Origin: Flavobacterium sp. WC2421
Lineage (GTDB): Bacteria > Bacteroidota > Bacteroidia > Flavobacteriales > Flavobacteriaceae
Length of the DNA stretch: 64,000 nt
Assembly (NCBI RefSeq): GCF_040822115.1
Contig: NZ_CP162004.1
Coordinates: 2,790,001 to 2,854,000, forward strand
Direction of reading: 5' to 3'
Shown: positions 1 through 64,000 of the stretch, in pieces
How positions within the stretch are numbered: the first letter of the stretch is position 1
Layout: each line of letters opens with the position of its first letter
Translations under genes and position numbers: made by a program
The notes under the pieces: generated by a model
The model's input: the letters and a program-made list of their open reading frames with translations, nothing else
Told to the model about the DNA's origin: nothing
Database searches by the model: none

Positions 1-150
1 AGAATTTTATATCAAAAAAACTATAATACAACCCAAGCAATTGGAATTATTGAAGCGGAAATGGAAGCAACTCCTGAGCGTGATGAAATATTAGATTTTA
101 TCAGAAATTCGTCTCGTGGTGTTATGAAAGGATATACCGGGAATTATTAA
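1..150 (+). CDS. lpxA: Acyl-[ACP]--UDP-N-acetylglucosamine O-acyltransferase, C-terminal end (partial)
   Basis: Only the last 49 codons are inside the window; the reading frame is open from base 1 and ends in TAA at 148-150. The tail, with an acidic helix (EAEMEATPERDEI) and the ending MKGYTGNY, resembles the C-terminal helical domain of Bacteroidetes LpxA, which adds the first 3-hydroxyacyl chain to UDP-GlcNAc in lipid A synthesis. The left-handed beta-helix and catalytic His lie outside the window. The following efp and lpxD-like genes fit the lipid A gene order of Flavobacteria. The call rests on the tail and context only. Confidence 0.72.
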   Translation, partial: RILYQKNYNTTQAIGIIEAEMEATPERDEILDFIRNSSRGVMKGYTGNY

Positions 151-158
151 GGCCTAGT

Positions 159-254
159 CCTCCCACTAGTTTGTGGAGGTATAGATAAAAATATAACAAT
201 AAGTAACACACTTCCATCCAGCTTCCCTTCACTTAAGAAAGGGCTGAAATGGAG
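159..254. repeat. Palindromic intergenic element between lpxA and efp
   Basis: Two inverted repeats fill this gap. CCTCC (159-163) pairs with GGAGG (175-179). A nested hairpin pairs TCCAT (213-217) with ATGGA (249-253), CAG (219-221) with CTG (244-246), and CCCTT (225-229) with AAGGG (239-243). No T-run follows, so it is not an obvious intrinsic terminator. Its layered pairing looks like a dispersed Flavobacterium intergenic repeat (inference). Confidence 0.5.
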
Positions 255-270
255 AAAAAACAAAAATAAA

Positions 271-837
271 ATGGCATCTACATCAGACATCAAAAACGGA
301 TTATGTATTAAGTACAATAATGATATTTACAAAATCATTGAATTTCTTCATGTTAAACCAGGTAAAGGACCTGCATTTGTAAGAACCAAATTGAGAAGTT
401 TGAGTAATGGAAAAGTATTGGATAATACATTTTCTGCAGGACATAAAATTGAAGAAGTACGTGTTGAAAATCATAAATTTCAATATTTATATCCAGAAGG
501 AGATGACTTTCACTTTATGAATACAGAGACATTCGAACAAATATCTTTGAATAAAAACATCTTGGATTCACCAGATTTATTGAAAGAAGGTGAAAGCGTA
601 ATGGTTAGTATTAATACTGAAACTGACTTGCCTCTTTCAGTAGATATGCCTGCATCTGTAGTACTTGAAGTAACATATGCTGAACCAGGAATTAAAGGAA
701 ATACAGCTACAAATGCTACAAAATCGGCTACGGTAGAAACTGGAGCGACAGTAAATGTACCTTTATTCATTAACGAAGGAGATAAAATTAAAATAGATAC
801 AGCTTCAGGTTCATACATGGAGCGTGTTAAGGAATAA
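271..837 (+). CDS. efp: Translation elongation factor P
   Basis: At 188 aa this is the usual EF-P length. EF-P binds between the ribosomal P and E sites and relieves stalling on polyproline stretches. The KOW-like N-terminal domain carries the loop VKPGKGPAFVRTKL (about residues 28-41). Lys32 sits where the modified lysine is found in other EF-Ps. The two OB domains follow and the protein ends near SGSYMERVKE, the conserved EF-P tail. The ATG at 271 follows an A-rich leader without a Shine-Dalgarno sequence. It lies between lpxA and an lpxD-like gene, an order usual in Flavobacteria. No EF-P modification gene (epmA/epmB) is present in this window. Confidence 0.96.
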   Translation: MASTSDIKNGLCIKYNNDIYKIIEFLHVKPGKGPAFVRTKLRSLSNGKVLDNTFSAGHKIEEVRVENHKFQYLYPEGDDFHFMNTETFEQISLNKNILDSPDLLKEGESVMVSINTETDLPLSVDMPASVVLEVTYAEPGIKGNTATNATKSATVETGATVNVPLFINEGDKIKIDTASGSYMERVKE

Positions 838-855
838 TTTTTATACGTTTTTAGT

Positions 856-894
856 TTTCAATCACTAGTAATTCTATTTTATTAGTGATTGAAA
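856..894. repeat. Hairpin between efp and the lpxD-like gene
   Basis: TTTCAATCACTA (856-867) pairs perfectly with TAGTGATTGAAA (883-894), extended by two further pairs around an 11-nt loop. It is followed by GCAAAGAC rather than a U-run. It is more likely an mRNA processing or stability hairpin, or a relic palindrome, than a strong intrinsic terminator. Confidence 0.55.
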
Positions 895-915
895 GCAAAG
901 ACTAAAAATAAATAA

Positions 916-1845
916 ATGAAATTTACACAAGCACAATCTTTACTTGAAATTGCAAATTTGCTACAATGCGAATATGTTGGCAATGACAATTTTGAAGTTT
1001 TAGGAATGAATGAAATTCATGTTGTTGAACGCGGTGATATTGTTTTTGTTGATCATCCTAAGTATTATGATAAAGCATTAAATTCAGCAGCAACTATCAT
1101 TTTAATAAATAAAAAAGTAGATTGTCCTCCTGGAAAAGCATTGTTAATTTCTGATGACCCGTTTAGAGATTTTAATACTTTAACAAAACATTTCAAACCT
1201 TTTCAATTTTCAAACGCTTCGATTTCTACTTCAGCTATAATAGGGCAAAATACTATTATACAGCCAAATAGTTTTGTAGGTAATCATGTGAAAATTGGGA
1301 AAAACTGCTTGATTCATTCTAATGTTTCGATTTACGATCATACAGTTATTGGCGACAATGTAATTATTCACGCAGGTACAATTTTGGGAGCTGACGCTTT
1401 TTACTATAAGAAACGTGAAGATGGTTTTGATCAATTACTTTCGGGTGGTAGAGTTGTAATTAAAGACAATGTTGGTATAGGTGCACTTTGTACAATTGAC
1501 AAGGGGGTTACAGGTGATACAATCATTGGAGAAGGAACAAAAATTGACAATCAGGTACATGTTGGCCATGATACCGTGATTGGAAAAAAATGTCTTATCG
1601 CTTCACAAACTGGAATTGCAGGATGTGTAATTATTAAAGATGAAGTTACGATTTGGGGACAAGTAGGAACCACTAGCGGCATCACAATTGGAGAAAAAGC
1701 AGTAATTTTAGGGCAAACTGGAGTGACTAAATCGGTAGAAGGGGGTAAGACTTATTTCGGTACACCAATTGAAGAATCTAGAGAGAAGTTGAAACAACTG
1801 GCCAATATTAAAAGAATACCTGAGATACTCAATAAATTGAAATAA
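916..1845 (+). CDS. LpxD-like UDP-3-O-acyl-glucosamine N-acyltransferase
   Basis: This 309-aa protein has an N-terminal LpxD-type uridine-binding region, then a long run of hexapeptide repeats ([IV]-G-x4) from about residue 110 to 270 (for example [35 protein letters not shown]), predicting a left-handed beta-helix trimer. In LpxD this fold transfers 3-hydroxyacyl chains to the amine of UDP-3-O-acyl-GlcN in lipid A synthesis. Its position after lpxA/efp supports that pathway. Bacteroidetes often encode a second canonical LpxD upstream of lpxC/fabZ, so this copy may be a paralogue with a different acyl or sugar specificity; that is inference. Confidence 0.8.
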
Positions 1846-1847
1846 TT

Positions 1848-2210
1848 ATGTCGGCAAAAGAAATTATTCAAAAGTTTTACAAATCAGATGCGCTAATTGA
1901 TAGTGACATTTTGAAAGATTATTTGCATTCTGATATCATTGTAGATTGGAATAGTAGTAAAGGATTTATTCAATTGGATTATGATTCTTTAGTGAGTCTC
2001 TCTAATGATTTGAGTAAAGCTTATGTTCGTTCGAAAGTAAGAATAAGTCATATCGTTTCAGAAAATGATATGGTTACGGTTCGTTATTCGCATTTTGTAA
2101 AAACAATAGAGAACCCTAGAGAAGAAATGTTATTGGCCCATTTTATTGCAATTTGGCAAATAAAAGACAATAAATTATATAGAGGTTATCAAATGAGTCA
2201 ATTATCCTAA
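1848..2210 (+). CDS. NTF2-like / SnoaL-like small protein
   Basis: This 120-aa protein starts three bases after the lpxD-like stop, so the two are almost certainly co-transcribed. The pattern of an N-terminal helix (EIIQKFYKSDALID), the segment LHSDIIVDWNSSKG, and beta strands ending in FIAIWQIKDNKLYRGYQMSQ is that of the cone-shaped NTF2-like fold (nuclear transport factor 2/SnoaL superfamily). Such proteins are small enzymes or ligand-binding subunits. No catalytic residues can be assigned and no link to lipid A is shown. It has no signal peptide, so it is cytoplasmic. Confidence 0.7.
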   Translation: MSAKEIIQKFYKSDALIDSDILKDYLHSDIIVDWNSSKGFIQLDYDSLVSLSNDLSKAYVRSKVRISHIVSENDMVTVRYSHFVKTIENPREEMLLAHFIAIWQIKDNKLYRGYQMSQLS

Positions 2211-2251
2211 TTTATTTGATAATAAAGGGCTAAAAATAATTTTCAAAACCT

Positions 2252-2259
2252 TACTTTTG
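2252..2259 (+). promoter_or_regulatory. -7 promoter element of sucD
   Basis: TACTTTTG matches the Bacteroidetes -7 consensus TAnnTTTG and lies 36 nt before the sucD start codon. No clear TTG/TTTG -33 box sits 17-23 nt upstream. Confidence 0.55.
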
Positions 2260-2294
2260 CATCACAATTTTAAAAATCACATAAAATATATATC

Positions 2295-3167
2295 ATGAGT
2301 GTTTTAGTTAATAAAGATTCCAAAATAATTGTTCAAGGATTTACAGGAAGCGAAGGAACTTTCCATGCTTCTCAAATGATTGAGTACGGTACAAACGTAG
2401 TTGGTGGTGTTACTCCAGGTAAAGGAGGATCAACTCATCTAGACAGACCTGTTTTCAATACTGTAAAAGACGCAGTTGAACAAGCTGGTGCTGACACAAC
2501 AATCATTTTTGTACCACCTGCTTTTGCTGCGGACGCAATTATGGAAGCTGCTGATGCTGGAATAAAAGTAATTATCGCTATTACAGAAGGAATTCCTGTA
2601 GCTGATATGATCAAAGCAAATGCTTACGTAAAAGAAAGAAATGCTAGGTTAATAGGTCCTAACTGTCCTGGTATCATTACTCCAGGTGAAGCTAAAGTTG
2701 GTATTATGCCAGGTTTTGTATTTAAAAAAGGAACTGTAGGTATTGTTTCTAAATCAGGAACATTAACATATGAAGCGGCTGACCAAGTTGTAAAACAAGG
2801 ATTAGGAATCACTACTGCAATTGGTATTGGTGGAGACCCAATCATTGGAACTACTACTAAAGAGGCAGTTGAATTATTGATGAATGACCCAGAAACAGAA
2901 TGTATCGTTATGATAGGTGAGATAGGTGGTCAATTAGAAGCTGATGCTGCACATTGGATTAAAGCTGATGGTAACCGTAAGCCAGTTGTTGGTTTCATTG
3001 CAGGAGTTACTGCTCCAGCGGGTCGTACAATGGGTCACGCAGGTGCTATTGTTGGTGGATCAGATGATACTGCTGAAGCTAAAAAACAAATCATGAGAGA
3101 ATGTGGAATTCACGTTGTAGATTCTCCAGCAGAAATTGGTAAAAAAGTTAAAGAAGTTATCGGATAA
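2295..3167 (+). CDS. sucD: Succinate--CoA ligase (ADP-forming), alpha subunit
   Basis: At 290 aa it has the normal SucD length. The N-terminal CoA-binding Rossmann domain begins with [20 protein letters not shown] and includes GGVTPGKGG. The C-terminal ligase domain carries [13 protein letters not shown], with His248 as the residue phosphorylated during catalysis. With SucC (not in this window) it converts succinyl-CoA, ADP or GDP, and phosphate to succinate, CoA and NTP in the TCA cycle. It stands alone here with its own promoter and terminator, as is frequent in Flavobacteria where sucC and sucD are unlinked. Confidence 0.97.
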
Positions 3168-3200
3168 TTGAAAAATTAGTGGTGATTTCAAGTCATTATA

Positions 3201-3240
3201 AAAATGCCTCACTTTTTTTGTGAGGCATTTTATTTAATAT
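3201..3240 (+). terminator. Intrinsic terminator after sucD
   Basis: A perfect 12-bp stem (AAAATGCCTCAC 3201-3212 with GTGAGGCATTTT 3220-3231) encloses a T7 loop and runs into TATTTAATAT. Confidence 0.85.
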
Positions 3241-3255
3241 TAATACAAAAGAAAG

Positions 3256-3678
3256 ATGTACAAAGAATTAAAAAAGTTTAAGGTAAGCGATAGCTTCACT
3301 TTTACAGCAGATGATAGCTTAGAGCAAGTATGCAACGCTTCTGAAGGAAGTGGTGTATTTTTAGTTTATGCAGTTGCAGATGAAAAAGAGTTAATCATGG
3401 TGGGTTCTACAGGAACTGTTCAAAACGATGGGTCTTTGAAAATCAAAAATGGTGGTTTGAAAGAAAAGATTGTTGAAGGACACCAGTTTGCAAAAACAGG
3501 AAGAAAATATTCTTGGCCAACACAAATGGTAAAAGAAGATATTAGCACTTTAGAAGTGGTTTGGTACGAAACTTTCAACGAGAATTCTAAGGGGATTCCA
3601 ACATTCGTAGAAGGACAAGTGTTACAAAACTTCTTAGATGAAAATGGAAGATTACCAAAATGGAATGTGGCTTTCTAG
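3256..3678 (+). CDS. Small conserved-looking protein, possibly GIY-YIG-like
   Basis: A 140-aa cytoplasmic protein without signal peptide or membrane segments. The central stretch GVFLVYAVADEKELIMVGST, ending in a Gly-Ser-Thr turn, and the later EGQVLQNFLDENGRLPKWN recall the strand-turn-strand start and the Glu-containing helix of GIY-YIG nucleases. The resemblance is weak and the hallmark YIG triad is not intact, so the fold is only a suggestion. It is flanked by terminators on both sides and forms a single-gene unit. Function unknown. Confidence 0.6.
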   Translation: MYKELKKFKVSDSFTFTADDSLEQVCNASEGSGVFLVYAVADEKELIMVGSTGTVQNDGSLKIKNGGLKEKIVEGHQFAKTGRKYSWPTQMVKEDISTLEVVWYETFNENSKGIPTFVEGQVLQNFLDENGRLPKWNVAF

Positions 3679-3706
3679 TCAGTTTCAAAAATTATAATTT
3701 ATTTAT

Positions 3707-3738
3707 AAAAAGCTTTACTTCGGTAAGGCTTTTTTTTT
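3707..3738 (+). terminator. Intrinsic terminator with UUCG loop
   Basis: AAAAGCTTTAC (about 3708-3718) pairs with GTAAGGCTTTT across a TTCG tetraloop (3719-3722), with one G-U pair, followed by a run of eight or more T. Confidence 0.88.
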
Positions 3739-3767
3739 GGTTTTAAATTATAAAATCTACTTTACTA

Positions 3768-3799
3768 TTGCTTTTTATATAAAATAATAATTACTTTTG
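3768..3799 (+). promoter_or_regulatory. Promoter of the riboswitch-transporter transcript
   Basis: TTG (3768-3770), a 21-nt spacer and TACTTTTG (3792-3799) match the Flavobacterium TTG-N17-23-TAnnTTTG pattern. Transcription would start a few nucleotides later, directly at the 5' edge of the riboswitch fold. Confidence 0.7.
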
Positions 3800-3802
3800 C
3801 AG

Positions 3803-3870
3803 CCGTTATCACGAATCTCATAATGAGATAGCAACCTGCAACAACGAGCAAGGTGCTAAAACGATAAGCC
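3803..3870 (+). ncRNA. SAM (S-box clan) riboswitch, compact variant
   Basis: The core reads GCAACC (831-836 of this kilobase) ... GGTGCTAAA (3852-3860) followed by GATAAG, the SAM-I core signature. The outer helix TTATC (3806-3810) pairs with GATAA (3863-3867). A short hairpin ATCTCA/TGAGAT (3815-3829) stands where SAM-I has its long kink-turn P2 arm. The third stem pairs CCTGC (3835-3839) with GCAAGG (3848-3853). Lack of the kink-turn arm suggests a SAM-I/IV-like variant rather than classic SAM-I. The downstream gene is a MetT-like transporter, a known S-box target class, which supports methionine/SAM control. Confidence 0.75.
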
Positions 3871-3956
3871 AAATCCTTTGGAAAAAATGTTGTTTTACAT
3901 TCCCATTTTTTTTGCTTTAGTTTTCGTCATAATACTATCATTTTTAAAACTGATTT

Positions 3957-5279
3957 ATGACTCATTTATTGAAAAAAAAGGGAAGTGTTTATGCTTTAAT
4001 TCCTTTATTGATTTTTATTTTTACTTTTTTAGGAGCCGGAATTTGGCTTGATGACTTTTATGCTTTACCTGCTCCAATAGCGGTTTTAATTGGAATTATT
4101 GCTGCTTTTTTACTGTTCAAAGGTACAGCTGATGAAAAAGTAACCACCTTGATTGCAGGTTGCGGAGAGAGTAAAATTATGACCATGTGTTTGATTTATC
4201 TATTAGCAGGTGCTTTTGCAGTGGTTAGTAAAGCAATGGGAGGTGTTGATGCCGTGGTAAGTCTTGGAATTAATACTGTAGATGTGGCTTACTTTCCGTT
4301 GGGGATCTTTTTGATAGCCGCTTTTTTATCAACTGCTACAGGAACTTCTGTAGGTGCAATTGTGGCAATTGGGCCAATTGCGGTTGATTTGGCTAATTCT
4401 AGTGGCGCTTCATTGCCTTTGATTGCAGGTGCTTTGCTAGGTGGTTCGATGCTTGGAGATAATCTATCTATGATTTCGGATACTACAATTGCTGCGACAC
4501 AATCCTTAGGTTGTGAATTGAAAGATAAATTTAAAATCAATTTATTCATTGCTTTTCCAGCTGCTATTATTACAATCGCAGTATTCTTTTATTTGGGATT
4601 GAATTCTGATATTACTGCAGTAGCTATTCCTAAAACAAGTTTTGAATGGTTTGCAATTGTGCCTTATATTTTAGTAATTGTACTTGCATTGATTGGTGTT
4701 GATGTATTTTCTACCTTGATTATTGGAACTATATTGGCTGGATTAATTGGGTATTTTGGAAATCATTTTACGTTAATGGAATTTGCGCGAAAAATTTATG
4801 AAGGATTCACCAGTATGACCGAAATCTTTTTGCTATCGATGCTGACTGGAGGTTTAGCCGCTATGGTGGATAAGGCTGGAGGTATTGATTTTTTATTGTA
4901 CCAAATAAAAAAACGCATTAAGAGTAAAAAATCAGCCCAAGCGGGGATAGGTGCTTTGGTGGGTTTTACTAATGTAGCTATTGCTAATAATACCGTTTCT
5001 ATTGTTATTACTGGAGGAATTGCCAAGGAAATTAACGACGAATACAATTTAAGTTCCAAAAAAACAGCCGCCATTCTTGATATTTTTTCCTGTGTTATTC
5101 AAGGAATTTTGCCTTATGGTGCGCAAGTACTTTTGATTTTAAGTTTTGCTAATGGGAAACTTGATTTTATGGATTTGCTTGGGAATGCATGGTATCATCT
5201 ATTTTTATTTATTTTTACTTTGGTAGCGATTTATAGTTCATTTTGGGATAAATTAGTAAAACGATTTTTAGATATTTAA
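3957..5279 (+). CDS. NhaC/MetT-family transporter, probable methionine transporter
   Basis: This 440-aa integral membrane protein has about 11-12 hydrophobic segments and belongs to the NhaC-type Na+/H+ antiporter superfamily. Motifs include the conserved Gly/Ser-rich stretch FLSTATGTSVGAIVAIGPIA (about residues 122-141) and GGSMLGDNLSMISDTT (about 162-177). The S-box-like riboswitch immediately upstream indicates control by S-adenosylmethionine. Members under S-box control have been proposed as methionine transporters (MetT), so methionine uptake is the best inference, while Na+/H+ exchange remains possible. The start at 3957 was chosen because it precedes the first membrane segment by a short basic N-terminus. 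Confidence 0.75.
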   Translation: MTHLLKKKGSVYALIPLLIFIFTFLGAGIWLDDFYALPAPIAVLIGIIAAFLLFKGTADEKVTTLIAGCGESKIMTMCLIYLLAGAFAVVSKAMGGVDAVVSLGINTVDVAYFPLGIFLIAAFLSTATGTSVGAIVAIGPIAVDLANSSGASLPLIAGALLGGSMLGDNLSMISDTTIAATQSLGCELKDKFKINLFIAFPAAIITIAVFFYLGLNSDITAVAIPKTSFEWFAIVPYILVIVLALIGVDVFSTLIIGTILAGLIGYFGNHFTLMEFARKIYEGFTSMTEIFLLSMLTGGLAAMVDKAGGIDFLLYQIKKRIKSKKSAQAGIGALVGFTNVAIANNTVSIVITGGIAKEINDEYNLSSKKTAAILDIFSCVIQGILPYGAQVLLILSFANGKLDFMDLLGNAWYHLFLFIFTLVAIYSSFWDKLVKRFLDI

Positions 5280-5355
5280 AATCGGCTCGATTTATAATGT
5301 TATTGAATTTGAAATTTTTTTTAAAAAAGGAATTATTCTATATTTGACGACTCTA

Positions 5356-5440
5356 AGATAGCCCTGATAGTAGTGGAAATCCTTTTATGTTTTTCTTTAA
5401 AACATAAAAGATTGAAGCGAATAGCGGGAATAGCTTCAAA
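5356..5440 (+). repeat. Structured intergenic repeat, copy 1 (Flavo-1-like)
   Basis: A perfect 12-bp hairpin (CTTTTATGTTTT 5382-5393 with AAAACATAAAAG 5399-5410) is flanked on the left by GATAGTAGTGGAAATC-type sequence and on the right by GAAGCGAATAGCGGGAATAGC. The same flank words (ATAGTAGTG..., GCGGGAA, CGAATAGC) surround a different perfect hairpin at 31108-31199. A hairpin whose sequence changes while pairing is kept suggests a selected RNA or DNA structure. It lies just before fabG. Assignment to the Flavo-1 RNA family is from memory and needs a covariance search. Confidence 0.6.
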
Positions 5441-5464
5441 TAAAAATTAAACTAATTTTCGAAT

Positions 5465-6211
5465 ATGAAATTACTAGAAGGAAAAGTGGCCATTATAACA
5501 GGCGCAAGTCGTGGAATTGGAAAAGGAATTGCAGAGGTTTTTGCAAAACACGGTGCAAATGTTGCGTTTACTTACAGTTCATCTGTAGAATCGGCTTTAG
5601 CATTAGAAAATGAATTGAATGCTTTGGGAATAAAAGCGAAAGGATACCAATCAAATGCCGCTGATTTTAATGAAGCGCAAACTATGGTTGAAGCTGTAAT
5701 TGCTGAATTTGGTACTGTTGATATTTTAATCAATAACGCTGGAATTACAAAGGATAATTTGCTAATGCGTATGTCTGAAGAGGATTTTGACAAAGTAATT
5801 GATGTGAATTTGAAGTCGGTTTTCAATATGACTAAGGCAGTTCAAAAAACATTCTTGAAAAAACGTGCAGGTTCTATCATCAATATGAGTAGTGTAGTAG
5901 GGGTAAAAGGAAATGCTGGACAAACGAATTATGCGGCTTCTAAGGCTGGAGTTATTGGTTTTACTAAATCAGTAGCATTAGAATTAGGTTCTCGTAACAT
6001 TCGTTGTAATGCGATTGCACCTGGATTTATTGAAACTGAAATGACTGCAAAATTGAACGACGATGTGGTTCAAGGATGGAGAGATGGAATTCCGTTAAAA
6101 CGTGGTGGTACTACTGAAGATGTTGCTAATGCATGTCTATTCTTAGCTTCAGATATGAGTTCTTATATCTCTGGGCAAGTATTGAATGTATGTGGAGGAA
6201 TGCTTACGTAA
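5465..6211 (+). CDS. fabG: 3-oxoacyl-[acyl-carrier-protein] reductase
   Basis: A 248-aa short-chain dehydrogenase/reductase. The NAD(P)-binding motif is GASRGIGKGIA near residue 13, followed by NNAG (about residue 87-90). The catalytic Ser lies in NMSSVVGVKG, with Tyr156 and Lys160 in NYAASKAG. The C-terminal APGFIETEMT and GQVLNVCGG are typical of FabG. It reduces beta-ketoacyl-ACP to beta-hydroxyacyl-ACP with NADPH in fatty acid elongation. It is not clustered with other fab genes here, but sequence agreement over the full length is strong. Confidence 0.93.
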   Translation: MKLLEGKVAIITGASRGIGKGIAEVFAKHGANVAFTYSSSVESALALENELNALGIKAKGYQSNAADFNEAQTMVEAVIAEFGTVDILINNAGITKDNLLMRMSEEDFDKVIDVNLKSVFNMTKAVQKTFLKKRAGSIINMSSVVGVKGNAGQTNYAASKAGVIGFTKSVALELGSRNIRCNAIAPGFIETEMTAKLNDDVVQGWRDGIPLKRGGTTEDVANACLFLASDMSSYISGQVLNVCGGMLT

Positions 6212-6222
6212 AGAAATTATAA

Positions 6223-6283
6223 ATTTTAAATGATGAATTTTAAATTATTGAAATCTTTCCATTTAAAATTCATCATTTAAAAT
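6223..6283. repeat. Perfect 23-bp inverted repeat between fabG and the VWA gene
   Basis: Bases 6223-6245 are the exact reverse complement of 6261-6283, separated by a 15-nt loop. The arms are AT-only apart from two G/C positions each. The hairpin ends 7 nt before the next start codon, and there is no classical U-run. It resembles other long AT-rich palindromes inside the his operon of this window. Confidence 0.8.
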
Positions 6284-6290
6284 AAAAAGA

Positions 6291-8318
6291 ATGACTACAA
6301 ACACGATCTTACTAATTCTACTTTCAATAGTAATTGCAGGCGGTTTGTCATTTTTTCAATATTTTTATAAAGCCAAAAACAAATCAAAGCTGAATTTGTT
6401 TTTGGCTTTATTGCGTTTTGCTTCCATTTTCGGGATATTATTGTTGCTGATAAATCCAGTTATAAAAACTAATACCTTAGAGATAGTAAAAACACCTTTA
6501 CCTATTGTAGTAGATAATTCGAGTTCAATTGTGGCGCTTAAAGCGAATAATAAAGCGCAAGAATTATATACAGCTTTAGTTTCGAATACCGATTTACAAG
6601 ATAAATTTGATATTCAGTCCTATCGATTTGATGCTAATTTTGAACCATCGGAAAAATTTGATTTTAAAGGATATCAAACGAATTTAGATGCAATAGCTAA
6701 AGATTTAAGAAGCATCAATAAAAATGCAGTTTTTCCAACCGTTATTATCACAGACGGAAACCAAACCAATGGTAATGAATATGTGTACAGTTTTGATGCA
6801 AATAATAAAGTTTTCCCATTAGTTGTAGGAGATACTGCAAAAGTGATGGATTTAAAAATCACGCAGCTGAATGTCAATAAATATGCATTTTATAAAAATA
6901 AATTTCCTGTAGAAGTATTTTTTCAATATTCAGGGGATAAAAATACTATAGCTGATTTCAGCATTTCGCAAGGAAACACGATTTTAAGTAAACAAAATAT
7001 TTCCTTTTCGGCTACTAAAAAAACAGCAGTTGCTACTGTATTATTGCCTGCCAATAGAATAGGTTCTCAAGTGTTTAAAGCGACACTTTCGTCAAAAGAA
7101 AAAGAGGTGAATACCTATAACAATACGAAGAAATTTGCAGTAGAAGTAATTGATCAAAAGACCAATATCGCTATAATTACAGCAATCAATCATCCTGATG
7201 TTGCAGCATTTAAAAGAGCAATTGAATCTAATTCACAACGTAAAGTAACGGTGGTTAATCCTAAAGAAATCAATTCGTTACGTGATTTTACTATTTTAAT
7301 GTTATACCAGCCAACAGCTGCATTTAAAAAAGTATTTGATGAAAATAAATTAGCTGGAATCAATACTTTTATTATCACAGGAACGCATACTGATTTTGCT
7401 TTTTTAAATCAACAGCAAAGCAATTTTGATTTTAAAATGAGTAGCCAAAAAGAAGATTATTTGGCTAGCTTTAATTCCCAATTCAATCTCTTTGCGACAG
7501 ATGATATTGGATTTGAAAATTTCCCTCCCTTGGAAAATGCCTATGGAAAAGTTACTGTGAACGGACTGGTTTCGGTATTACTTTCTTCAAAAATAAGAAA
7601 CATTGAAACAAACGCTCCTTTATTGGCGTTCTCTGAAAATCAAGGAAAACGCTCGGCCTACTTATTGGGTGAAAATAGTTGGAAATGGAGATTACAAAGT
7701 CACGTAGATAGCGACTCATTTGACAAATACGATCTTTTTATTGATAAGGTAATTCAGTTTTTGGCATCTAATAATTCTAAGAAATCATTGGTTGTTAATC
7801 ATGAAACTTTTTATAATTCAGGAGAATCCATTGAAATTACTGCTCAGTACTTTAATAAGAATTATGAATTTGACGATAAAGCACGTTTAACAATTGCATT
7901 GGAGAACACAAAAACGAAGCAAACTAAAAACTATGATTTATTGAAAAGCAATAATGCCTATAAAGTAAATCTAGACGGACTGGCAGCAGGCAACTATAAT
8001 TTTAGAGTAACTGAACTGAATTCTAAAACAAGTTATTCCAGTCATTTTGAAATATTAGATTTTGATATTGAAAAACAATTTGTCAATCCTGATGTAGATA
8101 AGTTGCAGCAATTAGCTGCGAACACAAAGGGACAAGCCTATTTTTCGGATCAAGTGAATCAATTAATAAAGTCACTTCTTGCAGATGAAAGTTATAAATC
8201 CATTCAAAAAAATAATGTGACGCGTTCTCCTTTAATTGATTGGTATTGGATGTTGGTTTTGATTGTAATTTTTCTATCTACCGAATGGTTTGTTAGGAAA
8301 TACAATGGTTTATTGTAA
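6291..8318 (+). CDS. Membrane-anchored VWA-domain protein
   Basis: A 675-aa protein with two N-terminal membrane segments (about residues 5-22 and 37-57) and one at the C-terminus (about 650-668), so the large middle part is probably periplasmic. After TM2 the sequence PLPIVVDNSSSIVAL gives a MIDAS-type DxSxS motif starting at Asp75, and FPTVIITDGNQTNG is the matching TDG strand of a von Willebrand factor A fold. The rest resembles beta-sandwich and glutamine amidotransferase-like membrane proteins of Bacteroidetes (BatA-like organisation). The role is unknown, perhaps envelope stress or protein assembly. It follows fabG with an intervening hairpin. Confidence 0.7.
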   Translation: MTTNTILLILLSIVIAGGLSFFQYFYKAKNKSKLNLFLALLRFASIFGILLLLINPVIKTNTLEIVKTPLPIVVDNSSSIVALKANNKAQELYTALVSNTDLQDKFDIQSYRFDANFEPSEKFDFKGYQTNLDAIAKDLRSINKNAVFPTVIITDGNQTNGNEYVYSFDANNKVFPLVVGDTAKVMDLKITQLNVNKYAFYKNKFPVEVFFQYSGDKNTIADFSISQGNTILSKQNISFSATKKTAVATVLLPANRIGSQVFKATLSSKEKEVNTYNNTKKFAVEVIDQKTNIAIITAINHPDVAAFKRAIESNSQRKVTVVNPKEINSLRDFTILMLYQPTAAFKKVFDENKLAGINTFIITGTHTDFAFLNQQQSNFDFKMSSQKEDYLASFNSQFNLFATDDIGFENFPPLENAYGKVTVNGLVSVLLSSKIRNIETNAPLLAFSENQGKRSAYLLGENSWKWRLQSHVDSDSFDKYDLFIDKVIQFLASNNSKKSLVVNHETFYNSGESIEITAQYFNKNYEFDDKARLTIALENTKTKQTKNYDLLKSNNAYKVNLDGLAAGNYNFRVTELNSKTSYSSHFEILDFDIEKQFVNPDVDKLQQLAANTKGQAYFSDQVNQLIKSLLADESYKSIQKNNVTRSPLIDWYWMLVLIVIFLSTEWFVRKYNGLL

Positions 8319-8338
8319 ATTAATAATAAAAAACGAGT

Positions 8339-9238
8339 ATGGATTTTAGACTCAAAGTATTTTATACTGTTGCAAACCGTTTGAGTTTTACTAAAGCTGC
8401 ACTAGAGTTGTTTATCACTCAACCTGCTGTTTCAAAGCACATACAGGAATTAGAAGAACAATATCAAATTAAACTTTTTGATAGAAATGGAAATAAAGTT
8501 TCCCTGACACTTGCTGGTCAAACGTTGTTGAGTCATACTAATAAAATTCTTGAAATTTATAGAGATGTTGATTTTGATATGAGTTCGTTAATCAATCAAC
8601 AACGAGGATTGTTGCGAATAGGAGCGAGCACCACTATTTCTCAATATATCATTCCGCCTTTGTTAGCGCGTTTTCATCAAAAATTGAAGGATGTTAAAGT
8701 GAATTTGAGAAATGGAAACACAGAGCAAATTGAAAATGCATTACTAAATAAAGAAATTGAGATTGGTATTGTAGAGGGACAATCGAAGAACAAATTAATT
8801 AAATACACTCCTTATTTAAAAGATGAACTGGTTTTGGTTTGTAATTTAAATAATCCTTTAGTTTCTAAAACTGAAATAACAAAAGATGATCTTTTGAATA
8901 TGCGTTTTTTAATGCGGGAACAAGGTTCTGGAACACTAGAAGTAATTGAATATGCTTTAAAACCATTAGATATTAATTTATCTCAATTGCTAATTGAGAT
9001 GGAATTGGGCAGTACTGAAAGTATTAAATCTTATTTAATGAATTCAGATTGTGTTGCTTTTATTTCGATACATGCGATAGAAAAAGAGCTGAAAAATCAA
9101 GAATTAGTAATTCTAGATATAAAAAATTTAACAATAGAAAGGTTTTTCTATATTATCAGTTTACAAGGAAAAACCGACGCACTTTCGGAATTATTTATAA
9201 AAAATATCGCAGGTTATTATAACTTGAAGTTATGGTAG
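8339..9238 (+). CDS. LysR-type transcriptional regulator
   Basis: A 299-aa LysR protein. The N-terminal winged helix-turn-helix (about residues 1-60) contains FTKAALELFITQPAVSKHIQELE, here split in two motifs around the recognition helix, and LFDRNGNKVSLTLAG. The C-terminal periplasmic-binding-like effector domain begins near residue 88 (GLLRIGASTTISQYIIPPLL). It lies 72 nt upstream of, and in the same direction as, a YeiH-family exporter, a pairing also known as YeiE/YeiH or CysB-like in other bacteria. It probably regulates that exporter in response to a sulfur compound; the inducer is inferred, not shown. Confidence 0.88.
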   Translation: MDFRLKVFYTVANRLSFTKAALELFITQPAVSKHIQELEEQYQIKLFDRNGNKVSLTLAGQTLLSHTNKILEIYRDVDFDMSSLINQQRGLLRIGASTTISQYIIPPLLARFHQKLKDVKVNLRNGNTEQIENALLNKEIEIGIVEGQSKNKLIKYTPYLKDELVLVCNLNNPLVSKTEITKDDLLNMRFLMREQGSGTLEVIEYALKPLDINLSQLLIEMELGSTESIKSYLMNSDCVAFISIHAIEKELKNQELVILDIKNLTIERFFYIISLQGKTDALSELFIKNIAGYYNLKLW

Positions 9239-9283
9239 ATTATTAAATACGATTGGCAATTACTGTTTAATCGTTAGATCTTT

Positions 9284-9309
9284 GTAAAGTAATAATACAA
9301 TTACTTTAC
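9284..9309. promoter_or_regulatory. Inverted repeat at the YeiH start, candidate operator
   Basis: GTAAAGTAA (9284-9292) and TTACTTTAC (9301-9309) form a perfect 9-bp inverted repeat with an 8-nt spacer. It ends one base before the ATG at 9311, so it could be a protein operator or a hairpin hiding the start codon. Confidence 0.45.
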
Positions 9310-9310
9310 G

Positions 9311-10288
9311 ATGGAAAATCAATCTTATCTAGTTTCAAATAAATCTACTTTTCTTTTTGAAATTAAGAAGTGGCAACAGCAAATGTTTTTTATTTTTCTG
9401 ATACTAATTTGCCTGTCGGGTTTTATTTCTCCTCCAATTGCCCTTTTATTAGGTTTAGTTGTAGCTAATTTGGCAGGGCATCCGTTTTTACATTTAAATC
9501 ATAAAGCAACTACTATTTTACTGCAAGTTTCTGTTGTAGGATTGGGGTTTGGCATGAATGTAAACAGTGCTTTATCTGCTGGGAAAGAAGGTTTTTTATT
9601 TACTATAGCCTCAATTTTTAGTACATTAACTTTAGGCTTTTTCATTGGTAAATGGTTTAGTATTGAAAAGAAAACGTCCCATTTAATTTCATGTGGAACT
9701 GCCATTTGTGGCGGAAGTGCCATTGCAGCAATTGCTCCTGTCATTAAATCTGATGAGAAACAAACTTCGGTGGCTTTAGGAGTCATTTTTATTTTGAATT
9801 CAGTTGCTTTGTTTCTTTTTCCTGCCGTTGGACATTGGTTGCATTTAACACAACATGAATTTGGTTTGTGGTGTGCCATTGCGATTCATGATACCAGCTC
9901 AGTAGTTGGAGCAGCTAATAAATATGGTGCAGAGGCTTTACAAATCGCTACAACAGTAAAATTAGCGAGAGCATTATGGATTATTCCAGTGGCATTAATT
10001 ACATCTTACTTATTTAAAAATAAAAAAAGTAAAATCAAAATCCCTTATTTTATTGGGTTATTTATCTTAGCGATGCTCTGTAACACATTTGTTTCACAAA
10101 CAGCTCTTGTAGCGCCTTATTTAGTTTCAATTGCCAAAACGGGTCTTACAGTTACTTTATTTCTAATAGGGGCGGGTTTAAATTGGAAAATTTTAAAAAC
10201 AGTAGGTATTAAACCATTATTGCAAGGGGTTTTACTTTGGGGTTTTATTGCTATTGCAGCTTTAGTATCTATTATCTATTTAAGTTAG
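9311..10288 (+). CDS. yeiH: YeiH-family putative sulfate/sulfonate-type exporter
   Basis: A 325-aa inner-membrane protein with about ten hydrophobic segments. The motif SCGTAICGGSAIAAIAP (about residues 126-142) and the second half AIAIHDTSSVVGAANKYG are hallmarks of the UPF0324/YeiH family (Cons_hypoth698). Family members have been annotated as putative sulfate exporters, but transport substrates are poorly established. The adjacent LysR gene supports regulated expression. The stop overlaps the stop of the convergent DUF1275 gene by 4 nt. Confidence 0.85.
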   Translation: MENQSYLVSNKSTFLFEIKKWQQQMFFIFLILICLSGFISPPIALLLGLVVANLAGHPFLHLNHKATTILLQVSVVGLGFGMNVNSALSAGKEGFLFTIASIFSTLTLGFFIGKWFSIEKKTSHLISCGTAICGGSAIAAIAPVIKSDEKQTSVALGVIFILNSVALFLFPAVGHWLHLTQHEFGLWCAIAIHDTSSVVGAANKYGAEALQIATTVKLARALWIIPVALITSYLFKNKKSKIKIPYFIGLFILAMLCNTFVSQTALVAPYLVSIAKTGLTVTLFLIGAGLNWKILKTVGIKPLLQGVLLWGFIAIAALVSIIYLS

Positions 10289-11022
10289 TGCTTTGTAGTA
10301 AGCTTTTTTCTTTTGACAGCTAAAAAACGCAAGCGAATAGAATCATACATAAGCGCAATGAAAAGAAAAAAGACACCAACTAATAGTGTTTTTATTTTAA
10401 AAAAAGTATAGATATAACCTCCAGAAATACAACCAATAAAGAAAAAAGTTATGATAGATAATCGCAAAGAAATGCTAGCATTTAATCTCTTTTTTTCATT
10501 TTGTTTTTTATAAAAAAACAATTGAGACAGTTCAATACCTAAATCAGTGAAAAGCCCCGTAAGATGAGTAGTTCTTACCGTCGATTGAGATATTTTTGTT
10601 ACCAAAGAATTTTGTATTCCCATAGCAAAAAGCATTGCAAAAGCAATCATTTTTCCTTCTAAAGTGTATAAATCGGCTTGAATACCGAAAAACCCCACTA
10701 AAGTTAAAATAGCTATCTCCATTGAAATAGGTATGATATGTAATAAATGGGGATGTTTTATTGAAACCCATTCTGCCATAAAATTAGAAGTAAAAGCCCC
10801 CATTAGGAAGAAAATAGTAAATACAAAAAAAGTAATTGCAGCAGTATAATTGTGTTTTATCACTTCTTCGGCAAAAAAAGCAAAATGACCAGTCACATTA
10901 GTAGTCAGTGTCTTTACTGCCAAAACTCCAGTTATATTTACTATTCCAGCAACAAATGAAAGTAAAGTAGCCAAACGCAAATTGTGAATAAATGTTCTGT
11001 TTTTTCCTTGATGCCGAAACAT
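10285..11022 (-). CDS. DUF1275 (YoaK-type) membrane protein
   Basis: A 245-aa protein with about six membrane segments. The early stretch LATLLSFVAGIVNITGVLAV, followed by TLTTNVTGHFAFFAEE, and the later MGIQNSLVTKIS and VRTTHLTGLFTDLGIEL are conserved features of the DUF1275/YoaK family (bacterial inner-membrane proteins of unknown activity). It is convergent with yeiH and divergent from the secreted phospholipase/nuclease-like gene. No operon partner is seen. Confidence 0.85.
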   Translation of the reverse strand: MFRHQGKNRTFIHNLRLATLLSFVAGIVNITGVLAVKTLTTNVTGHFAFFAEEVIKHNYTAAITFFVFTIFFLMGAFTSNFMAEWVSIKHPHLLHIIPISMEIAILTLVGFFGIQADLYTLEGKMIAFAMLFAMGIQNSLVTKISQSTVRTTHLTGLFTDLGIELSQLFFYKKQNEKKRLNASISLRLSIITFFFIGCISGGYIYTFFKIKTLLVGVFFLFIALMYDSIRLRFLAVKRKKLTTKH

Positions 11023-11090
11023 AATTAATACTGTTTTGTTAATTGTTGTAATCTTAAACTGATATTTTTTTTAATTGTATAAAAATAAAA

Positions 11091-11098
11091 TACATTTG
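11091..11098 (+). promoter_or_regulatory. -7 promoter element of the S1/P1-like gene
   Basis: TACATTTG matches TAnnTTTG, 21 nt before the start codon. No well-spaced -33 box is seen. Confidence 0.5.
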
Positions 11099-11119
11099 TA
11101 ACTCATATAAATAAATGTA

Positions 11120-12124
11120 ATGAAAAATATCAAGTTTAAGCCTACGGTAGTGACGTTAACTGCAGTAGTTATTTGTTTCTTAACTGTTTCTTGGGGAATT
11201 GTAGGACATGAAAGAATTAATAAAGCAGCAGTGATGGCTTTACCAAAGTCACTTCAGGTTTTCTTTTATAACCACATCGATTTTATTACGCAAGAATCGA
11301 CTGTTCCTGATTTAAGGAAATATATTTTACAAGATAAGGCCGAAGGACCTAGACATTATTTTGACATGGAGAATTTTGGTTCGGTAGATAGTTTTCCAAA
11401 AACTATGGCTGAAGCCAAAAAGAAATACGATGATAAATTTTTGTCTAAAAACGGAACTTTGCCTTGGCACATTCAAGAAATGATGGGAAAGTTAACTCAA
11501 GCTTTTAAAGACAAAAGAAAATCAGAAATCTTATTTATTGCAGCTGATTTAGGTCATTATATAGCAGATGCTCACATGCCGTTGCATACTTCAGATAACC
11601 ACGACGGTCAATTTACGGATCAAAAAGGAATTCATGCTTTGTGGGAAAGTAGATTGCCAGAATTATTTGTTAAAAACTATAAATTTACGGTTGCTCCTGC
11701 CCATTATTATGAAGATGTAAACAAAGCGACTTGGGACTTGATTAAGGACACCCATAGCTTAGTACCAGCATTATTAGCTGCAGATAAAGGATTGAGAACT
11801 TCATTACCAACAAATCAAATTTTTGTTACAGATACAGAGGGAAATATTGTAAAAAATAAATACAACGGAGTAAAATATACCGATGAATATGCAGGGAAAT
11901 TCAATACTGCTTTAAACGGTATGGTGGAAAGCCAAATGAAGAAAGCAGTTACCGCTACAGCTAGTTTTTGGTATACGGCTTGGGTAAATGCAGGAAAACC
12001 AGATTTAAGTAATTTAGATGCTTCCTCACTGACAAAACGTAATGCTAAGTGTTTGAAAAAAGACAATCAACTTTTCAAAAAAGGAGATTTATTTGGAATA
12101 GAAAGTGATAAAGACGCTGAATAA
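11120..12124 (+). CDS. Secreted S1/P1 nuclease / zinc-dependent phospholipase C-family protein
   Basis: A 334-aa protein with a signal peptide (residues 1-24). Cleavage would expose Trp25 in SWGIVGHERI, matching the N-terminal Trp that binds zinc in S1/P1 nucleases and phospholipase C. Further zinc ligands appear as the His/Asp pattern in LGHYIADAHMPLHTSDNHDG (about residues 147-166) and IHALWESRL. The enzyme should hydrolyse phosphodiester bonds in nucleic acids or phospholipids outside the cytoplasm; which one cannot be decided from sequence alone. Single-gene unit with its own promoter and a bidirectional terminator. Confidence 0.83.
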   Translation: MKNIKFKPTVVTLTAVVICFLTVSWGIVGHERINKAAVMALPKSLQVFFYNHIDFITQESTVPDLRKYILQDKAEGPRHYFDMENFGSVDSFPKTMAEAKKKYDDKFLSKNGTLPWHIQEMMGKLTQAFKDKRKSEILFIAADLGHYIADAHMPLHTSDNHDGQFTDQKGIHALWESRLPELFVKNYKFTVAPAHYYEDVNKATWDLIKDTHSLVPALLAADKGLRTSLPTNQIFVTDTEGNIVKNKYNGVKYTDEYAGKFNTALNGMVESQMKKAVTATASFWYTAWVNAGKPDLSNLDASSLTKRNAKCLKKDNQLFKKGDLFGIESDKDAE

Positions 12125-12141
12125 ATAATTTTAATAATAAC

Positions 12142-12172
12142 AAAAAAGCCTGTGATTTTCACAGGCTTTTTT
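12142..12172. terminator. Bidirectional intrinsic terminator
   Basis: AAAAAAGCCTGTGA (12142-12155) pairs perfectly with TCACAGGCTTTTTT (12159-12172). The A-run on one side and T-run on the other serve both convergent genes. Confidence 0.92.
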
Positions 12173-12178
12173 GTTAAA

Positions 12179-14275
12179 TTAATTCTTCTGATATTTCTTT
12201 TTCTTTAGCATATCTGATGCGGTTTGATAGAATGAAATAGTTTCATTTACTAAATCCATTCGGCTTTTATCTAGTGGTTTCTCATCATAATAAATTTGAA
12301 AATCGGCACCAACTCCAGGCTTTGGCAATAGTGTCAATTGGTATTGCTTATAGGCTTGTTTAGGTGAAATAATGGTCAAAACATTATCTTTTATCAATCC
12401 TAAATCTTGATAAGTAGCAATTAATGCTCTAGGTTTATAATCTGGTTTTAAAACATCCTGACCATAAAACTTAGATTGATAATTAAAATTCAAAAGACCA
12501 AAAACGGTAGGCATAATGTCTATTTGTGACATTAGTTTATTATACTGTTGTGGCTGTATAAATCCTGGGCTATAAATCATAGCTGGAATTCTATATTTGT
12601 CCAAAGGCATTTCGGTTTTTCCAGCACTTGAAGCACAATGATCGGCAAGAATTACAAAAACCGTATTGGCGAACCAAGGCTGTTTTTTTGCTTTTTCAAA
12701 GAAATTTTTCATAGCAAAATCAGTGTATTTTACACCTCCATCACGTGATTTAGCATCTCCAGGAATGTCAATTTTGTTGTTTGGATAAGTAAAGGGTCTG
12801 TGATTACTTACCGTCATAATATGATTAAAGAAAGGTTTGTTTTCATTTGCTTCAGCGTTCATGACCTTTATGGCTTTGTTGTACATGTCTTCATCACAAA
12901 CTCCCCACACGTTCGAAAAAGTGATTTCTTCAGGTTTAAACGTCTTTTTGTCTACGATATCATATCCATTTCCTGAAAAGAAATCTTCCATATTATCAAA
13001 AAAGGAATCTCCTCCATACAAGTATTTTACATTATATCCTTTTTGCTTAAATAAACTTCCTGTTGTAAATTTGTCTTTATTGTCTTTTCTTTTCACTACA
13101 CTTTCACCTGCAGTAGGAGGTAAGCATAGTGTTACGGCTTCCAATCCACGAACAGTTCTGTTTCCAGAAGCATAAAAATTGGTAAACAGCAAACTTTGTT
13201 TTGCTAAACTATCTAGAAAAGGAGTGATTTTTTTATCGCTTCCATAAGCTTCCATAAAGTCAGCACTATAGCTTTCAATTGTAATTAACACTACATTTTT
13301 ATGCATTTCAGCAGCAGCACTTTTGATATCTCTTAAAGTAGATTCATTTGAAATACCTGGAATTTGTTGAGAAAGTAAGGTATATGCTTCTTTTTCTGGT
13401 AGTGTTTTATAGAATTTAAAATAATCCAATTCACTATTCATGAAAGCCAAATAAAACTTATAAATCCCGTTTGCTTGCAATTCATTAGCAAATATATTTT
13501 GAGAATTTTCTTGATTTGCCAATGAAGGAATAACAAATAAGGAACTTACAAATAAAACTAAATATAATCCTGATATTTTAATTTTCTCTACAAATGTTGG
13601 AATGTTGTCAATATAGTTTTTTGATTTACCAACAATAAAATAGGTAACGATTCCAGCAATAAGGAATAATCCTGAAAATAATGGAATGACAGGATAGGAT
13701 TCCATGATATTTCCAATTACTTCATTAGTATAAACTAAATAATTTACAGCAATAAAATTATATTTCACTCCAAATTCATTCCAGAAAAAATATTCACTTA
13801 TGGCATTTTGTAAAATCAAAACAACAAATAGAAACATAACAAAACTAAAAAGCCAAAATCGAATCTTATCTCTGTGTTTTGGCAAAAAAAGCAATAAACC
13901 AAACAAGCCTGTTTTGATTCCTACAAATGCCAAACCTATTTCGGGTAAAGCACCACCATACTCATTAAGTATTGATTTTCCTGAAAGAATGTATAAAAAC
14001 AAAGCAATTAATAGCCCAAAAAAAATATAGCCATATGGTTTTAAATATTTTGCATTGGATATAAAAATAAGATACAGCCATAAAAAACCACTTGCCAATA
14101 TAAAAACAAAAATATCCGAGACAAAACCTAATGTAAATATTTTGATTGCGTCTATTCCTTTGAAAGAGGCTTGTGTAATAGGATGAAAAAGTAAAACGAT
14201 TCTTAATATAAAACTTACTAAAACGTAAAACAGGGTAAGGTTATAAAAAGGGGATAATTTTTTAAAAAAAGACAT
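12179..14275 (-). CDS. LTA synthase family sulfatase-fold membrane protein
   Basis: A 698-aa protein with about five N-terminal membrane segments (residues 1-260), then an extracytoplasmic sulfatase-type domain. The metal-binding and nucleophile region appears as VLITIESYSADFMEAYGS and GNRTVRGLEAV (catalytic Thr candidate). SNHRPFTYP and FVILADHCASSAGKTEMP (Asp-His metal ligands) follow. LtaS proteins polymerise glycerol-phosphate onto lipid anchors in Gram-positives. In a Bacteroidetes cell, which lacks classic lipoteichoic acid, transfer of phosphoglycerol or phosphoethanolamine to an envelope glycan is more likely (inference). It is divergent from the thioredoxin operon across about 200 nt. 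Confidence 0.88.
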   Translation of the reverse strand: MSFFKKLSPFYNLTLFYVLVSFILRIVLLFHPITQASFKGIDAIKIFTLGFVSDIFVFILASGFLWLYLIFISNAKYLKPYGYIFFGLLIALFLYILSGKSILNEYGGALPEIGLAFVGIKTGLFGLLLFLPKHRDKIRFWLFSFVMFLFVVLILQNAISEYFFWNEFGVKYNFIAVNYLVYTNEVIGNIMESYPVIPLFSGLFLIAGIVTYFIVGKSKNYIDNIPTFVEKIKISGLYLVLFVSSLFVIPSLANQENSQNIFANELQANGIYKFYLAFMNSELDYFKFYKTLPEKEAYTLLSQQIPGISNESTLRDIKSAAAEMHKNVVLITIESYSADFMEAYGSDKKITPFLDSLAKQSLLFTNFYASGNRTVRGLEAVTLCLPPTAGESVVKRKDNKDKFTTGSLFKQKGYNVKYLYGGDSFFDNMEDFFSGNGYDIVDKKTFKPEEITFSNVWGVCDEDMYNKAIKVMNAEANENKPFFNHIMTVSNHRPFTYPNNKIDIPGDAKSRDGGVKYTDFAMKNFFEKAKKQPWFANTVFVILADHCASSAGKTEMPLDKYRIPAMIYSPGFIQPQQYNKLMSQIDIMPTVFGLLNFNYQSKFYGQDVLKPDYKPRALIATYQDLGLIKDNVLTIISPKQAYKQYQLTLLPKPGVGADFQIYYDEKPLDKSRMDLVNETISFYQTASDMLKKKKYQKN

Positions 14276-14479
14276 AGCTAGTTAGTTTTATGCAAAAATA
14301 TGCAATTTGGTACATATTAGTACTAAATTTTTTATGGTATTGTATTCTTAATTTTGGCTTAAGAACTCTTTAGGATAACAATAATCACTTTGTTTTTGAG
14401 TTAAGTTTGTAAAATATTATATTCCATAAGTTTATAAGAATATTTTCAATCAATAATGCTCACAAAATAAAAATATAAA

Positions 14480-14914
14480 ATGAAAAAAAACATGCTATTA
14501 CTATTGTTTTTTATTGGAACAATAGGATATTCACAAGATTGGAAAACGGATATTAATCTTGCAAAACAAGAAGCAGTTGCACAAAACAAACCCATTTTAC
14601 TTGTTTTCTCTGGTTCTGATTGGTGTGCACCTTGCATAAAGTTAGATAAAACGATTTGGCAATCTGCAGAATTCAAGAAATATGCAACTGAACATTTGGT
14701 TTTAGAACGTGCCGATTTTCCAAAGAAAAAGCAAAATCAATTAGAAGCACAAATCAAGAAACAAAATCAAGATCTTGCTGAAATATATAATAAGGATGGA
14801 ATTTTTCCTTTGGTTGTTGTATTAGATGCTACTGGAAAAGTATTGGGCACTACAAGTTATAAAAATATTTCTCCAACGGAATATATTGGGTTGCTTAATT
14901 CATTTTTAAAATAA
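14480..14914 (+). CDS. Secreted thioredoxin-like protein
   Basis: A 144-aa protein with a cleavable signal peptide (MKKNMLLLLFFIGTIGYSQ) and a thioredoxin fold. The active site is SDWCAPCIKLDK with Cys49 and Cys52. It most resembles the DUF255/thioredoxin_7-type reductases. Its stop codon overlaps the ATG of apbE by one base, so translation is coupled. Within this cluster it may keep cysteines reduced in the extracytoplasmic space, for instance those of the Cys-containing DUF4266 lipoprotein (inference). Confidence 0.88.
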   Translation: MKKNMLLLLFFIGTIGYSQDWKTDINLAKQEAVAQNKPILLVFSGSDWCAPCIKLDKTIWQSAEFKKYATEHLVLERADFPKKKQNQLEAQIKKQNQDLAEIYNKDGIFPLVVVLDATGKVLGTTSYKNISPTEYIGLLNSFLK

Positions 14915-15909
14915 TGACAATGCGACAATTATCTTCCTGTATTTTCTTTTTTGTAGTATTTGCAACTTCGGCTCAGGTTACCCAAAAAAGAACTTTATCG
15001 ATGTTAGGAAGCCCGTTTGAAATGATTGTTGTAGCTAAAGATATTCCAGAAGCCGATGGATATATTGATATGGCTGTAGCGGAAGTCTCTCGAATTGAAC
15101 ATTTAATTTCCGACTGGATTCCAACAACACCAATATCCGAAGTCAATAGAAATGCAGGAATTAAACCAGTAAAAGTACCTCAAGAGGTATTTGATTTGGT
15201 TGGGAGAGCGATGAAAATATCAGAGTTAACTTCAGGAGCATTTGATATTAGTTATGCTTCAATGGATAAAATTTGGAAATTTGACGGAAGCATGACAAGG
15301 ATGCCAACAACTGAAGAGATTAAAAATTCGGTTAGTAAAGTAGGATATAAAAATATCATATTAGATCCAAAAAACACAACTATTTTTCTTAAAAATGAAG
15401 GAATGAAATTGGGTTTAGGAGGTATTGGTCAGGGCTTTATTGCTGATAAAATTAAAACTATGCTCATCGGCAAAGGGGTAGTTGCTGGAATAGTGAATAT
15501 CTCTGGAGATATCAATACTTGGGGTAAACAACTCGATGGAGAGAAATGGAAAGTGGGAATTAAAAACCCAATGAATAAGGATAAAATTTTCGCTACTTTT
15601 CCACTCGAAGATAGTTCTGTTGAAACATCAGGGAGTTATGAAAAGTATGTTACATTCAATGGTAAACGCTATTCTCATATCATTGACACCAGAACGGGTT
15701 ATCCAGCATCAGGTGTGATTAGTGTCTCTGTTTTTGCTAAATCAACCGAATTAGCAGATGCACTAGCCACAGGTATTTTTGTACTTGGAGTTGATGTTGG
15801 TTTAGATTTGGTGAATCAACTGCCCGGAATTGGCTGTATTTATGTTGACGATAAAGGAAAAATATCCACCTCAAAAAATATTGATTTAAAAAATTATAAA
15901 AATGAATAA
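14914..15909 (+). CDS. apbE: FAD:protein FMN transferase (ApbE)
   Basis: A 331-aa ApbE with an N-terminal signal peptide (about 20 residues, ending SAQ). It has all family motifs: LGSPFEMIV, ISEVNRNAG, TSGAFDISYA, LGGIGQGFIADK, NISGDINTWG, VETSGSYEKY, HIIDTRTGYPA and STELADALATGIFVLG. ApbE transfers FMN from FAD to Ser/Thr in extracytoplasmic flavoproteins using Mg2+. It overlaps the thioredoxin gene by 1 nt and the DUF4266 gene by 8 nt, so its target is probably encoded by or near this operon. No Nqr/Rnf or FMN-binding-domain gene is in the window. Confidence 0.95.
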   Translation: MTMRQLSSCIFFFVVFATSAQVTQKRTLSMLGSPFEMIVVAKDIPEADGYIDMAVAEVSRIEHLISDWIPTTPISEVNRNAGIKPVKVPQEVFDLVGRAMKISELTSGAFDISYASMDKIWKFDGSMTRMPTTEEIKNSVSKVGYKNIILDPKNTTIFLKNEGMKLGLGGIGQGFIADKIKTMLIGKGVVAGIVNISGDINTWGKQLDGEKWKVGIKNPMNKDKIFATFPLEDSSVETSGSYEKYVTFNGKRYSHIIDTRTGYPASGVISVSVFAKSTELADALATGIFVLGVDVGLDLVNQLPGIGCIYVDDKGKISTSKNIDLKNYKNE

Positions 15910-16111
15910 ATGGCCCTTTTTTTTAGTTTTAGTCCTAGCAATGCAATCTTGTGTCGCTGTGAAAGAATATGATAAATTATATATCAATGATCCCGACATG
16001 AAGTTAGCTGCAAAGCCAGCTGAAAAATACGAGACTACTTTTCAAGTATACCGTGAAGCTGCCGCAGGTGCAAACGGAGGAAAAACAGGTGGTGGTTGCG
16101 GATGCAATTAA
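15902..16111 (+). CDS. DUF4266 lipoprotein
   Basis: A 69-aa lipoprotein with the lipobox AMQSC, so Cys17 would be lipidated. The mature part contains the DUF4266 core LYINDPDMKL and YREAAAGANGG. It ends in GGGCGCN with two free Cys, the family's Gly-Cys tail. It starts 8 nt before the apbE stop and is followed 10 nt later by the DUF3570 gene. Function is unknown. The two C-terminal Cys could bind a metal or form a redox pair served by the adjacent thioredoxin (inference). Confidence 0.9.
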   Translation: MNKWPFFLVLVLAMQSCVAVKEYDKLYINDPDMKLAAKPAEKYETTFQVYREAAAGANGGKTGGGCGCN

Positions 16112-16121
16112 TTTATTAAAG

Positions 16122-17567
16122 ATGAAAAAAATATTAATTGCAATTGTTGTATTGATTAATTTCACTGCTTTTGCACAAGAAAAAGAAACTGCTACTACTT
16201 TTAAAAAGAGGGTTTTAGAAAATACAGAAGTGGATTTTTTATTGAGTTATTACAATCAAGATGGGACACATTCACCAGTTAACGGAGGTATCGGTTCCGA
16301 AAAATTAACAGATGTTGCCTCCAATATTGTTATAGCAGTGCCGATTAATGATGATGATGTATTAACATTCGATGTTGGAATCTCTACTTATACATCAGCG
16401 TCTTCCAGTAATATTAATCCTTTTAATTCCAATAAAAGTTCTACATCAACATCTTCTGGCGCTTCGGGGAAAACGACTTCTACAACAGTAAGTTCTGCAC
16501 CTTACGGAACACCTTGGCAAGCTTCTTCTGGAGCTTCGAAGAGTGATCAATTGGCTTCAGTTTCGGCAAATTACAGTCATAGTTCAGACAATAGAAATAA
16601 TTTGTGGAATGCTGATATTGCTGTATCAAATGAATTTGATTATACTTCGTTTGGGTTTGGTGGTGGGTACACTAAATTATTCAATGAAAAAAACACAGAG
16701 ATTAGTTTGAAAGCGAATGCTTATCTGGATCAATGGAGACCCATTTATCCAACTGAATTGCATGAATATGCAACTTATGGTGCTAATTTTCAGAACCAAG
16801 GATATTTAACTGGTGTTACAATTATGGATCGATATGGTAATAAATCAACGAATTATTTGCCGTCTGCTTTTACACCTTATACTAATTCAAATAGAAATTC
16901 GTATTCTGCTTCGATTTCCTTTTCACAAATCATGACTAAAAAGATTCAATTATCAATATTTATGGATCTTTTGAAGCAAGAAGGATTATTAGCTACACCG
17001 TATCAAAGGGTTTATTTTGCTGATAAAGCCAACTATTATATTGGACAATCACAATATATTCCAGTGTATGGGTCTTATGAAAATAAAGGTGTGTACCAAT
17101 TGGCAGATGATAAAGAAAGGTTACCTAGTACTCGATTTAAAATTCCTATTGGCGCTCGTCTAAATTTTTACATCAATGAATATGTGGTTGCACGTGCATA
17201 TTATAGATATTATCAGGACAATTGGGGGATTCAAGCACATACGGCATCAATAGAGTTGCCTATAAAAATAAATTCAAAATTTACGGCGTATCCAATGTAT
17301 CGCTACTATACGCAAACAGCATCTGATTATTTTGCACCTTATGAACAGCACCTTTCAACCGAAAAATATTATACCTCCGATTATGATTTATCTAAATTTG
17401 TAAGCAATCAATATGGGCTTGGTTTTACGTATACGGATATATTTGCTAGAGCAAGAATCTTTGTTTTAGGTTTAAAATCAATAGATTTGCGATTGAATCA
17501 TTATCAAAGGAGTGATGGTTTATCTGCAAATATTGCTTCTTTTGGGTTTAAATTTGAAGTACAATAA
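16122..17567 (+). CDS. DUF3570 probable outer-membrane beta-barrel protein
   Basis: 481 aa from the ATG at 16122. That start gives a clean signal peptide (MKKILIAIVVLINFTAFAQ), so it is preferred over an in-frame ATG at 16053 inside the DUF4266 gene. After a Ser/Thr/Gly-rich region (residues about 88-142), alternating Tyr/Phe-rich strands continue to the C-terminal ...SFGFKFEVQ, typical of an outer-membrane barrel. Two SGAS tetrapeptides (112-115, 136-139) resemble the end of the ApbE target motif but lack its upstream Asp. The family is regularly found beside ApbE and DUF4266; its role is unknown. Confidence 0.88.
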   Translation: MKKILIAIVVLINFTAFAQEKETATTFKKRVLENTEVDFLLSYYNQDGTHSPVNGGIGSEKLTDVASNIVIAVPINDDDVLTFDVGISTYTSASSSNINPFNSNKSSTSTSSGASGKTTSTTVSSAPYGTPWQASSGASKSDQLASVSANYSHSSDNRNNLWNADIAVSNEFDYTSFGFGGGYTKLFNEKNTEISLKANAYLDQWRPIYPTELHEYATYGANFQNQGYLTGVTIMDRYGNKSTNYLPSAFTPYTNSNRNSYSASISFSQIMTKKIQLSIFMDLLKQEGLLATPYQRVYFADKANYYIGQSQYIPVYGSYENKGVYQLADDKERLPSTRFKIPIGARLNFYINEYVVARAYYRYYQDNWGIQAHTASIELPIKINSKFTAYPMYRYYTQTASDYFAPYEQHLSTEKYYTSDYDLSKFVSNQYGLGFTYTDIFARARIFVLGLKSIDLRLNHYQRSDGLSANIASFGFKFEVQ

Positions 17568-17580
17568 AACAATTTAATAA

Positions 17581-18243
17581 ATGCATGTATTAATAGTTGA
17601 AGATGAATTAGGTATTATTCAATTTTTGCAACAAGGTTTGGAAGAAGAAGGGTATAACATCACTTGTGCATCCGATGGTTTACAAGGGTTTGAATTAATT
17701 CAAAAGAACAACTTTGATTTAATTTTATTAGATTGGATGTTGCCTAAAATGAGTGGTTTGGATTTGTGTAAAGCCATCAGAATCAAAGATACCAAAGTGC
17801 CTATTCTTTTTTTAACAGCTAAAGATACGATTCAGGAAACGATAGAAGGGTTGAAAGCGGGAGCCAATGATTATATAAAAAAACCTTTTAGTTTTGAAGA
17901 ATTGGTAGAGCGAATCAAGATTCACTTTCGAAACCTAAATAAAGAAGAAATTCTGAATTTAGGGACTATTGAAATCAATAGAACAAAGCACATCGTATCA
18001 GTTAAACAAGAAGAAGTTTCATTGACACAGCGTGAATTTGAGTTGTTGTATTATCTCATTAAAAACAAAGGTAAAGTATGTACAAGAAATCAAATAATTG
18101 AAGATGTTTGGGACATCCATTTTGAATACGATACCGGTGTAATTGATGTTTTTATCAATGCCATTCGTAAAAAATTAAACCTAAAAATCGAAGAAGATTA
18201 TATTAAAACAGTTCGTGGTGTAGGTTACATAGCTAATGACTAA
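17581..18243 (+). CDS. OmpR/PhoB-family response regulator
   Basis: A 220-aa regulator. The receiver domain (1-115) has the acidic pocket ED at 7-8, phospho-acceptor Asp51 in LILLDWMLPKMSG, Thr in FLTAKD and Lys in IKKPFSFEEL. The winged-helix output domain (about 125-220) contains TQREFELLYYLIKNKGKVCT and ends KTVRGVGYIAND. It overlaps the kinase gene by one base. PhoB-type regulators bind direct repeats with 11-nt period, and such a repeat array lies just downstream at 19625-19662, pointing to the metal efflux operon as its target. Confidence 0.95.
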   Translation: MHVLIVEDELGIIQFLQQGLEEEGYNITCASDGLQGFELIQKNNFDLILLDWMLPKMSGLDLCKAIRIKDTKVPILFLTAKDTIQETIEGLKAGANDYIKKPFSFEELVERIKIHFRNLNKEEILNLGTIEINRTKHIVSVKQEEVSLTQREFELLYYLIKNKGKVCTRNQIIEDVWDIHFEYDTGVIDVFINAIRKKLNLKIEEDYIKTVRGVGYIAND

Positions 18244-19628
18244 TGAATATGCAACAACTTTCTTTTAAAAATAGAATTGCTTCTAATTATATAATCACAA
18301 CTGCACTTTTAATTTTTGTGGTGTTTTTTGCTATACATTCTATCGTAAAATTTAGTGTTTATAATCACGTAAATACTGATATTTCAAAAGAGGTCAACAA
18401 CCATTTGAATGAAATAGAAATTAAAAACAACTCTTTTTTCCTAATCCATATGGAAGAATGGAAAGAAAGAGAGCACAATACGGTTGATGTAAATCCTGTA
18501 TTTATTGAATTTTTGGATGCAAATGGGGATGTTCTTGAAAAATCACCTAATTTAAAGAATCAAATTTTATATTTTAATAAATCTGTTCCAGACAATGAAT
18601 TGTTTGACTCAAAAATTTTAAAAAATAAAATTCGTCAAATTCAAGTTCCTATCTATCAAAATGAAAAAGTAATTGGTTATTTAATAATTGCTATGTCGCT
18701 TGAAGATGCTTCCATGGTACTTCAAAATTTATCCGAAATATTAATTATTGCTTATCCTTTAATTCTATTAATACTTTTTCTTATCGCTCGATTTATTGCA
18801 GGTAGAAGTATAAAACCAATCAGTTCTATTATAGAAACCTCAAATATTATTACAAAGGATAATTTAAAGTCCAGAATTCCATTGCCACAAAAAAAAGACG
18901 AATTATACATTTTATCAAAAACGATAAATCATCTTTTAGATCGAATAGAAACAGCAGTTGAAAGAGAAAGACAATTTACCTCAGATGCTTCTCATGAATT
19001 ACGAACACCTTTAACAGTCATTAAAGGAACATTAGAAGTTTTAATACGAAAACCGCGTAATCAAGAAGAGTATCATGATAAAGTTAATTATTGTATTACT
19101 GAAGTAAATCGCTTAAATAATATTGTTGACCAACTACTTTTACTGGCAAGATATGAGAATCAAAATCAATCTATTAAAATAGAAAATGTTTGTTTGAATG
19201 CCATATTATTAGATACTATTTCTAGATTTTCTACTTTAATTCAGTCTAATAATATTCAGGTTAATACACAATTTACAAATGAAATATATGTAAAAAGTGA
19301 CCGCTACTTAGTGTCCATTATTATTAATAATATTGTCTCGAACGCAATTAAATATTCAAATTATGATGGTCAGTTGGCAATTGTATTAACTGAATTAGAA
19401 GGAAAAGTGACATGTCACATATCTGATTCAGGGATTGGAATTCCAAAAGAAGATTTACAAAAAATATTTAACCCTTTTTTTCGTTCTCAATCTACAGATC
19501 ATCCAGATATTAAAGGGACTGGTTTAGGACTTTCGATTGTTAGTAGATTATGTAAATTACTGAACATTAAAGTTACTATTTCTAGTCAAGAAAATGAGGG
19601 AACACAAGTGGAACTTAACTTTCATTAA
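18243..19628 (+). CDS. HAMP-containing sensor histidine kinase
   Basis: A 461-aa kinase with TM1 (about residues 15-37), an extracytoplasmic sensor region (38-165) and TM2 (about 166-190). A HAMP linker follows, then the HisKA box SDASHELRTPLTVIKGTL with His251 as autophosphorylation site. The ATPase core has N-box NIVSNAIKYS, G1 DSGIGIPKED and G2 GTGLGLSIV. It pairs with the preceding response regulator and is of the CusS/CopS-like size class. The downstream metal efflux genes suggest a periplasmic metal as signal (inference). Confidence 0.94.
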   Translation: MNMQQLSFKNRIASNYIITTALLIFVVFFAIHSIVKFSVYNHVNTDISKEVNNHLNEIEIKNNSFFLIHMEEWKEREHNTVDVNPVFIEFLDANGDVLEKSPNLKNQILYFNKSVPDNELFDSKILKNKIRQIQVPIYQNEKVIGYLIIAMSLEDASMVLQNLSEILIIAYPLILLILFLIARFIAGRSIKPISSIIETSNIITKDNLKSRIPLPQKKDELYILSKTINHLLDRIETAVERERQFTSDASHELRTPLTVIKGTLEVLIRKPRNQEEYHDKVNYCITEVNRLNNIVDQLLLLARYENQNQSIKIENVCLNAILLDTISRFSTLIQSNNIQVNTQFTNEIYVKSDRYLVSIIINNIVSNAIKYSNYDGQLAIVLTELEGKVTCHISDSGIGIPKEDLQKIFNPFFRSQSTDHPDIKGTGLGLSIVSRLCKLLNIKVTISSQENEGTQVELNFH

Positions 19629-19662
19629 GTATTCTTTAAGTATCCCTTAAGACTATCTTAAG
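19625..19662 (+). promoter_or_regulatory. Four TTAAG direct repeats at 11-nt period, response-regulator operator
   Basis: TTAAG occurs at 19625, 19636, 19647 and 19658, exactly 11 nt apart, starting inside the kinase stop codon. Direct repeats on one DNA face at one-turn spacing are the usual site for tandem OmpR/PhoB dimers. The array ends 21 nt before the -7 element at 19684, where an activator would stand in for a missing -33 box. Confidence 0.8.
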
Positions 19663-19683
19663 TTAATCCCTATCTTTATATTT

Positions 19684-19691
19684 TACTTTTG
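19684..19691 (+). promoter_or_regulatory. -7 element of the metal efflux operon
   Basis: TACTTTTG matches TAnnTTTG. No TTG/TTTG box is present 17-23 nt upstream, consistent with dependence on the TTAAG-bound activator. The leader to the ATG at 19713 would be short. Confidence 0.65.
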
Positions 19692-19712
19692 AAGGATCAA
19701 AATAAAATATTT

Positions 19713-22700
19713 ATGTTAGAAAAAATTATAGCTTTTAGTCTAAAAAACAAACTCATTGTTTTATTATTCACTCTTTGTATTTTAGGATTTGGCGTTTTTT
19801 CTATATTCCAAATTTCTATTGGTGCTGTTCCAGACGTAACCAATAATCAAGTTCAAGTAATCACTACTTCACGTAATCTTTCAACCCAAGACATTGAGCA
19901 ATATATTACATATCCTGTTGAAATTGAAATGGCTAATTTACCAGGAGTAAAGGAAATTCGTTCCATTTCAAAATTTGGATTATCAGTTGTCACCATTGTT
20001 TTTGAGGATGATTTAGGTACTTATTTACCAAGACAATTAATTGCTGAAAAAATTAAATCGGCTTCTGAGAAAATACCAGCCGGTTTTGGTACTCCTGAAA
20101 TGGGGCCAATAACCACTGGACTTGGTGAAATTTACCAATATACACTTGAAGTACAACCCGAATTTAAAAATAACTATTCCGTTACTGATTTAAGAACGAT
20201 CCAAGATTGGGTAGTAAAAAGGCAATTGTCAGGAATTAAAGGTGTTGTTGAAATTAATACTTGGGGAGGGTTTTTAAAACAATATGAAATTGCTATTAAT
20301 CCATCCCAGTTGAAAGCAATGAATATTGCTACAACGGATGTTTTTACAGCTCTTGAAAAAAATAACAGTATTGCAGGTGGTGCTTATATTGAGAAGATAA
20401 ATCAAAGTTATTTTATTCGTGCCGAAGGAAAAGTTAAAAACTTGGAAGACATTGAAAACATTGTTGTTAAAAACAGTAATGGTTTCCCTGTTTATATAAA
20501 GAATGTGGCTGATGTTCGTTTTGGTCATGCCAATCGTTTTGGAGCAATTACTGGTAATGGTGAAGGAGAGAAGGTACTTGGACAAGTGATGATGCTTAAA
20601 GGCGCCAATTCAAAACAAGTCATCAATGATGTGAAAGATAGAATTGCAATCATTCAAAAATCACTGCCCGAAGGCGTTTATATCAATGGATTCTTAGAAC
20701 GTAGCGAATTAGTTGGTAAAACCACTTTTACAGTGGCCGAAAATCTTACTCTAGGCTGTTTAATCGTGATTTTTGTTGTAGTATTATTATTAGGAAATTG
20801 GCGTTCAGGATTAGTTGTAGCTTCAGTCATACCATTGTGTTTGTTATTTGCAATTTCACTGATGAATATTTTTGGAATAGACGCTAATTTAATGAGTTTA
20901 GGTGCCATCGATTTTGGAATAATAATTGACGGTGCGGTTATTATTGTTGAATTCATTGCATTCCAAATAGCCAGTAAATCAGCACAGTTAGGGCCACTTT
21001 CCAAAGAAGACCGACAGTTAGAAATTGATCAAATTACGTATAAGAGCGCTTCTAAAATGATGAATTCGGCTATTTTTGGCCAACTTATTATTTTGATTGT
21101 TTTTATTCCAATTCTTTCTCTTTCAGGAATCGAAGGTAAAATGTTCAAACCCATGGCGATGACTTTTAGTTTTGCTTTGGTGGGGGCTATGATCTTCTGC
21201 TTTACCTATGTTCCAGTGGTTTCTTCGTTGTTTTTAAAACCAACCGTAGAAAATCCAAAATCGTTATCTAGTAAATTAATTCGAAAGCTAAATTCTTGGT
21301 ATTTACCTCTTATAACTTGGGCTTTGGTTAATACTAAAAAAGTATTGTATGGTGCTTTTGGATTATTAGTTATGGCGATCGTTTTATTTACCACTATGGG
21401 AGGGGAGTTCATTCCAACACTTGACGAAGGGGATTTTGTCATTCAACCTGTTCTTAAAACGGGAACTACATTAACAAAAACGATAGCTACTACTACCAAA
21501 ATCGAAAAAATAATACTCAAGAATTTCCCCGAAGTGGAGCAAGTGGTTAGTAGAATAGGTGCTGCCGAAGTTCCTACAGACCCAATGAGTATGGAAGAAA
21601 GTGATGTAATTGTAAAATTGAAACCAAAATCAGAATGGGTATCGGCATCCAGTAAAGATGAATTAGCTGATAAAATTAAAACGGCTATCGAAAAACAAAT
21701 TCCCAATATGGAAATCGAGTTTACACAGCCGATTGAAATGCGTTTTAATGAATTGATTTCAGGCACACGTTCAGATGTGGCGGTGAAGATTTTTGGTGAA
21801 GATTTAAATGTTTTGGCTCGAAAAGCCCATGAAATTAAAAAAGCTATTGCAAAAGTAGAAGGAGCTTCGGATATAATAATTGAAAAAACCGAAGGATTAC
21901 CGCAAATGACAGTAAAATATGATCGTTCAAAAATTGCTCGATATGGTTTGAATATCTCCGATTTAAATGAAATGATAGCGCTTGGTTTTGCAGGAAAAAC
22001 GGTTGGAAATGTGTTTGAAGGCGAGAAACGATTTGACATGGTTATCCGTTTAGATCAGTCCAATAGAACGGGTATAAATGACTTAAAAAACCTTTATATC
22101 ACCACTTCGTCTGGAGAGCAAATTCCGTTGCAGGAGTTAGCAAGCATAGATTATACCGAAGGTCCTGCTAAAATTTCAAGAGACAATACGAATAGAAGAA
22201 TTGTTGTAGGAATCAATGTGCGAAATAGAGATTTACAAAGTGTAGTAACTGATATTCAGAAAATTGTAGATACTCAAATAAAGTTACCTACGGGCTACTA
22301 TGTGCAATACGGGGGGCAATTTGAAAACCTCCAAAGCGCCAAAGCCAGACTGATGATTGCAGTTCCAATTGCGCTATTTTTAATATTTATATTATTGTAT
22401 TTTGCTTTTGGTTCAGTAAAAGAGGCCTTGATGGTATATTCGGCCATACCACTTTCGGCAGTTGGAGGGGTATTGTTTTTATGGATTCGAGGATTGCCTT
22501 TTAGTATTTCTGCAGGAGTTGGATTTATTGCGCTGTTTGGAATTGCTGTGCTAAACGGAATCGTATTAATTGAGCATTTTAAAGAATTAAAACACCAGGG
22601 AATGAAAAATATTGATGAACTTATTTTAAAAGGAACTACTGATCGATTGCGTCCCGTGCTATTAACTGCTGCCGCTGCCGCTCTAGGTTTCTTACCAATG

Positions 22701-24047
22701 GCAATTTCATCATCAGCAGGAGCAGAGGTGCAACGCCCTTTAGCAACCGTAGTGATTGGAGGTTTGTTTACAGCAACCATCTTAACGATGATTGTATTGC
22801 CTATTTTATATAAACTTTTTGAAGGGAAAGAATTTAGAAAACCAAGATTTAAAAAACATCATAGTGCTACTTATATCATATTTTTAATATTAAGCAGTTC
22901 TTATAGTTTTGCACAAAATACTACTACTGAATTAGATAGTTTGATTTCAAAAGGGATAAGTAACAACAAAGGATTAAAAGCGCATCAATTGCAAGTAGAT
23001 AAATTCCAGGCAAATATAAATAGCGCTTTTGCATTCGATAAAACAAATATCTACTACAATTATGACCAAAATAATGTTGCCTATAATAATGAACCTTTAA
23101 AAATATTCGGGATTCAACAACGCTTTTCTTTTCCTACCGTTTATGGTGCTCAGAAAAAAGTAAATACAACAGAATTTGAAAAAGAAAAGGCTAGTTTTGA
23201 GATTCAAAAAAACAAAACTTCCTTAATGATTTCTAAGGTTTATTATCAAATCGTGTACTTACAACATGAAGAAAAACTGTATCAATATTTAGATAGTTTG
23301 TATCAAAATTTTTCTAAAGCAAGTGATAGACGATTTGAATTAGGGGAGACGAATTATCTCGAAAAAATCACTGCAGAAGCCAAATTCAGACAGATAAAAA
23401 CAAAACTTTCTCAAATAAAAAATGAAAAGCAAGCGGAGTATGAAACATTACAAGCATTAGTACAATCAGAGGATAAAATAGTAATTAAAAGCATAAAAAT
23501 AATACCGTTAAATGTCTTAACAAATGAATTAAGTAAATTTACCTATAATTATTATTTAGAAAGTGTTAGTAAAAATTATGAAAGTCAAATATACCTTCAA
23601 AAACAAAATTGGTTTCCAGATTTGCACTTAGACTATTTTAGAGGTTCTAACAAAGGAATTTCGCAATCTTTGAATGGTTTTCAAATTGGAATTGCAGTTC
23701 CTATTTTATATACTGCGAATATTTCAAAATCAAAAGTGGCACAACTTGAACTACAAAGTTGGGAGCAACAAAAGCAAAATGAAACCCAAAAAATGGATAG
23801 TTATTTAAATCAAAAAAAGAATGAATTAGCAAAATACCAAGATGCTTTAAATTATTACAATCAATACGGTAAAAAACTTTCGAACGAAATTATTAAAGTA
23901 GGAAATTTGAGTTTCAAACATGGAGAGATAGATTTTTTTCAATACATCCAAAGTTTAGAAAACGCGACCATTATTCAAGTAGATTATTTAGATAATGTAC
24001 TTCAATTCAATAAAACACAACTTGACATTCAATTCCTTAATTACTAA
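19713..24047 (+). CDS. CzcA-type heavy-metal RND efflux pump fused to a TolC-like outer-membrane protein
   Basis: About 1444 aa from the ATG at 19713, which directly precedes TM1; a TTG at 19689 overlaps the promoter. Residues 1 to about 1045 form a complete HME-type RND pump, with the motif DFGIIIDGAVIIVE at 400-413. The DFGxxxDGA form is typical of CzcA-like divalent cation (Zn/Co/Cd/Ni) pumps rather than Cu/Ag CusA. A hydrophobic stretch at about 1050-1068 (YIIFLILSSSYSFAQ) looks like a retained signal peptide. The rest is a TolC-type coiled-coil/barrel domain (EKASFEIQKNK..., YLEKITAEAKFRQIKTKLSQ) reaching the end. Pump and outer-membrane channel are thus one polypeptide. Confidence 0.92.
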   Translation: MLEKIIAFSLKNKLIVLLFTLCILGFGVFSIFQISIGAVPDVTNNQVQVITTSRNLSTQDIEQYITYPVEIEMANLPGVKEIRSISKFGLSVVTIVFEDDLGTYLPRQLIAEKIKSASEKIPAGFGTPEMGPITTGLGEIYQYTLEVQPEFKNNYSVTDLRTIQDWVVKRQLSGIKGVVEINTWGGFLKQYEIAINPSQLKAMNIATTDVFTALEKNNSIAGGAYIEKINQSYFIRAEGKVKNLEDIENIVVKNSNGFPVYIKNVADVRFGHANRFGAITGNGEGEKVLGQVMMLKGANSKQVINDVKDRIAIIQKSLPEGVYINGFLERSELVGKTTFTVAENLTLGCLIVIFVVVLLLGNWRSGLVVASVIPLCLLFAISLMNIFGIDANLMSLGAIDFGIIIDGAVIIVEFIAFQIASKSAQLGPLSKEDRQLEIDQITYKSASKMMNSAIFGQLIILIVFIPILSLSGIEGKMFKPMAMTFSFALVGAMIFCFTYVPVVSSLFLKPTVENPKSLSSKLIRKLNSWYLPLITWALVNTKKVLYGAFGLLVMAIVLFTTMGGEFIPTLDEGDFVIQPVLKTGTTLTKTIATTTKIEKIILKNFPEVEQVVSRIGAAEVPTDPMSMEESDVIVKLKPKSEWVSASSKDELADKIKTAIEKQIPNMEIEFTQPIEMRFNELISGTRSDVAVKIFGEDLNVLARKAHEIKKAIAKVEGASDIIIEKTEGLPQMTVKYDRSKIARYGLNISDLNEMIALGFAGKTVGNVFEGEKRFDMVIRLDQSNRTGINDLKNLYITTSSGEQIPLQELASIDYTEGPAKISRDNTNRRIVVGINVRNRDLQSVVTDIQKIVDTQIKLPTGYYVQYGGQFENLQSAKARLMIAVPIALFLIFILLYFAFGSVKEALMVYSAIPLSAVGGVLFLWIRGLPFSISAGVGFIALFGIAVLNGIVLIEHFKELKHQGMKNIDELILKGTTDRLRPVLLTAAAAALGFLPMAISSSAGAEVQRPLATVVIGGLFTATILTMIVLPILYKLFEGKEFRKPRFKKHHSATYIIFLILSSSYSFAQNTTTELDSLISKGISNNKGLKAHQLQVDKFQANINSAFAFDKTNIYYNYDQNNVAYNNEPLKIFGIQQRFSFPTVYGAQKKVNTTEFEKEKASFEIQKNKTSLMISKVYYQIVYLQHEEKLYQYLDSLYQNFSKASDRRFELGETNYLEKITAEAKFRQIKTKLSQIKNEKQAEYETLQALVQSEDKIVIKSIKIIPLNVLTNELSKFTYNYYLESVSKNYESQIYLQKQNWFPDLHLDYFRGSNKGISQSLNGFQIGIAVPILYTANISKSKVAQLELQSWEQQKQNETQKMDSYLNQKKNELAKYQDALNYYNQYGKKLSNEIIKVGNLSFKHGEIDFFQYIQSLENATIIQVDYLDNVLQFNKTQLDIQFLNY

Positions 24048-24057
24048 AATATTTAAA

Positions 24058-25176
24058 ATGAAAAAAACACTATATATATTTACTCTTTCCATTCTATTTG
24101 TTTCTTGTAAAGAGACAAAATCAGAAGAAGTCATTGATAAAAATGACAATCTAATATCAGTTACAACAGCGCAATTTAAGTCGGGTGCAATGGAAATTTC
24201 AGCTCCTGTTGAGGAAGATTTTGACGTAACGGTAAAAACATCGGGAAAAATTGATGTACCGCCACAAAATAGAGCTCAGATCACTTCGTTTATAGGTGGA
24301 TATGTGAAATCTACAACACTTCTAGTAGGTGATAAAGTGAGTAAAGGACAAGCTTTATTGACATTAGAAAACACAGAATTTTTAGATATTCAAAAAGAAT
24401 ATTTAGATGTTGCAGAGCAAATTAAGTATCTAAAGTCGGAGTATGAACGTCAGAAAACATTATTCGATGAAAAAATCACTTCTCAAAAAAATTATTTAAA
24501 AGCAGAGAGTGACTATCGCAGAGCAAAAGGGATGTACCAAAGCTTAAAAGCAAAATTATTGATGCTTAATATTAGCCCTGCAAATGTTGAAAAAGGAAAT
24601 TTAACTTCTGTAATAACCATTTATGCCCCGATATCTGGTGATATTGTTGTAATGAATGCCAATGTTGGTATGCACGTTTCTCCATCGGATGTAATATTAG
24701 ATATTATTCAAACTTCTCATTTACATTTGGAATTAAATGTTTTTGAAAAAGATATATTGAATGTAAAAGAAGGACAAAAAATTAAATTTACTGTTCCAGA
24801 GGCTTCAAAAGATGTTTTTAACGCCGAAGTTCATTTAGTAGGAAAATCGATAGAAGGAAGTGATAGAACAATCAATGTTCATGGCCATTTAGACGAAACC
24901 ATGAAACAAAAATTAATAACAGGAATGTTTGTAGAAGCTGCTATTATAGTGGATTCAAAGAAAGGTTTAGCAATTCCTACCGAAGCATTAATAACAGAAA
25001 ATAATAAATACTTTGTACTTTTATTGAAAGAAGATAAAAACAACAGTTATTTCTTTAAAAAAGTGGCAGTTAAAGTTGGCGAACGTTCTGAAAAATTTAT
25101 TGAAATTCTTCCGGATACTCATATTAATTCATCTTCAAAAATTTTGGTAAAAGGTGTTTTTGATGTTACTAATTAA
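24058..25176 (+). CDS. RND efflux periplasmic adaptor lipoprotein (CzcB/CusB-like)
   Basis: 372 aa from the ATG at 24058. This start gives a lipoprotein signal (TLSILFVSCKE, Cys17), so the longer in-frame start at 23995 inside the previous gene is rejected. The protein shows a barrel-sandwich half (GGYVKSTTLLVGDKVSKGQALLTLE, quoted only as start and end of the lipoyl-like motif), a helical hairpin (about 115-165), then the second half with APISGDIVVMNANVGMHVSP and a beta-barrel domain. It bridges the inner-membrane pump to its TolC domain. It lies 10 nt after the pump gene. Confidence 0.92.
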   Translation: MKKTLYIFTLSILFVSCKETKSEEVIDKNDNLISVTTAQFKSGAMEISAPVEEDFDVTVKTSGKIDVPPQNRAQITSFIGGYVKSTTLLVGDKVSKGQALLTLENTEFLDIQKEYLDVAEQIKYLKSEYERQKTLFDEKITSQKNYLKAESDYRRAKGMYQSLKAKLLMLNISPANVEKGNLTSVITIYAPISGDIVVMNANVGMHVSPSDVILDIIQTSHLHLELNVFEKDILNVKEGQKIKFTVPEASKDVFNAEVHLVGKSIEGSDRTINVHGHLDETMKQKLITGMFVEAAIIVDSKKGLAIPTEALITENNKYFVLLLKEDKNNSYFFKKVAVKVGERSEKFIEILPDTHINSSSKILVKGVFDVTN

Positions 25177-25185
25177 TCGATAATT

Positions 25186-26304
25186 ATGGATTTAAAAAAA
25201 TTAAAAGAGCAATTACAAGTAGAAGTAGATACTGCATTTTTGTACGAAAGTATTGCTGCTATTCAAACGGATGATAATTTAGTTCGTGTTTTACAAAGTT
25301 TAGGTGAAATTGAAAAGGGGCATGCTAAACATATGTTTGACAAAGTCATTTCATTTGAGTCTAATTATAAAATGCCACTGCCTTCTTCTAGAGCAAAATT
25401 TCAATTAAAACTTGGTAAGTTTTTTGGCTACGGATCGATAATCAGTAGTTTATCCAATATTGAAAAGCAATTTGCGGTTAACGCTATTAAAAATAAATTA
25501 CAAAGTGGTGAAAAACCAACAGGTTTTGAGCACAATCATCTTAAAATAATTGAAGCAGTAAATGATAATGCTGCGTTGAATGTTTCGGGAGGTTTTCTAT
25601 CTAAATTTGAAAGCCGACATAAATCAGTGGGAGGTAATGCCTTGCGCGCTGCTGTATTAGGTTCGAATGATGGCTTGGTTTCCAATATGAGTTTAGTAAT
25701 GGGAGTTGCAGGTGCCGCCGTTTCTAATAATACTATTTTACTAACTGGAATTGCAGGGTTAATGGCAGGAGCAATTTCAATGGCATTGGGAGAATGGTTG
25801 TCCGTACAAAGTTCGAGAGAATTGAACCAACGCCAAATTGATTTAGAAACAGAAGAACTAGAAGCTTCGCCAGAAGAAGAGAAAAAAGAGCTTGTTTTAT
25901 TATATCAAGCTAAAGGAATGAATATGGAAGAGGCTAAAAAATTAGCCGATAAAGCATTTGAAACTCCTGAAACTGCAATTGATGCAATAATTAAAGAAGA
26001 ACTAGGAATAGATAAAGAAGAATTAGGTGGTTCCGCTTGGGAAGCTGCAATTGCCTCTTTTGTCCTTTTTTCAATAGGAGCCATAATACCATTATATCCT
26101 TTTATGATTTTAGACGGAATGAATGCCATTTATTTAAGTATTGGCAGCAGTGTAATAGGGCTTTTTGGAATTGGTGCTGCAATAACGTTACTAACAGGGA
26201 AAAGTATATTATTTTCAGGTTTTAGACAAGTATTTTTTGGCTTAGCGGCAGCGGCCGTCACCTATGGAATTGGATCATTGATAGGCGTATCCTTAGCAGC
26301 TTAG
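25186..26304 (+). CDS. MbfA-like iron/manganese exporter (ferritin-like domain plus VIT1)
   Basis: A 372-aa protein. The N-terminal half (about 1-140) is ferritin/rubrerythrin-like, with Glu and His residues spaced as in diiron four-helix bundles (QVEVDTAFLYESIA, LGEIEKGHAKHM). The C-terminal half (about 145-372) is a VIT1/CCC1 transporter with GSNDGLVSNMSLVMGVAGA, GAISMALGEWLSVQSSRE and membrane helices to the end. MbfA-type fusions export Fe2+ out of the cytosol and protect against iron and peroxide. It follows the adaptor gene by 9 nt, so it likely shares the metal-responsive operon. Confidence 0.87.
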   Translation: MDLKKLKEQLQVEVDTAFLYESIAAIQTDDNLVRVLQSLGEIEKGHAKHMFDKVISFESNYKMPLPSSRAKFQLKLGKFFGYGSIISSLSNIEKQFAVNAIKNKLQSGEKPTGFEHNHLKIIEAVNDNAALNVSGGFLSKFESRHKSVGGNALRAAVLGSNDGLVSNMSLVMGVAGAAVSNNTILLTGIAGLMAGAISMALGEWLSVQSSRELNQRQIDLETEELEASPEEEKKELVLLYQAKGMNMEEAKKLADKAFETPETAIDAIIKEELGIDKEELGGSAWEAAIASFVLFSIGAIIPLYPFMILDGMNAIYLSIGSSVIGLFGIGAAITLLTGKSILFSGFRQVFFGLAAAAVTYGIGSLIGVSLAA

Positions 26305-26406
26305 AATTCAAAAGGAATTTTCTTATTAAATCAAAAAATAAAGTAAATTATAATCAAATTAAAATGTTATTTTTAATTTTTAAAATGAAACCATAAAATT
26401 TAAAAT

Positions 26407-26928
26407 ATGAATGATGCTCATTTACACTTAGTAGTTAACCATTTTCCAATTATTGGATCTATATTGGGCCTTGGGGTTTTAATTGCTGGACTATTTTTAA
26501 AAAATAATTCGGTTAAGAATACAGGTTTTTTTCTACTTATTATTGCAGCTGTTTTCGCGTTGGCAAGCATGGCGACAGGTGATGGCGCTGAAGAAATGGT
26601 AAAAGATATGCCTACAATTGGAGAAAAAATTATTCATGAACATGAGCAAATAGCCGAGAAATTTGCTTTGGTGTTATATGCAACTGGTATTTTCAGTATT
26701 GTATCACTTTATGCAACTCAAAAAAGAAATAAATTTGCAAAAATAGTAACATACATCACTTTGATTCTGGCGTTAATTGCTGCTGGACTATCAACGTTCG
26801 TAGGAACATCTGGTGGAGAAATTCGTCATACTGAAATTAGAGATAACAATGACACTTTGGTTTCTAAAAATATAAATAGTGTCCGTCCCGGTTTTAATGA
26901 TACGCTAAAAAGGAAAGTCGACGAATAA
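26407..26928 (+). CDS. DUF2231-like small membrane protein
   Basis: A 173-aa protein with four hydrophobic segments, about residues 10-30, 38-56, 88-104 and 113-132. The N-terminus NDAHLHLVVNHFPIIGSILG and the paired His/Asn near the membrane are typical of DUF2231-type proteins, some of which bind heme. The segment IIHEHEQIAEKFA adds further His and Glu. It ends with a polar tail. It is 102 nt after the MbfA-like gene and could be the last gene of the efflux operon or a separate unit. Function unknown. Confidence 0.7.
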   Translation: MNDAHLHLVVNHFPIIGSILGLGVLIAGLFLKNNSVKNTGFFLLIIAAVFALASMATGDGAEEMVKDMPTIGEKIIHEHEQIAEKFALVLYATGIFSIVSLYATQKRNKFAKIVTYITLILALIAAGLSTFVGTSGGEIRHTEIRDNNDTLVSKNINSVRPGFNDTLKRKVDE

Positions 26929-26991
26929 GATATTTAACAATAAAATAGCAATTAGTTAAATTTAAAATAGCGTTTTAATTAAAATATGATT

Positions 26992-26999
26992 TATATTTG
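26992..26999 (+). promoter_or_regulatory. -7 promoter element of the his operon
   Basis: TATATTTG fits TAnnTTTG and lies 36 nt before the leader peptide start. It is the most likely transcription origin of the attenuator-his mRNA. Confidence 0.6.
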
Positions 27000-27035
27000 C
27001 ATCAGAAATTAAAGTTCTAAAACAATAACACAATT

Positions 27036-27095
27036 ATGTTTACAAAACAATTACATCATCATCATTTTCATTATTGCTCTCAAGCGATGTGTTAA
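27036..27095 (+). CDS. hisL: His operon leader peptide
   Basis: A 19-residue ORF, MFTKQLHHHHFHYCSQAMC, ends in TAA. Five of six residues at positions 7-12 are His, the pattern of histidine attenuator leader peptides. Low charged tRNA-His would stall the ribosome at 27054-27071 and shift the downstream RNA fold. It is too short for standard ORF calls, but its position between the promoter and hisG leaves little doubt. Confidence 0.93.
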   Translation: MFTKQLHHHHFHYCSQAMC

Positions 27096-27097
27096 TG

Positions 27098-27155
27098 AAA
27101 TGGGTGTAAGTCATCATATTTTAAAACCCGTTTGAGTACATCAAACGGGTTTTTT
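27098..27155 (+). terminator. His attenuator: antiterminator and terminator
   Basis: The terminator stem AAACCCGTTTGA (27124-27135) with TCAAACGGGTTT (27141-27152) is followed by further T. The 5' half is also complementary to AAATGGGT (27098-27105), which pairs with ACCCGTTT (27126-27133) over 8 positions including one G-U. A ribosome reaching the leader stop at 27095 would cover 27098-27105 and allow termination. A ribosome stalled at the His codons would free it to form the antiterminator. Confidence 0.9.
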
Positions 27156-27208
27156 ATTGCCTAACTTTTGTACTCTGACACAATACTAACAAAATTAAAT
27201 TCAAAAAA

Positions 27209-28066
27209 ATGAGTACATTAAAAATTGCAATTCAAAAATCAGGACGTTTAAACGAAGACAGTATCCAAATTCTAAAAGATTGCGGAATCTCTATTAACAA
27301 TGGAATTGATCAATTAAAAGCAGAAGCTTCAAATTTCCCTTTAGAAGTTTTATACTTAAGAAACTCTGATATTCCTCAATACTTAATTGATGGTGTGGTA
27401 GATATTGCCATTGTAGGAGACAATTTATTGGTTGAAAAAGGGAAAGGGATTCAAGTGATTCAAAAGCTTGGTTTTTCTAAATGTAAAGTTTCAGTTGCTG
27501 TACCCAAAACATTCGAATACAATTCTATTCAAGATTTAGATGGATTGCGTATTGCGACTTCTTACCCAAATACGGTAATCGAATATTTCAATTCTTTTGG
27601 AGTAAATGTAGATATTCACCAAATTTCTGGTTCGGTTGAGATCGCTCCAAATATTGGTCTAGCCGATGCCATTGTTGATATTGTTTCAAGCGGAAGTACG
27701 TTGTTTAAAAACAATTTAAAGGAAGTTGAAATTATTTATAAAAGTGAAGCGGTATTGGCAGTTTCTCCAAAAGTAACTCCAGATGTTCAAAAATTAATTG
27801 ACACCTTAAAATTTAGAATTGAATCCGTTTTAAGAGCGCGAAAATCAAAATATATTTTGATGAACGTGCCTAATGATAAAATTGAAGAAGTAGGTAAAAT
27901 TCTTCCAGTATTGCGTAGTTTAACAGTTTTGCCATTGGCGCAAGAAGGATGGAGCAGTGTACACTCTGTAATTGATAAAGATACTTTCTGGCAAGTAATC
28001 GATCAATTGAAAGACGCTGGTGCCGAAGGAATTTTGATATGCCCAATTGAAAAAATGGTGCTGTAA
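27209..28066 (+). CDS. hisG: ATP phosphoribosyltransferase, long form
   Basis: A 285-aa HisG catalysing the first committed step of histidine synthesis (ATP + PRPP to phosphoribosyl-ATP). The N-terminal part begins LKIAIQKSGRLNEDS; DVVDIVSSGST-type PRPP loop sequence appears as IVDIVSSGSTLFKNN near residue 157-171. The C-terminal ACT-like regulatory domain (about 205-285; ILPVLRSLTVLPLAQEGWSS) identifies the long form, which does not need HisZ and is usually inhibited by histidine. It is the first structural gene after the attenuator. Confidence 0.96.
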   Translation: MSTLKIAIQKSGRLNEDSIQILKDCGISINNGIDQLKAEASNFPLEVLYLRNSDIPQYLIDGVVDIAIVGDNLLVEKGKGIQVIQKLGFSKCKVSVAVPKTFEYNSIQDLDGLRIATSYPNTVIEYFNSFGVNVDIHQISGSVEIAPNIGLADAIVDIVSSGSTLFKNNLKEVEIIYKSEAVLAVSPKVTPDVQKLIDTLKFRIESVLRARKSKYILMNVPNDKIEEVGKILPVLRSLTVLPLAQEGWSSVHSVIDKDTFWQVIDQLKDAGAEGILICPIEKMVL

Positions 28067-28124
28067 ATAATTATAAATTATTAAGTATGAATTATAAAGT
28101 TGAGTAAAACTTAAATAGTTGATA

Positions 28125-28162
28125 CTTTGCAAACTTTGCGAAAAACCTTTGCGAACTTTGCG
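28125..28162. repeat. CTTTGCG repeat cluster before hisD
   Basis: Four copies of CTTTGC(G/A) start at 28125, 28134, 28147 and 28156 (spacing 9, 13, 9). The arrangement is a tandem degenerate unit in the hisG-hisD gap. It looks like a dispersed Flavobacterium intergenic repeat rather than an operator. Confidence 0.6.
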
Positions 28163-28178
28163 GTTAAAACACAATACG

Positions 28179-29462
28179 ATGAATAAAATATACGACCCAA
28201 AACCCAATACCTGGTCAGCAATTCTAGAACGACCTACTAAGACTATCGACGACATCGAACTTACTGTAAAAGAAATTTTTAAGGAAGTTCAGAAAAAAGG
28301 AGATACCGCTGTGGCCAAATATACTTCGATTTTTGACGGAGTAAATTTTGAAAATCTAGAAGTATCTATACAAGAAATCGAAACTGCTGTTGCTACCGTT
28401 CCTAACGAATTGAAAGATGCGATTCAATTGGCTAAAAGCAATATTGAAAAATTCCATACAGCTCAAAAAACGGCAAAAGTAGAAGTAGAAACAGTAGAAG
28501 GAGTACAATGTTGGCAAGAGAAAAGACCGATTCAAAAGATTGGTTTGTATATACCAGGAGGAACTGCTCCCTTATTTTCAACTGTTTTGATGCTTGCCGT
28601 TCCTGCTCGAATTGCAGGTTGTAATGAAATTGTTTTATGTTCTCCTCCTGATAAAAAAGGAGTTATAAATCCAGCCATTTTATACGCAGCACAATTATGT
28701 GGTGTTACTAAAATTTTAAAAGTAGGTGGTATTCAGGCAATTGCAGGAATGACTTTTGGTACCCAAACGATCCCTAAAGTGTATAAAATTTTTGGACCTG
28801 GAAACCAATTCGTTACTGTTGCCAAGCAATTAGCAACTCAATTTGGTGTAGCAATTGACATGCCTGCTGGACCTTCTGAATTACTTGTTGTTGCCGATGA
28901 TACTGCTATTCCATCTTTTGTAGCTTCTGATTTATTGTCTCAAGCAGAGCACGGTACAGACAGTCAGGTTATTTTGGTGTCAACTTCAAAAAAACTGATT
29001 GACGCCGTTGAAGCCGAAATTCAAATTCAACTAGAGCAATTACCTAGAAAAGCGATTGCCGAAAAAGCGATTGCCAACTCAAAGTTAATTTATGTAGAAA
29101 ATGATAAAACTGCTTTAGAATTAATCAATGAATATGGACCGGAACATTTCATAGTTTGTACTGCAAACGATGATTTTTTTATCGACGGAATCGAAAATGC
29201 AGGTTCGGTTTTTATTGGGAATTATACCCCTGAAAGCGCTGGAGACTATGCTTCGGGTACTAATCATACCTTACCAACAAATGGTTATGCTAAAAATTAT
29301 AGCGGAGTAAACCTAGATAGTTTTACTAAATCAATGACTTTTCAAAAAATCTCTGAAAAGGGAATTCAAAATATTGGTAACGCCATTGAAATTATGGCAG
29401 AAGCCGAAGGGCTGCAAGCGCATAAGAATGCGGTGACACTAAGGTTGAAGAGTTTAGAATAA
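28179..29462 (+). CDS. hisD: Histidinol dehydrogenase
   Basis: 427 aa from the ATG at 28179. An in-frame ATG at 28119 would add 20 residues encoded by the CTTTGCG repeat and is unlikely. HisD performs the last two steps of histidine synthesis, oxidising histidinol to histidine with NAD+ and Zn2+. Motifs seen are IGLYIPGGTAPLFSTVLM, FGPGNQFVTVAK, IDMPAGPSELLVVAD, SQAEHGTDSQ (zinc ligands) and GPEHF. The segment SAGDYASGTNHTLPTNGYA near the end completes the active site. Confidence 0.96.
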   Translation: MNKIYDPKPNTWSAILERPTKTIDDIELTVKEIFKEVQKKGDTAVAKYTSIFDGVNFENLEVSIQEIETAVATVPNELKDAIQLAKSNIEKFHTAQKTAKVEVETVEGVQCWQEKRPIQKIGLYIPGGTAPLFSTVLMLAVPARIAGCNEIVLCSPPDKKGVINPAILYAAQLCGVTKILKVGGIQAIAGMTFGTQTIPKVYKIFGPGNQFVTVAKQLATQFGVAIDMPAGPSELLVVADDTAIPSFVASDLLSQAEHGTDSQVILVSTSKKLIDAVEAEIQIQLEQLPRKAIAEKAIANSKLIYVENDKTALELINEYGPEHFIVCTANDDFFIDGIENAGSVFIGNYTPESAGDYASGTNHTLPTNGYAKNYSGVNLDSFTKSMTFQKISEKGIQNIGNAIEIMAEAEGLQAHKNAVTLRLKSLE

Positions 29463-29464
29463 GA

Positions 29465-29545
29465 GACAAGAAGCAAGAAACAAGATATTAGAGAAGGAGG
29501 CACAGTATAAAAGTCTTTTCTCTTGACTCTTGATTCTAATTTCTT
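29465..29545. repeat. Imperfect palindrome between hisD and hisC
   Basis: A purine-rich arm made of AGACAAG/AGCAAGA/AACAAGA units is followed about 20 nt later by its pyrimidine-rich counterpart built from TCTTTTC, TCTTGAC and TCTTGATTCT. The pairing is imperfect. Such CAAGA/TCTTG palindromes are familiar from Flavobacterium spacers; no function is known. Confidence 0.5.
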
Positions 29546-29565
29546 TCCTCTAAAAACAAAAGAAA

Positions 29566-30615
29566 ATGGAAAATTTCGATTTAAATAATTTAGTTCGTGA
29601 GAACGTCAAAACCATGAAGCCGTATTCATCGGCTCGTGATGAGTTTAAAGATTTTGATGTGGCTCAAATGATATTTTTGGATGCCAATGAAAATCCGTAT
29701 CAAAATGGTGTAAACAGGTATCCCGATCCACAACAAAGCAGCGTGAAAGCAGTTTTAGCCAAACAAAGAAACCTAAAAATCGATCAAGTTTTATTAGGAA
29801 ACGGAAGTGATGAAGTATTGGATTTGCTATTTAGAGCTTTTTGTGAGCCTAAAGAAGATAATGTAATTACTTTACCGCCTACATATGGAATGTATGGGGT
29901 TTTAGCCAATATTAATGCGGTAACCAATAAAGAAGTATTACTTTCTACTGATTTCCAACCAGAGATAGATTCCATTCTAGATACTGTAGATGCTAATACT
30001 AAAATAATCTTTTTATGTTCGCCAAACAACCCAACAGGAAACTCTTTTTCTGATGAAAGTATAGTGACATTACTTCAAAATTTTAATGGATTAGTAGTTA
30101 TCGATGAAGCGTATATCGACTTTTCAAAAAAACAAAGTTGGTTGAATGAATTAGATGAATATCCAAATTTAATCATTACACAAACACTTTCAAAAGCCTA
30201 TGGTTTGGCAGGAATTCGTTTAGGTATTTGTTATGCTTCAGCTGGAATAATTTCGGTTTTAAACAAAATAAAACCTCCGTATAATGTGAATGAATTAACG
30301 CAACAAAGAGCATTAGAAAGATTAGCTGATATAGAAAAAATTCAACTTGAAATAGACTCTATTATAATACAAAGAGATGATTTACTTAAAGTATTAAAAG
30401 AAGTTAAATTTGTTTCTAAAATATACCCAACCGAAGCTAATTTTGTGTTGATTAAAGTGGATGATGCGACTAAACGCTATAATGAATTAATCGCAAAAGG
30501 GATTGTTATTCGAAACAGAACTACCCAACCACTGTGTGAAAACACGTTGCGTTTAACCATTGGAACAGCAGAAGAAAATAAAAAATTAATGGAAGCACTA
30601 TTAGCGATAAGCTAA
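29566..30615 (+). CDS. hisC: Histidinol-phosphate aminotransferase
   Basis: A 349-aa fold-type I PLP enzyme. Motifs are LDANENPYQNGVNRYPD at the N-terminus, GNGSDEVLDLL, CSPNNPTGNSF, VVIDEAYIDF and the Schiff-base lysine region TQTLSKAYGLAGIRLG (Lys about residue 210). It converts imidazole-acetol phosphate and glutamate to histidinol phosphate. It has the HisC-typical length and sits between hisD and hisB. Confidence 0.95.
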   Translation: MENFDLNNLVRENVKTMKPYSSARDEFKDFDVAQMIFLDANENPYQNGVNRYPDPQQSSVKAVLAKQRNLKIDQVLLGNGSDEVLDLLFRAFCEPKEDNVITLPPTYGMYGVLANINAVTNKEVLLSTDFQPEIDSILDTVDANTKIIFLCSPNNPTGNSFSDESIVTLLQNFNGLVVIDEAYIDFSKKQSWLNELDEYPNLIITQTLSKAYGLAGIRLGICYASAGIISVLNKIKPPYNVNELTQQRALERLADIEKIQLEIDSIIIQRDDLLKVLKEVKFVSKIYPTEANFVLIKVDDATKRYNELIAKGIVIRNRTTQPLCENTLRLTIGTAEENKKLMEALLAIS

Positions 30616-30644
30616 TTTTAAATAATCAAACTAAAAATAACAAC

Positions 30645-31070
30645 ATGTGTAAAAAACTAATCATTGTACTTTTAATGTCATTAAGTTTTAATATTGCGAT
30701 GCGAGCTCAAGAAAGTAAGACCACGGAAACGGGTAAAATTTATTTTCTACGCTCTACTGGTTTTCAAGGGTCAGCAGTTGCTTTTAAAACTTTTATTGAT
30801 GGAGAATTTGTTTGTAAACTAAATAATAAAAAATATTCTATACACGAAGTTCCTGTTGGTAAACATGAATGCTCCGTACAATTTGGAGGAAAAAAATCTA
30901 AAGAGAAAGCGGAGAAGTTTGAAGTCCAAGTTGAAGCAGGCAAAATTACCTATGTACAATTGGTATTTGAAACGGGATTATTTATTAATAACATTTATTG
31001 TGAAGAAGTAACCGAAAATACGGCAACGCAAAAAATGAAAATAATGGAAGAAGATACTAAGTGTCTTTAA
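30645..31070 (+). CDS. DUF2846-like secreted protein inserted in the his operon
   Basis: A 141-aa protein with an N-terminal signal peptide (about 22 residues, ending AMRAQ). The core GKIYFLRSTGFQGSAVAFKT, FIDGEFVCKLNNKKY and VPVGKHECSVQFGGKK resembles the DUF2846 beta-sandwich fold of small envelope proteins. It lies 29 nt after hisC and has no recognised role in histidine synthesis, so it is a passenger in the operon. Two late cysteines (IYCEEV and the C-terminal KCL) may form a disulfide. Confidence 0.7.
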   Translation: MCKKLIIVLLMSLSFNIAMRAQESKTTETGKIYFLRSTGFQGSAVAFKTFIDGEFVCKLNNKKYSIHEVPVGKHECSVQFGGKKSKEKAEKFEVQVEAGKITYVQLVFETGLFINNIYCEEVTENTATQKMKIMEEDTKCL

Positions 31071-31107
31071 TTCCAAGGTTTTAAAAATAAAATAAATTGG
31101 ATTGAAA

Positions 31108-31199
31108 GTGCGTGAGGGATAGTAGTGAAGCTCTTTTTTATCTTGTTTTTTCAAGATAAAAAAAGCGGGAACGAATAGCCCGACCCGCAGGGACACGCC
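31108..31199 (+). repeat. Structured intergenic repeat, copy 2 (Flavo-1-like)
   Basis: A perfect 12-bp hairpin (TTTTTTATCTTG 31134-31145 with CAAGATAAAAAA 31152-31163, T6 loop) is enclosed by an outer helix GCGTG (31110-31114) with CACGC (31194-31198). The flank words GATAGTAGTG, GCGGGAA and CGAATAGCCC repeat those of the element at 5356-5440. It sits in the gap between the DUF2846-like gene and hisB. It may be transcribed as part of the his mRNA. Confidence 0.65.
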
Positions 31200-31257
31200 A
31201 AAAACAATAAAACAAACACAACTAGCTAAAAGCTAACAGTTAAAAGCTTATATAAAA

Positions 31258-32394
31258 ATGAAAAAAGTACTTTTTATCGATCGTGATGGAACGATTGTTT
31301 TAGAACCAGAAGGATACCAATTAGATAGTTTAGATAAATTAGAATTTTATCCAAAATCATTTCAATATTTGGCTAAAATTGCGAAAGAATTGGATTATGA
31401 GTTAGTGATGGTAACTAACCAAGATGGGTTAGGGACGGACAGTTTTCCGGAAGATACTTTTTGGCCTACACAAAATTTCATTTTGAGAGCTTTTGAAAAC
31501 GAAGGTGTTTTATTTGACGATATTTTTGTAGATCGGTCTTTTCCAGAAGACAATGCACCAACACGCAAGCCAAGGACAGGAATGCTAACAAAGTATATTG
31601 ATAATCCAGCCTATGATTTAGCAAATTCCTTCGTATTAGGAGATCGATTGACTGATGTAGAACTGGCTAAAAATCTAGGTGCAAAAGCGATTTTTATGAA
31701 CACCAGCGAAGGGGCAGGAAGTGGTGAGATTGCTTCGAAACGTGAGGAGTTGGATGACATTATTACATTACAATCCACTGATTGGAAAGTAATTTATGAG
31801 TTTTTGAAACTCGAAGCGCGCTCCGCTACAATATCAAGAAAAACAAATGAAACGGATATTTACATTAATTTGAATCTGGATGGTACGGGGAAAAGCAAAA
31901 TCGAAACTGGAATTGCCTTTTTTGATCATATGTTAGACCAAATTGCGCGTCACGGCCAAATGGACTTGGAAATTCTTGTAAAAGGAGATTTGGAAGTAGA
32001 TGAGCACCATACCATTGAAGACACGGCAATTGCACTAGGCGAGGTTTTTGCGAAAGCATTAGGAAACAAGTTGGGTATTGAGCGTTACGGTTTTTGTTTA
32101 CCAATGGACGACTGCTTAGCGCAAGTTGCTATTGACTTTGGAGGAAGAAACTGGTTGGTTTGGGAAACGGAATTTAAACGTGAAATGGTTGGGAAAATGC
32201 CAACAGAGATGTTCTTGCATTTCTTTAAATCTTTTTCAGATGGAGCTAAAGCAAATATCAACATCAAAGCCGAAGGACAAAACGAGCACCATAAAATTGA
32301 GGCTATTTTTAAGGCTTTCGCCAAAGCGATAAAAGTTGCCGTAAAACGCGACACCGAAAAAATGATTTTGCCATCGACAAAGGGGATGTTGTAA
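31258..32394 (+). CDS. hisB: Bifunctional histidinol-phosphatase / imidazoleglycerol-phosphate dehydratase
   Basis: A 378-aa fusion. Residues 1 to about 165 form a HAD phosphatase ([16 protein letters not shown] with the two catalytic Asp, [29 protein letters not shown]). Residues about 185-378 form the IGP dehydratase with manganese-binding His clusters ([40 protein letters not shown]). It catalyses steps 6 and 8 of histidine synthesis. The fused form, as in enterobacteria, is normal for Bacteroidetes. Confidence 0.96.
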
Positions 32395-32400
32395 AAATTT

Positions 32401-32477
32401 GTTTAAAGTTTAAAGTTTCAGGTTCTATGTAGAACTTTAAACCTTAAACCTTAAACCTTAAACTTTAAACTTGAAAC
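32401..32477. repeat. Long palindrome with CCTTAAA tandem units between hisB and hisH
   Basis: GTTTAAAGTTT (32401-32411) pairs perfectly with AAACTTTAAAC (32460-32470). An inner hairpin pairs GTTCTA with TAGAAC around TG near 32423-32436. The right arm contains CCTTAAA three times in tandem. The whole gap is therefore one extended hairpin. Confidence 0.65.
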
Positions 32478-32486
32478 AAAAAAACA

Positions 32487-33074
32487 ATGAAAATAGTAAT
32501 CATAAATTACGGAGCAGGAAACATTCAAAGCATTATGTTTGCCATCGAAAGATTGGGATTTAAAGCGGTTTTGAGTAATAATCCTGAGGAAATTAAAGCT
32601 GCCGATAAAGTAATTTTTCCAGGTGTTGGTGAAGCAAGTTCAGCGATGAAAATGTTGTTAGCAAGTGGCTTAGAAACCTTAATTCCTACTTTGACTCAAC
32701 CCGTATTGGGAATTTGTTTGGGAATGCAATTGATGTGTAATAAATCGGAGGAAGGAAATACAAAGGGATTAGGGATTTTTGATGTGGATGTATTAAAATT
32801 TTCTCCAAAAGTTAAAGTGCCACAAATGGGATGGAATACTATTTACAACCTGAAGTCCCCTTTATTTAATGAAATTGCAGAAAATGAATATATGTATTTA
32901 GTACACAGTTTTTATGCCCCTGACTGCGTTGAATCCATTGCAACAACTAATTATGAAGTTGAATATGCCTCGGCATTACAAAAAAACAATTTTTACGGTA
33001 CTCAATTTCATCCTGAAAAAAGCGGTGATGTAGGAGAGCAAATTCTAGAGAATTTTCTAAAATTAAATGATTGA
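32487..33074 (+). CDS. hisH: Imidazole glycerol phosphate synthase, glutaminase subunit
   Basis: A 195-aa class I glutamine amidotransferase. It has VIINYGAGNIQSI at the start, the oxyanion segment KVIFPGVGEASSAM, the nucleophile Cys in VLGICLGMQLMC (about residue 77) and the His/Glu pair in YGTQFHPEKSG. It supplies ammonia to HisF to make IGP and AICAR from PRFAR. HisF lies two genes downstream, separated by hisA and a small four-helix-bundle gene. Confidence 0.96.
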   Translation: MKIVIINYGAGNIQSIMFAIERLGFKAVLSNNPEEIKAADKVIFPGVGEASSAMKMLLASGLETLIPTLTQPVLGICLGMQLMCNKSEEGNTKGLGIFDVDVLKFSPKVKVPQMGWNTIYNLKSPLFNEIAENEYMYLVHSFYAPDCVESIATTNYEVEYASALQKNNFYGTQFHPEKSGDVGEQILENFLKLND

Positions 33075-33084
33075 AAGATGTAAT

Positions 33085-33132
33085 GATTAAGCAATTCTGG
33101 ATGGAGTAGTTCTACGTTCAAAATTGCTAATC
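33085..33132. repeat. Hairpin between hisH and hisA
   Basis: GATTAAGCAATT (33085-33096) pairs with AATTGCTAATC (33122-33132) with one bulged A, and an inner GTAG/CTAC pair lies at the tip. It belongs to the same style of intercistronic palindrome as the other his gaps. Confidence 0.6.
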
Positions 33133-33170
33133 TTTAAATTATTCAATTTTAAATCTTTAAATTATAAAAA

Positions 33171-33902
33171 ATGCGAATTATACCAGCTATAGATATCATC
33201 GAAGGAAAATGTGTTCGTTTATCAAAAGGCGATTACAATACTAAAATCATATACAATGAAAACCCGCTAGAGGTTGCAAAATCATTCGAAGCACATGGAA
33301 TAGAATATTTACATTTGGTTGATTTAGATGGAGCCAAATCGAGTAAAATTGTCAACTATAAAATATTAGAACAAATTGCAACTCAAACTAGTTTGAAAAT
33401 TGATTTTGGTGGTGGATTGAAATCGGATGCCGATTTAAAAATTGCTTTCGAAAGTGGTGCTAACCAGATTACAGGAGGAAGTATCGCTGTAAAAAATAGA
33501 GCTATTTTCGAAAAATGGATTGCAGAGTATGGTGCGGATAAAATCATTCTTGGAGCAGATGCCAATAACGAAAAAGTAGCAGTTTCTGGTTGGTTAGAAG
33601 ATTCTAATGAAGATTTGGTTCCATTCATTCAGGACTATCAAAATAAAGGGATTCAGTACGTTATATGTACGGATATTGCAAAAGATGGCATGCTAGAAGG
33701 TCCGAGTTTTGATCTGTATGCAAAAATTTTAGCAGAAGCCAAAGGAATAAAATTGATTGCGTCTGGTGGAATTTCTACCTTTGATGAATTACCTAAATTA
33801 GCCGAATTGGGTTGCGAAGGAACTATTATTGGGAAAGCGATTTATGAAGGTCGAATTAGTTTGAAACAATTGGAGAACTACGTTATAAGTAGTAAGTCAT
33901 AA
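33171..33902 (+). CDS. hisA: ProFAR isomerase
   Basis: A 243-aa (beta/alpha)8 barrel opening [20 protein letters not shown], with catalytic Asp8 on the first strand. Phosphate-binding glycines lie in [10 protein letters not shown] and [13 protein letters not shown], and the second catalytic Asp in [18 protein letters not shown]. It isomerises ProFAR to PRFAR. It is followed after 16 nt by a four-helix-bundle gene rather than hisF. Confidence 0.95.
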
Positions 33903-33918
33903 GGATTAAGTTGTAAGT

Positions 33919-34278
33919 ATGGGAGAAGATATAATCAAGGTAAAGAGTTTTTCATTTGCGATTAGAATGGTCAACCTCTACAAGACTTTAGTTTCTAGAA
34001 ATGAATATGTCATGAGCAAACAAGTTTTGCGCTCTGGTACTTCAATAGGTGCAAACATTCGCGAAGCTAAAAATGCGGAAAGTAGAGCTGATTTCATTCA
34101 TAAAATGGGAATTTCTCAAAAAGAGGCAGACGAAACTTTATACTGGTTAGAACTTTTACAAGCAACAAAATACCTTTCACAAGAAGAATTTGAGAGTTTA
34201 CATAACGATGGCGTTGAAGTTTTAAAACTGATAAAAAGCATTATCATCTCTGCTAAAAATAATCAGAAGAAAACTTAA
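33919..34278 (+). CDS. Four-helix-bundle protein (23S rRNA intervening-sequence type)
   Basis: A 119-aa all-helical protein of the TIGR02436/S23 family. Diagnostic sequence is VLRSGTSIGANIREAKNAES (about residues 36-55), then DFIHKMGISQKEADETLYWLELL. Family members were first seen inside 23S rRNA intervening sequences, but free-standing copies are common in Bacteroidetes and form pentameric bundles of unknown function. It is wedged 16 nt after hisA and 33 nt before hisF, the only gene between these two sister enzymes. It may be a passenger inserted into the operon. Confidence 0.9.
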   Translation: MGEDIIKVKSFSFAIRMVNLYKTLVSRNEYVMSKQVLRSGTSIGANIREAKNAESRADFIHKMGISQKEADETLYWLELLQATKYLSQEEFESLHNDGVEVLKLIKSIIISAKNNQKKT

Positions 34279-34311
34279 TACTTCATCCTTATTAATTAAT
34301 ACTTACTATAC

Positions 34312-35067
34312 ATGTTAACAAAAAGAATAATACCTTGTCTCGATATTAAAAATGGAAGAACCGTAAAAGGCGTCAATTTCGTTGACTTACGCGATGCCGG
34401 TGATCCAGTGGAATTAGCCAAAATCTATTCAGATGAAGGTGCTGATGAATTGGTTTTTCTTGATATTTCTGCAACTGAAGAACGAAGAAAAACATTGGTT
34501 GATTTAGTTCGCAAAGTAGCTTCGACTATTAATATTCCGTTTACTGTTGGTGGGGGAATTTCATCTGTTGAAGATGTTGAAATATTATTGCAAAATGGTG
34601 CTGATAAAGTATCTATTAATTCATCTGCGGTAAAAAATCCGCAACTAATCAATGATTTAGCACAAAGATTTGGAAGTCAGTGTGTTGTTGTTGCCATTGA
34701 TGCAAAACAAATTGACGGGCAATGGATTGTACATTTAGTAGGTGGAAAAGTGCCTACTGAATTGAATTTATTTGATTGGGCTACCGAAGTTGCCGAGAGA
34801 GGTGCAGGAGAAATACTGTTTACCTCAATGGATAATGATGGAACTAAAAATGGATTTGCTAATGTAGCTTTGTCTAAATTATCTACCTTGGTTAATATTC
34901 CTATTATTGCATCAGGAGGCGCAGGAAACATACAGCATTTTGTGGACAGTTTTATAGAAGGAAAAGCAGATGCAGCATTGGCAGCAAGCGTTTTTCATTT
35001 TAAAGAAATTGAAATCCGAACTTTGAAGCAAGAACTTCAAAAACACAACATCGAAGTAAGATTATAA
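34312..35067 (+). CDS. hisF: Imidazole glycerol phosphate synthase, cyclase subunit
   Basis: A 251-aa (beta/alpha)8 barrel and paralogue of HisA. It opens [20 protein letters not shown] with catalytic Asp11. Phosphate loops are [15 protein letters not shown] and [15 protein letters not shown], and the second catalytic Asp lies in [13 protein letters not shown]. It forms the ammonia channel complex with HisH. Length and motifs are canonical. Confidence 0.96.
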
Positions 35068-35130
35068 AAGAAAGAGAAAAGACGTCAGATTTGATAATCT
35101 TTTAATTTTTCAATCAATAAATAAAATAAC

Positions 35131-35730
35131 ATGAACATAGATTTTTCAAAAAGTGCACACGGATTAATTCCAGCCATTATACAAGACAGTGAAACTAAAG
35201 CCGTTTTAATGTTGGGTTACATGAATGAGGAAGCGTATCAAAAAACAATTGAAACTCAAAAAGTAACTTTTTTCAGTCGTTCAAAGCAGAGACTTTGGAC
35301 AAAAGGAGAAGAAAGTGGTAACTTTTTAAATTTGGTTGATATAAAAAATGACTGTGATGGTGATACTTTACTAGTTCAAGCAAAACCTGTGGGACCTACC
35401 TGTCATACTGGTGCAGATACCTGCTGGCAAACCGAAAACAAAGCGGATTATGGATTTATTTCAAATTTAGAAGAAACGATTAAAACACGTCGTGAAAATG
35501 CTGATTCAGAGAAAAGCTATGTAGCTTCATTGTTCAAATTAGGAATGAACAAAATTGCTCAAAAAGTAGGTGAGGAAGCAATAGAAGTTGTTATAGAGGC
35601 AAAAGATGATAATGATGATTTGTTCTTGAGTGAAAGTGCTGATTTACTTTTTCACTATTTAATACTACTGCAAGCCAAAGGATTTCAACTCAATGATGTT
35701 GTTGAAGTATTGAAAAGTCGTCAAAAATAG
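35131..35730 (+). CDS. hisIE: Phosphoribosyl-AMP cyclohydrolase / phosphoribosyl-ATP pyrophosphatase
   Basis: A 199-aa fusion. Residues 1-105 form the HisI cyclohydrolase with VLMLGYMNEEAYQKTIET, SRSKQRLWTKGEESGN and zinc ligands in DCDGDTLLVQ and GPTCHTGADTCW. Residues about 112-199 form the HisE pyrophosphatase (NKIAQKVGEEAIEVVIEAKD, SESADLLFHYLILL). It covers steps 2 and 3 of the pathway and is the last his gene, with a strong terminator 30 nt after it. Confidence 0.96.
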   Translation: MNIDFSKSAHGLIPAIIQDSETKAVLMLGYMNEEAYQKTIETQKVTFFSRSKQRLWTKGEESGNFLNLVDIKNDCDGDTLLVQAKPVGPTCHTGADTCWQTENKADYGFISNLEETIKTRRENADSEKSYVASLFKLGMNKIAQKVGEEAIEVVIEAKDDNDDLFLSESADLLFHYLILLQAKGFQLNDVVEVLKSRQK

Positions 35731-35760
35731 AGCAGTTTTTCTTATTAATTTAAATATAAT

Positions 35761-35800
35761 AAAACCCAATAATGAAGCGATTCATTATTGGGTTTTCTTT
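35761..35800 (+). terminator. Terminator of the his operon
   Basis: A perfect 16-bp stem, 35761-35776 with 35781-35796, has a GCGA tetraloop and runs into a T-rich tract. Confidence 0.93.
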
Positions 35801-35868
35801 TTTCTTTTTTTTGATTATGCAATCCACTATATTTACTTTTATTTAAAAGAAATACCACATTACATATT

Positions 35869-37005
35869 ATGAATTTTGAAAATACAATAGAAACTGAAGA
35901 CTTAAATCATACTATTATAAAAACTGGTTTACATATCATATTAACTACTGACGAAGATGATTCGCGACCAGTATATATTTCAGGTAATTTTAATAATTGG
36001 CTTACCCAAGACAAAGAGTTTTTGATGGAGAAAATAGGTAATGGATTATATCATTATAAGTTTACTCATGATTATAATTATCCTGAAAAACTTCTATATA
36101 AATTTACAAAAGGAGATTGGAGTGAAGTAGAAATTGACCTAAGCGGAAATCGTACAGAAAATAGAGAGACTAATAAACATACTGGAATTCAGAACGAACA
36201 TGTAATTAGATGGAGGAAAAACTGGCTTCCATTTAAACAAAATTATTTACCGCAAGTTGTTTTAATATCGGATGAATTTGAAATTCCTCAGTTAAATAAA
36301 ACGAGAAAAATATGGGCATTATTGCCACATGATTACGATAATTCAAGTGAAAGTTACCCCGTAATGTATTTGCAGGATGCTCAAAATTTATTTAATGAAG
36401 AGGCAGAATATGGCAATTGGGAAATAGATAAAAAGTTGGCTGTAATGTCCGAATATAAAATTGGGAAAATCATTATTATTGCTATTGAACACGCTGAAGA
36501 AGATCGTATTAAAGAATACAATGTAGGTAAAACCGTTTTAGGAAAAGGACAAGGAAAAAAATATATAAAATTTCTAATAGAAACTTTAAAACCATTTGTT
36601 GATACCAATTTTAGAACAAAAAAAGACCGCAAAAATACAGGAATAGGAGGAAGCTCTATGGGCGGACTAATTAGTATTTTTAGTGGATTAAGATATCCAG
36701 ATGTATTTGGTCGCTTAATGATTTTCTCTCCTTCCTTATGGGTTAAACCAGACTTAAAAATTAAAGTTGATGATGAAAATAATTCAGATACAAAAATATA
36801 CTTGTATGCTGGTGGAGATGAAAGTGAAACAATGGTTTCTCATGTAAAAAATTTCAAAGAGCGCATCATCGCTAGTGAATTTGTTAAGGATAAAATGAAA
36901 ATTAATTTAAGTATTAATAAACAAGGGAAACATAACGAAATTTATTGGAGTGATGAATTTCCTAAAGCTATTGAGTGGCTATTTTTTAAAACAAAAGAAA
37001 ATTAA
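35869..37005 (+). CDS. Esterase (PF00756-type) with N-terminal carbohydrate-binding-like E-set domain
   Basis: A 378-aa cytoplasmic protein. The N-terminal part (about 15-100) has PVYISGNFNNWLTQDKEF and LYHYKFTHDY, the pattern of glycogen-binding/CBM48-like E-set domains. From about residue 125 an alpha/beta-hydrolase esterase follows, with YPVMYLQDAQNLFNEE, IIIIAIEH and the nucleophile elbow GIGGSSMGGLISIFSG (Ser about 263); SINKQGKHNEIYW provides the His. No signal peptide is seen. It abuts the M17 aminopeptidase gene (stop and start adjacent), and an ATP-grasp gene follows. The substrate is unknown, possibly a peptide or acyl conjugate. Confidence 0.8.
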   Translation: MNFENTIETEDLNHTIIKTGLHIILTTDEDDSRPVYISGNFNNWLTQDKEFLMEKIGNGLYHYKFTHDYNYPEKLLYKFTKGDWSEVEIDLSGNRTENRETNKHTGIQNEHVIRWRKNWLPFKQNYLPQVVLISDEFEIPQLNKTRKIWALLPHDYDNSSESYPVMYLQDAQNLFNEEAEYGNWEIDKKLAVMSEYKIGKIIIIAIEHAEEDRIKEYNVGKTVLGKGQGKKYIKFLIETLKPFVDTNFRTKKDRKNTGIGGSSMGGLISIFSGLRYPDVFGRLMIFSPSLWVKPDLKIKVDDENNSDTKIYLYAGGDESETMVSHVKNFKERIIASEFVKDKMKINLSINKQGKHNEIYWSDEFPKAIEWLFFKTKEN

Positions 37006-38436
37006 ATGAAAACAAAGAAAATTGCTAGTTTAGAAAATTTTGTAGGATCGGTGTTAATACCTGTCTTTGAAACCAATCCGAAAAATCTAATTCCAATCCA
37101 ATTTGGTGATTTATCCATTTCATCTAAAGTTTTTTATGGTAAAAAAGATACGCATTATCTGGCAGAGAAAAACGATACTACTTTTATTTTTATTGGGCTA
37201 GGAAAATCAATTGATTATAAATCTTTAAAGACCACTTTTCGTAGAATTGCAGTTAAAGAAAAAGAATCTTTTTCTAAACAAGTTGCTTTAAATATTCCAG
37301 AAGAATTCAGCGACGAACAAGTAGAAGCAGTAGTATCTGGATTACTTTTAGGTACATATAACTTAGGACACTATAAAAAACAAGTAGATCATCCGTTTTT
37401 GGATACTAATTTTGAATTGGAAATTGTATCGACCAAGGATTTTTCAGATGTGATAAATAAAGCAATAAAAATCGCTAAAGCACAATTAGAAACATTAGCT
37501 CTAGTAGATCTACCTCCAAATAAAGTAACTCCAAAATATTTAGCTAGTTGGGCGCAAGATAAAGGGACTAAATATGGATTTGATATTAAAGTGCTGGGTC
37601 TAGAAGCTTCAAAAATTGAAGGTTTAGGTGCTTTTTTGGCTGTTGGAAAAGGAAGTCAAAATGAACCACAGTTTGTCATTATGAGCTACACTCCAAAGAA
37701 AAATGCAGAAAAGTTAAAACACGTTGGATTAGTAGGAAAGGGAATCACTTTTGATACAGGGGGATTAAATATTAAAACGGCAGGAATGGTCCATATGAAA
37801 TGTGATATGGCAGGTGGAGCTGCTGTATTTGGCGCCATGCAGTTGATAGCCGATTTGCAATTACCAGTTCAAGTTACTGCAATTGTACCATGTGCTGAAA
37901 ATTCAGTAGATAAGACTTCTTTTTTACCTAGTGATGTGATTCAAAGTTATAGCGGGAATTCAATTGAAATTATTGATACAGATGCTGAAGGCCGACTTAT
38001 ATTAGCAGATGGTTTATCCTATTTAATCAAAAATTACCAACCCGAGTATATTGTAGATGTTGCGACTCTTACCGGTAGTAGTGTGGGTACTTTAGGGTAT
38101 GAATGTGGTGCTTTATTTACCAATAACGAAGTTGTTTCTAAAAAAATACAAGAAGCAGGAGATGCTGTAGGAGAGCGTTTATGGCCATTGCCACTTTGGG
38201 ATGTGTATAAACAAGATATTGAAAGCGACATCGCTGACGTTAAAAATTATAGTGGAAAACCAGTAGCAGGTGCGATCAGTGCTGCCAAATTTTTGGAATT
38301 TTTTACTCAAGAACACCCAGCGTGGGCGCATCTCGATGTTGCTGGAGTTGCATTTGGGGATGATGAATTTGCAAAAAGTAAACATGCTACTGCTTATGGT
38401 GTTCATTTATTAACTAAATTCATTGAAAATTTATAA
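37006..38436 (+). CDS. M17 leucyl aminopeptidase-family protein
   Basis: A 476-aa cytosolic metallopeptidase. The dizinc site is seen in GLVGKGITFDTGGLNIKTAG (about residues 241-260), CDMAGGAAVFGA and IDTDAEGRLILADGL (about 323-337, including the bicarbonate-site Arg). The N-terminal macro-like domain is normal in length. Substrate could be N-terminal residues of peptides or dipeptides. The start codon directly follows the esterase stop, and the ATP-grasp gene begins 5 nt after this stop, so these three form one operon. Confidence 0.93.
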   Translation: MKTKKIASLENFVGSVLIPVFETNPKNLIPIQFGDLSISSKVFYGKKDTHYLAEKNDTTFIFIGLGKSIDYKSLKTTFRRIAVKEKESFSKQVALNIPEEFSDEQVEAVVSGLLLGTYNLGHYKKQVDHPFLDTNFELEIVSTKDFSDVINKAIKIAKAQLETLALVDLPPNKVTPKYLASWAQDKGTKYGFDIKVLGLEASKIEGLGAFLAVGKGSQNEPQFVIMSYTPKKNAEKLKHVGLVGKGITFDTGGLNIKTAGMVHMKCDMAGGAAVFGAMQLIADLQLPVQVTAIVPCAENSVDKTSFLPSDVIQSYSGNSIEIIDTDAEGRLILADGLSYLIKNYQPEYIVDVATLTGSSVGTLGYECGALFTNNEVVSKKIQEAGDAVGERLWPLPLWDVYKQDIESDIADVKNYSGKPVAGAISAAKFLEFFTQEHPAWAHLDVAGVAFGDDEFAKSKHATAYGVHLLTKFIENL

Positions 38437-38441
38437 AGCTT

Positions 38442-39656
38442 ATGGAAAATGCTAAAACCTTCATTTGTATTTCGAACTATTTCAAAGGAGCCGATTTTTT
38501 GACTCATTTAAAAAGTCTTGGAAATAAAGTATACCTAATTACCAGTGAAAAATTAAGAGATAAACCTTGGCCACATGAAGCTATAGAAGAAACTTTTTAT
38601 ATGCAGGGCCAAGATACCGATTGGAATTTAGAGCATTTATTATTAGGTGTTGGTAATTTAATGAAATCCAATAAAATAGATGCCATAGTTGCTTTGGATG
38701 ATTATGATGTTGAGAAAGCAACATATCTTAGGGAAAACTTGCGTATTGATGGGATGGGTCAAACTACGGGACGCTATTTTAGAGACAAACTAGCTATGCG
38801 TATGAGAGCAAAAAGTTGTGGAATACCAAATCCCGCATTTTGTTCTTTATTCAATGATCATGATATCAATACATTTGTGGATACTGTTCCAGCTCCGTGG
38901 GTCTTAAAGCCACGTTCAGAAGCTTCAGCTTCAGGGATAATTAAAGTATATGACAAAGAAACTTTATGGATACATATCAACGAAATGGGTAATAATCGTT
39001 TCAAATATTTATTAGAACAATTTAAACCTGGAGATGTATACCATTGTGACAGTTTAATTTTAGATAAAAAAGTAATATTTAGCATAACATCTAAATATTT
39101 AGCTACACCCATGGAAATTTCACAAGGTGGAGGTGTATTTAGAAGTTCAAATATCCCGTATGGTTCTGATGATGATGTAGCAATTAAAGAAGTAAATGAA
39201 CAAGTCATGAAAGGTTTTGGTTTAAAACATGGTGCTGCACATACTGAATTTATAAAATGCAATGAAGATGGTGAAATCTACTTTTTAGAAACGTCATCTA
39301 GAGTAGGAGGTGCCCATTTAGCAGAAATGGTTGCTGCAGCTTCTAATATTAATTTATGGAAAGAGTGGGCGGCAATTGAGGACGCTTTGGTAAAAGGAAA
39401 AAAATATAAATTACCAAAAGTAAAAAAAGAATATGCTGGTATCGTTTTGACTTTATCAAAATATCAGCACCCTGATTTATCTTCTTTTTCAGACCCCGAA
39501 GTTTGTTTTAAAGTTCCTTTAGAGTATCATGCCGGTTTAATTGTACAATCTGATAAAAATGAAAGAATATTGGAGTTACTAAATGACTATGTTGATCGCT
39601 TATTAGCTGATTTTTCAGTAGTCCTAAAACAAGAAAAAATAGTCAAACTTCATTAA
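38442..39656 (+). CDS. ATP-grasp ligase (carnosine-synthase-like)
   Basis: A 404-aa ATP-grasp enzyme. The N-terminal pre-grasp domain (1-110) is followed by APWVLKPRSEASASGIIKVY (ATP-binding Lys and Ser/Gly loop, about 147-166). The metal-binding C-terminal core shows HTEFIKCNEDGEIYFLETSS RVGG-type sequence (Glu and Asn-equivalent ligands, about 266-290). Such enzymes make amide bonds between amino acids or small carboxylates and amines through acyl-phosphates. As last gene of an esterase-M17-ATP-grasp operon it could build a small peptide that the peptidase recycles (inference). Confidence 0.85.
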   Translation: MENAKTFICISNYFKGADFLTHLKSLGNKVYLITSEKLRDKPWPHEAIEETFYMQGQDTDWNLEHLLLGVGNLMKSNKIDAIVALDDYDVEKATYLRENLRIDGMGQTTGRYFRDKLAMRMRAKSCGIPNPAFCSLFNDHDINTFVDTVPAPWVLKPRSEASASGIIKVYDKETLWIHINEMGNNRFKYLLEQFKPGDVYHCDSLILDKKVIFSITSKYLATPMEISQGGGVFRSSNIPYGSDDDVAIKEVNEQVMKGFGLKHGAAHTEFIKCNEDGEIYFLETSSRVGGAHLAEMVAAASNINLWKEWAAIEDALVKGKKYKLPKVKKEYAGIVLTLSKYQHPDLSSFSDPEVCFKVPLEYHAGLIVQSDKNERILELLNDYVDRLLADFSVVLKQEKIVKLH

Positions 39657-39706
39657 TTCTCAGTTTTTAAAAACTACAAAAAAAATATTTATATCCTCAC
39701 AATTTC

Positions 39707-41362
39707 ATGAAAAAGTATTTCGCATCCATTTTTTTATTTTTACTGTTTTTACAAAATAGTACGGCTCAAGGTCTTTTATCAAAGTCTGAATTACAATTTA
39801 CTAGACAGGATACTTTACGAGGAAGTATTACAAAAGAGAGAGCGTGGTGGGATGTGAAAAAGTATCATTTAGATATTAAAGTTAATCCTTCAGATAGCAC
39901 AATTACAGGGTCTAACACTATTACATATAAAGTATTAGAAGAGTATAATAAGATGCAGGTAGATTTACAAAATCCAATGGAAATCTATAAAGTAATTCAA
40001 GATGGCAAAACGCTAAAATATACCCAAGAAGGAAATGCCTTTTTTATTGATTTAGTTTCACCACAAATTATTGGTGCCACAAAAGAACTTATTGTTTTTT
40101 ACGGAGGAAAACCAAAAGTTGCAGTAAATCCACCTTGGGATGGAGGAATCACTTGGAAAAAAGATTCTAACAATAATTTATTTATAGCTTCGTCTTGTCA
40201 AGGATTGGGAGCCAGTGTTTGGTGGCCCAATAAAGATCATATGTATGACGAAGTGGAAAATATGCTGATTAGCGTAAATGTGCCAGGAAATTTGATGGAT
40301 GTTTCCAATGGTCGTTTGCTAAGCGTAAAAAAATTAAAAGATGGAACAAAAACGTACAATTGGTATGTTTCAAACCCTATTAATAATTATGGAGTCAACA
40401 TAAACATTGGGGATTATGTTACTTTTTCTGAAAAATACAAAGGAGAAAAAGGAGATCTAGATTGCAGTTATTATGTACTGAGAGATAATTTGGCTAAAGC
40501 CAAAGAGCAATTCAAAGACGTTCCGCGCATGCTTAAAGCTTTTGAACATTGGTTTGGCCCTTATCCTTTTTATGAAGATAGTTATAAACTTGTTGAAGCG
40601 CCTTATTTAGGAATGGAACATCAAAGTTCCGTTACATATGGTAATGGTTTTAAAAATGGATATCGAGGTCGAGATTTAAGTGGAACTGGCTGGGGTCTAA
40701 AATTTGATTTTATAATTATTCATGAATCGGGACACGAATGGTTTGCTAATAATATAACATATCGAGATATTGCTGATATGTGGATCCATGAAAGCTTTAC
40801 CAATTATGCAGAAAGTCTTTTTGTAGAATATTATTATGGAAAAGAAGCGGGAGCCGAGTATGTTAGAGGTACAAGAAAAGGAATTAAGAATGATAAGCCA
40901 ATCATTGGAAATTACGATGTAAACAATGAAGGTTCTGGCGATATGTATCCTAAGGGAGGAAATATGTTACATACAATTCGCCAAATTGTAAATAATGATG
41001 AAAAATGGCGTTCTATCCTTAGAGGATTAAACAGTACTTTTTACCATCAAACAGTAACTACAAAACAAATTGAAGATTATTTGACAACAGCAGTTGGAAT
41101 TGACTTATCAACCGTTTTTAATCAATACTTAAGAGATACTCATATTCCAACTTTAGAATATTATTTCAAAGAAAACAAATTGGGTTTTCGTTGGACAAAT
41201 TGTGTAAAAGGATTTAATATGCCAGTAAAAGTTTTAATTGATGGAAAAGAAAAATGGTTAAAACCTAATACTGGATGGAGTACTGAAACTGCTGAATTCA
41301 AAATAAAAAAATTACAAATAGACAAGGATTTTTATGTAGCAGGATTTGATATTTCAGAATAA
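39707..41362 (+). CDS. Secreted M1-family metallopeptidase
   Basis: A 551-aa peptidase with signal peptide MKKYFASIFLFLLFLQNSTAQ. The catalytic zinc motif is HESGHEWFANN (His339) with the third ligand Glu in WIHESFTNYAES 18 residues later. The exopeptidase-type YLGMEHQSSVTYGNG (GxMEN-like) precedes it. It lacks the large C-terminal domain of aminopeptidase N, as is usual for Bacteroidetes versions of this size. It should act on peptides in the periplasm or outside. It is 50 nt after the ATP-grasp gene and may share its transcript. Confidence 0.93.
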   Translation: MKKYFASIFLFLLFLQNSTAQGLLSKSELQFTRQDTLRGSITKERAWWDVKKYHLDIKVNPSDSTITGSNTITYKVLEEYNKMQVDLQNPMEIYKVIQDGKTLKYTQEGNAFFIDLVSPQIIGATKELIVFYGGKPKVAVNPPWDGGITWKKDSNNNLFIASSCQGLGASVWWPNKDHMYDEVENMLISVNVPGNLMDVSNGRLLSVKKLKDGTKTYNWYVSNPINNYGVNINIGDYVTFSEKYKGEKGDLDCSYYVLRDNLAKAKEQFKDVPRMLKAFEHWFGPYPFYEDSYKLVEAPYLGMEHQSSVTYGNGFKNGYRGRDLSGTGWGLKFDFIIIHESGHEWFANNITYRDIADMWIHESFTNYAESLFVEYYYGKEAGAEYVRGTRKGIKNDKPIIGNYDVNNEGSGDMYPKGGNMLHTIRQIVNNDEKWRSILRGLNSTFYHQTVTTKQIEDYLTTAVGIDLSTVFNQYLRDTHIPTLEYYFKENKLGFRWTNCVKGFNMPVKVLIDGKEKWLKPNTGWSTETAEFKIKKLQIDKDFYVAGFDISE

Positions 41363-41421
41363 ATTTTGCTAATTTTACCTCAGTTTTTTAAAATAATCAA
41401 CTGTAAAATACTTTTCAAATC

Positions 41422-42096
41422 ATGAAAAATTCAGCCATAAAATTGTTTTCTTTATTATTTGTTAGTCATTTTGCAATGGGTCAAACTAATGTTAAGAATC
41501 AAGATCTAGCAATTGCGAACACCAGTACTTTGGGTGATACAATAGCAATCGCTAAGTCAAGTGAAATGCTTAATGAGGATTTATATTGGACAATAGTTGA
41601 AAACTCAATAAAACAAACTACAAACCAAGAGGACCAAGAGCTTTTTTTAATTTCAGAAATTGAAAAGTTAAGCCCAAAAGAAATGATTGGTTTTCGTTTA
41701 AGAACTGACAAACTTCTTTTTGACACTTATAATGAAAATTTATGGTGTGCAGCATATATTATCAACGGTGGTTGTTCTGATGGTGGTTTTGAATATTTTA
41801 GATGTTGGTTAATTGCTAAGGGAAAAGATGCATTCTATAAAGTAAAAGATAATCCTGATGCCCTAATTAATTTAGTAACAAAAGGGCAGGAGAACTATGA
41901 GTTTGAAGGTTTTTGGTATGTGGCGATGAATGCTTTTAAAAACAAAACCGATAAAGAATTATTCTCTTATATAGATTACGATAGATTTGTTACAAATGAT
42001 GAAAATTACCCTGTTTTGAAATTTTCATGGAATGTCGACGAACCTAATACTATGGGAGTAATTTGCCCTATTTTATTTAAAAATCTTTGGAAATAA
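41422..42096 (+). CDS. DUF4240 protein with signal peptide
   Basis: A 224-aa protein with a signal peptide of about 20 residues (ending FAMGQ). The DUF4240 core (about 50-195) begins NEDLYWTIVENSIKQT and includes INGGCSDGGFEYFRCWLIAK (about 113-132). Unlike most DUF4240 members, which are cytosolic, this one seems exported. Function unknown. It is 59 nt downstream of the M1 peptidase gene and convergent with the AraC regulator. Confidence 0.8.
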   Translation: MKNSAIKLFSLLFVSHFAMGQTNVKNQDLAIANTSTLGDTIAIAKSSEMLNEDLYWTIVENSIKQTTNQEDQELFLISEIEKLSPKEMIGFRLRTDKLLFDTYNENLWCAAYIINGGCSDGGFEYFRCWLIAKGKDAFYKVKDNPDALINLVTKGQENYEFEGFWYVAMNAFKNKTDKELFSYIDYDRFVTNDENYPVLKFSWNVDEPNTMGVICPILFKNLWK

Positions 42097-42108
42097 AATA
42101 ACAAACAA

Positions 42109-42945
42109 TTATTTTTTCTTAAATTGAATAGGGTTTTTACCAACTACCTTTTTAAAAATTCGATTAAAATAAGATAAACTTTCAAATCCACATTCATAAC
42201 AGGTCTCTGTCACATTTTTATCGCTTTTTAACAGCCTTTTAGCTTGCTCGATTCGATACTGATTAAGGAATTCTATAAAAGTTAATTGCGTCATTTTTTT
42301 AAAATAGCGACAAAAAGCAGCTTTAGATAAATTCGTTTTTTCGGCTATTTCTTCTAATGAAATGGGTCTTTGAAAGTTTTCTTCAATAAATTCGTAAACA
42401 ATTTTCAATCGCAATTGCTCTTTGTTATTATACATGTTTTCAAAGGGAACATCATGTAAAAGTGTCATTTCAGTAGAATTTGCAAGTAATTGAAATAGAC
42501 TCAGTACTTCTATAAATTGCTCGAAATGAGATAATAAATGTAACTTTTGGAGTCTTTTACCAACTGTTTCTTTGATTTTCCCATTAAAACAAATCACTCT
42601 TTTAGAATTCTCAAAGAATTGATAAATTGATGCTAACTCAGGAGTAACTGCCAAATCATTTTTGAAAAAATCTTCGTTTACTTGTAAAACTACTTTTTCA
42701 TATTCTGTTTTTATTCCATAATCGAAATTCAAATGTGGAATATTAGATCCTATAAAGACCAAGTCACTTCCTTCAAAATTACCCACATGATTTCCTACAC
42801 GTCTTGTTCCACTTGGGGCAACGATAAAAGTTAGTTCAAATTCAGGGTGAAAATGCCAATAATAGAAATCGTTCAATTTTGGATTTACTAATATTCGGAA
42901 TGAGCTTCCTGCTAATCTTTTTATGTCTTCAAAAACTATTTTCAT
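42109..42945 (-). CDS. AraC-family regulator with cupin domain
   Basis: A 278-aa regulator. The N-terminal cupin-like sensor (about 1-110) includes YYWHFHPEFELTFIV and HVGNFEGSDLVFIGSNIPH, typical of sugar-sensing AraC proteins. The two helix-turn-helix motifs lie at 180-278 (ISLEEIAEKTNLSKAAFCRYFK and VTETCYECGFESLSYFNRIF, here named by their first and last parts). It is transcribed divergently from the PhyH-type gene and is next to the large glycoside locus, which it may control (inference). Confidence 0.9.
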   Translation of the reverse strand: MKIVFEDIKRLAGSSFRILVNPKLNDFYYWHFHPEFELTFIVAPSGTRRVGNHVGNFEGSDLVFIGSNIPHLNFDYGIKTEYEKVVLQVNEDFFKNDLAVTPELASIYQFFENSKRVICFNGKIKETVGKRLQKLHLLSHFEQFIEVLSLFQLLANSTEMTLLHDVPFENMYNNKEQLRLKIVYEFIEENFQRPISLEEIAEKTNLSKAAFCRYFKKMTQLTFIEFLNQYRIEQAKRLLKSDKNVTETCYECGFESLSYFNRIFKKVVGKNPIQFKKK

Positions 42946-43064
42946 TTTTATTTAAAACTATTAATTGTTCAAAAATATACATAATAACGATTAAAAGTAG
43001 TAAATAAATCAATATTGTACAAATAGAAGAGAATTTTGTAGAAATTAATGGCATTCATTTTTTA

Positions 43065-43072
43065 TAATTTTG
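43065..43072 (+). promoter_or_regulatory. -7 promoter element of the PhyH-type gene
   Basis: TAATTTTG fits TAnnTTTG, 30 nt before the start. TTTG at 43035 is 26 nt upstream, longer than usual, so an activator such as the divergent AraC may be needed. Confidence 0.5.
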
Positions 43073-43102
43073 AATTATTAATAATAACTAAATATTCAAA
43101 TA

Positions 43103-44101
43103 ATGGAAAATAAGGAAAAAACAATGACACCAAATATGGTGCCTACGATGGCAAATAATAATGCTCATAAAGACATTCCTGGAAATCCTTCAACGGCAAA
43201 ATCGAGTACTTTAAAATTGAATGATCGTTCTGATGGGAAGCCCTTACGTTTATTAACAGAAGATGATTGGATATTTTGGAAAGTCAACGGATATATTGTG
43301 ATAAAAAATGCTGTTCCAAAAGAGAATGCTAAAAAGATGGCTGACTTTTTATGGGAATTTGAAGAAAAAAATCAAAATGACCCCGAAACTTGGTACGCTC
43401 CACCAAGAGCCGAAATGCAAATGAAAGAACTTACTAATAGTGGTATGGTCGAAGTGTACAATCACCAATACCAGTGGGATAATAGACAAATGCAGAAAGT
43501 ATATGACGCATTTGTTGATATCTGGGGAACTGAGAAATTATGGGTGACTATTGATAGAGCTAATCTCAATTTGCCAATCAGACCTGGTTTTGATTTTAAA
43601 GGATTTATTCATTGGGATTATGATCCTGACACCAAGCCACAAAACGTTCAAGGAGTTCTTGCCTTAGCTGATCAAACGGATGAAAATATGGGAGGTTTTC
43701 AATGTATTCCTGATTTATATCGCAATTATGATACCTGGAAATTAACACAACCCGAAGATCGTAACCGTTTTAAACCAGATGTAACAGGATTAGAAGATAA
43801 ATTTGTAAAAGTAAAAATGGAAGCTGGGGATTTATTAATTTTCAATAGTACACAGCCACATGGGATACGGCCTAATATAACAAAGGATAAAGTGAGAATG
43901 GCACAATATATTTCTATGATGCCAGCAGAAGAAGATAATGAAGAGCTTAAACAATGGCGTATTAATTCTTGGAAAAATAGGGTGGCACCTGAAGGATATG
44001 CTTTTCCGGGAGATCCACGCAAATGGGAACAAACTAAATATGAAACTGCAGAGTTGACCGATTTAGGTAAAAAATTATTAGGACTTGATAAATGGGAATA
44101 A
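43103..44101 (+). CDS. PhyH-type Fe(II)/2-oxoglutarate dioxygenase
   Basis: A 332-aa cupin-fold dioxygenase of the phytanoyl-CoA dioxygenase superfamily. The iron facial triad is His170 and Asp172 in FIHWDYD and His253 in QPHGIRPN, with Arg256 placed to bind 2-oxoglutarate. The N-terminal 45 residues are polar and probably disordered. PhyH proteins hydroxylate small molecules; none here points to phytanoyl-CoA. Convergent with the glycoside locus across a shared terminator and divergent from an AraC gene, it may modify a sugar, inositol or glycoside substrate (inference). Confidence 0.85.
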   Translation: MENKEKTMTPNMVPTMANNNAHKDIPGNPSTAKSSTLKLNDRSDGKPLRLLTEDDWIFWKVNGYIVIKNAVPKENAKKMADFLWEFEEKNQNDPETWYAPPRAEMQMKELTNSGMVEVYNHQYQWDNRQMQKVYDAFVDIWGTEKLWVTIDRANLNLPIRPGFDFKGFIHWDYDPDTKPQNVQGVLALADQTDENMGGFQCIPDLYRNYDTWKLTQPEDRNRFKPDVTGLEDKFVKVKMEAGDLLIFNSTQPHGIRPNITKDKVRMAQYISMMPAEEDNEELKQWRINSWKNRVAPEGYAFPGDPRKWEQTKYETAELTDLGKKLLGLDKWE

Positions 44102-44131
44102 AAAAAGGGATACGAAAAGTATCCCTTTTTT
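44101..44131. terminator. Bidirectional intrinsic terminator
   Basis: AAAAAAGGGATAC (44101-44113) pairs perfectly with GTATCCCTTTTTT (44119-44131) around GAAAA. It serves the PhyH gene and the convergent nine-gene operon. Confidence 0.93.
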
Positions 44132-44137
44132 GTGGCT

Positions 44138-45013
44138 TTATATTAAGTTGTTCTTTATATAATTATAACTAGCAGCTGCAGATTCTATTGGATTAGGAAT
44201 GTAGTTACTTTCATGTTCCAAAAAGAAACGTTTCATTCCAGAAAGTTCCGATTGAGCAAAAATAGATTTAAAGTCAATAGTTCCAGTTCCTATCACAGCA
44301 TTAAATTCATGATTGGCTTTATCCATATCTTTTACATGCCACATTTTAAAACGGCCTGGATGTTCTTTAAATAATTGCAATGGATCATGGCCTGCACGTA
44401 CTACCCAATATAAATCCATTTCAAAATCAACTAATTTTTTATCAGTTTCATTTAGTAAAATTTCATAACCATTAGTTGCTCCGAATTTAGTAAATTCAAA
44501 ATCATGATTGTGATATGCTAATTTTAAACCAGCGGCCTTGCAAATTTCGGCTGCTTTATTAACTTTTAAGGCTAATTTTTTATAATCATCCCCAGTTTTA
44601 CCTCTTAAGTTCTCCACAACATAAGGAACAGTAATGTATTCACTACCTAATATATTAGCTGCTTCAGTGTAGGACTTAATTACATCTGTATTACCATTTT
44701 CTATATAACCATTAAAATCAAAATGATTACTCGTTGCTTTTAAATCATTGTCACAAAGCATTTTTTTGAAATCCTTAACTGATGTCCCAAAAAAACCTTT
44801 TGTGGGAGAAAAACCAAAAGTTTCCACTTCGTTAAATCCTATTTTTCCAACTTGAGCCAATACTTCTTTAACATCTTTTGGAAAAGTATCTCTCAATGTC
44901 CATAATTGAATTCCAATCGCTTTCTTTTTTGCAGCAAATGCAAAGGAAGGGGCAATGGCTAATGCACTTAGCGCCAAGCCACTATTTATTAAAAAATCTC
45001 TTCTTTTTATCAT
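44138..45013 (-). CDS. Exported TIM-barrel sugar isomerase/epimerase
   Basis: A 291-aa AP-endonuclease-2/xylose isomerase-like barrel with a twin-arginine-type signal (MIKRRDFLINSGLALSALA). Barrel and metal-binding features are IGIQLWTLRDTFP, LKLAYHNHDFEF, VDFEMDLYWV, MWHVKDMD and FFLEHE. It is the last gene of the minus-strand glycoside locus. Tat export implies a folded metalloenzyme working in the periplasm. Relatives include 3-keto-sugar epimerases/lyases; the exact reaction is unassigned. Confidence 0.87.
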   Translation of the reverse strand: MIKRRDFLINSGLALSALAIAPSFAFAAKKKAIGIQLWTLRDTFPKDVKEVLAQVGKIGFNEVETFGFSPTKGFFGTSVKDFKKMLCDNDLKATSNHFDFNGYIENGNTDVIKSYTEAANILGSEYITVPYVVENLRGKTGDDYKKLALKVNKAAEICKAAGLKLAYHNHDFEFTKFGATNGYEILLNETDKKLVDFEMDLYWVVRAGHDPLQLFKEHPGRFKMWHVKDMDKANHEFNAVIGTGTIDFKSIFAQSELSGMKRFFLEHESNYIPNPIESAAASYNYIKNNLI

Positions 45014-45031
45014 GAGTTTGTTTTTAGTTTA

Positions 45032-45928
45032 TTAGATATCACAAATTAGAATCGCTTTTCTCAAAGATTCTAATTTGTTAGCATTTTTAGGTATAAATTC
45101 TTGACCAATGAATCCCTTATAACCAGTTGCTGCGATTGCTTTCATAATTGCAACATAATTTAGCTCCTGAGTCTCGTCAATTTCATGTCGGCCGGGAACA
45201 CCAGCAGTGTGAAAATGAGCAATATATTGATGATTATCAGTAATATTTCTAATTACATCACCTTCATCAATTTGCATATGGTAGATGTCATAAAGTAATT
45301 TGAAGTTTTCTGTATTTAATCGTTTAGCCAATTCTACTCCCCATGATGTTCTGTCACATTGGTAATCATGATGGTCAATTTTACTATTTAAAAGCTCCAT
45401 CACTAAGGTAACATTGTGTTTTTCGGCCAGCGGAATTAACTTTTGTAAACCAGTAACACAATTTTGCCAACCTTCTTCATCCGTTTTACCTCTTCGGCTT
45501 CCACTGAAACAAATTAGATTTTTATATCCTGCATCAGCAACTAACGGAATCATTTCAGTATAATTCTTAATAAGCGCTTCATGAAATTGCAAATCGTTAA
45601 AACCATCTACTAAATTGAGTTCAGCACCATTACACATTGTTGAAACTAGATTATGTTTTTTCAATATTGGCCAATCTTTAGGGCCCACTAAATCAATTCC
45701 GGTGATTCCCATTTTTTTTACTTCAGTACAAAGCGTTTCAATATCAAAATCATTAAAGCACCAACGGGCAACAGAATGATTTAATTTTCCTTTTAATATA
45801 CCAGATGTCATATTACTTACTTCCTCTTTAGTATTGGCCATAGCAGAAAAGCCAGATGGAAATCCTAATACTGCAGTTCCAGCAAGGATTCCTTTTATTA
45901 CAGATCTTCTATTTATTTGATTACTCAT
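45032..45928 (-). CDS. Exported hydroxypyruvate-isomerase-like TIM-barrel protein
   Basis: A 298-aa barrel with a Tat-type signal (NRRSVIKGILAGTAVLG). The conserved metal residues lie in VTLVMELLNSKID, LLYDIYHMQIDEGD, AHFHTAGVPGRHEID and GFIGQEFIPK. HIGTAGxPGRxE-like sequence is characteristic of the hydroxypyruvate isomerase (Hyi/OtnI) subgroup. It sits 18 nt from the neighbouring exported isomerase. An isomerase or retro-aldol/lyase step on a keto-sugar in the periplasm is likely; hydroxypyruvate itself is an improbable substrate there. Confidence 0.87.
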   Translation of the reverse strand: MSNQINRRSVIKGILAGTAVLGFPSGFSAMANTKEEVSNMTSGILKGKLNHSVARWCFNDFDIETLCTEVKKMGITGIDLVGPKDWPILKKHNLVSTMCNGAELNLVDGFNDLQFHEALIKNYTEMIPLVADAGYKNLICFSGSRRGKTDEEGWQNCVTGLQKLIPLAEKHNVTLVMELLNSKIDHHDYQCDRTSWGVELAKRLNTENFKLLYDIYHMQIDEGDVIRNITDNHQYIAHFHTAGVPGRHEIDETQELNYVAIMKAIAATGYKGFIGQEFIPKNANKLESLRKAILICDI

Positions 45929-45939
45929 AAAAATTATAT

Positions 45940-47175
45940 TTAGGCTGCTTCAACTTTATTTTTACTTTTTTCATTGAATAAAGCAGCAAAAAATAAAAAT
46001 ACACCAAAAGCAATTGCAGCAGGAATAATCCAAACCATTTGCCAGTTAATTGCACCATCAATCATTTTGTAATTATCTGTAATCCATCCTGCAACTGCAA
46101 AACCAATTAACATACCAACTCCATAAGTAGCAAGAGTTATTAAGCCTTGTGCAGCACTTTTATATTTTTCTCCCGCTTTTGAGTTGGTATAAATTTGTCC
46201 AGCCACAAAGAAGAAATCATAACAAATACCATGCAATGCAATCCCAATAATAAGCATAAAACTCAAGTTATCCCCATTACCATAAGCAAACAAAGCATAA
46301 CGAATTGCCCAAGCAAGCATTCCTAACAAAATTGTTTTCTTGAATCCGAATCTTGTAAAAAACACTGGAAGCAAAAGCAATAATAAAGTCTCAGACACTT
46401 GACCTATAGCCATTTTCCCTGTTGGATTATCAATTCCTGCTGCAGTCAAAAAAGGATGCGCATTTTGATAATAAAACGCCAATGGAATACAGATAAGAAT
46501 TGAAGAAATAAAGAATACAGCAAAGTTTTTATCTTTTAATAATTTTAAGGCGTCAAACCCTAATAAATCACCAATTTTAATTTTCTCAGTAGAAGCAACC
46601 TTTGGAGGTGTTTTTGGTAACACAAAACTAAAAATACCTAATACTAATGATACTATTCCTGCAAGTAAAAATGTATTTTTTAGCATTCCACTAGAAACCC
46701 CTTCTACAGAATCCCAATGAAACAAATAACTAATTGATAAACCTGCTAAGATCCATCCAATTGTTCCCCAAACTCTAATGTTTGAAAATTCTTTTTCAGG
46801 ATCAGTCATTTGATTAAACGATACTGAATTTACTAGGGCCAATGTTGGCATAAATAGTATCATATATCCTAAAACAAAATAATAAAATACACTAACATCA
46901 TCCGACATATACATTTGATACATTAAAAATGCACCCACAAGGTGAAGAATTCCTAATATTTTCTCAGCATTAAAATAGCGGTCAGCTATCAATCCGATAA
47001 TAAACGGTGCTATGATTGCACCCCACGACTGTGTTGAAAAAACTGCAGCTGAATCAGCTCCAGAGGCTTTTAAATTACTTGCTAAAAAGGTTCCTAATGT
47101 TACGAACCACGCACCCCAGATAAAAAATTCTAGGAACATCATTATTGATAGTTTTATTCGTATTGTAGTATTCAT
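45940..47175 (-). CDS. MFS transporter of the nucleoside:H+ symporter type
   Basis: A 411-aa, 12-segment transporter. The N-terminal MMFLEFFIWGAWFVTLGTFL and later SFNQMTDPEKEFSNIRVWG and LHGICYDFFFVAGQIY match the NHS (NupG/XapB-like) family as represented in Bacteroidetes sugar loci. It should import the product of the periplasmic enzymes of this locus by proton symport; nucleoside transport is less likely given the neighbours (inference). No SusC/SusD pair is in the locus. Confidence 0.88.
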   Translation of the reverse strand: MNTTIRIKLSIMMFLEFFIWGAWFVTLGTFLASNLKASGADSAAVFSTQSWGAIIAPFIIGLIADRYFNAEKILGILHLVGAFLMYQMYMSDDVSVFYYFVLGYMILFMPTLALVNSVSFNQMTDPEKEFSNIRVWGTIGWILAGLSISYLFHWDSVEGVSSGMLKNTFLLAGIVSLVLGIFSFVLPKTPPKVASTEKIKIGDLLGFDALKLLKDKNFAVFFISSILICIPLAFYYQNAHPFLTAAGIDNPTGKMAIGQVSETLLLLLLPVFFTRFGFKKTILLGMLAWAIRYALFAYGNGDNLSFMLIIGIALHGICYDFFFVAGQIYTNSKAGEKYKSAAQGLITLATYGVGMLIGFAVAGWITDNYKMIDGAINWQMVWIIPAAIAFGVFLFFAALFNEKSKNKVEAA

Positions 47176-47236
47176 TGATTATTGGTTAGTTTATATATTT
47201 TGTTTTTAGTTTCTTACTCTTTAAATCCATTCCGGA

Positions 47237-47920
47237 TTATAATTCTTTTATTTCAATATTTTTGAACCAGACGTTTTCACCATGATCTTGCAAAGCAATT
47301 TTTCCAGTTTTAAATGTTCCAAAATCACTCCAAGCTTTAAATTTACTTCCAGCAACTAGTTTTTTCCAGTTGTCATCCCATAACATAGTTTTTACAACAG
47401 TCACTCCATTTAATATTAGAGTAAGTTTCCCTTTGTTGCAAATTACTTCAGCTGTATTCCATTCTCCAACAGCTTTTACAGGTTCAATATCATTTTTAAT
47501 CAAATCATATAAGTTTCCAGCTCTATGCTTGTCAATTTTTCCATCAGGATGACCCTCGTTATCCAAAACCTGCATTTCTAAACCTGTTTCGTATGTATTC
47601 TTGTATTTTGCAGGATCTTCATGGATGAAAAATATAATTCCGCTATTTGATTTAGGAGCTACTTTCCAATCTAACTTTAAATGAAAATTAGAATATTCCT
47701 TATTCGTAACAAGATCTCCTCCTTGACCATTTTCAGCAGCTGAAGGATCAAAATGTAGAACCCCTTTATCCACTTTCCATGCAGCACCTGCGTTTGTTTT
47801 TCCATAAGAATGCCATCCATTTGTTGTTTTACCATCAAACAGGCGAGTGAATTTTTTTTGGGCTTGAGTATTTTGCATAATGAAGATTAAGCCTAGTGAT
47901 AATACTATTTTCTTTATCAT
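47237..47920 (-). CDS. DUF1080 (3-keto-glycoside hydrolase/lyase-type) secreted protein
   Basis: A 227-aa protein with a Sec signal peptide (MIKKIVLSLGLIFIMQNTQA) and one concanavalin-like DUF1080 domain. It opens FTRLFDGKTTNGWHSYGK, with FHLKLDWKVAPKSNSGIIFF, YETGLEMQVLDNEGHPDGK and GKIALQDHGENVWFKNIEI. DUF1080 proteins have been reported to act on 3-keto-glucosides. In this locus it would cleave the glycosidic bond after a dehydrogenase forms the 3-keto sugar (inference from family and context). Confidence 0.9.
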   Translation of the reverse strand: MIKKIVLSLGLIFIMQNTQAQKKFTRLFDGKTTNGWHSYGKTNAGAAWKVDKGVLHFDPSAAENGQGGDLVTNKEYSNFHLKLDWKVAPKSNSGIIFFIHEDPAKYKNTYETGLEMQVLDNEGHPDGKIDKHRAGNLYDLIKNDIEPVKAVGEWNTAEVICNKGKLTLILNGVTVVKTMLWDDNWKKLVAGSKFKAWSDFGTFKTGKIALQDHGENVWFKNIEIKEL

Positions 47921-47930
47921 AATGGGATAT

Positions 47931-49400
47931 TTACAAAGTTAGATTGTTCCAACCTTGACGGTATTCTCTTTTTACAAATTGATTCACATCATCAAAATTG
48001 GTGATTCTCATGGCATCATTATCCCAAAGTAATTTTACAGAACGTCCTGGATATTTAGTTTTTCCACCTACTTCTTTTTGCACATCATAGCCTCTTATGG
48101 CTAAATTTGCCATCAATAAGGCTTCTGTCAAAGGGCCTGCAATTTCAAAAGGAGAACTTAACTCTTTTTTTCCGTGACCCGCAATTGCTGCTTCAATCCA
48201 TTGTTTATAATGCCCTTCTGAACCGTCAACAACTCTAGAGTATTTTTGAGCGATATTTAAATTTTCATTTTTGGTTAATGGAAGTAATCTCGGATTTCTA
48301 CCATATGTATCGCACATCATTTTTCCTTTAGTCCCAACAAATAAAGTACCATTTCCACCATCTCCAAAAATCTCATTTGGTTCTAATTCTAATGGTCTTT
48401 CAGGTTGAATACCACCATCCATCCAATGCAGAGTAACGTCTCCATTGGTTTTATTGGTTTTAGGAAATGTTAATGTAACATGACTTGATGGAGGACAACT
48501 TTCAGGGAAATACCCTCTTTTAAACTCATCTACATATACTGATCCAACACTACATTGAACATCTTTGGCGTATTTTAAATTTAAAACACTAAATGGAGCT
48601 TCAATTAAATGACAACCCATATCACCCAAAGCACCCGTTCCATAATCCCACCATCCTCTCCAGTTGAAAGGAACCAGTTTATCTACATAATTTTTTTGAG
48701 GAGCAGTACCCAACCATAAATCCCAATCTAATTCTTTTGGAATCTCAGTTTTACTAGTAGGCCAGGGGATACCTTGAGGCCAAACAGGACGGTCAGTCCA
48801 AGCATAAACAGTATGGACGTCTCCAATCAAATCTGCGTCATACCACTCTTTCATTATACGAGTACCATCATTTGAAGCACCTTGATTTCCCATTTGAGTA
48901 ACTACATTGTATTTCGCTGCAGCTTGAGTTAGAATTCTAGCTTCATAGATATCATGAGTTAACGGTTTTTGAACATAGACATGCTTTCCTAACTGCATTG
49001 CTGCAAGGGTTTGAATAGCATGGTTATGATCTGGTGTTGCTACTGAAACAGCATCAAAATTTTTGTGTTCTTTATCAAACATTTCTCTCCAGTCTTTATA
49101 ATATTTGGCTTTTGGAAACGCATTAACCGTTTTTGCTGCCCTTCTATCATCAACATCACAAAGAAAAGAAATTGAAGCTTTACCACTTTTATCGAACATG
49201 GCAATATCTGACTGTCCTTTACCGCCTACACCAATACTCGCAATTAATAAGCGATCACTAGGAGCAACAAATCCTCTTCCTAAAACATGTCTAGGAACAA
49301 TCATAAATGCCGCTGCGGCTAAAGCACTGGTTTTTATAAAATCACGTCGATTATTTATGATTTTACTTTCTTCAATTTTTTTAACTTTTTCTTTTTTCAT
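47931..49400 (-). CDS. Exported Gfo/Idh/MocA-family oxidoreductase
   Basis: A 489-aa protein with a Tat-type signal (NNRRDFIKTSALAAAAFMIV, about residues 16-35). The Rossmann half has IASIGVGGKGQSD, VATPDHNHAIQTLAA and VYVQKPLTHDIYEA with the family EKP-like Lys as QKP. The catalytic half has GALGDMGCHLIEAPF. Export of the NAD(P)-type protein by Tat allows folding with its tightly bound nucleotide before export, as in glucose-fructose oxidoreductase. It probably oxidises or reduces a hydroxyl of a glycoside in the periplasm. Confidence 0.9.
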   Translation of the reverse strand: MKKEKVKKIEESKIINNRRDFIKTSALAAAAFMIVPRHVLGRGFVAPSDRLLIASIGVGGKGQSDIAMFDKSGKASISFLCDVDDRRAAKTVNAFPKAKYYKDWREMFDKEHKNFDAVSVATPDHNHAIQTLAAMQLGKHVYVQKPLTHDIYEARILTQAAAKYNVVTQMGNQGASNDGTRIMKEWYDADLIGDVHTVYAWTDRPVWPQGIPWPTSKTEIPKELDWDLWLGTAPQKNYVDKLVPFNWRGWWDYGTGALGDMGCHLIEAPFSVLNLKYAKDVQCSVGSVYVDEFKRGYFPESCPPSSHVTLTFPKTNKTNGDVTLHWMDGGIQPERPLELEPNEIFGDGGNGTLFVGTKGKMMCDTYGRNPRLLPLTKNENLNIAQKYSRVVDGSEGHYKQWIEAAIAGHGKKELSSPFEIAGPLTEALLMANLAIRGYDVQKEVGGKTKYPGRSVKLLWDNDAMRITNFDDVNQFVKREYRQGWNNLTL

Positions 49401-49443
49401 GCTGATCGAAAGATTTTAATTATTGATTGAATAAATGAGAAAT

Positions 49444-50496
49444 TTAAAGCCCTAATATTTTTCTGTTAAATTCTTGACTACTATTTACCGAAGCAAAATC
49501 ATCAAAGGCCTTATCAGTAACCTTAATTATATTATTCTTTATAAACTCAGCACCTTCACGAGCACCATCTTCTTGATTTTTTATACAGCATTCCCATTCC
49601 ATTACAGCCCAACCTTTAAAATCATATTGAGAAAGTTTGCTGAAAATAGTTTTAAAATCAACTTGACCATCTCCCGGAGAACGATAACGCCCTGCACGGT
49701 TGGCCCAACTTTGATATCCACCAAATGTTCCTTGCTTCCCAGTTGGATTAAATTCGGCATCTTTTACATGAAATGCTTTTATTCTTTCATGATAAAAATC
49801 AATGTATTGGATATAGTCTAATTGTTGAAGTACAAAATGAGAAGGATCATATAAAATACATGCTCTTGAATGGTTGTTGACCGCCTTCAAGAACATTTCG
49901 TAGGTTTCTCCATCAAATAAATCTTCACCAGGATGAATCTCATAACAAAGATCCACACCATTTTGATCAAATTCATTTAAAATAGGCAACCAACGTTTTG
50001 CTAATTCAGCAAATCCTTCTTCAACTAAACCTGCTGGTCTTTGCGGCCAAGGGTGAAAATATTGCCAAAGCAAAGAACCACTAAAAGTGGCATGAGCATT
50101 TAAACCTAAATTTTGAGATGCTTTTGCAGCATATTTTAATTGCTGCACTGCCCATTCTTGTCTTGCTTTTGGTTTTCCATGCACATTTGCTGGAGCAAAT
50201 GCATCAAATAAATCATCATAAGCAGGGTGAACAGCAACAAGTTGCCCTTGTAAATGTGTAGATAATTCGGTTATTTCTAAACCGTAGGAAGCAATTTTTC
50301 CTTTTAATTCATCTGCATATATTTTGCTTTCGGCAGCTTTTTGTAGATCAATAAACCGAGTATCTAACGTAGGCATTTGGATGCCTTTAAAACCTAAATC
50401 TGCAGCCCATTTACAAATTCCGTCTAAAGAATTAAAAGGGGCTTCATCACTGATAAACTGTGCTAAAAATACTGCTGGACCTTGTATTGTTGTCAT
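49444..50496 (-). CDS. Cytoplasmic TIM-barrel sugar isomerase/epimerase
   Basis: A 350-aa barrel without a signal peptide, in contrast to the two exported isomerases nearby. The metal site is drawn from VDLCYEIHPGEDLFDG, CILYDPSHFVLQQ, IKAFHVKDAEFNP and GWAVMEWECC. It is followed by a cytoplasmic Gfo/Idh/MocA oxidoreductase upstream in the operon. Together these two would process the imported keto-sugar or keto-glycoside (inference). Confidence 0.87.
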   Translation of the reverse strand: MTTIQGPAVFLAQFISDEAPFNSLDGICKWAADLGFKGIQMPTLDTRFIDLQKAAESKIYADELKGKIASYGLEITELSTHLQGQLVAVHPAYDDLFDAFAPANVHGKPKARQEWAVQQLKYAAKASQNLGLNAHATFSGSLLWQYFHPWPQRPAGLVEEGFAELAKRWLPILNEFDQNGVDLCYEIHPGEDLFDGETYEMFLKAVNNHSRACILYDPSHFVLQQLDYIQYIDFYHERIKAFHVKDAEFNPTGKQGTFGGYQSWANRAGRYRSPGDGQVDFKTIFSKLSQYDFKGWAVMEWECCIKNQEDGAREGAEFIKNNIIKVTDKAFDDFASVNSSQEFNRKILGL

Positions 50497-50523
50497 TTTT
50501 TATTCTTTTTGTCTACTTAGATT

Positions 50524-51690
50524 TTATAATATATAAGGCGACCATTTTTTATCTGAATTAGCAGATGCTACTACACTATCAATAAATGCCATTCCTCGCA
50601 ATCCATCTTCAATAGAAGGAAAATCTAACATTTCTGGGGTAGGTTCTATACCGTCTAATTTGCAGCATAATGTTAAGGCAAAATTGCGATAGATATTTGC
50701 AAATGCTTCCAAATATCCTTCTGGATGTCCGCCTGGAGTTCGGCAGTTATGAGTCGCAAATGATGATAGATGACCATAATTAGAACCCGCTCTTAAAATT
50801 TGAGTAGGTTCATCAAGCCATTTTACAATCAAAGTATTGGGATCATGTTGCAACCATTCAATTCCGCCTTTTTCACCATAGACTCTAATTTTTAAAGCAT
50901 TTTCTTCACCAGCAGCTACTTGAGAAGCCATTAAAACTCCTTTAGCTCCATTATCAAATTTCAACATTACAGCTCCGTCATCATCCATTACACGTCCTTC
51001 GACAAGTGTATTTAATTCAGCGCAGATGTCTGTAATCTTTGAACCAGTAATGTATTCAGCTAGATGTGCAGCATGAGTTCCAATGTCTCCCATTACAGAA
51101 CTTTTTCCTGCTTTTTTTGGATCTGTTCGCCAAGCAGCTTGTGCATTTCCTTCTCTTTCAGATAATTTACTTAACCATCCTTGAGGGTATTCTACCCAAA
51201 CTTTTCTGATTTTTCCTAGTTTACCTTCTTTAAGCATTGCTTTAGCTTGCTTTACCATTGGATACCCTGAGTAGGTATGTGTCAAGCATAGAATTAATCC
51301 CGTTTCTTCCAATTTTTGTTCCAATAGTTTTGCTTCTTCCAAAGAAAAAGTAATTGGTTTTTCGATTACAACATTAAAACCATAATCTAGTGCCATCATT
51401 GCAGGAGCAAAATGAGCAAAATTAGGAGTAACAATAGTAACAAAATCCATGCGCTCACCAACTGGTAAGTTGGCTTCCGCTTTGATCATTTCTTCATAAG
51501 AAGTATAGGTTCTGGATTCGGGAAGGAATAACGCTTTACCAGAAGCAATTGCTGTTTCGGGTGTTATGCTTAATGCTCCACAACTTAATTCAATAAGACC
51601 GTCCATATTGGCTGCTAAGCGGTGTATTGCGCCTATAAAAGCATCTTGGCCACCGCCGATCATACCCATTTTTAATTTTCTATTCATCAT
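50524..51690 (-). CDS. Cytoplasmic Gfo/Idh/MocA-family oxidoreductase
   Basis: A 388-aa NAD(P)-dependent oxidoreductase lacking a signal peptide. Rossmann motif MGMIGGGQDAFIGAIHR, then VTPNFAHFAPAMMALD and VVIEKPITFSLEEAKLLE (EKP motif, catalytic Lys). The second domain shows SVMGDIGTHAAHLAEYITG with the conserved Asp/His pair. It would interconvert keto- and hydroxy-sugars, for instance reducing a 3-keto-hexose to glucose. The upstream GMC gene is 8 nt away. Confidence 0.9.
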   Translation of the reverse strand: MMNRKLKMGMIGGGQDAFIGAIHRLAANMDGLIELSCGALSITPETAIASGKALFLPESRTYTSYEEMIKAEANLPVGERMDFVTIVTPNFAHFAPAMMALDYGFNVVIEKPITFSLEEAKLLEQKLEETGLILCLTHTYSGYPMVKQAKAMLKEGKLGKIRKVWVEYPQGWLSKLSEREGNAQAAWRTDPKKAGKSSVMGDIGTHAAHLAEYITGSKITDICAELNTLVEGRVMDDDGAVMLKFDNGAKGVLMASQVAAGEENALKIRVYGEKGGIEWLQHDPNTLIVKWLDEPTQILRAGSNYGHLSSFATHNCRTPGGHPEGYLEAFANIYRNFALTLCCKLDGIEPTPEMLDFPSIEDGLRGMAFIDSVVASANSDKKWSPYIL

Positions 51691-51698
51691 TTATAATC

Positions 51699-53402
51699 CT
51701 AAATGTTTCCTTTATTTAATTCTTTAACTGCATAATCACAAGCACGTGCTGTTAATGCCATGAATGTTAATGATGGATTTTGACATGCAATAGAAGGCAT
51801 ACAAGAACCATCTGTTACAAATACATTACTTACTTCATGCATTTGATTCCATTTGTTTAAAACGGATGTTTTAGGGTCATTACCCATTCTCGCAGTTCCC
51901 ATTTCATGTATTGCCATTCCAGGGTAACAATCGTTATCATAAGTTTGAACATTTTTAATTCCTGAAGCTTCAAGCATTTCTGCAGCATCATTCATCATGT
52001 CAATTCTCATTTTTTTCTCGTTCTCTTTGTATTCACAATCAATAGCTAAAACAGGTTGGCCCCATTTGTCTTTTTTATCATGATTGATATATACTTTGTT
52101 TTCGTAGTAAGGTAACATTTCTCCAAAACCACCTAATCCCATATTCCATGTATTCGCAGGAAGACTTAATTTGTCTTTGAAATCACCACCAAATGATAAT
52201 TCAGCAACCTCTTCATGCCAAGGGTTTCTACTAGCACCACCTTGATAACCAAAACCTCTTAAATAATCTCTTTTATCATTACCTACATTTTGATATCTAG
52301 GTACATAAACACCATTGGCTCTACGTCCATAAGTGTATTTATCCTCAAAACCTTCGGCAGTTCCTGAAGCTCCACAACGAAAATGGTGATCCATTAAGTT
52401 GTGACCTAATTGTCCACTAGCATTTCCTAAACCTTCTGGATGTGCTTCAGAAGTAGAATTTAATAAGATAAAAGTAGAACCTAATGTAGAACCGTTTACA
52501 AAAACAATTTTAGCATAAAACTCCATTGTCTCATTAGTTTCTGCATCAATAACCATTACTCCTTTTGCTTTTTTAGTGTCTTTATCATAAATAATATGAT
52601 TTACAATAGAGTAAGGTCTAACCGTTAATCTGTTAGTAGCCATCGCTGCAGGTAGAGTAGAGGACTGTGTGCTAAAGTAAGCACCAAAAGGACATCCACG
52701 ACTACATAAATTTCTATATTGACAGCTTCCACGTCCATTATGAGGAACAGTTAAATTAGCAGTACGTCCAATAGTTAAGATTCTAGTTCTATTGTAATGT
52801 TTTTCCATTCTTTCTTTAACAGACTTCTCCACACAATTTAAATCCATTGGAGGTAAAAAATGCCCATCAGGTAGTAAAGGCCAATTTTCATTTTGACCAC
52901 TTATCCCTGCAAATTTCTCTGCATAATCGTACCATGGAGAAATATCTTTATAACGAATAGGCCAGTCATTACCATGACCGTCTTTCGCATTATCTTCAAA
53001 ATTGTGATCACTAAAACGGTAGCTTTGACGTCCCCACATTAAAGATTTTCCACCAACGTGAAACCCTCTATACCAATCAAATCTTTTGTCTTCAGTATAT
53101 GGGCATTCTAAATCATTAACCCACCATTTTTCATTCGCTTCCTGGTATGGATAATCTCTAATTTGTACTGGATGTGTTCTTTTTTCTTCTTCTGTATGTT
53201 TTCCCGCATGCTTAAACTCCCATGGGTTTTTCATTGCAGAATCGTAATCTTTGATGTGTTCGATGTTCATTCCGCGTTCTAACATCAAAACTCTTAATCC
53301 TTTTTCGGTTAGTTCTTTTGCAGCCCAACCACCGCTTATACCTGAACCTACAACAATTGCGTCATAAGTATTCTCTTCTTTTAAATTTGTATTTATATTC
53401 AT
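51699..53402 (-). CDS. GMC oxidoreductase, catalytic subunit of a membrane sugar/glycoside dehydrogenase
   Basis: A 567-aa flavoprotein. The FAD-binding motif AIVVGSGISGGWAAKEL lies at about 15-31, with GGKSLMWGRQSYRF (about 117-130) and the C-terminal active-site block HEMGTARMG, then NPSLTFMALTARACDYAV. Cys227, Cys233 and Cys237 form C-x5-C-x3-C, the spacing used for the [3Fe-4S] cluster of FAD-glucose dehydrogenase alpha subunits. It has no signal of its own, but the adjacent small subunit carries a Tat signal, so the pair is probably co-exported. It likely oxidises C3 of glycosides. Confidence 0.92.
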   Translation of the reverse strand: MNINTNLKEENTYDAIVVGSGISGGWAAKELTEKGLRVLMLERGMNIEHIKDYDSAMKNPWEFKHAGKHTEEEKRTHPVQIRDYPYQEANEKWWVNDLECPYTEDKRFDWYRGFHVGGKSLMWGRQSYRFSDHNFEDNAKDGHGNDWPIRYKDISPWYDYAEKFAGISGQNENWPLLPDGHFLPPMDLNCVEKSVKERMEKHYNRTRILTIGRTANLTVPHNGRGSCQYRNLCSRGCPFGAYFSTQSSTLPAAMATNRLTVRPYSIVNHIIYDKDTKKAKGVMVIDAETNETMEFYAKIVFVNGSTLGSTFILLNSTSEAHPEGLGNASGQLGHNLMDHHFRCGASGTAEGFEDKYTYGRRANGVYVPRYQNVGNDKRDYLRGFGYQGGASRNPWHEEVAELSFGGDFKDKLSLPANTWNMGLGGFGEMLPYYENKVYINHDKKDKWGQPVLAIDCEYKENEKKMRIDMMNDAAEMLEASGIKNVQTYDNDCYPGMAIHEMGTARMGNDPKTSVLNKWNQMHEVSNVFVTDGSCMPSIACQNPSLTFMALTARACDYAVKELNKGNI

Positions 53403-53504
53403 TCCAGCGCTATTAAATTTGATTAATGTGAAGATTATTTTTTTAAAAAGTACTATTTTGTATCCTCCATATAATGGATACGAAATTTATTTTTGAAAGG
53501 TTTA

Positions 53505-54065
53505 CTATGTTGCCCAAGCTTTTTGCCCAGGTTTGTATTCAGCACTTCCATCATATCTTCCAGGAACAGCCAAATATTCACGTGCTTGAGTACACCCAAT
53601 TTCTGATGAAAAATATCCTAAAATGGTTAAATCTCTAGCGATAATAAAAAAGCTTGGTTTATTAATATCAACTAATGACTCTTTTCTTGTTTCTTCAACA
53701 ATTTTAGTACGGTCTTCTATTGATAGCGATTTAAAGTCTTTATTAAATTGACTCATGCATTTATCTTGCATTTCTTTCATACCTGTTGCAAAAGTTTGTT
53801 GCAAATCGGCTGGATAACAATCATTAATCATCATAGGAATAAACGCACCCAAACCTGCTGCTTTCGCTCCAGGCGAAGCTTTAGTTGTTGGTATCAATAA
53901 GTCAGCGAATTCAGATAGAAAATCTTCATCTGTTGCTGAAAAAGAGAATTTTTTGTCGTCATTTTCAGGAATAACAAAATCCTTAATTAAAATCCCCACT
54001 GTTGTAGCAGAGATGACACCTCCAAGTACAAGTGCCAAGTTTTTTATTGCTTTACGTCTATCCAT
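53505..54065 (-). CDS. Gluconate 2-dehydrogenase subunit 3-family small subunit
   Basis: A 186-aa protein with a twin-arginine signal (MDRRKAIKNLALVLGGVIS) and the subunit-3 fold (FLSEFADLLIPTTKASPGAKAAGLGAFI is represented here by FADLLIPTTKASPG, then MMINDCYP). It ends RYDGSAEYKPGQKAWAT, typical of the family. Such subunits chaperone and export the GMC subunit through Tat and stay bound to it. It is the first gene of the minus-strand locus, about 100 nt upstream of the GMC gene. A cytochrome c subunit for electron transfer is not encoded nearby. Confidence 0.9.
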   Translation of the reverse strand: MDRRKAIKNLALVLGGVISATTVGILIKDFVIPENDDKKFSFSATDEDFLSEFADLLIPTTKASPGAKAAGLGAFIPMMINDCYPADLQQTFATGMKEMQDKCMSQFNKDFKSLSIEDRTKIVEETRKESLVDINKPSFFIIARDLTILGYFSSEIGCTQAREYLAVPGRYDGSAEYKPGQKAWAT

Positions 54066-54554
54066 TTGCTGATTTTTTAATAGTAATTAGTATTGTTGAT
54101 TATCATGAGTTTATCAAAGCTATACAATAATAAAGAAAAAAAAAGAAGCATCATTTTTTTTATGTTAAAATATTAAAGAATTAAAGTATTTTCAAAATAA
54201 TTGTTTAAACACTAAAAAATAACTATTAAATAGTAAATGAAATTGATTTATGTAGCAGTAAATGCATTATTATTGAACAAATGAAATCTTCGAAAACGAT
54301 GTAATATCCAATTTAAGACTATTTTTGACTGTTTTTAAAATCAAAAAAGGTCTGTTTTTGGATTTTCATGGATTTCATTGCGTTAAAATGACATTTAAAG
54401 TAAATTATTAAGCAGTAAAATCTTCCAGTTTTTTTACGAATATAAAAATACATAAAAATAGGGTTAATTTAGTTAGATAAAAAAGATTTTTTTTTAAAAA
54501 AACAACAACAAAATAATAGATAATTAAACAGATTGTAGTAGCTAAAGGTTAACA
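54066..54554. other. 489-nt gap with no gene
   Basis: This very AT-rich stretch has no credible ORF, RNA or repeat. It separates the glycoside locus from the amidoligase cluster, both on the minus strand, so it should hold the terminator of the upstream cluster and the promoter of the glycoside locus. No GC-rich hairpin with a T-run was found for the former. Confidence 0.7.
54115..54122 (-). promoter_or_regulatory. Candidate -7 element of the glycoside locus
   Basis: Read on the minus strand it is TAGCTTTG, matching TAnnTTTG, 50 nt upstream of the small-subunit start. No -33 box is clear, so confidence is low. Confidence 0.4.
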
Positions 54555-55748
54555 TTATTCCTTTTCAAATAGTCCAATAGTACCACCAACCCAATTCTTA
54601 TCTTTATTGAATTTTACGCCAATCATTTCTCCACGACTTAATCGAACCAAATTGCAAAGTAGAGTAGGTGCAACATCATTTTTTTTCCAGGTGCAAAGAA
54701 CACGGACTTCCGCCTTTACTTTTCCTTCTGGTGATTGAACAATGGGCATGTAATTTACTTTTTTCTGAAGTATATAAAGTTCTTTTTCGACCACAGCTTC
54801 AATATCTTCTTTTTTCACATGAAAAATCACTCCAGATCCAGAAAAAGAGAATAATGGTTTTAAAACATAATTTTCTAAATCCTCTGGTATTTCAGTTAAT
54901 TCACTTAAGAGTGTAGTCTCTATAAAGTATTTCCCTTTTAAGAAAGGCAAGATAAACTTACTTATTCTAAAAAACCAATTGGGATGTCCTGCCCATTCTA
55001 CATCAAGATCGTCTGAAAAATGGAAATTTAATTTTAAATCAGTGCGCAAATCCAATTCATCAAAAATCACTCGATTGTAAATTCTTCTTACAAGAATCTC
55101 ATTACCTTCTTTATTTTTATAAAAAAGTTGCTTTCCTTTTTTAATCAGTTCCGTAACGCAAACTATAGGTATACCTAAATCTCTTTTGCAATAATAAAAG
55201 TCGATTTTAGTGTTTTGCTTTTCAGGTTCAATTTCAAGCAGAATAACATTTTCTTTAGGGTAATTATTACAAATTACTTCTTCGAGATTTTGCATGTATT
55301 CTTCTTCAGTAATTCCAGTAATAAATGGAGTTAGTTCATTTATAAATGGATAGTGTTTCTTAAATTTATTAAATAAATTAACTTGATAATTAAACAAAGA
55401 TGGGAATCCTTGTACTTCTATCAATTTAGGAATAATGATTCCATCTTCTTCACAAATTCCGAAATCAATCGCTAAAAAAGTCGTGTGATTATCTTCATTT
55501 GGAACTTTATGATTTAGTTCTAATGATTTATCAGTTAGCTTTTTAAAGTCTTTACTCTGAATTAAAGCTATAACTTCATTCGAGCCTTCGATTAATTGTT
55601 TTTTTAAATCTTTAGATATAAAAAAAGGAGTTTCTCCTAATCGAAAAGTAGGTTCGTAATCAAAATCAGAGGCAATATCATCTTTAAATTCCTGATATTT
55701 TTTATCTGTAAATTGTTCATTAAATAATTTTCGATACTTTGGAATCAT
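54555..55748 (-). CDS. ATP-grasp-like ligase (first of the amidoligase cluster, last in transcription)
   Basis: A 397-aa protein with no signal peptide. The ATP-grasp core appears near the C-terminus: YVLKPLFSFSGSGVIFHV (ATP-binding Lys and Gly/Ser loop, about residues 291-308), then EVRVLCTWKK and KFNKDKNWVGGTIG. The N-terminal half (FLAIDFGICEEDGIIIPKLI, VEWAGHPNWFFRIS) looks like a glutathionylspermidine-synthase or permuted ATP-grasp relative. It begins 14 nt after the amidotransferase gene. It likely forms an amide or peptide bond; substrate unknown. Confidence 0.75.
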   Translation of the reverse strand: MIPKYRKLFNEQFTDKKYQEFKDDIASDFDYEPTFRLGETPFFISKDLKKQLIEGSNEVIALIQSKDFKKLTDKSLELNHKVPNEDNHTTFLAIDFGICEEDGIIIPKLIEVQGFPSLFNYQVNLFNKFKKHYPFINELTPFITGITEEEYMQNLEEVICNNYPKENVILLEIEPEKQNTKIDFYYCKRDLGIPIVCVTELIKKGKQLFYKNKEGNEILVRRIYNRVIFDELDLRTDLKLNFHFSDDLDVEWAGHPNWFFRISKFILPFLKGKYFIETTLLSELTEIPEDLENYVLKPLFSFSGSGVIFHVKKEDIEAVVEKELYILQKKVNYMPIVQSPEGKVKAEVRVLCTWKKNDVAPTLLCNLVRLSRGEMIGVKFNKDKNWVGGTIGLFEKE

Positions 55749-55762
55749 AAGATTTGGGGTGA

Positions 55763-56593
55763 TTAATTAGACATGATTTTTTTTGTTTTTATCAAGTCGT
55801 TTATTGCAGTTCGAAGAAAATTTGGAATCAAGGTTTCGTTTGTTCTGTATATTTTATCGTCATCCATTAGGTCTTCAAGCATATTTCTAAACTTTCTTTT
55901 CCCTTTCATATTTCTAATTTTATCCTTCGCTTCTTTATTTCTTAAGTGGGAAACAAAACTAATAGGATCGGCCTCTGGATGGAATTGTGTTCCTACAAAA
56001 TAATCTGTAAAACGTACTGCCATTATAGCACGTTCATATTGAACATGATCTCTAATTTTTTCTAATGAAATTATCTTTGCTCCTTTTTTCTTAAATACAC
56101 TTAGCTTAGGTTGAACTACTTGATAATCTCTAGAATCAATTGCATAAAAAGGATCGCTTAATCCTTCAAAAAGCGGGTCTAAAAGGCCTTCTTTAGTTTT
56201 ATGAATCGTCATTACGCCAAATGAAGTATCGTTCCTTTTTGTTATTTCGGCCAAACCAAAATGTTTACAAGCCATTTGAAAAGAGTGACAAATAAACAAA
56301 ACATGTTTTTTTATCTCATTTTCGGTATTCCACTTGGTTAAAGCATCAATGAATTCATAGTATTTCGTATCCCAAGTTCCATCACCAATTAACGGATTTC
56401 CCGGACCACCAGTAGAAATATAAATATCAAACAGGTTGATTTCAGGTAATTCACATTTTCCCCTTACATCAAATATTTTAAAGTCTACAATAGGGTTAAA
56501 TCTACTAATAACATCAATAATACAACGCATGCCTTGATTGGGCTCGCCATTATACATGTCTAAAAGTGCTATTGTTATCTTTTTCTTGCTCAT
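55763..56593 (-). CDS. Class I glutamine amidotransferase-like protein
   Basis: 276 aa from the ATG at 56593; an in-frame ATG at 56620 would add nine residues. The catalytic triad is Cys102 in LFICHSFQMACKHFG, His205 and Glu207 in GTQFHPEADP. The N-terminal YISTGGPGNPL is the oxyanion region. The C-terminal 60 residues are a basic helical extension not found in GuaA-type domains. In a cluster with amide-forming ligases it may supply ammonia from glutamine or hydrolyse a gamma-glutamyl bond. It starts 42 nt after the YbdK-like gene. Confidence 0.9.
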   Translation of the reverse strand: MSKKKITIALLDMYNGEPNQGMRCIIDVISRFNPIVDFKIFDVRGKCELPEINLFDIYISTGGPGNPLIGDGTWDTKYYEFIDALTKWNTENEIKKHVLFICHSFQMACKHFGLAEITKRNDTSFGVMTIHKTKEGLLDPLFEGLSDPFYAIDSRDYQVVQPKLSVFKKKGAKIISLEKIRDHVQYERAIMAVRFTDYFVGTQFHPEADPISFVSHLRNKEAKDKIRNMKGKRKFRNMLEDLMDDDKIYRTNETLIPNFLRTAINDLIKTKKIMSN

Positions 56594-56635
56594 TTTTAAA
56601 TCTTTATAAATAATCCGCAAAGTTAATCTATTATT

Positions 56636-57742
56636 TTATAATCCTTTTGTGAATTCTCCGGTTATAAAATCAACCACTTTTGTCAAGTCATTTGTTTTTT
56701 CGAAAACGGCCAACTGTTTTGCGGCGCCAGTTCCATTTTTTAGAATTTCATGAACATAATTAATGTGATCACGGCTTCCTAATTCATCAACTACATCGTC
56801 AACAAATTCAAGTAATTCTAAAATTAGCATTCTTGTTTCAACTTCTTTTTGAAGTCCAAAATCAATCATATGTCCTTCAATTCCATAACGAGCAGCACGA
56901 AATTTATTTTCTTTTATTAGCGCTAATCTATAAATATTAAAACTCATGTTGTGTAAGTTTAATTTATACAATTTAGCAACAACAGCTTGAATTACAGAAA
57001 CTATACACATCGTCTCCTCAACTGTTAAACTCATATCACAAATACGAAATTCAATGGTATCATAGAAAGGATGCAAGCGTAAATCCCACCAAATTTTCTT
57101 TGGATTATCAATGCAATTAGTTTTTACTAAAGTCTCCAAAAAGTTATCATAAGAGGCAACCGAATCAAAATATTCTGGTAAACCGGTTCGTGGAAATTTA
57201 TCAAAAACTTTTGTTCGAAACGATTTATACCCTGTTTGTCGACCTTCCCAAAAAGGGGAGTTAGTTGATAGCGCAAAAATATGCGGAAGAAAATAGCAAG
57301 CCTGATTCATTAATTGCAATCCAATCTCTCTGTTTTCGATACCTACATGACAATGCATTCCAAAGATTAAATTGGATCGAGCAGCATCTTGTAATTCATT
57401 AACAATCGTGTGATAACGGGGATCATCTGTAATGGGTTGGTCTTGCCATTTAGAAAAAGGATGGGTTCCAGCACCACCAACAATCAAATTTTGCTTATCG
57501 GCTAATTCAACAATTTTAGTTCTTAAAAACTTAATCTCTTTCTCCGCTTCATCAACATTTTTGCAAATATTAGTCCCTACTTCCACAACAGATTGATGCA
57601 TTTCTGCTTTTACCTGTTCATTTAGTATAATTTTAGCTCCATCAACAATTTTTGATAGATGGGAGCGTAAGTCTCTTGTTTCGGGATCTATAATTTGATA
57701 TTCTTCTTCAACACCAAGTGTAAAAACAGGTAATTTTTTCAT
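56636..57742 (-). CDS. YbdK-type carboxylate-amine ligase (GCS2 family)
   Basis: A 368-aa member of the GCS2 family. The nucleotide/metal-binding Glu run is TLGVEEEYQIIDPE (Glu12-14). FGMHCHVGIENRE (about 129-141) and FYDTIEFRICDMS provide further active-site residues. YbdK-like enzymes show weak glutamate-cysteine ligase activity; the true role is generally unknown. Its place among two ATP-grasp genes, an amidotransferase and an esterase suggests a step in making a peptide-like metabolite rather than glutathione. Confidence 0.92.
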   Translation of the reverse strand: MKKLPVFTLGVEEEYQIIDPETRDLRSHLSKIVDGAKIILNEQVKAEMHQSVVEVGTNICKNVDEAEKEIKFLRTKIVELADKQNLIVGGAGTHPFSKWQDQPITDDPRYHTIVNELQDAARSNLIFGMHCHVGIENREIGLQLMNQACYFLPHIFALSTNSPFWEGRQTGYKSFRTKVFDKFPRTGLPEYFDSVASYDNFLETLVKTNCIDNPKKIWWDLRLHPFYDTIEFRICDMSLTVEETMCIVSVIQAVVAKLYKLNLHNMSFNIYRLALIKENKFRAARYGIEGHMIDFGLQKEVETRMLILELLEFVDDVVDELGSRDHINYVHEILKNGTGAAKQLAVFEKTNDLTKVVDFITGEFTKGL

Positions 57743-57784
57743 TTCTATTTTTTTAGGAGCATTTTCCAGCTATTCGATACAATC

Positions 57785-57807
57785 CATCTCGTGAAAAACG
57801 AGATGGG
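57785..57807. repeat. Intercistronic hairpin within the amidoligase cluster
   Basis: CCATCTCGT (57785-57793) pairs perfectly with ACGAGATGG (57799-57807) around GAAAA. On the minus-strand transcript no U-run follows, so it is an mRNA hairpin rather than an evident terminator; a partial terminator could still tune downstream expression. Confidence 0.6.
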
Positions 57808-57851
57808 ATTTTCTCTTCTATCTGGGCTAGGGAATTGGATTTAATGGAATA

Positions 57852-58799
57852 CTATTTTATTGCAACAGCTTCCTTCATAAAAGTTCCCCAAGTCAAATTC
57901 ATTTTTCCTGGCTTTTGTTTTTTTGCGGCAGCAATAGCCATTTTTGCTGATTCTTCAACCACCCATTCAAAATTTTCAGCACCAACTGATGTTAGTTCTG
58001 CATCAGGAGCTGGATTACCAAAATCAATTGCATAAGGAATTCCATCACGTACAGCAAATTCAACCGTATTAAAATCATAACCTAATCCTTTACAAAGTCT
58101 TAATGTATAATCTTTTATGGTTGCTAGAAGTTTTTTATCTACTGGTGGACCATCAATTACATAACGCAAATGATGCGGATTTCTAGGTTCATATTGCATA
58201 ATGCGCACTGCTTTGCAGCCTAGGCAATAGACTCTAAAATATTCAGTAAAAACAATTTCTTCTTGAAGCATCATTACGAGTTGCCCTGTTTCCTGATGTT
58301 TCTCCCAAAATTCTTCTTTATTTTCTAATCGATACACATTTTTCCAGCCACCACCAGCATACGGTTTCATATAAGCAGGAAATTTTATGTAATCAAAAAT
58401 AGCTTCCCAGTTCATTGGGTATTTCAAATTTCTAAATGATTTTCCTGTAGTGTCTGTAGGATGTTCTGCCGAAGGAAGGAGTACTGTATTAGGTAAAGGT
58501 ACACCAAGAGTATCGGCTAATGAATTATTGAAAAATTTATCATCTGCGCTCCACCAGAATGGATTATTAATCACATTTGTTCCAGTTAAAGCAGCGTTTT
58601 TTAGATACGCTCTATAAAAAGGAACATCTTGTGAAATTCGGTCTATTATTACTGCGTATTCACCGTCTTTATTTTGAACGACCATATCTATACCAACCGC
58701 TTCAGCTATAATATCTTTTTCGTTTTTTGAATTAACTCTGTCAATAAATGCTTGAGGAAAGGTATCTTCCATTCCAAATAAAATTCCGATTTTTTTCAT
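57852..58799 (-). CDS. RimK-like ATP-grasp ligase
   Basis: A 315-aa ATP-grasp enzyme. The N-terminal Rossmann-like part opens KKIGILFGMEDTFPQAFID. The nucleotide loop is FPAYMKPYAGGGWKNVYRL (about 142-160), the hinge MMLQEEIVFTEYFRVY, and the metal site TVEFAVRDGIPYAIDFGNP (about 254-272, with Glu and Asp/Asn ligands). It resembles D-Ala-D-Ala ligase/RimK-like amidoligases. It lies 41 nt after the esterase gene and 109 nt before the YbdK-like gene in transcription order. Confidence 0.85.
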   Translation of the reverse strand: MKKIGILFGMEDTFPQAFIDRVNSKNEKDIIAEAVGIDMVVQNKDGEYAVIIDRISQDVPFYRAYLKNAALTGTNVINNPFWWSADDKFFNNSLADTLGVPLPNTVLLPSAEHPTDTTGKSFRNLKYPMNWEAIFDYIKFPAYMKPYAGGGWKNVYRLENKEEFWEKHQETGQLVMMLQEEIVFTEYFRVYCLGCKAVRIMQYEPRNPHHLRYVIDGPPVDKKLLATIKDYTLRLCKGLGYDFNTVEFAVRDGIPYAIDFGNPAPDAELTSVGAENFEWVVEESAKMAIAAAKKQKPGKMNLTWGTFMKEAVAIK

Positions 58800-58840
58800 T
58801 TTGATATATTTTTTCTTGATTAGTTAATTTAGTAGTAGGA

Positions 58841-59554
58841 CTAATAAAATTTTATTCTTGATAAATAATGTGGAAACATTTCTTTCCAAACTGGCCAATC
58901 ATGCTGTCTATCTGGGCGAACATCCAGCCAATGATGCACATTTCTATCACTAAGTACTTTACTTAATTTTAGATTAGCATCATAACAGATATCCCAATTT
59001 GAAGTCCCTAAAACAATATCCATGTTCCATAATTCATAATCTTCTAGACCGTATAAGTAATCTAAAGGACTATTGTAAAATACATCGTCATTATGAAATC
59101 CGTCCATAAAACTTTTAATGTCAAAAGCGCCACTCATAGAAAATAAATGACTTACATATCCTGGATGTCTAAAAGCAAAATTTGCTGCATGATAACCACC
59201 AAAACTGCAACCAGCAACTACCACTTTACCTGATGGAGTGTTGTTTTTTACTTTTTCCACAATTTCATGACAAATCATTTTGTCATACCAAACATGATTT
59301 TCTATGCGATGCACTGGGTGAATTTGTTTATTGTAAAAACTGTCTTTATCAATACTGTCCGGACAATAAATTTGAATTAATCCCTGTTCAATAAACCATT
59401 TTGCCGATTCGATGAGTCCCATATCTTTGTTCTCATGAAAACTTCCCATAGATGTTGGAAATAAAATCACTGGATAGCCCGAATGACCAAATACTAACAT
59501 TTCAATCTCTCTATTTAGGTTTGGAGAATACCATTTGAAATATTCCTCTTTCAT
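58841..59554 (-). CDS. Esterase-family alpha/beta hydrolase
   Basis: A 237-aa cytoplasmic hydrolase (COG4947-like). The nucleophile elbow is VVAGCSFGGYHAAN (Ser117), and His lies in DRQHDWPVWKEMFP (about 222). It opens YFKWYSPNLNREIEMLVFG with GYPVILFPTSMGSFHENK. It is the first gene of the five-gene minus-strand cluster. It may hydrolyse an ester or thioester in the metabolite made by the ligases, or act as an acyl transferase (inference). Confidence 0.87.
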   Translation of the reverse strand: MKEEYFKWYSPNLNREIEMLVFGHSGYPVILFPTSMGSFHENKDMGLIESAKWFIEQGLIQIYCPDSIDKDSFYNKQIHPVHRIENHVWYDKMICHEIVEKVKNNTPSGKVVVAGCSFGGYHAANFAFRHPGYVSHLFSMSGAFDIKSFMDGFHNDDVFYNSPLDYLYGLEDYELWNMDIVLGTSNWDICYDANLKLSKVLSDRNVHHWLDVRPDRQHDWPVWKEMFPHYLSRIKFY

Positions 59555-59766
59555 AACTTTGTTTTAACAATTATAATGAAAAAAAATGTAAAATAGACAT
59601 AAATAAAGTGTCAAATTTTAATTTTATTATAAAAAACAGAACGAATAATGAAAACAAAGAATCCAATAGCAACAGACTCCTAAAAGCTGTTTTTTTTAAA
59701 TAATATGTAATTAATAAATCTATAGTGAATTTATTAACTAGAACTATATTGGGTTAGTCTTGCCTT

Positions 59767-60162
59767 TTAAGGTTGTTCAAATAATTGTATTTGACTCTTT
59801 AATCTTTCCACAAGCATTCCCATCATTCTTTTATTAAGACTCGATGAGTTTTTTATGTATATTACATATTCATCAATAGTAAACAACCCAATAACCATCC
59901 CTTTTAAGGCATTGCGATACTTGATGTCTTTTTGAATAGCATTTTCTATTTGTGCTAATTTCTTCTCTGTTGACTGGGAGTAGAAATCATTTTTATATTT
60001 AGTGATATAATTCTTAAAAGAAGCGATGAATAAATCATTTTGTAATTTCAAAATAGGGCGTAGCACCTGATTTTGAAACACTTCGTCAGAAGAGGAGCTT
60101 AAACCCACTGTTCCTATTGTTTCTCCTCGTAATTCCTTTAAAAAAATTGCTCTTTCGTTCAT
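59767..60162 (-). CDS. Hypothetical helical protein
   Basis: 131 aa from the ATG at 60162. An upstream in-frame ATG at 60288 overlaps the divergent thioesterase gene and would add a hydrophobic, Phe-rich segment, so the shorter start is preferred. The opening MNERAIFLKELRGETIGTVG and long helices (QVLRPILKLQNDLFIASFKN, RNALKGMVIGLFTIDEYVI) give no recognised domain; similar proteins are sometimes labelled glyoxalase without support. Cytoplasmic, function unknown. Confidence 0.7.
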   Translation of the reverse strand: MNERAIFLKELRGETIGTVGLSSSSDEVFQNQVLRPILKLQNDLFIASFKNYITKYKNDFYSQSTEKKLAQIENAIQKDIKYRNALKGMVIGLFTIDEYVIYIKNSSSLNKRMMGMLVERLKSQIQLFEQP

Positions 60163-60230
60163 CTTTTTTTCTTTAAAATTAAATAAAAATAAGCATGGAA
60201 ATGTTACTTTAGCATTATTAAATAAAAAAC

Positions 60231-60614
60231 ATGCGATTTCATACCAGAAAATGGGTAAAACCCGAAGACTTAAATCCAAATGGAACATTATTTGGAGGTC
60301 AATTATTAGCTTGGATTGATGAAGAATTAGCTTTATACACCATCATACAACTAGAAAACTCAAGAGTAGTTACAAAACATATGTCTGAAATCAATTTTAG
60401 AAGTTCAGCAAAACAAGGAGATATTATTGAAATTGGAATTGACGTGGTGAAATTTGGTCATACATCACTTACCTTAAAATGTGAAGCTAGAAATATGATG
60501 ACTCGGGAGACAATCATTTCAATAGATAGTACTACAATGGTCAATTTAGGCAGTGATGGAAAACCAGCAGCTCACGGAAAAAAAGAGATTGAATTTGTAA
60601 AAGATCGTCTTTAA
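60231..60614 (+). CDS. Acyl-CoA thioesterase (YciA-type hotdog fold)
   Basis: A 127-aa hotdog protein. The central helix motif is NPNGTLFGGQLLAWIDEELAL (represented by GTLFGGQLLAWIDEE, about 19-33), with the catalytic Asp in WIDE. Then VTKHMSEINFRSSAKQGDII and the strand HTSLTLKCEARNM follow. It hydrolyses acyl-CoA thioesters to free acid and CoA. Divergent from the hypothetical gene across 68 nt, and convergent with an ACT-domain gene. Confidence 0.92.
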   Translation: MRFHTRKWVKPEDLNPNGTLFGGQLLAWIDEELALYTIIQLENSRVVTKHMSEINFRSSAKQGDIIEIGIDVVKFGHTSLTLKCEARNMMTRETIISIDSTTMVNLGSDGKPAAHGKKEIEFVKDRL

Positions 60615-60620
60615 TATTCT

Positions 60621-61013
60621 TTAACGGGAAAAATGATTTAAAATTTCCATGGCTTTATGTATGTCCTTTTGGTCGACAAATATATGGTCATGATAAAATG
60701 CAGCAACAACATTACAACTAATGCCATCTTGTGCGAGTACACTTGAAAAAGCAGCTGTTAATCCTACCGCTTCTAAAGAAGAGTGTACTGTCAAGGTAAT
60801 CCAAGAAGCAATAAATGAATAGTCTAAATTTAATCGATCAGCGAGCTCTTTTTTTATAATTACGGTGGTTCCTTCTTGCTCTTTGAATATTAAAATTATT
60901 TCTTCTAGGTTAATTTTTTTAAGATCATCAGTGATACAAAATACATAGTCCCCAATATTATGTTGGGGCTTCATGCTTTTTAGTAATGTTTCTAAATTTT
61001 TTTCTCCTGCCAT
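60621..61013 (-). CDS. ACT-domain protein (DUF-type amino-acid sensor)
   Basis: 130 aa from the ATG at 61013; the longer start at 61046 overlaps the next gene. Two ACT-like halves are visible: HNIGDYVFCITDDLKKINLE with GTTVIIKKELADRLNLDYSF, then WITLTVHSSLEAVGLTAAFS, ending HDHIFVDQKDIHKAMEILNH. The second block matches the COG3602 family of stand-alone ACT proteins, which are thought to bind amino acids. It overlaps no essential gene and sits 1 nt from the CBU_0592-like gene, so they are one operon. Confidence 0.85.
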   Translation of the reverse strand: MAGEKNLETLLKSMKPQHNIGDYVFCITDDLKKINLEEIILIFKEQEGTTVIIKKELADRLNLDYSFIASWITLTVHSSLEAVGLTAAFSSVLAQDGISCNVVAAFYHDHIFVDQKDIHKAMEILNHFSR

Positions 61014-61014
61014 T

Positions 61015-61254
61015 TTATTTTTTTCTAAAGTAGTGTAATAAACCATATGCTGATACTAACGTCCAAGAACCTTCTAAAATAATAAAAGGCAAATAATGCA
61101 ATAATAAAGAAGCAAAACAAGCAATCCCTGCACCTACGAAATTCAAAGAAAGATAAATTATGCTTTCTTTTTTTATAGTGTCATTTAGATTTAAAAAGAA
61201 AGCGATTAATAGAATTGTTACTCCAATAAATCCAACCCAATCTGTGGTAGTCAT
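61015..61254 (-). CDS. CBU_0592-like small membrane protein
   Basis: A 79-aa protein with three hydrophobic helices (about 5-24, 33-52, 55-75). The sequence DWVGFIGVTILLIAFFLN and the ending LEGSWTLVSAYGLLHYFRKK are typical of this family, which is of unknown function. It precedes the ACT-domain gene by 1 nt. Confidence 0.82.
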   Translation of the reverse strand: MTTTDWVGFIGVTILLIAFFLNLNDTIKKESIIYLSLNFVGAGIACFASLLLHYLPFIILEGSWTLVSAYGLLHYFRKK

Positions 61255-61264
61255 AGTATTTTTT

Positions 61265-61372
61265 TTAGCTAAGCGATTTCCTTTTATCTGTTTCTAAGAG
61301 GGAGTATTCAAAATTATCGGACCATCCTGTTTTTAATGGTAAAACTTGTCGTCCACGTCCTTCTCGTATCAT
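61265..61372 (-). pseudogene. Small 35-codon ORF or gene remnant between the CBU_0592-like and MscS genes
   Basis: The minus frame from ATG at 61372 encodes MIREGRGRQVLPLK, then TGWSDNFEYSLLET, ending KSLS before TAA at 61265-61267. In the same frame upstream, AGRKAG follows a TGA at 61391. A second ATG one frame over (61394) starts MSRKKSRND, so a frameshift near 61390 could join them. The residue composition looks protein-like. It may be a small gene or the degraded end of a longer one. Confidence 0.4.
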
Positions 61373-61420
61373 TCCTGCTTTTCTTCCTGCTCATGTGCTG
61401 AAATTAGAGGAAAGTCGCAA

Positions 61421-62677
61421 CTATTTATTAATCTTATTATCCAAATTAAATTCAGACAATTCTAAATCAAAAAATTTAACTGAAGAGAATATATGATCAA
61501 AAATATCCGACATTGCATATTCATAGCTTTCCCATCTTTTATCACTTGAAAAAACATAAATTTCTATAGGCACTCCTTGTGCTGTGGATTGCAATTGACG
61601 ACACATTAAAAGCATCTCTTGATTCAACGCAGGATGGTTGCGTAAATACTGTGTTATGTATTTTCTAAATAGTCCTAAATTGGTCAAGTTTCTACCATTT
61701 ATTATAGTTGATTTATCAATTGAATTAGTAGCATTGAAGCTATCAATATCTCTTTTTTGGGTGTCAATATAATTACTGATAAGTGAAATACTTTTTAAAT
61801 CATTTAGTTCGTCATCACCTAAAAAACGAATGCTACTTGCTTTTATAAGAATATGCCTCTTAATACGCCTTCCATCTGAATTTAGCATCCCACGCCAGTT
61901 CTGGAAAGAGTCAGAACTTAAACTATATGTAGGGATAGTTGTGGTAGTATTATCAAAATTTCGAACTTTTACAGTAGTTAAATTAATTTCAATTACATCT
62001 CCATCGGCTCCAAATTTATCCATCGTAATCCAATCTCCTATCCGAATCATATCGTTTATAGATACTTGAACACTAGCAACAAATCCCAAAATAATATCTC
62101 GAAAAATCAAAATAATTAAAGCAGAAACAGCTCCCAAAGTGGTAAATAATTCCGAGATTTTAAAATCAAATAATTTTGATATGATTACGGTAATACCAAC
62201 CATCCAAAGTATAATCATAATAACCTGAATGAAACTATCAATAGGTTTATCGCTGTATCTAGGCTTCAGTTTTAAATAATCTCTTAAAGCATTAAAAATG
62301 GTTCGTATAATCCATAAAATCAGAAATACGATATAAATTCCAACTAGTTTTCCAAAAACACTTTCCCAATATTCATATTTATCAAGAATAATTGGAACTG
62401 ATTTATAGATAAACAATAACGGAATTAAATGCGCTATGTATTTAGCTGTTTTATTAGATACTAATAAATCGTCAAATTGGGTTTTTGTCTTCTGGGCAAT
62501 AAAAACCATTATAGTAACTAAAACCAACCTGAAAACCACATAGATACTATATGCCAAAAAGCATAATAATGCAATATTAAAAATTAAACTTATGTACGAT
62601 GCAAATGTATAGTTCATGCCCCATTTTCGAAAAATAGGGTAGAGTAATTGAAATATTTTTTCTATAAATTTATACAT
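61421..62677 (-). CDS. MscS-family mechanosensitive ion channel
   Basis: A 418-aa channel protein with about five membrane segments (residues 20-185). The pore-lining helix and beta domain are LGAVSALIILIFRDIILGFVA (given here by SALIILIFRDIILGFVA, about 180-196) then IRIGDWITMDKFGADGDVIEI and NTTTTIPTYSLSSDSFQNW. The large C-terminal domain and size resemble E. coli YbdG/YnaI. It releases solutes on hypo-osmotic shock or senses osmotic conditions. It overlaps the DUF3817 gene by 8 nt. Confidence 0.93.
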   Translation of the reverse strand: MYKFIEKIFQLLYPIFRKWGMNYTFASYISLIFNIALLCFLAYSIYVVFRLVLVTIMVFIAQKTKTQFDDLLVSNKTAKYIAHLIPLLFIYKSVPIILDKYEYWESVFGKLVGIYIVFLILWIIRTIFNALRDYLKLKPRYSDKPIDSFIQVIMIILWMVGITVIISKLFDFKISELFTTLGAVSALIILIFRDIILGFVASVQVSINDMIRIGDWITMDKFGADGDVIEINLTTVKVRNFDNTTTTIPTYSLSSDSFQNWRGMLNSDGRRIKRHILIKASSIRFLGDDELNDLKSISLISNYIDTQKRDIDSFNATNSIDKSTIINGRNLTNLGLFRKYITQYLRNHPALNQEMLLMCRQLQSTAQGVPIEIYVFSSDKRWESYEYAMSDIFDHIFSSVKFFDLELSEFNLDNKINK

Positions 62678-62954
62678 TTTCCAAGTATTTCTTTTCTACA
62701 TAAAAAGTACCAAAAGGAATTAAAGAAGCAATTAATATAATGATAAAAGTTTTTAAATCCCATTTTTGAGACTTTTTTAATAAAATTGCCAATAAAATAT
62801 AACCAATAAATAGGATTCCATGACTCATTCCTACTGGATATAAAAGCGTATGATACAGTTCAAAATGGTTCGGCTTGATAAAAAGCATATTAGAAAATAA
62901 AGTCAAATAGGATATCCCTTCTAGAATGGCTGTAATCTTAAAAATCTTGAACAT
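62670..62954 (-). CDS. DUF3817 membrane protein
   Basis: A 94-aa protein with three hydrophobic helices (about 5-25, 41-60, 69-88). FKITAILEGISYLTLFSNML and PVGMSHGILFIGYILLAILL are diagnostic of DUF3817. It is translationally coupled to the MscS gene (8-nt overlap). Function unknown. Confidence 0.88.
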   Translation of the reverse strand: MFKIFKITAILEGISYLTLFSNMLFIKPNHFELYHTLLYPVGMSHGILFIGYILLAILLKKSQKWDLKTFIIILIASLIPFGTFYVEKKYLENV

Positions 62955-63030
62955 TTAAATAATTTTAATTTATATCAGGCAAAATTAAGTAATAACATCG
63001 ATTTACACCCTAATCAATCACAAAGTAATT

Positions 63031-63038
63031 TACTTTTG
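63031..63038 (+). promoter_or_regulatory. -7 promoter element of the DUF6155 gene
   Basis: TACTTTTG fits TAnnTTTG, 18 nt before the ATG at 63057, leaving a very short leader. Confidence 0.5.
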
Positions 63039-63056
63039 TATTCTTAAACTTTGATA

Positions 63057-63584
63057 ATGAGTAAACGTGATTTAAAAAAATACCTAAACGAATTAAATAA
63101 AGAACAACTCGAAGAGCAAATTATCGAGTTGTACGAAAAGTTCTCTCCTGTAAAAGTCTATTATAATTTTGTTTTTAACCCCAAAGAAGATACCCTCTTG
63201 CAGGAATGTAAACTCAAAATTTCCAATGAATACTTCCCTGTAAAAACTTCTGGAAGGGGTAAGAAGCCAAAAATGAGGCGTTCAGTAGCTCAAAAATACA
63301 TCAAACACTTTATTATTCTAGGTGTTGATCCCTACGTGATTGCCGATGTAATGCTTTATAATATTGAAATTGCGCAAGCATTTTCAGCAGAACATCTCAT
63401 AAAACAAGAATTATTCTTTAAAAGTATGCTTAATTCGTATGAACAAGCAGTGGTATTTTTGATTGCTAATGGTATACTAGCCGATTTTATGGGAAGAATT
63501 AAAGCTATTCATAATGAAACCGTAGCCCAACGATGGAAAAATCAAGCCGAATTTAACGCAATAGTAGAGCGTTTTGAATACTAA
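63057..63584 (+). CDS. DUF6155 protein
   Basis: 175 aa from the ATG at 63057; a TTG two codons earlier is not needed. It is rich in Lys and helical, opening MSKRDLKKYLNELNKEQLEEQ. PVKVYYNFVFNPKED, GRGKKPKMRRSVAQKYIKHF and HNETVAQRWKNQAEFNAIVE are seen. No catalytic motif or membrane segment is visible. It stands alone, 95 nt before the helicase gene; a link with it is not shown. Confidence 0.8.
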   Translation: MSKRDLKKYLNELNKEQLEEQIIELYEKFSPVKVYYNFVFNPKEDTLLQECKLKISNEYFPVKTSGRGKKPKMRRSVAQKYIKHFIILGVDPYVIADVMLYNIEIAQAFSAEHLIKQELFFKSMLNSYEQAVVFLIANGILADFMGRIKAIHNETVAQRWKNQAEFNAIVERFEY

Positions 63585-63626
63585 TACACCTTATAATTAA
63601 ACATCCTATTATATTTTAAAGAATAT

Positions 63627-63660
63627 TTGACGAAAAAACTGTTTTTTAGGTGTATTTTTG
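63627..63660 (+). promoter_or_regulatory. Promoter of the helicase gene
   Basis: TTG (63627-63629), 23-nt spacer and TATTTTTG (63653-63660) fit the upper end of the Flavobacterium spacing range. The ATG follows 19 nt later. Confidence 0.6.
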
Positions 63661-63679
63661 CAAAAACCCAACAAAAACA

Positions 63680-64000
63680 ATGTTTGAAAATACTATAGAA
63701 ATAGAAAAAGAAGACAAAAAAGAACTTTATGCATATCAACAAGGCGATATTGACGCTATTTTTGAACGCATAGATAATGCCCCAAAACAACATCACTTGT
63801 TATATCAATTGCCTACTGGTGGTGGTAAAACAGTGGTTTTCTCTGAAATTGTACGTCGTTATTTGACAAAACATGAGAAAAAAGTAGTTGTTTTAACGCA
63901 TCGAATTGAGTTGTGTAAACAAACTTCAAAAATGTTAAAAGGTTTTGGAGTTAAAAACAAAATAATCAATAGTAAAGTAAAAGAACTTCCTGATCAAAAT
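63680..64000 (+). CDS. DEAD/DEAH-box (SF2) helicase, N-terminal part (partial)
   Basis: The first 107 codons run off the window edge. Walker A (motif I) is LPTGGGKTVVF (Pro45 to Thr51), preceded by a Q-motif-like LYAYQQGDIDAIF. Motif Ia is VVVLTHRIELCKQTSKM. The organisation resembles RadD-type SF2 helicases, which unwind or remodel nucleic acids using ATP. The accessory domains and motifs II-VI are outside the window, so the subfamily cannot be set. Confidence 0.88.
   Translation, partial: MFENTIEIEKEDKKELYAYQQGDIDAIFERIDNAPKQHHLLYQLPTGGGKTVVFSEIVRRYLTKHEKKVVVLTHRIELCKQTSKMLKGFGVKNKIINSKVKELPDQN

Follow-up and report, generated by a model that had tools for sequence, protein, structure and literature searches.

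Two operons with four ligase genes in Flavobacterium sp. WC2421 as a candidate NRPS-independent pathway to a peptide-like metabolite

What might five adjacent ligase- and hydrolase-type genes of Flavobacterium sp. WC2421 make together? The window considered here is 64,000 nucleotides of contig NZ_CP162004.1, and a first-pass annotation had read five consecutive minus-strand genes within it as an amidoligase-type cluster. In 2009, Iyer, Aravind and colleagues reportedly predicted amidoligase networks in which ATP-grasp, GCS2, amidotransferase and hydrolase genes lie in conserved neighborhoods. An open reading frame check confirms all five genes, here called E, D, C, B and A in operon order, on the minus strand at 54555–59554.

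The first gene, E (58841–59554, 237 amino acids), encodes an esterase-like α/β hydrolase with matches above cut-off to PF00561 (28.5 bits) and PF00756 (24.1 bits). D (57852–58799, 315 amino acids) is a RimK/LysX-type ATP-grasp ligase without a match in the Pfam profile search. Its score against the NCBIfam RimK-family model TIGR00768 (rimK_fam; 25.7 bits, E = 6.5e-06) lies far below the cut-off of 143.4, and the glutathione synthase and glutathionylspermidine (Gsp) synthetase models went unreported for it at E 0.1. C (56636–57742, 368 amino acids) is the YbdK-family (GCS2) carboxylate-amine ligase that the annotation had called, scoring 199.7 bits against GCS2 (PF04107) and exceeding the YbdK-family cut-offs of NF010039 (512 bits, cut-off 371) and TIGR02050 (285.5 bits, cut-off 176.4). 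B is class I glutamine amidotransferase-like (GATase PF00117, 33.7 bits, cut-off 22.8). Its likely start codon is the ATG at 56593, giving a gene at 55763–56593 and a protein of 276 amino acids, the median length among relatives, rather than the TTG at 56620 where the listed frame begins. A (54555–55748, 397 amino acids) is a ligase of the glutathione/glutathionylspermidine-synthetase type. Its one Pfam match, GSP_synth (PF03738), scores 14 bits, below the cut-off of 29.3; TIGR01380 scores 12.2 bits against a cut-off of 299, and the profile search reported no amidase domain in its 397 residues.

Residues that are likely to be catalytic, by analogy, are conserved in at least 98% of the 77–80 complete sequences compared for each protein, the window included and sequences cut by contig ends excluded. 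These are Ser117, Asp188 and His218 of E; Cys111, His214 and Glu216 of B (285-residue numbering); Lys145, Glu247, Asp259 and Asn262 of D; and Asp95, Glu111, Gln113 and Lys297 of A, in which the likely metal-site residues precede the ATP lysine. The esterase serine and the Cys-His-Glu triad picked out at first pass thus hold across relatives, as do the ATP-site residues of the three ligase-family proteins. Alignment A1 drew on 6 of the 15 D sequences available at that stage, and alignments A3, A4, A5 and A7 on 13, 10, 14 and 11 of those then available (A7 excluding L067). A departs from the reference site at two positions, judged by motif spacing in 13 rows against Cp1B: Ala, Gln or Thr occupies the place of the Arg two residues ahead of the first metal Asp of Cp1B in 13 of 13 rows, and A has E-x-Q where Cp1B has E-x-N.

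Single-sequence searches of the PDB returned no relatives of A or B and unconvincing ones of D, and profile searches for structure relatives gave weak matches. The model of A adopts the glutathione synthetase/Gsp synthetase/YgiC fold over its full length and aligns to residues 211–618 of Gsp synthetase/amidase chains, a more exact assignment than the original “second ATP-grasp-like ligase”. The model of D, built from 14 sequences, has a mean pLDDT of only 76.8. The top of the Foldseek ranking is taken by D-alanine ligases, PsnB (a graspetide enzyme) and ArgX/LysX, rather than by RimK; VIA-align places RimK, including one entry that contains the protein substrate RpsF, and LysX/ArgX nearest. 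VIA-align also scores RimK (21.1) above PsnB (18.2), which argues against a graspetide or other RiPP maturation cluster. So does the lack of a conserved precursor, as the annotation had said: among 459 small open reading frames (20–79 amino acids, not overlapping larger ones) clustered from within and around the operon in loci with both E and A, none is widely shared, and the largest group of similar frames spans 6 loci, all beyond L062. We regard RiPP maturation as extremely improbable.

Among the best 80 of at least 554 confirmed relatives, Bacteroidota loci in which close relatives weigh heavily, 73 retain the gene order E-D-C-B-A. Three of the seven exceptions (L027, L083 and L085) are cut by contig ends, leaving 73 of 77. 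Three further loci (L064, L072 and L093) have no C between D and B, so the place of C in the cluster, as first described, holds for most loci rather than all; in L064 and L072, both near a contig end, no E was found before D either. In L063, B and A are absent after C. All 15 of the nearer loci have E, D and C side by side, and 14 also show part of B, where these short loci end. Order kept to this extent indicates that the grouping is more than chance. Given this order and the conserved ATP-site residues, neither scattering of the five genes in related genomes nor loss of ATP-binding residues in both ATP-grasp proteins was seen. Visual inspection places a class III aminotransferase after A in six loci of Dyadobacter type (L069, L077, L082, L089, L090 and L092); in ten loci within L017–L062, A is followed by a member of an oxidoreductase family.

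The unit is not confined to these five genes. Fifteen kilobases away in the same window, a plus-strand operon missed at first pass (35869–39656) encodes a PF00756 esterase, X (35869–37005, 378 amino acids), whose N-terminal extension resembles, by eye, a carbohydrate-binding or early-set domain; an M17 leucyl aminopeptidase, P (37006–38436, 476 amino acids); and an ATP-grasp ligase of the L-amino acid (dipeptide) ligase type, F (38442–39656, 404 amino acids). Sequence relatives of F include 4wd3 (E = 1e-17), 3vot (8e-07) and BacD (1e-04). In some relatives the X-P-F operon lies close to the five genes. The unit is accordingly at least eight genes in two operons, with four ligases, and the amidoligase-cluster interpretation, taken as a whole, is partly supported.

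Across 395 Bacteroidota genomes from 170 genera, D, A and F co-occur though they are often unlinked; all these counts ignore kinship. D, the most widespread of the three, is present in 134 genomes, A in 114 (110 of them with D) and F in 80, every one with D; by genus the figures are 89, 73 and 52. A occurs without D in four genomes (G201, G211, G276 and G374); among the 134 with D, A is absent from 24, F from 54 and both from 10. Positions of D were listed for 128 of the 134 genomes, the other six (G066, G145, G343, G413, G425 and G445) having neither A nor F. When the mostly-Flavobacterium group is compared with loci beyond L062, the D proteins share 69% identity on average. Each of D, C, E and F is closer to its counterparts in a family from a different order than to those of its own family, and RecA differs in this respect. 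D found no match among 72,556 plasmid records (threshold E 1e-5), which speaks against spread on plasmids.

Relatives that match Rhodothermales have a permuted ATP-grasp protein after D, and no protein of the A type was found in them; this different, permuted ligase seems to replace both C and A. Of two such proteins scanned against PF14403, that of L125 scores 37.3 bits (cut-off 32) and that of L127 23.7 bits, below cut-off. Of the 14 genomes that carry D and F yet lack A, the surroundings of D were inspected in 10 and those of F in one more (G092, G161 and G180 excluded). With permuted ATP-grasp/alpha-E/NTN-hydrolase tagging systems this variant shares the permuted ATP-grasp, at the PF14403 cut-off in L125.

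Gene content and order, likely active-site residues, the modeled folds of D and A, the joint occurrence of D, A and F even where they are unlinked, and the matching histories of D, C, E and F together lead us to propose, at a probability of roughly 0.6, that the eight genes form one NRPS-independent pathway in which four C–N ligases of different kinds, working one after another, build a small peptide-like metabolite. At least two ATP-dependent C–N ligase-family genes stand in a conserved operon with their likely active-site residues conserved, as a multi-ligase peptide pathway demands. The small-molecule nature of the product, the sequence of reactions and all of the substrates are inferred. 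F would make or prime a dipeptide, to which C and D could add acidic or amino acid units; A might then add the last amine or amino acid. B may supply ammonia for an amide or else remove a γ-glutamyl group, and E, X and P may trim or recycle the product. Against this pathway stand the two site departures of A, the D genomes without A or F and the A genomes without D, as well as the modest pLDDT of the D model, its Foldseek ranking and co-occurrence counts that take no account of phylogeny.

The main rival to a small-metabolite pathway is protein tagging or tailoring. D would then attach glutamate or short peptides to a protein, with A, C and F producing or capping this tag and B, E, X and P taking it off. 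RimK, LysX and ArgX act on proteins, so D, whose nearest folds by VIA-align these are, may do likewise. D also carries Lys/Ala-rich C-terminal tails in many genera, lysine-rich in Pedobacter, Dyadobacter, Winogradskyella and others, which would be odd for an enzyme of small molecules. However, L-amino acid ligases, which F resembles, use free small substrates, as does Cp1B, a characterized relative of A; and no conserved small protein was found beside the operon among reading frames not overlapping larger ones. Tagging is on balance unlikely. Distinctly unlikely, in our view, is scavenging of amines or peptides, whereby the ligases γ-glutamylate a substrate for degradation as in the PuuA/PuuD route. 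In its favor, three of the proteins (P, E and X) are hydrolases and B might act as a stand-alone γ-glutamyl hydrolase with the class I amidotransferase fold; the aminotransferase and oxidoreductase found after A in some loci would also fit. Yet four separate ligases exceed the needs of such a route, none of the eight proteins is a PuuA-type ligase of glutamine-synthetase fold, and no oxidase or dehydrogenase was recognized among the 45 largest, partly annotated families common to both locus groups.

More tentatively, with the odds leaning against it, the product of the eight genes may be an undescribed peptide cofactor or stress metabolite found phylum-wide in environmental Bacteroidota, made by a split eight-gene set with four unrelated ligases that has moved between orders as a working unit, its operons often unlinked. 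The conservation of D and its presence in about a third of the sampled genomes suggest a product of importance, not a dispensable antibiotic. A search of open-licence PMC papers, mostly at the level of listings, found no name for this gene set, which is weak evidence. Linking the two operons makes the set testable by deletion and metabolomics; an apparently conserved non-ribosomal amide-joining pathway is a good target for discovery of new metabolites, and it offers four little-studied ligases for amide synthesis.

Among known systems, the glutathione/glutathionylspermidine/trypanothione route shares a GCS-family ligase, a second ATP-grasp enzyme, a ligase of Gsp/glutathione-synthetase fold and a possible amidase. 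In contrast to that route, D is of RimK type rather than GshB, A lacks an amidase domain and falls below the family cut-offs, C is not constant, and F, the aminopeptidase and the esterases are additional. A glutathione- or trypanothione-like thiol replacing another cellular thiol is very unlikely: C, D, A and B, the last as a possible amidase, do resemble the GshA-GshB-Gsp synthetase/amidase set by family or by fold, but C is absent from some loci and scores against the models of glutathione synthase and Gsp synthetase fall far short of cut-off. BshC, of bacillithiol synthesis, is present in 384 of the 395 genomes and in 132 of the 134 with D, this one included, and D occurs in two of the 11 genomes without it (G166 and G293), so BshC and D are not exchanged for one another. 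D differs from RimK and LysX/ArgX in its score, far below the RimK-family cut-off, and in the lysine-rich tails of varying form that some genera add to it. L-amino acid ligases (4wd3, BL00235 and BacD) are sequence relatives of F, but F accompanies D across the phylum sample rather than belonging to an antibiotic cluster. The fungal E-64 pathway (Cp1B plus an amide bond synthetase), whose product is known, differs in its epoxide-forming oxygenase and ANL-type amide synthetase, which the eight genes lack; according to the papers drawn on (PMC12568646, PMC8939145), it is likewise NRPS-independent and forms successive amide bonds with a ligase that has the fold of A.

The window, which lies in a genome of a single 3.83-Mb contig, contains all five ORFs of the first-pass annotation. 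Family scans identify E as an alpha/beta hydrolase, D as RimK-like (with a score well below the family cut-off), C as a clear YbdK-type carboxylate-amine ligase, B as a class I amidotransferase, and A as a weak glutathionylspermidine-synthase match. Most named proteins closest to D come from Flavobacterium. An alignment of D was used to scan one-per-species genomes, and we compared the neighborhoods of the best 80 of 554 confirmed relatives, a set dominated by near relatives. E-D-C-B-A recurs in the same order and orientation in 73 of these 80 loci, as expected of the proposed cluster, and the median gaps of 32, 29, 40, and 11 bases (73 loci) indicate operon-like spacing. Residues predicted to be catalytic are kept at at least 98% (77–80 sequences per protein), and pairwise identities among the five proteins correlate (Spearman 0.72–0.83; 73 sequence sets, window included). 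Contig ends explain three exceptions (L027, L083, and L085). L064, L072, and L093 have no C separating D from B, and in the first two of these, where a contig end is close by, no E was found upstream of D either; L063 has neither B nor A after C. The L027 record is titled Lentimicrobium sp. MAG; its D is 94% identical to that of the window and lies on an 8-kb contig, which points to a possible binning error. Among the more distant loci (L063–L096), 20 of 34 have another esterase-family relative on the opposite strand, adjoining E or the site where E would be. Distribution within the genus is patchy: besides the window's genome, 11 of 36 others have D.

The first-pass annotation overlooked a second operon in the same window. 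ORF clustering across the 80 loci showed that A is often followed, mostly on the opposite strand, by an ATP-grasp family, an M17 aminopeptidase, and an esterase; the ATP-grasp family (F) lies near the first operon in 20 loci, including 7 beyond L062. When the genome that contains the window was searched, its F-type gene proved to lie inside the window, in an esterase-aminopeptidase-ligase run (X-P-F, 35869–39656) whose genes are separated by 0 and 5 bases. X scores 100.7 bits for an esterase family, P 362.6 bits for M17, and F 31.6 bits for ATP-grasp_4 (cut-off 27); solved L-amino acid ligases are sequence relatives of F. In L023, L034, and L044, where gene types were assigned by eye against the window's family-scanned genes, A is followed by genes of DUF4240 and M1-peptidase type and then by F, interrupted by no more than one further listed ORF. 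The window has the same order, yet ∼12 kb (42109–54065) separates its DUF4240 gene from A. By eye, this block, which lies between the two operons, comprises mostly sugar-metabolism-type genes (GMC-type oxidoreductase, Gfo/Idh-type dehydrogenases, sugar-isomerase-type proteins, and an AraC-type regulator); its sole family-scanned part is Gluconate_2-dh3 (53505–54065). Four families of the block occur after A in other Flavobacterium loci.

Most of the D-C gap is occupied by a minus-strand Flavo-1 RNA (RF01705, 57759–57832, 68.2 bits), found at the same place and strand in six of seven loci picked for a similar-looking gap (L017, L019, L023, L025, L035, and L062). In several other Flavobacterium loci, the gap is 18–69 bases, too short for Flavo-1. 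Further copies elsewhere within Flavo-1-bearing loci give it the behavior of a dispersed element.

In a single 395-genome sample of the phylum (E 1e-20), raw genome counts, which ignore phylogeny, gave D in 134, A in 114, and F in 80. D and A occur together in 110 genomes, and D is present in all 80 with F; 66 have all three, 14 have D and F without A, 10 have D alone of the three, and 4 have A without D. D and A start >12 kb apart or on separate contigs in 48 of 110 genomes, and D and F in 68 of 80, figures that draft assemblies inflate.

We examined D-flanking stretches from 10 of the 14 genomes in which D and F occur without A. C was not recognized in these stretches. Seven (L125, L127, L129, L130, L132, L134, and L135) encode a permuted-ATP-grasp-like protein of 451–475 amino acids near D; L126 has a 453-residue ORF at that place, identified by position and length, and none was seen near D in the stretches fetched for L128 and L131. 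The order is D, permuted ATP-grasp, B, esterase, F in L125, whose fetched stretch showed no E, and E, D, permuted ATP-grasp, B, esterase in L127. A genome without A and F (G310, L133) has an arrangement identical to that of L127. Pfam scans of L125 and L127 gave 37.3 and 23.7 bits for PF14403 (cut-off 32) and 44.6 and 46 bits for the esterases. Of the top 120 database relatives of the L125 protein, 11 are labeled with an organism (8 Rhodothermales/Rhodothermaceae/Rhodothermia, 3 Bacteroidetes/Bacteroidota). From gene position, we infer that the permuted ATP-grasp replaces C and A.

D is 81%–87% identical to the window's in loci titled Algoriphagus, Belliella, Indibacter, Aquiflexum, and Pararhodonellum, but only 70%–71% in Winogradskyella and Polaribacter, which belong to the same family as Flavobacterium. 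Three genomes of family f22, which belongs to another order, match the window at 80%–84% for D, 77%–79% for C, 76%–78% for E, and 69%–70% for F. The corresponding values in eight same-family or same-order genomes are 65%–69%, 55%–63%, 37%–60%, and 52%–53% (F found in five of eight). In contrast, the RecA control gives 78%–80% for the f22 genomes against 82%–86%. Because these four proteins, unlike RecA, are closer to the other order, and because D and F lie 0.9 Mb apart on one contig in G134, the two operons have apparently moved from one order to another, either jointly or in parallel.

F, C, D, and A are each assigned to amide-bond-forming families, and the best reading of the system is stepwise, ATP-driven assembly of a small peptide-like compound; its substrates, step order, and product are what we infer. 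These four proteins would perform the ligations, B would supply ammonia or remove glutamyl groups, and E, X, and P would trim. The ligase families themselves are already known, and gene networks of such ligases were reportedly predicted earlier in general terms; we found no description of the eight-gene, two-operon set in search listings limited to open-licence papers.

The main rival is that the system tags proteins rather than making a small molecule, because the predicted fold of D resembles RimK and LysX and many genera carry lysine-rich tails on D. The D model (14 sequences, pLDDT 76.8) has RimK and LysX/ArgX as its best VIA-align matches, and D-alanine ligases, PsnB, and ArgX/LysX as top Foldseek entries. 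Many loci beyond L062 (for example L066, L076, L087, L089, L090, and L095) have C-terminal tails rich in lysine, alanine, and proline, whose length varies greatly and reaches ∼150 amino acids, that of L066 ending by eye in a helix-hairpin-helix-like segment; no lysine-rich tail was found on D in the Flavobacterium loci.

The A model (13 sequences, pLDDT 88.0) aligns along its entire length with YgiC/YjfC, glutathione synthetase, and Gsp synthetase. In A, Asp95 and Glu111-x-Gln113 precede the ATP lysine 297, in apparent agreement with the fold of these enzymes. A departs from Cp1B, the characterized fungal E-64-pathway ligase of the same fold, whose reference residues are R139, D141, E163, and N165. 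Aligned by motif spacing, each of the 13 A rows has Ala, Gln, or Thr in place of the Cp1B Arg, and the Cp1B Asn corresponds to Gln.
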